From positions 1 to 24,421 of IMG/VR virus record IMGVR_UViG_3300031631_000546: 24,421 bases of DNA; one strand, written 5' to 3'. A model generated the notes under the pieces. It was given only the letters and a program-made list of their open reading frames with translations, was not told the DNA's origin and ran no database searches. The position numbers were made by a program, and so were the translations under genes. The DNA is from a virus. Of the stretch, positions 1 to 24,421 are shown piece after piece. Position 1 is the stretch's first letter; each line of letters begins with the position of its first letter.

Positions 1-2
1 GG

Positions 3-125
3 CGGCTACAGACGGCACTGGTGGCTCAGTTCACCGCCGCCATCGCGCCCGGCGGTGGGTGGCTCTCAACTCGCCAAGTGGCTCAGCTCACCGCCGCCGG
101 GTGGCTGGGTACTGGGCGGCGCTAG
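3..125 (+). other. Possible 3' end of a plus-strand gene entering from the left
   Basis: An open frame with no start inside the window runs in from the left edge and stops at the TAG at 123-125. It would encode about 40 residues with two related stretches, VAQFTAAIAPGGGWLSTRQ and VAQLTAAGWLG, matching the 21-base direct repeat at 21-41 and 78-98. It would converge on the minus-strand tail gene and overlap its last 38 bases. No family is recognised, and it could equally be a shadow frame. Apart from this and the direct repeat, I see nothing in bases 1-87. Confidence 0.25.
21..98. repeat. 21-base imperfect direct repeat, 57 bases apart
   Basis: Copies lie at 21-41 and 78-98 and share GTGGCTCAG-T/C-TCACCGCCGCC with one mismatch. 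The right copy overlaps the stop codon region of the tail gene that ends at 88. The 57-base period is a multiple of three, as in a coding repeat or a local duplication of a gene end. Confidence 0.6.
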
Positions 126-936
126 CACACAGATCTCCCGTCCGATCTATGGACGTGAGGAGGTGTACATCCACCGTGGAGATGGTGCGTCCCAGTTCGT
201 CCGTGGTGGTGATCACGCTCCTGGTGACGAAGGCTCCTTCCTGGTCAACGATGACGACCGTGGACGCCTCCACTGCATGTCCAGCGATGACTAGCACCTG
301 GGCTTCCCCGCTCAGGTTGGCATAGTCCACCACCACCGTGGGCGACCCGCGCCCAATGCTCGTGCTTCCGCCGTCGTCGGTGTAGACCCCGGGCTGGCCG
401 AAAACGATGGGGTAGTAGAGACCCCAGGATTGATCTGGGGTCTGGTAGGCGCTGATGCCCTGTTCCCAGGTGCTCTCAGTGACCCGCGCCGTCGACGGTG
501 GGATCAGGGCGGTGTCATCGAAGGGGTTCTCTTCCAGGCTGAAGGTCACGGGCTCAGATTCGGAGCCATACTCTGGCTCAACGACCTGCCCGACCAGGAG
601 CACCTGGCGCACCTCGTAGGGAGTGCCGACGACCCATAGAGCTAGCTCACCCTCGGCGCTGGCCAGGTCGTGCCCAGCCTCGATCCGCTCCGCGACATCG
701 ATCCCGAAGGCCACCTCAACCGCCACCGTCCTCAGCTCGGGGCTGGTGGTGAGGATCTCCAGGGAGTCCTCATACTCCAGGGAGCCCAGGCCACCGTGAT
801 GGGGGAGGCTGGTGCCGTCCTCGTCCACGGGGCTGATGGGTCGGGTGGAGAAGCAGTAGACCTGACCGCCCCAGGTGATGGACAGGAGCCAGAGCACCTC
901 GGCCTCAACAAGATCAGAGCGGGTCAGGCGTCCCAT
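88..936 (-). CDS. Putative distal tail / tail-tip protein
   Basis: This 282-residue protein is the last gene of the leftward virion operon in the window. Its ATG overlaps the TGA of the sialidase-like tail gene (TGATG), so the two are probably translationally coupled. It opens with a beta-rich stretch (LLSITWGGQVYCFSTRPISPV, about residues 17-37). A repeated style of short strands follows, resembling baseplate-hub or tail-tip proteins that sit after the tape measure in siphoviruses. I recognise no catalytic motif. The C-terminus ends in AAQYPATRRR, close to a direct repeat, and may have been altered by duplication there. The tail role rests on position; the exact protein is not identified. 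Confidence 0.6.
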   Translation of the reverse strand: MGRLTRSDLVEAEVLWLLSITWGGQVYCFSTRPISPVDEDGTSLPHHGGLGSLEYEDSLEILTTSPELRTVAVEVAFGIDVAERIEAGHDLASAEGELALWVVGTPYEVRQVLLVGQVVEPEYGSESEPVTFSLEENPFDDTALIPPSTARVTESTWEQGISAYQTPDQSWGLYYPIVFGQPGVYTDDGGSTSIGRGSPTVVVDYANLSGEAQVLVIAGHAVEASTVVIVDQEGAFVTRSVITTTDELGRTISTVDVHLLTSIDRTGDLCASAAQYPATRRR

Positions 937-3900
937 CAGACCACCTCACGCAGGGTGATGGTGGCCACACGGACAACCTCATCTTCCAGTTCACCCCCCT
1001 GCACGGTCTCGATCCGAACGGGGGACGTGAGCCTCCCGTAGATGTGCTCTGCACGTCGGGTGAGGGTCACGGTGGAGCCCACCTTGGGGATGCGGGGCAG
1101 GTACACCACCGGACGATGAGCACCATCCAGGAGCCGGTGCAGCCCCTCCATCACGAGGGGGATGTCTGTCCATGCAGCCACAGGCTCTGCGGATCCGTGG
1201 GTGGAGCCGTAGATGAAATCGGGAGTGTCGTCCTCGAAGGCGTCGGTGAGATCGATCCCGTCGACCCAGGCGAATTCAACGATGCGCCTGGACGGGGAGA
1301 GGACACGGCTGCTGCTTGTCCAGTCCGGTGCTTCCCGCAGGTCGACGTTGCTCTCGGTCTCCAGGCTGCGCCCCCAGGAGTAGTCCGTACCGAAACAGAC
1401 CACGGGGCCTAGCACCACGGTGCCCAGCTCGAAGAAGCCGTCGACGGTGTCCTGGGCTGAGATGCGGAGCCGGTAGCCGCTGTACCTGGCACCGTTGAGC
1501 TTCACCACGCAGGCCACATTCGGAGCCCAGATCTCTCCGCTGGTGCCCGAGGCTCCCTCGGTGCCATCCACACCATCCAGGGTGATGGTGCTGAGCTTCG
1601 TGGTGGCGTTGCCACCGAACCTGCCCTCGGAGTGCCACGCGATGCGGCGCACCTTGGAGGCGGTGTCAGGCTTGAAGCTGCCCCCTCCGAATTCGTTGAA
1701 GAACAGGTAGGGGTTGCTGGTGCCAGCCGTCCCCGTGGGGATGACCGTGGCTCCGCGCCGAGTCCAGTGGAGTCCACCCATGCCGTAGCTGGTGCCGACG
1801 ATGGCAAGGCTGACCCAGGCGCTGGTGCCCGCGTCATAGCCCTGCAGGGTGAACGCCCCCACGTTGCAGCCGTAAACCGCGAGCCCCAGGAGGTCATTGC
1901 CCAGCATGGACTCTTCCGCCCCGAGCAGGGTCTGGTCGAGAACCAGGGCGATGGTCTGCTCGGAGGCGTCATCCTCCGAGCGCCATCCGATCCTCGGACT
2001 CGGCTCCACCGTGGGGAAGATGTTCGTGATCGCGTGGGCGTAGGCGGTATCGATGTGCCAGATGTCCCCCTCGACGCTGGGGCCGTCCACAGCAGCGATG
2101 CTGACGCCCTCAGCGACCCGCAGCGGGCTCGTGGCATAGTTCCGGGGGTGCAGGTCGTCAGGGTTGGAGAAACCCGTCAGCGTGGACACGTGGCCTGTCC
2201 ATTCGTCTGATACATAGTGGACTTCGTACCAGCCACTCTCGGCGGTGGCCGAGGCCAGATGGCCGAAGTTGATCAGGTTGTTTGCGTCGGGGCTGCCGGT
2301 GTCGTCGGTGAGCGTGGTGGAGCGAGGCCCTTCGATCCAGAGGTGGTCTTCGGAGGTGTCCCGAGCCCGATACCAGGTGGCGACACTTGCCCCGCTGAAG
2401 GCGATCAGCACCTCGATCCCAGCCGTGGTGTCGATGGTCTCGTTGCCCACCGGGGAGCCCGCGTTGTTGTCGTAGAGGCGCAGGCCGATGCTATCGAAAC
2501 GGAGGCTGATGTCGTAGTCGTCGGTGCCGTCCGCGAGGCGTAGGCGGATGGCGATGTCGTCGGAGGACAGGCTGCCGCCGCTCACGGTCTGCAGGGCTGC
2601 ACGGACGATGAGCCCCTCGGTGATGGTGCTGCTTGGGTTGCGGTAGTAGGCGAGGACGTTGCTGCTGGTGCTGATGTTGAGCCCACCGCTGGCAAGGCTC
2701 CCGGTGCCTGCCCCTGCTGCTGACCACTGGCAATCTGAGGGGATGTCAAAGGGCAGCCACGTCCACGTCCACGCCACCCGATCCAGGTCGGTCGGTAGTG
2801 CCTTCCAACCCGGCAAGGTCACCGATGAGTACCCACCCAGGTAGAGAGCCCCGAGCGAGTTGTCCTCGTTGCCGGGGCTGGCGTCCCAGTTGTGCGCCAT
2901 GACCACTCGGCCACGCTGGCAGGTGGCGGTGATGTCCCGAGGGTGAGTGGACGTGTCCTGCGTGAACCACCACATGCTCAGACCGCTCGTGGTGGGCGAG
3001 TGCCCCATCCCCTCCCAGGTCGTCCCGTGGTCAATGCTTCGGACGCAGATGCCCTCTTCCTGCACGGTCGGCTGACGCCCGTAGCAGTAGATGGCTCCGT
3101 CCTCGTCCACGCAGGCAGTCAGGTCACCGTTGACAATGTACTGGGCGCTGCCGTCCAGCTGGCACCAGATCTCAGAGCCGGTGTCCAGGTCGGTGGCGGT
3201 GGTGCTCTCGTAGTCCTCGGAGGCGTGGCCGATAGCGCGGATGTAGGGCAGCGAGTCCACCACGCTCAGGTAGAGCAATAGGAACTGCCCACCGGCCACG
3301 ATGACCTCGTGGCGTCCCCCGCCGAGGGAGTCGGTGTTCCAGGTGTCGTTCACCAGCTCAAAGGACATCCCCTCATCGAAGGAGGCATATTGAGCGAACG
3401 TGGCGCGGTAGGTGGGTGTGCTGTCGTTGGCGATCAGAGCCGCCACGAGACTGACCTGACCGTCCAGGTACGCGGCACGGAGCCGCCCCAGCTCGAACCC
3501 ATTGTTCCCCGCGCCGGGACTGCTGACAGTGCTGACGGGGGTGTCCAGGACGTGGCTCCGAGCCTGCGTCCAGGTGCTCCCGGAGTCGTCGCTGTAGTGA
3601 CACCGAACCTGAGCCTCGTTGGCGGCGGTGTCCTCGATCCAGTGGTAGCAGAGCACCCGCCCCGAGGGGAGCACCACGAGGCAGGGGTGGGCTCCATCCG
3701 TCCAGTCTGTGTCTGATGAGTAGGCAGCGGTGGATGACCAGGAGCCATCGTCAGAGTCACGGGCATAGACCCGCACCTGATACGCCCAGTCGGTGATGTA
3801 GGAAGATGCCTGCACCGCCACGAGGACAGTCCCATCAGGACAGGTGACCGCATGCGGGGTCTCGGTGCTTCGGACACCCACAGAGGTGCCGTCTGTCCAC

Positions 3901-4226
3901 ACGATGTGCTCCCAGCCCATCGCCGTGGTGGGCACCTCCCAGCCTCGCCAGTCGCTGGAGTCATCGTTGCGCCAGCCGAACCCAGCCCTCATGGGGCCGG
4001 AGCCGGGGAGGCCACCCCGGAGGGTCTGTACGCGGATGCTGGAGCTGGCGTCCTGGGTGCCGGAGGCTTCCAGCACCATCTCCGTGGACTGCTGAGGCTC
4101 TGGATCCCCTGCCGTGTTCCCGGCCTGGGTGTAGGAGGACTCCGCGTCCCAGATGGACTCGGCGGTGATGCTCGGGCTCTGGATCAAGAGTCCCCGGATC
4201 ACATCTCTGGATCGGTCAATAGCCAT
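936..4226 (-). CDS. Large tail protein with sialidase-like (BNR/Asp-box) propeller
   Basis: This 1096-residue protein follows the tape measure gene, where distal-tail and receptor-binding proteins sit. Residues about 100-470 carry Asp-box motifs typical of sialidase-type beta-propellers: SDDSGSTW (212-219), SIDHGTTW (397-404), and weaker copies RDSDDGSW (156-163) and SFDEGMSF (282-289). Residues about 500-640 look like a beta-sandwich of the lectin/concanavalin type, and the last about 350 residues resemble a tail-tip domain. Exo-sialidase propellers bind or cleave glycans, so binding of surface sugar is a reasonable role. I could not confirm the arginine triad of true sialidases, so catalysis is unproven. 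The start has a strong G-run ribosome site inside an inverted repeat (see 4230-4248). Confidence 0.75.
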   Translation of the reverse strand: MAIDRSRDVIRGLLIQSPSITAESIWDAESSYTQAGNTAGDPEPQQSTEMVLEASGTQDASSSIRVQTLRGGLPGSGPMRAGFGWRNDDSSDWRGWEVPTTAMGWEHIVWTDGTSVGVRSTETPHAVTCPDGTVLVAVQASSYITDWAYQVRVYARDSDDGSWSSTAAYSSDTDWTDGAHPCLVVLPSGRVLCYHWIEDTAANEAQVRCHYSDDSGSTWTQARSHVLDTPVSTVSSPGAGNNGFELGRLRAAYLDGQVSLVAALIANDSTPTYRATFAQYASFDEGMSFELVNDTWNTDSLGGGRHEVIVAGGQFLLLYLSVVDSLPYIRAIGHASEDYESTTATDLDTGSEIWCQLDGSAQYIVNGDLTACVDEDGAIYCYGRQPTVQEEGICVRSIDHGTTWEGMGHSPTTSGLSMWWFTQDTSTHPRDITATCQRGRVVMAHNWDASPGNEDNSLGALYLGGYSSVTLPGWKALPTDLDRVAWTWTWLPFDIPSDCQWSAAGAGTGSLASGGLNISTSSNVLAYYRNPSSTITEGLIVRAALQTVSGGSLSSDDIAIRLRLADGTDDYDISLRFDSIGLRLYDNNAGSPVGNETIDTTAGIEVLIAFSGASVATWYRARDTSEDHLWIEGPRSTTLTDDTGSPDANNLINFGHLASATAESGWYEVHYVSDEWTGHVSTLTGFSNPDDLHPRNYATSPLRVAEGVSIAAVDGPSVEGDIWHIDTAYAHAITNIFPTVEPSPRIGWRSEDDASEQTIALVLDQTLLGAEESMLGNDLLGLAVYGCNVGAFTLQGYDAGTSAWVSLAIVGTSYGMGGLHWTRRGATVIPTGTAGTSNPYLFFNEFGGGSFKPDTASKVRRIAWHSEGRFGGNATTKLSTITLDGVDGTEGASGTSGEIWAPNVACVVKLNGARYSGYRLRISAQDTVDGFFELGTVVLGPVVCFGTDYSWGRSLETESNVDLREAPDWTSSSRVLSPSRRIVEFAWVDGIDLTDAFEDDTPDFIYGSTHGSAEPVAAWTDIPLVMEGLHRLLDGAHRPVVYLPRIPKVGSTVTLTRRAEHIYGRLTSPVRIETVQGGELEDEVVRVATITLREVV

Positions 4227-4229
4227 GCT

Positions 4230-4248
4230 TCAATCCCCCCCGGGATTC
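4230..4248 (-). promoter_or_regulatory. G-run ribosome binding site in a small inverted repeat
   Basis: On the minus strand AATCCC-GGGG-GGGATT precedes the ATG of the sialidase-like tail gene. The seven-G run is the only Shine-Dalgarno-like sequence there. The flanking arms could fold it into a short hairpin. Similar layouts occur at 6599-6612 and 10018-10031 (TCACC-GGGG-GGTGA). Confidence 0.5.
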
Positions 4249-4252
4249 GGGC

Positions 4253-6097
4253 TCAGGCAGCGCGGTGTCCCACCCTGCTTCCCCCCTTGATGGCTGCTCT
4301 CAGGGGTGACCCTGGCAGCCTGTAGTTGTCCCTCACGACCTCCCCGAAGACCCGGTGGCGGTACACCTGCTGGATGACCAACTGCCCGCCCATGGGGCTC
4401 TGTCCCCGGTTGAGGGCGTTGACCCCATGCTCACCCAGGGCACGTCCAGCCTGTGCCGTCAGGACGGGCTCGTTGCGCCTGAGCACCGCCATGGTCTCGT
4501 CTGGAGCCATGCCGCCCACGTGGTACGAGGGCAACTCCTGCCCAGCGACCACAGCACTCTGAGCCGCTGTCAGGGCAGCGATGCCACCGGCTGCGATACC
4601 ACCAGCGATGGGACCTAGCTGGGCTACGGCCTTGACTGCTGCCGCCGCGCCGTCGATGACGATCTGAAGGATCGAGGAAGCCTTGTAGAACTTGAACCAA
4701 CGCTCAGCTGCGTCAGCCTGAGCTTCACCCTGCTTCTCCGCTGCCCATTGGGCGAGGCTGGCAAGGCCACTGAAAAACTGTGAGGACGCTCCACTGAGGT
4801 TCGCAGCCTGAGTCTGGATGCGTTGCAGCTCGTCCCGGTGGGACTGCTCCCGCTTGGCGTCATATTCCTTGAGGTTCGCTTCACGGAGCCTGGCCAGGTC
4901 ACGCTCCGCACGAGCCTCGACCTCCGCCATCGCCTCGGCTGCTTCAGCCCGGGCCCCTGTGAGCATGGCTGCTTCACGGATCATCAGAAGCTCGGCATCC
5001 CGAGCCTGGATGATCTTCTCTTCGTCGCTCAGAAGGTCGGCGGTGGACTTGCCACGGATGCTCGCCAGGATGGCCTCGGCTGTCCCAAGAGCCTTGATCT
5101 GTGCCGCCTCATCCTTGGCGGATTCCTTCTCCGCCGAGGCTCTTTTCTTGCCCGCTTCGGCTCCACGCTTCTGCGCATCCTTCAGCTGGAGGGCGGTAGC
5201 GATGACCTCCTGCCCCGCGATCCGCTCGTCCCTCAGGGATTCCAGGTGCTCCTCGGAAGCAGCCAGCCTTGCTCGTGCAGCCTCCAGTTCCTCAGTCGGG
5301 TCAGCGATGTAGATGTCCACGTCATACTGAGTCTTCTGGAAGCGCTTCATCTTTGCTTCCAGGTTGGTGATCTCTTTTTGGGCAGCCGTGATGCTCTGCG
5401 CGGCTGCGTCCATGCCGGGCTTGATGCTGAGGGCAGCGGCTCGGGCTGCTTCTTGCTCAGCCCTCTCCAACTCGGTCATCTCCCCACGGAGGACAGCCAC
5501 CTCCAGGGCAGCGGTGCGGATGGATTCCCTGAAGCCATCCAGGGCTCGTGTCCCCGCCTCCTGCATGGCCTCCATGTGCTCCATGGACAGGCTCACACCA
5601 TCAATGGCTCCGCCCAGTTCCCGGCTCTCTTGGTGGGCGACCTTGGCCTGCTGGGCGTAGGCAGCGACGGCAAGCCCGAGAGCAACAACCACGGCTGCGA
5701 CGATGGGCAGGGAAGCACCCACCATGCCCCCCGCCTTGGACACGCCCTGCAGGGCTCCAGTGAGAGCGCCGGCCTGAGAGACCATGCGCCCCAACTCCGG
5801 GTTGACCACGCTGACGGCAGCGCCCAGCTGGGCTGCGGCTTCCTTGGCTTGACCGGACTGCTTGCCGAGTTCCTCCATGCCATCGGCACCGGCTTTGCCA
5901 GCCTTGCCTGCCGCCTTGGCTCCCTTGGCCATCTCGGCGGTGGTCGCCTTAGCAGCCTTGGCAGCCTTCGCCAGTTCCTTCTTCAACTCCGCGACCATCC
6001 GCTTGGCCTCGGCACCCGTCACATTCGGCATCTCCTTCAGTTGTTTCGTGAGATTGCTAATGTCCGCTCGGAAACTGATGTTTGCTACACGTGCCAT
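4253..6097 (-). CDS. Tail tape measure protein
   Basis: This 614-residue protein sets tail length and is threaded in the tail lumen until DNA ejection. Residues 20-85 are rich in Ala, Lys and Glu. A hydrophobic segment at about 126-148 (VGASLPIVAAVVVALGLAVAAYA) is followed by long predicted coiled coil from about 195 to 430. A second hydrophobic Ala/Gly-rich stretch lies at about 475-510. This arrangement and its place just after the chaperone genes are characteristic of tape measures. At 614 residues it is short for a siphovirus, which predicts a short tail. The ATG overlaps the stop of the upstream gene (TGATG). Confidence 0.88.
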   Translation of the reverse strand: MARVANISFRADISNLTKQLKEMPNVTGAEAKRMVAELKKELAKAAKAAKATTAEMAKGAKAAGKAGKAGADGMEELGKQSGQAKEAAAQLGAAVSVVNPELGRMVSQAGALTGALQGVSKAGGMVGASLPIVAAVVVALGLAVAAYAQQAKVAHQESRELGGAIDGVSLSMEHMEAMQEAGTRALDGFRESIRTAALEVAVLRGEMTELERAEQEAARAAALSIKPGMDAAAQSITAAQKEITNLEAKMKRFQKTQYDVDIYIADPTEELEAARARLAASEEHLESLRDERIAGQEVIATALQLKDAQKRGAEAGKKRASAEKESAKDEAAQIKALGTAEAILASIRGKSTADLLSDEEKIIQARDAELLMIREAAMLTGARAEAAEAMAEVEARAERDLARLREANLKEYDAKREQSHRDELQRIQTQAANLSGASSQFFSGLASLAQWAAEKQGEAQADAAERWFKFYKASSILQIVIDGAAAAVKAVAQLGPIAGGIAAGGIAALTAAQSAVVAGQELPSYHVGGMAPDETMAVLRRNEPVLTAQAGRALGEHGVNALNRGQSPMGGQLVIQQVYRHRVFGEVVRDNYRLPGSPLRAAIKGGSRVGHRAA

Positions 6098-6594
6098 CAG
6101 GACACCCCCTCACCGTTGGCCAAGGCCACCAGCTCGGGCTCCAGTTCCTCCGCCAGTTTCTTCTCAGACCGGCGGGCTGGCTTCCTCACCCTCTCACCCC
6201 ACACGGAGCGCATCGTGAGGGCATCCGTGGGGGCACCCTCACCGTATTTCTTCTTCAGGTAGTCACGCTGGGCAGCGGTTGTTCCCGCCGACTTCAGCTC
6301 CGCTGAGGTGTACTTCGAGAACTTGATCTTGTAGGCGTAGGGAGCAGTGTTCTCCAGGACAACGACCACACCATCAGGGTCGAGCCTCGTGGTGACTCTG
6401 AAGGCATCCCGGGACTTGCCCGAGCGTACCGGCCACGTTGCCAGGGCTTCTGCCTTGATGGCATCGGCCTCGGCCTCCATTGCGCGGGAGACGATGCCAG
6501 GGGCGCCCTGGAGGATCTGGTCGGCCATGCCCTCAAGGGCACCATCCAGTTCGATCTCAACGTCCCCGTCTCGGTATGTGTATCGGCGTCCCAT
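6097..6594 (-). CDS. HK97 gp10-like virion morphogenesis protein
   Basis: This 165-residue protein has the hallmark of HK97 gp10-type head-tail joining or tail-completion proteins: an amphipathic helix of Ala and Glu followed by a Pro-Val-Arg-x-Gly block (EAEADAIKAEALATWPVRSG, about residues 41-60), then beta strands (VVVVLENTAPYAYKIKF). The family usually lies between the connectors and the tail tube. Here it sits between the tail chaperones and the tape measure, which is an unusual order. A GGGGGGTGACAG ribosome site precedes the ATG. The family call is by motif and size only. Confidence 0.65.
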   Translation of the reverse strand: MGRRYTYRDGDVEIELDGALEGMADQILQGAPGIVSRAMEAEADAIKAEALATWPVRSGKSRDAFRVTTRLDPDGVVVVLENTAPYAYKIKFSKYTSAELKSAGTTAAQRDYLKKKYGEGAPTDALTMRSVWGERVRKPARRSEKKLAEELEPELVALANGEGVS

Positions 6595-6597
6595 CTG

Positions 6598-6834
6598 TCA
6601 CCCCCCGGTGAACCAAAAGTCCTCTGCCCCCTCGTTCTTCGCCCGGTACTTCTTCCGCTTGTCCGCCACTTGCTGGGCGAGGGCTTGGGCGGCTCGGGAT
6701 GCCCTTTGCTTCTTGGGGGATGCCGTCGGTGTCCGTGAGCGCCACCAGCCGATGAGCCGTGCCTGCTTCCCCGACGGGAGGTCGTAGAACCAATCCTCAT
6801 CCCTGCCCATGTGAACGCAGAGAGCCAGGATCAT
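6598..6834 (-). CDS. Tail assembly chaperone, downstream (T-like) part
   Basis: This 78-residue frame lies immediately after the first chaperone and one frame back from it. It contains LALCVHMGRDEDWFYDL followed by a basic helical end, typical of the T segment of lambda-type gpG/gpGT pairs. Reading the upstream gene in the -1 frame near 6846-6858 passes through codons for G-V-D-A straight into this ATG with no stop. It is therefore probably made mainly as the C-terminal part of a frameshifted fusion that binds the tape measure. No good ribosome site precedes its own ATG. The GG-TGA end abuts the next gene's leader. Confidence 0.65.
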   Translation of the reverse strand: MILALCVHMGRDEDWFYDLPSGKQARLIGWWRSRTPTASPKKQRASRAAQALAQQVADKRKKYRAKNEGAEDFWFTGG

Positions 6835-6839
6835 GGCGT

Positions 6840-7220
6840 CTACGCCCCCTTCGGGGGATCGGAAAAATCCTCGGCTTCCGAGACCTCTTCTTCTCCGTAG
6901 AGTTCGTGCGTCACGAGGCCATAGGCGAGGGTGCCCGCGAAGGCGATCTCCGCCATCTTGGCACCGGATGCGATGAGGCTGTCAATGACGGCACCACCAT
7001 AGGCCATGGAGTCATAGCCGCACCCTGAGAGGGTCGGGCGATGCTTCCCAGGCCATGGGACACCCCGAGGCCAACAGGAGCCCAGACAGGCTGCTGTCGC
7101 CCTTGTGGGTGACCCTGTGGTCTGTGTGCCCAGTTCCCATCGCTCTGCGTAGGAATGCGGCAGGGAGAGTGTGACCTCAACCCCTGCCACAGTGACCTCA
7201 GGTGCAGTCATATCGTTCAT
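6840..7220 (-). CDS. Tail assembly chaperone (G-like)
   Basis: This 126-residue protein lies between the tail tube and the tape measure, the fixed position of the tail assembly chaperone in siphoviruses. I chose the ATG at 7220 because GGGAGGACATC directly precedes it. A longer open frame upstream runs through the intergenic palindrome and has no ribosome site. The protein ends ...EDFSDPPKGA, rich in acidic residues, and the stop TAG falls 5 bases before the next ATG. CCCCCGAAGGGGGCG just before the stop is the likely slip region, although no perfect X-XXY-YYZ heptamer is in frame. Confidence 0.65.
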   Translation of the reverse strand: MNDMTAPEVTVAGVEVTLSLPHSYAERWELGTQTTGSPTRATAACLGSCWPRGVPWPGKHRPTLSGCGYDSMAYGGAVIDSLIASGAKMAEIAFAGTLAYGLVTHELYGEEEVSEAEDFSDPPKGA

Positions 7221-7234
7221 GATGTCCTCCCCCA

Positions 7235-7259
7235 ATCCACTCAGGATTCCTGAGTGGAT
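7235..7259. repeat. AGGAWTCCT palindrome, copy 1 (25 bases)
   Basis: A perfect odd-length palindrome with arms ATCCACTCAGGA and TCCTGAGTGGAT around a central T. It begins at the last base of the tail tube stop codon and fills the gap before the chaperone ribosome site. The same 25 bases with a central A recur at 23489-23513. It could be a processing or attenuation hairpin or a protein-binding site. There is no U run after it. Confidence 0.9.
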
Positions 7260-7756
7260 CAGGTCATGGTCGGGCTGCCGCCCAGGACGGTGAATGAGAA
7301 GCTCGCGCTGTTGGGCTCGCCCTCTGAGAGATCCATGGTGACGATGCAGTCGTCGCACTCGATGGAGTGGTCGGAAGCGTCACCCAGGCTCACACCTTCC
7401 ACATCCCACTGAAGGTGGGATGTGGTCGCGTCCCCGTTGCTCAACGTTGATACGTTGCCGGAGTAGGAGCCCTGCTGGAGAACGAAGTCGATCACCGTCT
7501 GATCTGTCACATCTGAATAGTCTGCAATCAGGCAGGAGAAGGAGCCGCTGGGCTCGGTGCTCTCGCCTACGCGCACGGTCTGTGTCTTGCCGCGAACTTT
7601 GTAGATCTTGATGTCGGCCTGATCCGCCGAGAGTCCGCTGAGTTTGAAATCACCCACAGTGAAGGGAATCACCAGGCTCACCGGAGTAGGCGTGGTGCCG
7701 TCCGTGATGGTCAGTTTCCCGTCGTAGAGATGCTTGAGTACTTCAGATGCAGCCAT
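7259..7756 (-). CDS. Major tail tube protein
   Basis: This 165-residue beta-rich protein lies after the connector genes and before the tail chaperones, as expected for the tail tube subunit that polymerises into hexameric rings. The sequence has alternating strands with few helices (residues 12-60 and 105-160), for example SASFSFTVLGGS near the C-terminus, a strand pattern seen in tail tube folds. The length fits the family. The ATG follows GGGGGAACAATC. The stop touches a 25-base palindrome. Identity comes from position, size and fold character. Confidence 0.72.
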   Translation of the reverse strand: MAASEVLKHLYDGKLTITDGTTPTPVSLVIPFTVGDFKLSGLSADQADIKIYKVRGKTQTVRVGESTEPSGSFSCLIADYSDVTDQTVIDFVLQQGSYSGNVSTLSNGDATTSHLQWDVEGVSLGDASDHSIECDDCIVTMDLSEGEPNSASFSFTVLGGSPTMT

Positions 7757-7815
7757 GATTGTTCCCCCAGGCTCCCAAGAAGCACGAAGCCTCCAGGGTT
7801 ACCCGTCAGTGATGG

Positions 7816-8694
7816 TTACGGAGCCACCGGGTAGAGCACGGCGAAGGCTTTGGAGCCGTCAGGTGCTGTGGTGGGCGTGACCGAATCGGTGATCGCACTC
7901 CAGGTGCCAACCTCATTGACGCCCGCTACAGCCAGCGTCCCCACCTGGCGGTGCAGGCTCCGGCTGAGGCCCAAAGTGTCGTGCGTGCCGATGGATGCAC
8001 CAGCAGCGTTGACGCCAACGGCTCCCTTGGTCGCGGATACCACGGTCTTGAAGATCTTGGATCCCAAAACCGAAGAGCCAGGATTAGCCACGAAGTCCTC
8101 GTTGACAGCCTGATCGAACTGGTCAGTGCCGACTACATTGACGTTCCCGCCATCCCAAGAAGCCTGGAAGTCCACCTGCAAGGAGCGGGGGACATCGGCA
8201 TCCGAGAAGGCTCCTGGGAAGTCGTTCGAGCCGTCGTTACCGGCAAAAATGGCGTGCACCGCCGTAGTGCTCTTGGCAGCAGGAGGAGCAGCACCGAGAT
8301 CCTCGGCCTGGAACTCCAGGTTGCCCTCAAGCCCGTCAACGCGACCTTCCACTTCATCCACCGCAGCCTGTACCGTTGCAGCGGTCAGGCCAGATGCTGC
8401 GTTGTCGTAGGACACTTCCGCAGCCGCCTGTGCATCCAGCACGAATGCAGCCCAGCCGGTGCCGCCATCCACTGTGTAGTAAAGCAGGTCGTCAGCGCCA
8501 GATGCGTCATCCCGGACGTACAGGGCAACCACACCCGCGTCCAGGTGGTAGGCCCCAGAGGGCACTCCCGTGCCTGGGATGATCTCGATGTAGGAGGTGG
8601 TGGCTCCATCAGCATCGTCGCTGAGTCGGAGAGCCGCCATCTTGATGATCTTGTCGCGGAAGTTTGCGCCAAGTTTGTGGGTTGCGTCTGCCAT
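7816..8694 (-). CDS. Virion structural protein, possibly decoration or tail-associated
   Basis: This 292-residue protein lies between the tail completion protein and the tail tube and has its own promoter-like site and a leader of about 90 bases. The middle contains SYDNAASGLTAATVQAAVDEVEGRVDGLEG (about residues 94-123), a short helical linker pattern common in phage fibre and virion proteins, flanked by beta-rich parts. The ATG follows GGGGGGACT inside a leader nearly identical to that of the capsid gene (TTCCCTTGGGGGGAC). A separate promoter and capsid-like leader suggest that the protein is needed in many copies. The exact role is unknown. Confidence 0.55.
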   Translation of the reverse strand: MADATHKLGANFRDKIIKMAALRLSDDADGATTSYIEIIPGTGVPSGAYHLDAGVVALYVRDDASGADDLLYYTVDGGTGWAAFVLDAQAAAEVSYDNAASGLTAATVQAAVDEVEGRVDGLEGNLEFQAEDLGAAPPAAKSTTAVHAIFAGNDGSNDFPGAFSDADVPRSLQVDFQASWDGGNVNVVGTDQFDQAVNEDFVANPGSSVLGSKIFKTVVSATKGAVGVNAAGASIGTHDTLGLSRSLHRQVGTLAVAGVNEVGTWSAITDSVTPTTAPDGSKAFAVLYPVAP

Positions 8695-8710
8695 AGTCCC
8701 CCCAAGGGAA

Positions 8711-8817
8711 TGTGACTACACCCCGAGAGCCGCAAAACTCTTCAAGGTAGCAGTAGTCGGTAGTAGATGAGAGCGTCCCTGCCCTCACTGAGATTATACC
8801 CTGCGTGTGACTACACC
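8711..8817. repeat. 12-base direct repeat flanking a promoter
   Basis: TGTGACTACACC occurs at 8711-8722 and 8806-8817, on either side of the -10 box at 8793-8798. The right copy contains the stop codon of the upstream gene. Confidence 0.7.
8793..8798 (-). promoter_or_regulatory. -10 box (TATAAT) before the 292-residue virion gene
   Basis: The minus strand reads GCAGGGTATAATCTCAGTGA. Eighteen bases (8785-8802) are identical to the site before the capsid gene. It lies in the gap after the gene ending at 8811, with a leader of about 90 bases to the ATG at 8694. No clear TTGACA -35 is visible. Confidence 0.6.
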
Positions 8818-9254
8818 AGGGCGAGATTGTGTTTGCAGGTGAAGGTCAGCTCCCCCAGAAGCCAACCGTCTGCCACCGCACCCCGCTGGGAACGGGTGTA
8901 GATCACATGAAGCCATGTGCTTCGATGGATGGTGTGGATGGCCTTCAGCAAGTCGGCTTCCGCGTCCAGGGCGCTGTCATAGCCAGCCACCTGATCGAGA
9001 GCCGCGATGCTGACGCTGTAGCGGACGCCTACCATCGTGGTGACCTCCACCATCCCCCGCTGGGGGCCCCGAGTCGGAGTCGTGGAAGTGCAGCCCACGG
9101 AATAGCACCTGTCGGAGATGTTCTCCGAGTCCCACTCAGTGCCGAACAGATCATAGGGCACCGTGGACTCGCTCCACTCTGAGGCAGCCAGGGCGGTGAT
9201 GACAGCGGTAGAGACCGCCTGCCGCACTTCTGCGGCGGTGAAGGTGGAGGCCAT
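8811..9254 (-). CDS. Putative tail terminator / neck protein
   Basis: This 147-residue protein has the length and order of tail completion or terminator proteins: a helical start (TAAEVRQAVSTAVITALA), then beta strands (GMVEVTTMVGVRYSVSIAAL), a helix (SALDAEADLLKAIHTI) and final strands. Such proteins cap the tail tube and join it to the head. Its ATG overlaps the stop of the preceding connector gene (TGATG). The assignment rests on size, alternating structure and position. Confidence 0.5.
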   Translation of the reverse strand: MASTFTAAEVRQAVSTAVITALAASEWSESTVPYDLFGTEWDSENISDRCYSVGCTSTTPTRGPQRGMVEVTTMVGVRYSVSIAALDQVAGYDSALDAEADLLKAIHTIHRSTWLHVIYTRSQRGAVADGWLLGELTFTCKHNLALV

Positions 9255-10015
9255 CAGATCCCCCAGCCACCGCCCCAGGATGTGGTGGGCGGCTGGTTCA
9301 TGTAGACGACACCCTTGGAGGCCGCGAAGAGATCGTCGGAGTCGGCTACGCCATCATCTCCCGTGGCCTTGACGAACCTCAGCCGCTTCCAGGCCAGCTC
9401 GAACTCACGCTTGTGGGCCTGGGCGAGTTCCATCCAGCGACCACCCTGGGCCTTGGAGAAGTCAAGCATCACGAGGTGAAGCACAAGTTCCAGGTGAACC
9501 TCTCTCAGGCTCCAGCTGGAGACGATGTGCTCGGGGAATATACCTTGGCCTTCCAGGCGCCCCAGGATGCGCTTCCAGCCCTCGGTCACATAGCCTTGCC
9601 ATGTGGTAACGGTGGAGCCACGGTGGCGGCTGAGGTCGGTGTAGACGCTCTCAATGTCCTGGTCTGTGACCACCGGGTAGGCGGCGTGGAGCACGAGGGC
9701 AGCGTCCCTGCGATACGTCCTGGTGACGCCATCCGCGCAGATCAGTTCCCACTCTTCCCTGTACCCGTGACCCAGGCTCAGGGTGCTACCCAGGTCGGTG
9801 TCGCTGATGGAGTAGGTGGCCACGCTGGAAGCGATGGTGACTGAGCCGGTAACGATGGTCTCGGTGCCCTGGTCATACAGACTGAAGGTGCCCGAGGTTG
9901 GAGCAGCCAACGAGCCATCCCGGTACAGCGGGAGGCTCACGGTCTGTGTGCGTCCCCTCTCCAGGTAGTCTGGAAAGGCAACCCGCACCGAGTACAAGGT
10001 CTCTGCGCTCGACAT
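9254..10015 (-). CDS. Putative head-tail connector protein
   Basis: This 253-residue protein comes between the capsid group and the tail completion gene. The first about 95 residues are beta-rich and Ig-like (VSLPLYRDGSLAAPTSGTF, SVTIASSVATYSISD). The rest is helical (TDLSRHRGSTVTTWQGYVTEGWKRILGRLEGQG), as in adaptor proteins that dock under the portal. A GGGGGGTGAGAC ribosome site precedes the ATG at 10015. Connector function is inferred from gene order. Confidence 0.5.
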   Translation of the reverse strand: MSSAETLYSVRVAFPDYLERGRTQTVSLPLYRDGSLAAPTSGTFSLYDQGTETIVTGSVTIASSVATYSISDTDLGSTLSLGHGYREEWELICADGVTRTYRRDAALVLHAAYPVVTDQDIESVYTDLSRHRGSTVTTWQGYVTEGWKRILGRLEGQGIFPEHIVSSWSLREVHLELVLHLVMLDFSKAQGGRWMELAQAHKREFELAWKRLRFVKATGDDGVADSDDLFAASKGVVYMNQPPTTSWGGGWGI

Positions 10016-10017
10016 GT

Positions 10018-10031
10018 CTCACCCCCCGGTG
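10018..10031 (-). promoter_or_regulatory. TCACC-GGGG-GGTGA ribosome-site inverted repeat
   Basis: The Shine-Dalgarno G run before the connector ATG is the loop and right arm of a 5-base-pair inverted repeat. The same 14 bases occur before the gp10-like gene (6599-6612). Confidence 0.5.
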
Positions 10032-10037
10032 ATTCGT

Positions 10038-10187
10038 CTACTTGCGATCCCCGGACTCCCGTTCCTCATTGCGGATGCGGGCTTCCCGAGCCTTCTTCTT
10101 CGCGTGCTCTACGGGGATGCCAGCCTTGACCAGCCTCTCCACAGTGCGGTCGATTACCTGCCTGCCGTCTTGCTTCTCGCCACTCAT
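10038..10187 (-). CDS. Small basic hypothetical protein (49 residues)
   Basis: The ATG overlaps the TGA of the gene upstream (TGATG), and the frame ends in TAG just before the connector leader. The protein begins MSGEKQDGRQVIDRTVE and is highly charged and helical, with a KKKAREARIRNEERE stretch. Tight coupling to both neighbours supports it as a real gene. Its function is unknown; short helical proteins of this kind sometimes accompany head proteins. Confidence 0.65.
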   Translation of the reverse strand: MSGEKQDGRQVIDRTVERLVKAGIPVEHAKKKAREARIRNEERESGDRK

Positions 10188-10852
10188 CACTCCCCCTTGG
10201 CCTTGCAGCTCAGGGGCTTGGCCTGAGAGGCGTTGAGCGCCTCCAGGGCGGCTTCGGCCTCGGCCTGCTGTTGCTTGGCCTTGGGCAGATGGATGTCCTT
10301 CTGGATGCGTCCCAGGCGGCGCTGAAGCCGCTGACGCAGACGGTTGAGCACCTTCGGTCGGGGCTCACCGATACGCCCTTCTTCCACCAGCGACCGACGC
10401 CAGGCGTTGAAGCCGTCGTGGTCGAAACTCGGGTCATGATCCCCATCCGGGTAGACCCGATACCGCTCCCACTTGAGATGGTAACTGGTGCCCCGAATAC
10501 TGGGGATGCTCACCGTATAGGTCTCGGTGTCGGTGAGGGTGGCCTGCCCATCGTCCTCTAGCTTCGCCCGCATCCGTCCGGTGCGGGTGGGCTCCTTGGG
10601 GTTCTTCGCCTGCTCCGCCATGATGCAACCAGGGCGGATGGGGATGCGACGGAGGAGCGGGAGGAACTCCCACTGCCCACCGTGCTCCACCAACTCCCAG
10701 TTGTTGTGGTGGTGTACAAGGTAGAATGGCCAGCCCCGATCCTCACCGAAGTCAGGAAGGGTGCCGCCTGCGGTCTCGCCACGGGAAACGGTGGTGCCTG
10801 TGACGAAGCCCTCGGAGTCTACTACCGGGGCTGGTGCCAGTGTCTTAGCCAT
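10187..10852 (-). CDS. Virion-region protein of unknown function (221 residues)
   Basis: This gene lies directly after the major capsid gene, separated from it by a strong hairpin. The N-terminal half is mixed (GWPFYLVHHHNNWELVEHGGQ), with aromatic and His residues. The C-terminal third (about residues 165-221) is a long basic-acidic helix (RLRQRLQRRLGRIQKDIH) likely to form a coiled coil. The ATG follows AGAGGACAGACCCATC. It may be a head completion or minor capsid protein. I do not recognise a family. Confidence 0.6.
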   Translation of the reverse strand: MAKTLAPAPVVDSEGFVTGTTVSRGETAGGTLPDFGEDRGWPFYLVHHHNNWELVEHGGQWEFLPLLRRIPIRPGCIMAEQAKNPKEPTRTGRMRAKLEDDGQATLTDTETYTVSIPSIRGTSYHLKWERYRVYPDGDHDPSFDHDGFNAWRRSLVEEGRIGEPRPKVLNRLRQRLQRRLGRIQKDIHLPKAKQQQAEAEAALEALNASQAKPLSCKAKGE

Positions 10853-10878
10853 GATGGGTCTGTCCTCTTGCGGGGGTT

Positions 10879-10941
10879 GGTAGCCCTGGGGGACGGAGGC
10901 CCCGGAGGACAGGGATCGAGACCCCCACCCCCAGGGCTACC
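10879..10941 (-). terminator. 14-base inverted repeat hairpin after the capsid gene
   Basis: GGTAGCCCTGGGGG (10879-10892) and CCCCCAGGGCTACC (10928-10941) are perfect inverted repeats around a 35-base loop that is itself rich in G and C runs. The hairpin starts 8 bases after the capsid stop codon. No U run follows it in either direction, so it may be a weak or factor-dependent terminator, a processing site or an mRNA-protecting structure that favours capsid synthesis. Confidence 0.65.
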
Positions 10942-10948
10942 TCAGGGT

Positions 10949-11866
10949 CTAGGTGCTGCTCAGGAGGCCGACGATGCGCGCCTGCTCACGGATGGTCTGA
11001 CCATCGTAGGCGTTGCCCACGATCTCCAGGGTCGCAGCGGAGCTGTTGACCTCGAAGTCGATCACGACGGGCATCCCAGCGGGCTTCACGTTGCCCGCGT
11101 TTGTGATGACCGAGGTGGGGCTGCCGACACCGTAGGCGATGGCTCCGACACCCATCACAGCACCCTCATACTTGGAGGCTGCCGTGGTGACGTAGGTCGA
11201 CGGGAAGATCGCGATGCCCAGCAGTTCCTCGGCTCCAAGGGCCTTGTACGCCTGCACATCTCCACGGTAGGCGACGGGGCCCACTTCGGAACGGAGGGAG
11301 TCGCGGATCTGGCTGCACTGTTGGGGGCTGAACATTGCGAACAGATTGCCCCGGTAGCCGTTGGCGCTGAAGGTGTCGATTACGTCGTAGAGATCATCCA
11401 CGGTCGCAGTGCTCGTGGCAGTGATGTTCGTGGTCGCCCCAGCCACGGTGGTGCCCAGGTTGGTCATCCAGCCCGCGTCATAGGAGGCGAGCATGGTGCC
11501 GCCGATGGCCTTGGGATCGAATCCCCAGGAGCCACCGACGATCTGAGTCAGCTGGGACTCGTCCAGGCGGAGAGCCCGACGAGCGATGGTGACATCGGCG
11601 TAGGCTCCAGTAACGCTGGAGGCAGCCACATCCGTGGTTTCGGCAGCCGTGGTGGCCATGGGCAGGGAGTGCCCCAGCCCGATGAGGCGGTGGCGAAGAA
11701 CGTTGGAGCCCGCGCCGGATGCGTCACCGATCCAGTAGACGATGGGGCTGTTGCGGAGGCTGAGGTCATCAGCCAGAGAGAGAGCCATATACTGCTCAGC
11801 CATTGCGAGATCGTTCAAGATCCCTTCGCTGACCAGATTGGCCGTGGTGAACGAGGAAAACGCCAT
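10949..11866 (-). CDS. Major capsid protein (HK97-type, inferred)
   Basis: This 305-residue protein follows the scaffold gene and has its own promoter-like site, leader and downstream hairpin, the usual setting of the most abundant virion protein. It starts with a helical N-arm (SEGILNDLAMAEQYMALSLADD). Further on it shows the alternating strands and helices of HK97-fold capsids, such as ARRALRLDESQLTQIVGG (about residues 95-112) and a P-domain-like helix TATVDDLYDVIDTFSANG. A GGGGGGACATC ribosome site precedes the ATG. I see no prohead protease gene in the module. Confidence 0.82.
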   Translation of the reverse strand: MAFSSFTTANLVSEGILNDLAMAEQYMALSLADDLSLRNSPIVYWIGDASGAGSNVLRHRLIGLGHSLPMATTAAETTDVAASSVTGAYADVTIARRALRLDESQLTQIVGGSWGFDPKAIGGTMLASYDAGWMTNLGTTVAGATTNITATSTATVDDLYDVIDTFSANGYRGNLFAMFSPQQCSQIRDSLRSEVGPVAYRGDVQAYKALGAEELLGIAIFPSTYVTTAASKYEGAVMGVGAIAYGVGSPTSVITNAGNVKPAGMPVVIDFEVNSSAATLEIVGNAYDGQTIREQARIVGLLSST

Positions 11867-12025
11867 GATGTCCCCCCAAGGGAATAGCGGTGGTTTCGTT
11901 GGAATCCGCCGTTATCGCTGTTCCCCTCGGCCTATGGCCTGATGGGGCACCCGTGGAGGTGACCGGAGCTACCGTCAGCGGCTGTCGTCTGTCACTGAGA
12001 TTATACCCTCAGTGTTGTGTAACTG
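11867..12025 (-). promoter_or_regulatory. Capsid gene leader with -10 box at 12000-12005
   Basis: The minus strand reads CTGAGGGTATAATCTCAGTGA, and the -10 is flanked by the inverted repeat CACTGAG/CTCAGTG. A TAGCAG hexamer lies 17 bases upstream of TATAAT. The site starts about 20 bases after the scaffold stop codon. It gives a leader of about 125 bases with possible hairpins, ending in TTCCCTTGGGGGGAC before the ATG. Confidence 0.62.
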
Positions 12026-12688
12026 CTAAGTGTTGCTACGATCCTGGTTGCGCTGTTGGTACAGAGCCTCCCAGGCATCCATGTTGTCCGCCTGCCTGAT
12101 GGTGCCCACGTCCATTCCACCAGCTGGGGGTGGCGGAGAGGGCTGCTGCCCACGCATGGTGGACTGCCACTGTGGCTGGGGCTGCTGTCCCGTGGGAGCC
12201 GTCTGTGTGGCTCCAGTGGGCTGCTGTGTGGGCTGGGGTGCAGCGGCGCTCTGTCCCTCTTGCTCGGGGGTGAAGAGATGCCGCAGGTAGGTGGGTGCCT
12301 GGGTTGGGTCGGCCTTGGCACCCTCAAGCCAGCCGCCGAAGTCCACCTGATCCTTCTTGGCCAGCCCGCCCATCGCCTTGGTGTGCGCCCATTCCAGCGC
12401 CTCGATGGTCTCGGCGTCGCTGACTCCGTGCTGGGTGGCGGCCTGATAGCGCCCGAACTTCCCCTCGGCCTGGCCCAGTTTGGTGGTCAAGTCCTGCACC
12501 TGGGTAGCCAGGGTGTCGGCGGTGGTTGCGCGGCCTTCTACCTCACCGAGCTTCCCCAAGGCTTCCTTGGCCTTGGTTTCCCATTCGGTGGCTCGGGTGG
12601 ACACCTTGCCCACGCGGTCACGGACGATGGTCTCCACATCGCTCTTCAGGATGAAGACCTGACCCTCGTGTTCGATCTCAGTAGCCAT
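12026..12688 (-). CDS. Capsid scaffolding protein
   Basis: This 220-residue acidic, helical protein lies between portal and capsid genes, the standard scaffold position. Residues 20-80 form a probable coiled coil (SDVETIVRDRVGKVSTRATE). Residues 145-195 are low-complexity Gln, Pro and Thr, and a short helix ends the protein. This matches scaffolds that guide procapsid assembly and then leave the shell. The ribosome site AGGAGGACAGGCATC precedes the ATG and overlaps the portal stop codon region. Confidence 0.8.
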   Translation of the reverse strand: MATEIEHEGQVFILKSDVETIVRDRVGKVSTRATEWETKAKEALGKLGEVEGRATTADTLATQVQDLTTKLGQAEGKFGRYQAATQHGVSDAETIEALEWAHTKAMGGLAKKDQVDFGGWLEGAKADPTQAPTYLRHLFTPEQEGQSAAAPQPTQQPTGATQTAPTGQQPQPQWQSTMRGQQPSPPPPAGGMDVGTIRQADNMDAWEALYQQRNQDRSNT

Positions 12689-12701
12689 GATGCCTGTCCT
12701 C

Positions 12702-14126
12702 CTACGCTGTCATTGACATTGCGGGGAACAGGGCGTTCTCCCGCTGGATTCGTTGCAGTTCCTGGATGGCCTGATCTCTCGTCAGGCCGGGATGCAGGCG
12801 TCGGAAGCCGTCCACCTTGCTCATCAGCCCCGTGTTGATCTTGGCCAGGATGTCCTCACGCTGCGCCTGGAGTTCCCCCCCACTCAGGGGCAGGCTCGGG
12901 TACGAGATGGCGTACCCGGACTCGGGGTAGCTGGTGCCGGTGGAGCGGTTGAGAATCTTGGCGGTGATGCCGAGAAGCTCAAGGTCACCTGCCCTCAACA
13001 TGGGCTCCACACGAGCCTGAGCGCTGCGGAGTCCCTCACGGGAGATGGAGAGGCTGACTCCGGATCTGGGGTCTGCCCCGGTGCGGACGAGGTCGGCGGG
13101 GCTCACCCCGGCATACTCGGCCAGCCCCGCTTCGAAGGCTTGGAGAGCCTGGATGGAGGTCAGCGGGTCGAACCCTGGCTTGAGTTGCACCACGGACGGC
13201 TGCCCCTGGTAGTCCTCCACGGGAGCCGCCTCGATGATGGCACCGGGCTCTACGCTGATGACATTCCGCCTGGACTTCTTGCCCGGGGAGGCCACCTCTA
13301 CACCCGTGACCCGACCACCCATCAGGATGACCGTGGCGAAGGAGCCGTCCTTCACACCATGGACAAAAAACGTAGTGAGGACACCGACTGTCAGGCTTCC
13401 GAGCACGCATTCAATCCCCGTCCAGGAATTCCACAACTTCCCGGTTCGCTCCGCGTGGTACATCGCCACAGGCAGGAAGGGCATGCCGTCACCATCGCGG
13501 TAGCGGTAGTCGCCTTCAGGCAGGTACAGATCGGTGAGATCCTTCTTGCGGTCAGCGTCGACCACGAGGTGGGCTGGGTGATCGAGGTCGGTGATGTCCA
13601 GTACCTCCCACACCCACTCACTCTTCCCCGTCTCGGGGTTGACCCTGAGCTGCATCTCTTCCATGGCCACCGGACGATCCGGGGCTTCAGGGAGGGCACG
13701 GGCGACCACCTGGTCAGGGCTGAGAGGCCGATACAGAAGGCCACCACGAGGGCTCCAGTCCGCTCTCACAGGAACTTCTCTGAGGCCGATGAGGTCGGTG
13801 GATACACGCTGCTGAAGTTGCCAGAGCCCCGTCTGCGTCACCTGATGGAGCATAGGTTCGGAGCCCGCTTCCCCTGCCACTGTGGGCGGCTCTCGGTAGA
13901 GGGTGCCACCGACCTGTCCCACGAGGGAGGCGAAGGGATTCCTGCTTGCCTCGGGGATGCCCCAATTCTGCACACGGTCTGCGGAGATGTGGCGTTCCAG
14001 AGCCTTCTTCAGATCCTTCAGCCACAATCCAGAGAGCATCCTAATCCGCAGGGATTGGTGCTCCGCCCTCTTGTGGTCGTATGTGCTGGGCATAGCCGGA
14101 CGGCTAGGCGTAGTGCTGTCTGTCAT
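12702..14126 (-). CDS. Portal protein
   Basis: This 474-residue protein follows the large terminase gene and precedes the scaffold gene. It fits the dodecameric portal through which DNA is packaged. Portal-like features include a helical start (HKRAEHQSLRIRMLSGLWLKDL), a central strand-rich wing (residues about 150-270) and a helical stem and clip with QALQAFEAGLAEYAGVSP (about residues 325-342). A C-terminal helix (LTRDQAIQELQRIQRENALFP) ends the protein. I prefer the ATG at 14126 because GGGGGGACAACAC precedes it; an in-frame ATG at 14141 is possible. A promoter-like box lies just upstream. Confidence 0.82.
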   Translation of the reverse strand: MTDSTTPSRPAMPSTYDHKRAEHQSLRIRMLSGLWLKDLKKALERHISADRVQNWGIPEASRNPFASLVGQVGGTLYREPPTVAGEAGSEPMLHQVTQTGLWQLQQRVSTDLIGLREVPVRADWSPRGGLLYRPLSPDQVVARALPEAPDRPVAMEEMQLRVNPETGKSEWVWEVLDITDLDHPAHLVVDADRKKDLTDLYLPEGDYRYRDGDGMPFLPVAMYHAERTGKLWNSWTGIECVLGSLTVGVLTTFFVHGVKDGSFATVILMGGRVTGVEVASPGKKSRRNVISVEPGAIIEAAPVEDYQGQPSVVQLKPGFDPLTSIQALQAFEAGLAEYAGVSPADLVRTGADPRSGVSLSISREGLRSAQARVEPMLRAGDLELLGITAKILNRSTGTSYPESGYAISYPSLPLSGGELQAQREDILAKINTGLMSKVDGFRRLHPGLTRDQAIQELQRIQRENALFPAMSMTA

Positions 14127-14157
14127 GTGTTGTCCCCCCATGGATGGGACTATCGCA

Positions 14158-14163
14158 ATTATA
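14158..14163 (-). promoter_or_regulatory. -10 box (TATAAT) before the portal gene
   Basis: The minus strand reads GTGACGGTATAATTGCG, 8 bases past the terminase stop codon. Predicted transcripts would have a short leader of about 25 bases. CCCAT-CC-ATGGG forms a small inverted repeat beside the portal ribosome site. Confidence 0.55.
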
Positions 14164-14170
14164 CCGTCAC

Positions 14171-15682
14171 TCAGAAGGAACGGTAGAGGGTTCTCGGTGC
14201 GTGTGTTTTTGTCGGTGTGATCAGGTGTCTGCAGGCGTAGCGCACTGAGTCGATCTGGTCTTTCTCAGGAGCACGATCACCACCGTTGAACTTGTTGAAG
14301 CACTCGATGGTGCGAGTACAGGCGGCGTCGATGAAGAAGTGGCCAGGGCGGATCATCGCGTCGTTGAGCCAACGGTAGCCACGGAACACTGCTCCACGCC
14401 CAGCACCCTTGCCTGTCTTGACGCCACGGATGATCGGACGGAGACCTCGGGTTGTCCCGAGGGCATCCTCCAATGCTTCCAGCATGGCGCTGTTGCTCTT
14501 CTTCGCGTTGATCCCTCGCTTGCCCGAGTAGGCGACATCTCCCCAGGCGTAGTCCAGTTCCGACCATTGTACGCCCCTTGCTGAGAGCATGGAGAGCACT
14601 GCGGCTGCATCCATGTCCAGGGTGGATGAGCGGTCGGGGGAATACTCCCCAATGATGTAGACCTTCGGGTGCTTCCCACTCTCATCTATGGCGGCAAGGC
14701 AGGCTGCTGTCCTGAGACGATCCAGGCCGTAGTCGGCTCCGAAAGTCAGCGTCACAGAGCCCTGCGGTGCCACCTGGGACGAGAGCAGGTTGGGGATGAC
14801 GTGCTCGGTCTCGTGGAAGTTCTCGAAGATCCGATCTGTATGTCGGAACTCGAACTCGCCATGGATTGTGACTGGAGCCTCCCAGGAAAGGGTCTCGGCC
14901 TCCACCTGCTCAATCCAGGTGGCATCGCAGAGGGTGCCATCTGTCAGGCGGATGGGCTGGTCGGTGCCGTGGAAGCAGAGGTTCTGCGGCTCCAGGCGGA
15001 AGTGAAGATCCCGAATACGACCGGCCTCGACTTCCTCGCGAAGCCAGTCAACTGGGGCATTGACTGGCGTGAGACTCAGGATGACCGTCCCCGCCCTGTG
15101 CTGCACCCGCTTCTGCACCTCGCCGTAGATACGGGCATCGGGAGGGGGCTCATCGAAGATGGCGAAGTCGATAGTGGCACCGGCCAGGGCGAGCCCCCCC
15201 TGCCTCGCAGTCTTGATGCGGAGCAGGGAGCCGTTGAGGAATCTCACCGCAGGGTTGCGACCACGAAAGCCCTTGACCGGATCGAATTCGACCGAGGGAT
15301 CCAGGGCGGCTTTGGGTAGCAACTCCCACAGCTTCTGCTGGATGGCCAGGGACTGCGACCACGAGGCGGTGATGATCCAGCCTTCTACCGGGGCAGAGGG
15401 GATCGCCTTCAGGGGGTGGTGCCCGATGCAGCGGTAGATGGCCTCGGCCAAGGCAGCGGTGGTCTTCCCTTGGCTCTGATTCCCACACCGCAAGAGCACC
15501 ACTCTCTCGGTGGCCGAGAGGAGAGAGTGCTGGGCAGGCAACCACCGCATGAAGTCCAACGGTGAAGCCTCTGCGCGCCGCCCCAACTCACGGAGAGCAC
15601 CCAGCAGGGCTACCCCTGCCTCGGGGTTCTGATCAGCGCAGGAATCCTGCGCGGATTGCCTTCCTGTCCCCCCGTCCCTCAT
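14171..15682 (-). CDS. Terminase large subunit
   Basis: This 503-residue packaging motor couples ATP hydrolysis to DNA translocation and cuts the concatemer. Walker A is GNQSQGKTT at residues 67-75 and Walker B with its catalytic acid is AIFDEPP at 174-180. The C-terminal RNase H-like nuclease shows acidic residues in FGADYG (D317), IIGEY (E346) and WGDVAY (D382). A late acidic pair (KDQIDS, 475-480) may complete the site. The ATG overlaps the small subunit stop (TGATG). Residues about 10-17 (SAQDSCAD) are encoded by palindrome copy 2, an apparent in-frame insertion near the N-terminus. Confidence 0.92.
   Translation of the reverse strand: MRDGGTGRQSAQDSCADQNPEAGVALLGALRELGRRAEASPLDFMRWLPAQHSLLSATERVVLLRCGNQSQGKTTAALAEAIYRCIGHHPLKAIPSAPVEGWIITASWSQSLAIQQKLWELLPKAALDPSVEFDPVKGFRGRNPAVRFLNGSLLRIKTARQGGLALAGATIDFAIFDEPPPDARIYGEVQKRVQHRAGTVILSLTPVNAPVDWLREEVEAGRIRDLHFRLEPQNLCFHGTDQPIRLTDGTLCDATWIEQVEAETLSWEAPVTIHGEFEFRHTDRIFENFHETEHVIPNLLSSQVAPQGSVTLTFGADYGLDRLRTAACLAAIDESGKHPKVYIIGEYSPDRSSTLDMDAAAVLSMLSARGVQWSELDYAWGDVAYSGKRGINAKKSNSAMLEALEDALGTTRGLRPIIRGVKTGKGAGRGAVFRGYRWLNDAMIRPGHFFIDAACTRTIECFNKFNGGDRAPEKDQIDSVRYACRHLITPTKTHAPRTLYRSF
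15636..15652. repeat. AGGAWTCCT palindrome, copy 2 (17 bases, in coding)
   Basis: GCGCAGGA-A-TCCTGCGC is a perfect odd palindrome inside the start of the large terminase gene. On the minus strand it reads AQDSCA. Confidence 0.9.
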
Positions 15683-16299
15683 CAGATCTTCCCATCGTCC
15701 AGGGCGGCTCTCAGGGCGTCCCTGAGCGCCGTGGGCATGGCGGCTATCGCTGCCTTGGCCTCGGCCAGCACCTCATCGGTGGAGGCCACCTGGGCACGCT
15801 GAGCGGCTTCCTGGGCGTCCCGTTCCCTGATGGATGCGAGCGCCAGGGCTTCCTGCTCCAGGAGCCTTGCGGCTGCCACCATCGAGCCTCGGGACTGTGC
15901 ATCGCGGCGGAGACCACGGACATCCCGCAGATGAGCCAGGAGGGGATCGGTGTCGGCGGCCTCAGGCTGGTCAGCCTCAGGTTCAGGTGGCGGAACGTCC
16001 AGCCCCGTGACCCTGGCCTGCAAGTTGCGGAGCGTGGCCACAGGAGCCCAGCGCCGGTCGGTCTGGGCTTGGCGGAGGTCAGCGTCCAGGTCAAGGAGGA
16101 AACGGGTACGACGATCCTCACGGGTGCCCAGCATCTCATCGCGGAGGTAGCCGACCACCACATCTCGATCCCTGTAGATCGTCTTGGTGCTCACCCCAGC
16201 CTGCTTGGCCAAGGTGGTCATCCACGAGCCCGAGTAGCCATGCTCCCGCATGGCCACCTCAACAGCCTGGAGACGCTTAGCCCTGGTCATCTTGGACAT
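15682..16299 (-). CDS. Putative terminase small subunit
   Basis: The gene lies just before the large subunit and overlaps it (TGATG). From the ATG at 16299 it encodes 205 residues. A helix-turn-helix (WMTTLAKQAGVSTKTIYRDRDVVVGYL, about residues 26-52) would bind the packaging site on DNA. A long helical C-terminal half would oligomerise and contact the large subunit. An earlier in-frame ATG at 16413 would add 38 residues but overlaps the upstream gene and has a poor ribosome site. ATG codons at 16299 or 16290 fit better. The call is by order and domain type; sequence families of small terminases diverge strongly. Confidence 0.7.
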   Translation of the reverse strand: MSKMTRAKRLQAVEVAMREHGYSGSWMTTLAKQAGVSTKTIYRDRDVVVGYLRDEMLGTREDRRTRFLLDLDADLRQAQTDRRWAPVATLRNLQARVTGLDVPPPEPEADQPEAADTDPLLAHLRDVRGLRRDAQSRGSMVAAARLLEQEALALASIRERDAQEAAQRAQVASTDEVLAEAKAAIAAMPTALRDALRAALDDGKI

Positions 16300-16747
16300 A
16301 TGGCGTCCCGTCAGCCGAAGATCGCGGTGTTCTTCCACCGTGGGGGGGGAGAATGTCGGCGGGGGGAGAGGCCCCGGTAGGGTCTCCCTGATCACATGCC
16401 GATGACGTGCCATCTACCGTGCTTCTCACCGGCTCCACTACGCAATAGTAGGCGGCGGCTCCCGGAGCCATGCCGTCGAGCTCCTTGGTGGGCTCCCCGC
16501 CATCAAGGATCACGTTGGCAGGCCAGCGTCCCTTGTCTGCGTCGACGGTGGTGACCCGCTGGTAGACGCCGAAGCATTCATGGCGGGGCTTCTCCCCGAT
16601 GTCCTCGGGCATCTTGACGGAGCAGGTGCCACCCTCGGAGCCTGCCCGGGAGGCGTCTATGTTGAGGGCTCCGGTGCCCCAGCGGATCACGTTGGCTGCC
16701 ACGGTGCGCTCGGACAGGGGCTTCCTGATGACATGGACGGTCAGCAT
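16277..16747 (-). CDS. Orphan fragment of a phage DNA methyltransferase (target-recognition part)
   Basis: Residues 1-110 match a recognisable block of phage N4/N6 DNA methyltransferases: IRKPLSERTVAANVIRWGTG, NIDASRAG, GRWPANVILDG and AAYYCVVEPVRS. In full enzymes this block lies between the catalytic and the SAM-binding parts. Here neither the catalytic DPPY/NPPF-type motif nor the FxGxG SAM loop is present. The frame starts just before the conserved RKPL and ends in a low-complexity tail of about 45 residues. The ATG overlaps the stop of the 67-residue gene, and the 3' end overlaps the terminase small subunit. It could be a decaying remnant or a stand-alone DNA-binding or decoy protein. 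Confidence 0.6.
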   Translation of the reverse strand: MLTVHVIRKPLSERTVAANVIRWGTGALNIDASRAGSEGGTCSVKMPEDIGEKPRHECFGVYQRVTTVDADKGRWPANVILDGGEPTKELDGMAPGAAAYYCVVEPVRSTVDGTSSACDQGDPTGASPPADILPPHGGRTPRSSADGTPYVQDDQG

Positions 16748-16944
16748 GAGGGATCAACTCCATCGGTCTCCACCGGCATCAGCACCAGACCCCACAGGCC
16801 ATCGGACTCATCTCGATGGCCGACTACCACTGCCACCTGCTCCTCACCTGTCTCGTCCAGCACGACCTGCACGACATCACCGACCTGAGGGTCTCCCTCG
16901 TGGTCGGTGTAGACGGCGGCCAACTTGCCTTGGACTTCCTGCAT
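16741..16944 (-). CDS. Small acidic beta-rich protein (67 residues)
   Basis: I chose the ATG at 16944 because GAGGACAGC precedes it; the longer frame upstream runs through the hairpin leader. The protein carries QVGDVVQVVLDETGEEQVAVVVG, with strands separated by Gly and Asp as in small SH3- or KOW-like barrels, and ends DGVDPSC. It is the first gene after a structured leader and before the terminase genes, so a regulatory or RNA-binding role is possible but unsupported. The family is unknown. Confidence 0.6.
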   Translation of the reverse strand: MQEVQGKLAAVYTDHEGDPQVGDVVQVVLDETGEEQVAVVVGHRDESDGLWGLVLMPVETDGVDPSC

Positions 16945-16970
16945 GCTGTCCTCGGTGTGATGGATGGGGT

Positions 16971-17036
16971 GGGGCTGCCCCCCCGAGATGCTGAGCATCT
17001 CTCTGCAGCCCCGGGCTCTCCGGTTAGGGGGAGCCC
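16971..17036 (-). ncRNA. Structured leader: two adjacent hairpins
   Basis: The first hairpin has outer arms GGGGCTGC (16971-16978) and GCAGCCCC (17005-17012) around an inner stem GAGATGC-TGA-GCATCTC (16985-17001). The second, immediately next to it, pairs GGGCTCTCC (17013-17021) with GGGGAGCCC (17028-17036), including one G-U pair, around a 6-base loop. Both lie between the promoter-like box at 17077 and the ATG at 16944, outside any supported gene. Tandem hairpins in a phage leader recall put-type antiterminator RNAs of HK022, but the resemblance is only in layout. Confidence 0.6.
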
Positions 17037-17076
17037 ATGGTGTCCCCATACACATCTCTTTAGTGTTCACATTCCA

Positions 17077-17082
17077 ACTATA
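17077..17082 (-). promoter_or_regulatory. -10 box (TATAGT) at the head of the terminase operon
   Basis: The minus strand reads GATGGGTATAGTTGG, like the other virion boxes. TAGCAG lies 16 bases upstream (17099-17104) and overlaps the previous stop codon. The predicted transcript starts near 17070 and includes the two-hairpin leader. Confidence 0.5.
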
Positions 17083-17101
17083 CCCATCATTGCTGAGACT
17101 G

Positions 17102-17557
17102 CTACCACCATCCGCCCTCGGTCTCGATGATGTCATCGGAGGGCGCTGGGAGATAGCCATGGCGTTGGAGTACACGCTCTACGGCAGCTGCTGCCAAGGA
17201 CGCTGCCTCTCGCTGTACAGACCCCGGAATGGCTCCGGTCACGCTGGTCTCGGCGTAAGGCTTGCCTGTGGGCTCGTCCTCACCCTCGCACCATGTGATG
17301 CGGAGCCCAAGGTCATGGGCTCCCTTGGGCTGGCCCCAGCCGTGGTAGCGGTAGATGGCCAAGCCGGAGGTAGGACAGAGGCTGGTGCGGATGTCGCAGC
17401 CCATCCGCCGCAGTTCTCCGATCCGAGCCTGGGCACGCTGCCACCGCTGGATCAGGTGGTCGGAGCGGACGCCCTCGGGGTGGGTGCGGAGGTACTCCAG
17501 GATCTCCCGCGCTTGGCGTGTCAGTTGGGCCAGAGACGGCATCGGGGTGCTACGCAT
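17102..17557 (-). CDS. Winged-helix DNA-binding protein
   Basis: This 151-residue protein starts at the ATG that overlaps the stop of the preceding gene (CATGCGTAG). GGAAGTG serves as its ribosome site. Residues about 8-60 form a winged helix-turn-helix common in phages (TRQAREILEYLRTHPEGVRS, then RIGELRRMGCDIRT). The C-terminal part is acidic, with an Ala-rich helix (REAASLAAAAVERVL). It probably regulates transcription, and its place directly before the terminase operon promoter makes late control a possibility. Whether it activates or represses cannot be seen. Confidence 0.6.
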   Translation of the reverse strand: MRSTPMPSLAQLTRQAREILEYLRTHPEGVRSDHLIQRWQRAQARIGELRRMGCDIRTSLCPTSGLAIYRYHGWGQPKGAHDLGLRITWCEGEDEPTGKPYAETSVTGAIPGSVQREAASLAAAAVERVLQRHGYLPAPSDDIIETEGGWW

Positions 17558-17858
17558 GGGACACTTCCAGTTCGGCCAGAAATGCTTCCCGGGCGGCGTC
17601 ATTGGCGGTGCTCACATGGGCAGGCAGCCGCTCCGGATCCACACAGGAATCCTGAGTAGGTTCGTCCACGCTGAGCCCCATCAGATAGGCTGCATCAGCC
17701 TCATATTCCCGATCCTGAGCACGGATGCGCTCGGCCACGAGGTGGACGATGGCGCAGGTCTCGATGGGGATTCCCGAGTGGTCAGAGACCCTCTCCAACC
17801 AGGCGTGGAGGTCATGGGGCAGGGTCAGGATGACGGCGGTGGGGATGGGCTTAGTCAT
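17550..17858 (-). CDS. Ribbon-helix-helix-like small protein
   Basis: This 102-residue protein has an N-terminal strand followed by two helices (PTAVILTLPHDLHAWLERVS, then IPIETCAIVHLVAERIRAQ; about residues 6-45), the order of Arc/CopG-type DNA-binding folds. GGAGGTCGCC precedes the ATG, which overlaps the end of the membrane peptide gene (ATGACTAA). Residues TQDSCVD are encoded by a partial palindrome copy. A role as a repressor or operon regulator is inferred. Confidence 0.55.
   Translation of the reverse strand: MTKPIPTAVILTLPHDLHAWLERVSDHSGIPIETCAIVHLVAERIRAQDREYEADAAYLMGLSVDEPTQDSCVDPERLPAHVSTANDAAREAFLAELEVSHA
17644..17654. repeat. AGGAWTCCT palindrome, copy 3 (11 bases, in coding)
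   Basis: CAGGA-A-TCCTG, a shorter member of the family, with a GAG flank on one side as in the CTC-armed copies. On the minus strand it reads TQDSCV in the ribbon-helix-helix-like gene, the same frame as copies 2 and 4. Confidence 0.75.
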
Positions 17859-17970
17859 GGCGACCTCCCCGAATTAGGGCTGCGATGCAGAGCCCACCCC
17901 AGATGACAGCTGCCATGGTGAGCAGCCCCACCAGGGTGGTGAGGGTGGAGGTGAAGATGGTGTGGAGCAT
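17851..17970 (-). CDS. Small single-pass membrane protein (39 residues)
   Basis: The frame begins MLHTIFTSTLTTLVGLL and continues TMAAVIWGGLCIAALIRGGRHD. About 25 hydrophobic residues end in a short basic tail, typical of phage single-span membrane peptides. AAGGA lies 8 bases before the ATG, and the end overlaps the next gene by 8 bases (ATGACTAA). It might act in lysis control or superinfection exclusion; its function is not identified. Confidence 0.6.
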   Translation of the reverse strand: MLHTIFTSTLTTLVGLLTMAAVIWGGLCIAALIRGGRHD

Positions 17971-18005
17971 GGGGGGAGTCCTTGTCTGCGAGCGTCGTTG
18001 CTCAC

Positions 18006-18326
18006 CTACATGGGGGCTGGCATAGGCGGACTATTGAGACTTTCTCCTCGTCTTTCGCTGACCCCCTGTCTTCCCTCGTGTGCCGCTCTCCCCCTCGCCC
18101 CTGTCCGTGGTGCCCGTCTTGTCCTGGGAGCCGTCAGCGGCGCCCACAGGGGCCCTACGCCGCAGTCGAACTCGGCCTCTACGAGGCTGTGGAAGGCGTC
18201 ATTCTCGATGATGGTGATCGGTTCTTCACCCCACCGGCTGGAGAGGTAGTCCACCCGGGCTCAGTGCTCGGGGCTGAGGTGGGCTCGGTGGGCGGGCTTC
18301 GGATCGATGGGGGGCTTGGTAGTCAT
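18006..18326 (-). pseudogene. ORF interrupted by an in-frame TGA, possible small gene pair
   Basis: An ATG at 18326 with AGGA upstream opens a 21-codon frame (MTTKPPIDPKPAHRAH...). It stops at TGA (18261-18263) and continues in the same frame as ARVDYLSSRWGEEPITIIEN and 60 further residues, with a GTG codon three codons after the stop. The second part looks like protein for about 40 residues and then becomes Arg-rich low complexity. It may be a decayed gene, two small genes or a readthrough case. No function is recognised. It would be the first gene of the leftward operon. Confidence 0.35.
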
Positions 18327-18424
18327 GGACGATCCTACACCCTCGGAGGCGGATCATGACCCCCTGAGGCTGGCGGTGGTCGATGGGCGCGGGGAGGGCT
18401 ATGGCTGGGGATGGAGGTGAACCG

Positions 18425-18853
18425 ATGTCGTGGCCACCAAGACCCCCAGACTGGATTGGCGATCTGCTCACCGCAGATCAAGAGGAACTACGGGCTCACG
18501 TCGAAGGAGCGTATGTCCTGATCCTGCCGGATACGGCACGCAAGATCCCGTACCCGCTTCGCAGATCTCGCGTATTCTACATTGGCAAGGCAGGAGAGGG
18601 ATCAGATCGCCTCTCCACGCACCAATACCACACCTCCCGTGCAGTGGCAGACCTGCAAGCCAATGGCGGCAGGTATTTTGAGGAGCCTTGGTGGCCTCGC
18701 TACACTTGGGCGGCTGGCCATGGTGGAGCCGTGGTGTGGTGGTTCTCGCGCCGGGGGACTCAGACCGCAGGCGATGTGGAGGTGATGCTGGTAAACGCCT
18801 TCTTTAGTCGGTTCGGCTCCATCCCCGTGGCCAACGGACAGTGGCCATCGTAG
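18425..18853 (+). CDS. GIY-YIG nuclease-fold protein
   Basis: This 142-residue protein starts at an ATG preceded by GGAGGTGA; an upstream in-frame start at 18383 lacks such a site. The GIY-YIG signature is present: GAY (28-30) opening strand one and VFYIGKAGEG (50-59) containing YIG, with R62 and H66 in DRLSTHQ. The catalytic-type Glu is E119 in GDVEVMLVNAF, and N137 follows in PVANGQ. The family cuts DNA as homing, repair or restriction nucleases. It lacks an obvious DNA-binding extension, so it may rely on a partner. It is the first gene of a plus-strand cassette and could be a defence effector or a homing enzyme that moves the cassette. Confidence 0.7.
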   Translation: MSWPPRPPDWIGDLLTADQEELRAHVEGAYVLILPDTARKIPYPLRRSRVFYIGKAGEGSDRLSTHQYHTSRAVADLQANGGRYFEEPWWPRYTWAAGHGGAVVWWFSRRGTQTAGDVEVMLVNAFFSRFGSIPVANGQWPS

Positions 18854-18877
18854 CGCGCTCGTTTCTGGAGGAAGACC

Positions 18878-19837
18878 TTGGCCATCTTCGACGTGTTTTC
18901 CAAGAGGCTCCGGCGTCAGCAGGGTCAACTACCTGATGTGTTCTTCTACGACCGCATTCCCGGCACCCTTCGAACCAACGTTGTGCAGGTGGCTGTGGAC
19001 ACCATTGGTAACCCGGGACAGGGGAGGAGTAGAGGGCTGGATGAATACCCCGAAGGGGTCTACTCCGAAGTTCATCGCCGCCTATGCCGCGAGAGCGGCG
19101 TGTTTGTCCTGGTTGAGAGATACCAAGGCGATCATGGCATGGAGGTGCTGAACTACATCACCAAGCATGAGGACACGCTACAGGTCATCGATGCCATCGA
19201 ACTCATCATGCGTGCGATGGTGAACATCGGTGTCAGGAGGAACTACCACTACTCGATCTGGCGACGGGACTACAAGACCCGGCAAACCCCCGAAGAGTCG
19301 GTGCAGGAGCTGAACCAGCGCTTCCTTGAGCACGGCTTCGGCTACCAGTTCGAGGAGGGGCAACTCGTCCGCGTGGACAGCACCTACGCCCATGCGGAGA
19401 TGGTGAAGCCCGCACTATCCCTTGTCCATGCTCGCAGGTTCAAGGGAGCCAACCAGGAGTTCCTCCAAGCCCACGAGCACTACCGCCATGGGCGACACCG
19501 CGAGGCCATCGTCACCGCCAACGCAGCCTTTGAGAGCGTCTTGAAAGTTATCGTGGCTAAGCGGAAGTGGATGGATGCGAAGAAGCTCAAGACGGCTCCC
19601 GCAAAGCCTCTCATCTTGGCGTGCATCAACGGTGACCTTGTGCCCGGCTACATGCAGGACGAACTGAACCGGCTGGAGGGCATCCTGTCGGGTGGTCTTC
19701 CCACCGTGCGGAACAAGGATGGTGGTCACGGCCAGGGAGGCACGGTGAAGGAGATCCACCAGCACGTCGCGGGCTTTGCCCTCCATATGGCCGCCGCCAA
19801 CATCGTCTTCCTCGTGGAAGCGGACAAGGCTCTGTAG
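18878..19837 (+). CDS. AbiJ-like abortive infection protein with HEPN domain (STM4504/CBY_0614 type)
   Basis: This 319-residue protein starts at TTG (18878) after GGAGGAAGACC. The N-terminus MAIFDVFSKRLRRQQGQLPD with downstream YDRIP..LR is characteristic of AbiJ N-terminal-domain (STM4504/CBY_0614) proteins. The C-terminus is the Abi_C/HEPN region: helix EAIVTANAAFESVLKVIVAK (209-228), then RNKDGGHG (278-285), an R-x5-H HEPN RNase motif, and the hydrophobic helix GFALHMAAANIVFLVEA. HEPN proteins of this kind cleave RNA and shut down an infected cell. It follows the GIY-YIG gene by 24 bases. The domain assignment is by recall and motif; the trigger is unknown. Confidence 0.78.
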   Translation: MAIFDVFSKRLRRQQGQLPDVFFYDRIPGTLRTNVVQVAVDTIGNPGQGRSRGLDEYPEGVYSEVHRRLCRESGVFVLVERYQGDHGMEVLNYITKHEDTLQVIDAIELIMRAMVNIGVRRNYHYSIWRRDYKTRQTPEESVQELNQRFLEHGFGYQFEEGQLVRVDSTYAHAEMVKPALSLVHARRFKGANQEFLQAHEHYRHGRHREAIVTANAAFESVLKVIVAKRKWMDAKKLKTAPAKPLILACINGDLVPGYMQDELNRLEGILSGGLPTVRNKDGGHGQGGTVKEIHQHVAGFALHMAAANIVFLVEADKAL

Positions 19838-19854
19838 AAGGTGGAGAGGGCAGC

Positions 19855-20955
19855 GTGACTTTCAACATTATGTGGAAGCGCCACGGGCGCATCTTTGCAG
19901 CCAGTGACTCCATCTCCATGGTGCGAACTACCAACCCGACACGGACGACCTCCTTCGGTCAGATAGCCGAAGGGAAGGGTGTCGCCTATTATGAGAATGC
20001 GCTGAAGACCTTCAACCTCGATGACACCTTCTTGGTTCAGGTCGCAGGGGATGCAGCGAAGGGTATGCGCTTTGCTGCGATACTCAACACACTGCGAAGG
20101 CGAGTGCGGCCTGAAGAGGCGTTGAGGATGTGCTTCCACCTTGACCTGGCTGGGTGCCAGATTCACGTGGGTCACTATCTGAACGGTGATGCCGAGATCC
20201 TCAAGTATGATGGTCACCGGCTCCTGCATGTAGACCGACTCGCCTCATCAGGCAGCATAGACGAGGTGGCCGAGTCCTTTATGGTTCAACAGTGCCTATC
20301 GCTCGATGAAATCTCCCTATCTCATGACCTATGTGTTCCCGCTGTGCAAGCGGCATTTCAAGCATTCGTGGCGCACCACCCGACACTTGAAGATGGTGTA
20401 GGGGGCTACTTCCTGTGTTGTAGCCTTGGTGTAGATGGGTGCCGATGGCAGGAGCACACCAGCTTCTACCTCTACGACAACGATCTTTTTGAGAATGCTA
20501 CGACGGGGCTGGCATCAGACGCCCCACCAGGCTGGGTCAGCCCCAGCCCCGCAGACGTGCTGGGGGGGATTGATGCTGTCATGGAACAGCACGCACTCTA
20601 CGTCGAATCCAACATCGCAGACGAGACTATACTGATGGCGACGCCTCTTCTCACGGAGGCCGATGACGAGGGACTCCCGATAGGATGGCGGAAGGCGTTG
20701 AACTGTCTGCGTCACAAGACACCAAAATATGTTGTGTTCATCTCCAAACAGGCTCCCATTGCAACCGTCGTACCCATGACACCAATCGTTTGGGACAAGA
20801 AGTTCCTTCGCATTGTGACAACAGGTGAGCATACTCGGCTGGAAATCTCCGAGAACCTTCGGGAGATGCTCAAACGCGCGCCTCGCAGGAACACCAATCT
20901 CGATCTCCCAGTCGCGTTCCATCCAGAGGTGTATGTGCTGACTGAGTGGCTATAG
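19855..20955 (+). CDS. Proteasome/HslV-like Ntn-hydrolase fold protein
   Basis: This 366-residue protein starts at GTG 19855, 17 bases after the AbiJ-like gene. Residues 1-85 resemble HslV and proteasome beta subunits. Thr2 would become an N-terminal nucleophile after Met removal, and GRIFAASDSI places an Asp at mature position 17, as in proteasomes. YYENALKTFNL gives a Lys in the Lys33 context, and FLVQVAGDAAKGM matches the following strand and Gly47 turn. The second half (about 200-366) is not recognised. No partner ATPase (HslU, Mpa, ClpX) is present. In this setting it may be a peptidase or a sensor that controls the HEPN protein. Activity is unproven. Confidence 0.62.
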   Translation: MTFNIMWKRHGRIFAASDSISMVRTTNPTRTTSFGQIAEGKGVAYYENALKTFNLDDTFLVQVAGDAAKGMRFAAILNTLRRRVRPEEALRMCFHLDLAGCQIHVGHYLNGDAEILKYDGHRLLHVDRLASSGSIDEVAESFMVQQCLSLDEISLSHDLCVPAVQAAFQAFVAHHPTLEDGVGGYFLCCSLGVDGCRWQEHTSFYLYDNDLFENATTGLASDAPPGWVSPSPADVLGGIDAVMEQHALYVESNIADETILMATPLLTEADDEGLPIGWRKALNCLRHKTPKYVVFISKQAPIATVVPMTPIVWDKKFLRIVTTGEHTRLEISENLREMLKRAPRRNTNLDLPVAFHPEVYVLTEWL

Positions 20956-21031
20956 GACGGGGCTGCCCCAAGTTGTCAGTCGGGTTACGCGTTGAGCAGG
21001 GCGATGGTGCCCTCATGGAAGCGGAGCGGTC

Positions 21032-21286
21032 ATGACAACAGAGGAAATCTCGTTCACTAGCATTCCCAACACCAGCACCAATCTCGGGGGAATCTGCCTA
21101 GATATTGATGGCGTTGCCGCCACCGTCTTTCGCACACCTGATGGGAAGATCGGTGTCCTGGTCGAGCTTCCAAAAGGCACGAAGTTCGACGACTACCAAA
21201 ATGAGCAGTTGAACAGCAAGATCAGAGCGGGTTGTGAAAGCATCGCAGACAGAGTCCCCGACTTTTACGACGTGCGCCACAGGTGA
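21032..21286 (+). CDS. Small acidic hypothetical protein (84 residues)
   Basis: Last gene of the plus-strand cassette, 76 bases after the Ntn-hydrolase gene, with GGAGCGGTC before the ATG. The protein begins MTTEEISFTSIPNTSTNLGG and has a beta hairpin-like middle (ICLDIDGVAATVF, GKIGVLVELPKG) and an acidic helical end. I do not recognise it. Its small size and position next to two candidate effectors would suit an immunity or regulatory factor, which is inference only. Strong hairpins follow its stop codon. Confidence 0.6.
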   Translation: MTTEEISFTSIPNTSTNLGGICLDIDGVAATVFRTPDGKIGVLVELPKGTKFDDYQNEQLNSKIRAGCESIADRVPDFYDVRHR

Positions 21287-21290
21287 GGAA

Positions 21291-21364
21291 GCCCCCGAGC
21301 ACCACCGCATAGGGGCACCCGGGGGCTGAGCAGGGGGCCACCCCGCTCGTGAGGGCCCCGGTGG
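21291..21364. terminator. Hairpins between converging genes
   Basis: GCCCCCG (21291-21297) pairs with CGGGGGC (21320-21326). A second stem pairs GGGGCC (21334-21339) with GGCCCC (21354-21359). They fill the gap between the plus-strand cassette and the 3' end of the winged-helix gene on the minus strand, a natural place for bidirectional termination. No U run is visible, so intrinsic termination would be inefficient. Confidence 0.55.
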
Positions 21365-21394
21365 AGTTCGGAGCCCTCGAACATCAATACCCCT

Positions 21395-22342
21395 TCAGGG
21401 CAGGATCTCTTCGACCACGGTGTCGATTTCCTCATCTTCACCCGCGCAGGAATCCTGCGCAGGTGTCTCTCCCAGGATCGATGGCACACCAGCTGCCCCG
21501 AGCACCTGCAGGTCACCCACCACGGTGCCCACAGGGGGCATGATGTCGCGGCGGTCACGGCCATGGCCTCGAAGGCAGCCAGCAAGGTAGCGGATGGGAT
21601 CGGCGGCCTTGATCGGAGCCCTCTGCCGCTGCTCCCATACGAGGGCGATCCCCATCAGGAGCACCTGCAGCCTGAGGTCGGGATCACTCACACCGGAGAG
21701 GGAACTGGAGGCGTTCTCGGCCGCCCTATGCTTCAGCGACTCCCAGGTAGCCCGCTGCTTTCCCTCGCCGTCAGAGCCGTCCCAGAGTGCCGAGAGAGCG
21801 GGCTGCAGGAGGTAGCCATGCAGGGCCTCCCAGCCTCGCACCATCTCCAGATCCATCCCTTCGATCTCAGCCTCCGCAGGCACCCAGATCATAGGAGGCT
21901 GGGCCAAGGTCTCCGCCCTCTGCTTCCTCCGATCCATCTCCACCGCCATGGTGGCCTCCCTCTCATCAGGTCGGCAGATGACGGCTCCGGGCTGCATCCT
22001 CTGCAGGATCTCCAAGCCCCGATCATCCAGGTCGTGCCCGCAGGCTCGGTAGGCCCTTCCCCGTCCTCTCTTCGGGCTGCGTGCTTCGCCATCCTCCCCC
22101 TTGATGGTGACCACCTCCAGGAGCCCCTGCTTCACCAACAGGGAGCGGGTTCTCTTCACCGAATCAGGGCTGGCCTTCAGGAGTTCACCGATCTCCTTGG
22201 TGGTGTGCCAGCATCCCTTCTCCAGCCAACTGAACCCCACGTAGAAGAGGTGCAGCCGATGTATCAGGCTCACTCTCTGATCTTGCAGGATGCCGAAGGA
22301 CTGGCTCCAACCCGAGATGACATGGATCTTCTTCGATCCCAT
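21395..22342 (-). CDS. Winged-helix protein, candidate replication initiator
   Basis: This 315-residue protein starts at the ATG preceded by GGAGGAAACA; a GTG at 22408 would extend it but lacks a ribosome site. Residues about 26-100 form a winged helix-turn-helix (HTTKEIGELLKASPDSVKRT and RSLLVKQGLLEVV, with a Lys/Arg/Gly-rich wing). The rest is helical, with an acidic C-terminus (EDEEIDTVVEEILP). Phage replisome organiser proteins share this plan. It lies beside a repeat-rich block resembling an origin, so it may bind those repeats. I see no ATPase or primase motif. Residues AQDSCAG near the end come from palindrome copy 4. Confidence 0.5.
   Translation of the reverse strand: MGSKKIHVISGWSQSFGILQDQRVSLIHRLHLFYVGFSWLEKGCWHTTKEIGELLKASPDSVKRTRSLLVKQGLLEVVTIKGEDGEARSPKRGRGRAYRACGHDLDDRGLEILQRMQPGAVICRPDEREATMAVEMDRRKQRAETLAQPPMIWVPAEAEIEGMDLEMVRGWEALHGYLLQPALSALWDGSDGEGKQRATWESLKHRAAENASSSLSGVSDPDLRLQVLLMGIALVWEQRQRAPIKAADPIRYLAGCLRGHGRDRRDIMPPVGTVVGDLQVLGAAGVPSILGETPAQDSCAGEDEEIDTVVEEILP
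21444..21460. repeat. AGGAWTCCT palindrome, copy 4 (17 bases, in coding)
   Basis: GCGCAGGA-A-TCCTGCGC, identical to copy 2, sits in the last 70 bases of the winged-helix gene. It reads AQDSCA on the minus strand. Confidence 0.9.
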
Positions 22343-22522
22343 TGTTTCCTCCACTGTTCCGATCACCCTTGGCTGAGGGTGACATTCCTCTATACCCGAG
22401 GACTTCACACCTAAGACCCCCCTATAGGATGACTATTGGGCGGGTCTCTTGATCTGGCTGAGCATTCCCGGTGTGCCCTGCGCCGCTATCGCGGCGGGCA
22501 CACAAGGCATCCTCCATCCAAA
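22343..22522. other. Gap upstream of the winged-helix gene with a strong hairpin
   Basis: This 180-base gap has no supported gene. Its main feature is the hairpin at 22471-22503: GTGTGCCC and GGGCACAC continue inward as GCCGC-TATC-GCGGC, with a three-base bulge (TGC). The total is 13 pairs. The minus strand also has CCTATAGGGGG near 22427, a weak -10-like site for the winged-helix gene. Confidence 0.55.
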
Positions 22523-22711
22523 CTACTTCAGCGGCGGCTTCTGGGGGGCGGTCGGTCGCCCTTGAGGCGACCGGCCACCAAAGGGGTTGATGAAATCGGG
22601 CTCGGACATCATCCATCCGCGGTCTGATGTCTGAGCGTCTGAAAATCCCGTCTGTGCCGTCTGCGCTACGTCTGATGTCTGCGGCGGAGGTGCCAACGGC
22701 ACCGACGCCAT
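22523..22711 (-). CDS. Possible small protein (62 residues)
   Basis: The frame reads MASVPLAPPPQTSDVAQTAQ and ends in FINPFGGRSPQGRPTAPQKP. The N-terminal half is the translation of the CAGAC repeats (QTSD, QTAQT), and no ribosome site precedes the ATG at 22711. An internal ATGATG (starting MMSEPDFINPFGG) could be the true start. It may only be an open frame running through a repeat array. Confidence 0.3.
   Translation of the reverse strand: MASVPLAPPPQTSDVAQTAQTGFSDAQTSDRGWMMSEPDFINPFGGRSPQGRPTAPQKPPLK
22622..22681. repeat. Array of seven GTCTG (CAGAC) repeats
   Basis: GTCTG begins at 22622, 22629, 22637, 22650, 22659, 22670 and 22677. The longer unit GTCTGATGTCTG occurs at both ends (22622-22633 and 22670-22681). 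The spacing is irregular (7 to 13 bases). Clustered short repeats beside an AT-rich stretch are typical of initiator binding sites. Confidence 0.7.
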
Positions 22712-22773
22712 AGACTTGTTTTACTAGACTCTTTTAGATCCTTAGATTGACTCATAGAACTAGACTCTCTTAG
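22711..22773. repeat. AT-rich stretch with 15-base direct repeats
   Basis: ACTAGACTCTTTTAG (22723-22737) and ACTAGACTCTCTTAG (22759-22773) differ at one base and lie 36 bases apart. TTAGATTGACTC lies between them. It is the most A+T-rich stretch I see in this GC-rich window, as expected of a DNA unwinding element or divergent promoters. Confidence 0.65.
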
Positions 22774-22879
22774 GGGGAGTAATTGTCCCCTCAGTGTTGG
22801 GAGTGGGGAGTATTTGTCCCCTCAGTGAGATGACAGGGGAGGAATCCTCCCTAGTGGGGGAGAGATCCTCCCCTTAGTG
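22774..22879. repeat. Four palindromic GGGGAG...CTCCCC iterons
   Basis: Units start at 22774, 22805, 22836 and 22857. Each opens with GGGGAG, has a short centre (TAATTGT, TATTTGT, GAATC, AGATC), closes with C-rich arms (TCCCCTC or CTCCC) and ends with AGTG. The first three are spaced exactly 31 bases apart, about three helical turns, and the last is 21 bases on, about two turns. The third contains the AGGAATCCT core. They fit cooperative operators or origin iterons. Confidence 0.75.
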
Positions 22880-22933
22880 GTCGGCGTAGGGGGAGGGCTG
22901 TTAGAGAAGTGGCCTCAGGAATATGGAGTCACC

Positions 22934-23341
22934 ATGGTTCAATTGTCCGTGCTCGACATCATTCTCGCTATTATGACGATGGTGTCCTTCTTCATCAATA
23001 TCTATCAGTTCAACTCACGGCTCCAACTGCGTAGCCAAGGTGTCGGCATCTACAGCCAGTTATGGGATATTGTCCATGAGATAGAAAGCGGAGACCTGAA
23101 GAGCCCCGATGAGATGAAGAGGCTCGTAAACCAAGTCAGGCTTGCAACAATACCTCTGAACATGAACCTTGGAGGGAAGGGAGAGGTTTACCGACCATGG
23201 GATTGGGGCATCGAAGCAAGAAGACATCGGCATCGCCGTGATATCGACTGGAAGAAGGAAATCACGGCTCTTGAAAAGGAACTTGCGAATGCAAGACAGC
23301 TGGCTACAGCCGCCGTAGGTGAAACCAGCGAAGACAAGTAG
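22934..23341 (+). CDS. Small membrane-anchored protein (135 residues)
   Basis: I chose the ATG at 22934, after GGAGTCACC; an earlier GTG at 22877 lies inside the iterons. Residues about 4-24 (LSVLDIILAIMTMVSFFINIY) form one membrane span. A cytoplasmic part follows with a helix (GIYSQLWDIVHEIESGDLKS), a basic patch (EARRHRHRRDIDWKKE) and a C-terminal coiled coil (ALEKELANARQLATAA). Its base composition is lower in GC than the virion genes. I recognise no family. A membrane effector or holin-like role cannot be told apart. Confidence 0.6.
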   Translation: MVQLSVLDIILAIMTMVSFFINIYQFNSRLQLRSQGVGIYSQLWDIVHEIESGDLKSPDEMKRLVNQVRLATIPLNMNLGGKGEVYRPWDWGIEARRHRHRRDIDWKKEITALEKELANARQLATAAVGETSEDK

Positions 23342-23351
23342 GTCTTCCACT

Positions 23352-23489
23352 TTGGCGTCCAGGACTACCGCCGCATCCACCTGGAAGCTGAAGGAGCCAT
23401 TCCTCGTCCTCTTGGACGAGGGCAAGGTGGACAGGCTGGCCACCCGCAGGGCCATGCCCGACGATGGGCTCGTGGAGCACCTGAGCTGA
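23352..23489 (+). CDS. Possible small gene (45 residues)
   Basis: A frame starting at TTG 23352 (AGTAGG about 9 bases upstream) encodes WKLKEPFLVLLDEGKVDRLA and RRAMPDDGLVEHLS, whose composition looks more coding than a shadow. It ends in TGA at 23487-23489, the last base being the first base of palindrome copy 5. It converges on the minus-strand HEPN-like gene. The unusual start keeps confidence low. Confidence 0.4.
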   Translation: MASRTTAASTWKLKEPFLVLLDEGKVDRLATRRAMPDDGLVEHLS

Positions 23490-23513
23490 TCCACTCAGGA
23501 ATCCTGAGTGGAT
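23489..23513. repeat. AGGAWTCCT palindrome, copy 5 (25 bases)
   Basis: Arms ATCCACTCAGGA and TCCTGAGTGGAT around a central A, the same as copy 1 but for the centre. It spans both converging stop codons: the plus-strand TGA ends at its first base and the minus-strand TGA is 23495-23497. The minus gene ends ...STQDS inside it. Confidence 0.9.
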
Positions 23514-24076
23514 TGCAGATCCTCCAGGTCAATGTGGCGGTGTCCCCTGTAGTCGCTGGCGGCCAACACAGCAGTGTTCCAGAGGCGATCCCGGTAGCGA
23601 GATCGGGACTCACCCTCTCGCCTCTTCCATGCCCCAGCGAGGAGCTTGTCCATGCCGCCATCATCGGCGGGGAGGGGGAGGACGTTCAGAGCCCAGCCCT
23701 GGAAGACCCAGAATTCGGCTGGCCATGACCCGACGATGCGGCGGTAGGCAAGGATAGCGTCGAAGAGCAGCAACTCAAGCTTGCCTTCCTCGGGGATGCG
23801 AAGAACCTCAGCGTGATCACGGTCGGCGTGCTTGAAGTAGTTCTGAGGTCTCTGGATGTTCTTCCAGAGCCTGCTGCGAAGGGGCTGGTCAACCTGATCA
23901 ACAAGCTGCTCCTTCACCATCATGGACTCTCCACCCAGACGCCTGTTGATCACCTGCACGATCTCGTAGCCTGCTGCGGTCAACGTCCACGTGGGGATGG
24001 GGTGCGCGTCTGCCATGTAGAGCCGCACTGCGGTCACCAGCTGCTCGTAGGCAACATCAAGCTTGTTCACCTTCAC
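23495..24076 (-). CDS. Helical protein with HEPN-like motif
   Basis: I chose GTG 24076 (GGAGGTCTCC upstream), giving 193 residues; a longer frame from GTG 24382 has no such site. The sequence VKVNKLDVAYEQLVTAVRLY, then AAGYEIVQVINRRLG and KNIQRPQNYFKHADRDHAE resembles a widespread uncharacterised family of helical proteins. RPQNYFKH (residues 76-83) fits the R-x6-H form of the HEPN RNase motif. LELLLFDAILAYRRIVG follows. It may be an RNase-type toxin or defence protein, or a structural relative without activity. The last residues come from palindrome copy 5. Confidence 0.5.
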   Translation of the reverse strand: MKVNKLDVAYEQLVTAVRLYMADAHPIPTWTLTAAGYEIVQVINRRLGGESMMVKEQLVDQVDQPLRSRLWKNIQRPQNYFKHADRDHAEVLRIPEEGKLELLLFDAILAYRRIVGSWPAEFWVFQGWALNVLPLPADDGGMDKLLAGAWKRREGESRSRYRDRLWNTAVLAASDYRGHRHIDLEDLQSTQDS

Positions 24077-24421
24077 GGAGACCTCCACTTTCCTGGACGG
24101 GGAGCATGGTCTGTAACGAGGTTCAACCTGCGCAGGAATCCTGCGCAGATCAGATCCATCAGCGAGGTCAAATCTCGCGTTCAGTACCCGTGCCGCCCAT
24201 ACAGACCATGCTAGGAACCCGTCTACTTCGGGCTCATTGACAATTTTCGCATCAGGGGGGCTACGAAAATCCTGAAGGGGGTAATGCGGAGAGGTACCTG
24301 CGCTTGTCAACCACCTACCGTCAAAGAACTCCGGACACCCTCCAGTGGAGGGCTGTGCCCCGGCTCCATGGTGGTGATGCACTGGTAGGTGGGGGGCCAG
24401 CTCTGGTGGCCTCTCACCTAC
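24077..24421. promoter_or_regulatory. Upstream region of the HEPN-like gene with nested inverted repeats
   Basis: No gene is supported here. GCATGGTCTGTA (24104-24115) and TACAGACCATGC (24200-24211) are perfect 12-base inverted repeats. Between them lies palindrome copy 6. Further up, ATTTTCG (24243-24249) and CGAAAAT (24264-24270) form another inverted repeat next to a plus-strand TTGACA (24237-24242). The layout suggests operators, but no -10 box is clear. An open frame on the minus strand crosses the region and could extend the gene. Confidence 0.5.
24128..24148. repeat. AGGAWTCCT palindrome, copy 6 (21 bases)
   Basis: CTGCGCAGGA and TCCTGCGCAG around a central A, 52 bases upstream of the GTG of the HEPN-like gene. 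It is the longest of the GCGC-armed copies. Confidence 0.9.

Follow-up and report, generated by a model that had tools for sequence, protein, structure and literature searches.

The question raised by this locus is whether a 366-residue phage protein, first read from its letters as a peptidase of the proteasome/HslV fold acting without any unfoldase, belongs to that superfamily, and what such a protein might contribute to the phage that carries it. The window, that is, the whole stretch of DNA that was analysed, is an entire virus record of 24,421 bases; it is linear, no end repeats were found, and it is possibly a fragment. The reading favored here, with good confidence, is that the protein belongs to the proteasome-like (Ntn-hydrolase) superfamily as a strongly diverged member, that it is extended by an additional C-terminal region, and that its role is likely accessory. 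Stand-alone proteins of this kind are already known from phages, and what is unusual in the present case is the degree of divergence together with a C-terminal region that has no match. The features discussed below are located in Table 1.

Table 1. Features of the plus-strand cassette and of the 366-residue protein, with the evidence for each.
Feature	Coordinates	Strand	Basis
GIY-YIG-like ORF (by eye only), 156 aa, first gene of the cassette	18383..18853	+	motif VFYIGKAGEG
AbiJ_NTD4 + DUF7014 (HEPN-type) abortive-infection protein, STM4504/CBY_0614 family	18878..19837	+	Pfam, NCBIfam, alignment
Ribosome-binding site AAGGTGGAGAGG	19838..19849	+	sequence; within the 17 bp between the AbiJ stop and the GTG start
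CDS, proteasome-like N-terminal domain and C-terminal region, 366 aa, GTG start	19855..20955	+	ORF, ribosome-binding site, codon composition
Proteasome-like (Ntn) domain, residues 2 to about 204	19858..20466	+	family HMM, AF2 model, Foldseek vs PDB
Thr2, predicted nucleophile Thr1 once Met is removed	19858..19860	+	sequence, MAFFT alignment
Asp18, proteasome Asp17 (ASDS motif)	19906..19908	+	sequence, MAFFT alignment
D17-K33 interval, about 17 residues above canonical length	19912..20004	+	alignment; middle predicted unstructured
Lys51, proteasome Lys33	20005..20007	+	sequence, hhalign, MAFFT alignment
AGD turn, Gly65-Asp66; Gly65 = Gly47 (oxyanion hole)	20044..20052	+	sequence, hhalign, MAFFT alignment
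Ser132-Gly133-Ser134, proteasome S129-G130-S131 motif	20248..20256	+	alignment; G133 unchanged across 28 sequences
GVGGY...VDG strand pair, final strands of the fold	20395..20442	+	alignment; model strands 182-192 and 195-199
C-terminal region, residues 205-366	20467..20952	+	no recognisable relative in Pfam, phages, PDB sequences
Small ORF, 84 aa, last in the cassette	21032..21286	+	open reading frame

Phage Genome and Gene Cassette

The structural genes of the phage lie on the minus strand (88-16413) and are very divergent, and PHROGs and Pfam recognize them weakly, if at all. They include a terminase-like ORF and tape-measure, neck, and tail proteins, again with weak recognition, and the phage seems to stand far from described lineages. 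The same strand encodes a 1096-residue protein (936-4226) with a weak match to BNR/Asp-box repeats, which may be a tail protein that carries a sialidase-like propeller, and an ORF (16277-16747) that by eye resembles the C-terminal part of a phage DNA methyltransferase and is possibly truncated. A tRNA-Arg placed by ARAGORN on the plus strand (10274-10364), antisense to an ORF at 10187-10852, is probably a false call.

The gene under study is one of four ORFs that form a plus-strand cassette (18383-21286) with a GC content of 0.56-0.60, as against about 0.64. The first ORF of the cassette has no match in Pfam and a single weak relative from Vibrio campbellii, which is unannotated, and the last has no family match above cut-off among the Pfam, PHROG, NCBIfam, and PADLOC models. 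The 366-codon ORF is real: its codon-position GC (0.61/0.41/0.63) is coding-like, and a AAGGTGGAG-type ribosome-binding site sits 8 nt upstream of the GTG start. Upstream, its frame remains open for 73 codons, none of which is a start codon; GTG-Thr is thus the only credible N-terminus, and the protein starts with Met-Thr.

Predicted Catalytic Motif Constellation

The residues that the sequence-only reading had singled out are all present, namely Thr2, Asp18 (mature position 17), Lys51, and Gly65 within an AGD turn, and T1/D17/K33/G47 thereby occupy the positions conserved throughout the proteasome-like superfamily. The spacing is exactly that of proteasomes for T1-D17 and for K33-G47 (14 residues), and the corresponding fixed-spacing motif occurs once in the window and in none of 100 dinucleotide shuffles. 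The D17-K33 interval, on the other hand, holds about 17 extra residues, which is why a gapless line-up with HslV fails; the resemblance to HslV claimed for residues 2-85 held, but not as a gapless match, and it reaches further than claimed, to about residue 200. In this more distal part, the GVGGY...VDG segment resembles the VGGP...DG strand pair of other bacterial and phage homologues, and two helices lie between SGS and VGG.

The protein is likely to be catalytically active, through Thr1. A catalytically dead derivative of the fold, resembling proteasome alpha and serving as a scaffold or sensor, is a highly improbable alternative. The positions of D166 and S169 do look changed, in the sequence before VGG, but none of Thr, Asp, Lys, Gly, and SGS has been lost, and the inactive alpha subunits, as characterized in PMC8665760, have N-terminal helical extensions, whereas here Thr directly follows the start codon.

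Profile and Alignment Evidence

The 366-residue protein is matched by none of the Pfam, PHROG, NCBIfam, or PADLOC models. PF00227 (Proteasome) gave no match even at E = 10, its curated cut-off of 22.4 bits not being reached, and phrog_1040 gave none at E <= 1, which leaves the protein outside that PHROG family. Because library profiles do not recognize it, distant homologues were gathered by DNA motif scans and genome searches, and family HMMs were built from them without the query. With these, residues 1-216 obtain E values of 3.0e-5 and 7.6e-5 (Z = 1) and score above 1000 of 1000 shuffles, a modest significance given that they are single-comparison values that would miss significance in a large database search. 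The C-terminal part received no score from the same query-free HMMs, and the pooled profile alone separates the query from shuffles, none of the sampled subfamily profiles doing so. The segment selected by hhalign, residues 46-73, lies in exact K33/G47 register with a score of 23.2, the highest score among 200 shuffles and 14 further proteins encoded in the window being 20.0.

In an unguided MAFFT alignment with 27 distant homologues, the only invariant columns are T2, D18, K51, G65, and G133, and conservation of the Thr column is partly built in, the homologues having been selected with a Thr-containing motif. Scanned for as a DNA pattern, this motif recovers genuine PF00227/phrog_1040 proteins. 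Four of 300 shuffles in which MT was kept (about 1%) matched all or five of the invariant columns, so the alignment alone is weak evidence. The similarity to the family as a whole is above chance.

Close relatives were found neither by peptide patterns in GTDB species genomes and IMG/VR nor by tblastn of the 366-residue protein against phage and plasmid records, and a search of 396 Actinomycetota genomes returned noise only. DNA motif patterns incorporating the long loop were tried and rejected as a source of relatives: their matches in IMG/VR were all unrelated ORFs, a few of them in frame, and the one match in GTDB was likewise unrelated. A possible long relative was considered in phrog_5990, an Actinomycetota member of which starts with a Thr/ADS/NKIF proteasome-like motif and has other insertions. 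Divergent proteasome-like proteins of 204-255 residues, with a weak match to PHROG 1040, were also seen on five viral contigs.

Structural Model

From the single sequence, AlphaFold2 gave a model with a pLDDT of 35, and a fold search with it yielded no usable match. Modeling of the domain with the 27 distant homologues gave a pLDDT of 74.4 and a pTM of 0.70, and this alignment-assisted model, built from proteasome homologues, shows a four-layer alpha-beta-beta-alpha fold whose strands and helices follow the order seen in proteasomes. Proteasome chains made up 50 of the 50 matches listed by Foldseek against the PDB, with E values down to 7.6e-10 and TM scores, by query length, of 0.58-0.67 among the matches listed; in BFVD, about 20 viral proteins matched the model, the best including proteins named proteasome or HslV. 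Since the alignment carries proteasome information, the model is partly circular, and it supports the fold without being independent proof. Secondary structure is the same at 66% of positions in the single-sequence and alignment-assisted models, compared with a mean of 33% for shifted strings. Within the D17-K33 interval, residues 30-33 and 35-38 have a pLDDT below 50. Going by the alignment-assisted model, residues 2 to about 200 probably adopt the four-layer fold.

It is in the light of these results that a chance resemblance, in which an unrelated protein happens to have a motif-like N-terminus, has to be weighed. The few unrelated in-frame ORFs met with the long-gap motif across IMG/VR, the shuffles that reach four or five of the five columns, and the empty fold search with the single-sequence model all speak for it. 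Against it, the HMM and hhalign scores exceed those of every shuffle, the further SGS and VGG elements follow in order, and the order of secondary structure in the unbiased single-sequence model matches; such a coincidence is distinctly unlikely. A proteasome-like fold and family are likely for the 366-residue protein, and the assignment to a proteasome/HslV-like group is supported by the family-level HMM statistics, the unguided alignment, and the alignment-assisted model.

Comparison With Known Proteasome-Like Systems

HslV (ClpQ) shares the catalytic constellation and the core strand order with the query, but it is about 175 residues long, works with an HslU partner, has a shorter D17-K33 interval, and lacks a C-terminal region; with its 366 residues, and with the only AAA+ motif of the contig located in the terminase, the query falls outside that family. 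The stretch without a match, which the sequence-only reading placed in the second half, is that from about residue 205 to 366. This last portion of about 150-160 residues, searched alone, had no match in Pfam, phages, or PDB sequences.

Phages commonly carry stand-alone genes of the proteasome-like kind. The survey by Fuchs, Alva and Lupas (2021; PMC8665760) describes PPH and AAH as phage proteasome homologues, PPH being a viral family; PHROG 1040 is annotated as "peptidase HslV family", and one motif scan of IMG/VR yielded > 30 phage proteins of the proteasome-like kind, mostly of 170-190 residues. Together with the BFVD matches, these sources speak against the suggestion that a phage-encoded stand-alone member is unusual. 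Like the query, PHROG 1040/PPH/AAH proteins are phage-encoded and stand-alone, with Thr directly after Met, T1/D17/K33/G47 plus SGS, and no co-encoded unfoldase found; unlike the query, the members compared have about 170-190 residues and neither a C-terminal region nor a long loop. For the phage homologues, the survey reports neither an AAA+ partner that co-occurs nor a genomic context that is informative, so that a missing unfoldase is ordinary here. As for the query, the statement that it lacks any unfoldase is correct within the 24.4-kb contig, whose one Walker A motif belongs to the terminase, but it does not carry beyond this possibly partial record.

Each of the two additions has counterparts, for other families are described in the survey as carrying C-terminal domains or S3/S4 insertions. 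PMI-5 and PMI-6 have an S3/S4 insertion, like the D17-K33 loop of the query, and RPC, DAH, and FC4 have an extra C-terminal domain (PMC8665760). The part of that article considered here mentions no phage protein that combines a loop with a C-terminal domain, these families being compared by description only.

Connectase, an archaeal ligase, is likewise proteasome-like, acts alone, and has an insertion between D17 and K33. It is very unlikely, all the same, that the query has the proteasome-like fold but serves as a specific protein ligase or transferase like connectase, its loop and C-terminal region recognizing the substrate. The extra residues do fall at the apparent S3/S4 site of the specificity insertion of connectase (PMC8665760), and no unfoldase is encoded within the contig; however, the short insertion is predicted to be unstructured, nearer to the description of PMI-5 than to the two helices of connectase, and the helices H1 and H2, which connectase lacks, are predicted in the query.

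The AbiJ Neighbor

The gene immediately upstream matches AbiJ_NTD4 (E = 8.1e-16) and DUF7014 (E = 8.8e-35) in Pfam and STM4504/CBY_0614 in NCBIfam (E = 8.6e-85), a family described as AbiJ-NTD4 fused to HEPN, with CBY_0614 as its prototype (PMC3710099). The HEPN-kind R-N...H motif (R278-N279, H284) is kept in all four aligned members, and relatives with 35-39% identity occur on many plasmids of E. coli, Klebsiella, and Salmonella and on 14 other viral contigs.

A two-gene system of defense or toxin control, for example with the protease activating or destroying the AbiJ-HEPN toxin, would fit with two genes on the same strand, 17 bp apart in one cassette, and with a neighbor that retains the HEPN-like motif. 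It is unlikely, however, given that none of 19 other AbiJ loci (the 14 viral contigs and five from plasmid and phage collections; 17 checked by profile scan and the last two by annotation) has a proteasome-like gene nearby, and that GC3 differs between the AbiJ gene (0.77) and the proteasome-like gene (0.63), the structural genes being at about 0.75. A conserved operon of AbiJ and protease was looked for in these loci and not found. With the pairing absent from these loci, the context says little about the role of the protein, and the two genes are best read as shared accessory cargo.

Proposed Mechanism and Significance

For catalysis, substrate, and role, we infer the following scheme for the divergent proteasome-like protein. 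Methionine aminopeptidase would remove Met1 and expose Thr as the N-terminal nucleophile, Asp18 and Lys51 would complete the catalytic triad, and Gly65 would form the oxyanion hole, supported by S132-G133-S134. Working without an unfoldase of its own, the enzyme may then act on one particular protein, in which it would cut or transfer an amide bond; substrate choice or assembly would be set by the lengthened D17-K33 loop together with the C-terminal region. Its location in a plus-strand cassette with AbiJ, with the structural genes on the opposite strand, argues for an accessory role more than for one in virion assembly, and it might lie in host interference or in excluding other phages; taken by itself, this accessory role has about even chances in our judgment. 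That the 17-residue loop, next to the active site, and the ~160-residue C-terminal domain define a phage subfamily, in which they make a protease or ligase with substrate specificity out of a lone Ntn hydrolase and the gene is accessory, for defense or host interference, is a more specific proposal and a rather unlikely one.

We know of no function for phage proteasome-like proteins. The finding is one orphan sequence of an already known kind, and a member with an extra domain that adjoins an abortive-infection gene offers a concrete case in which the function of phage proteasome homologues may be tested.
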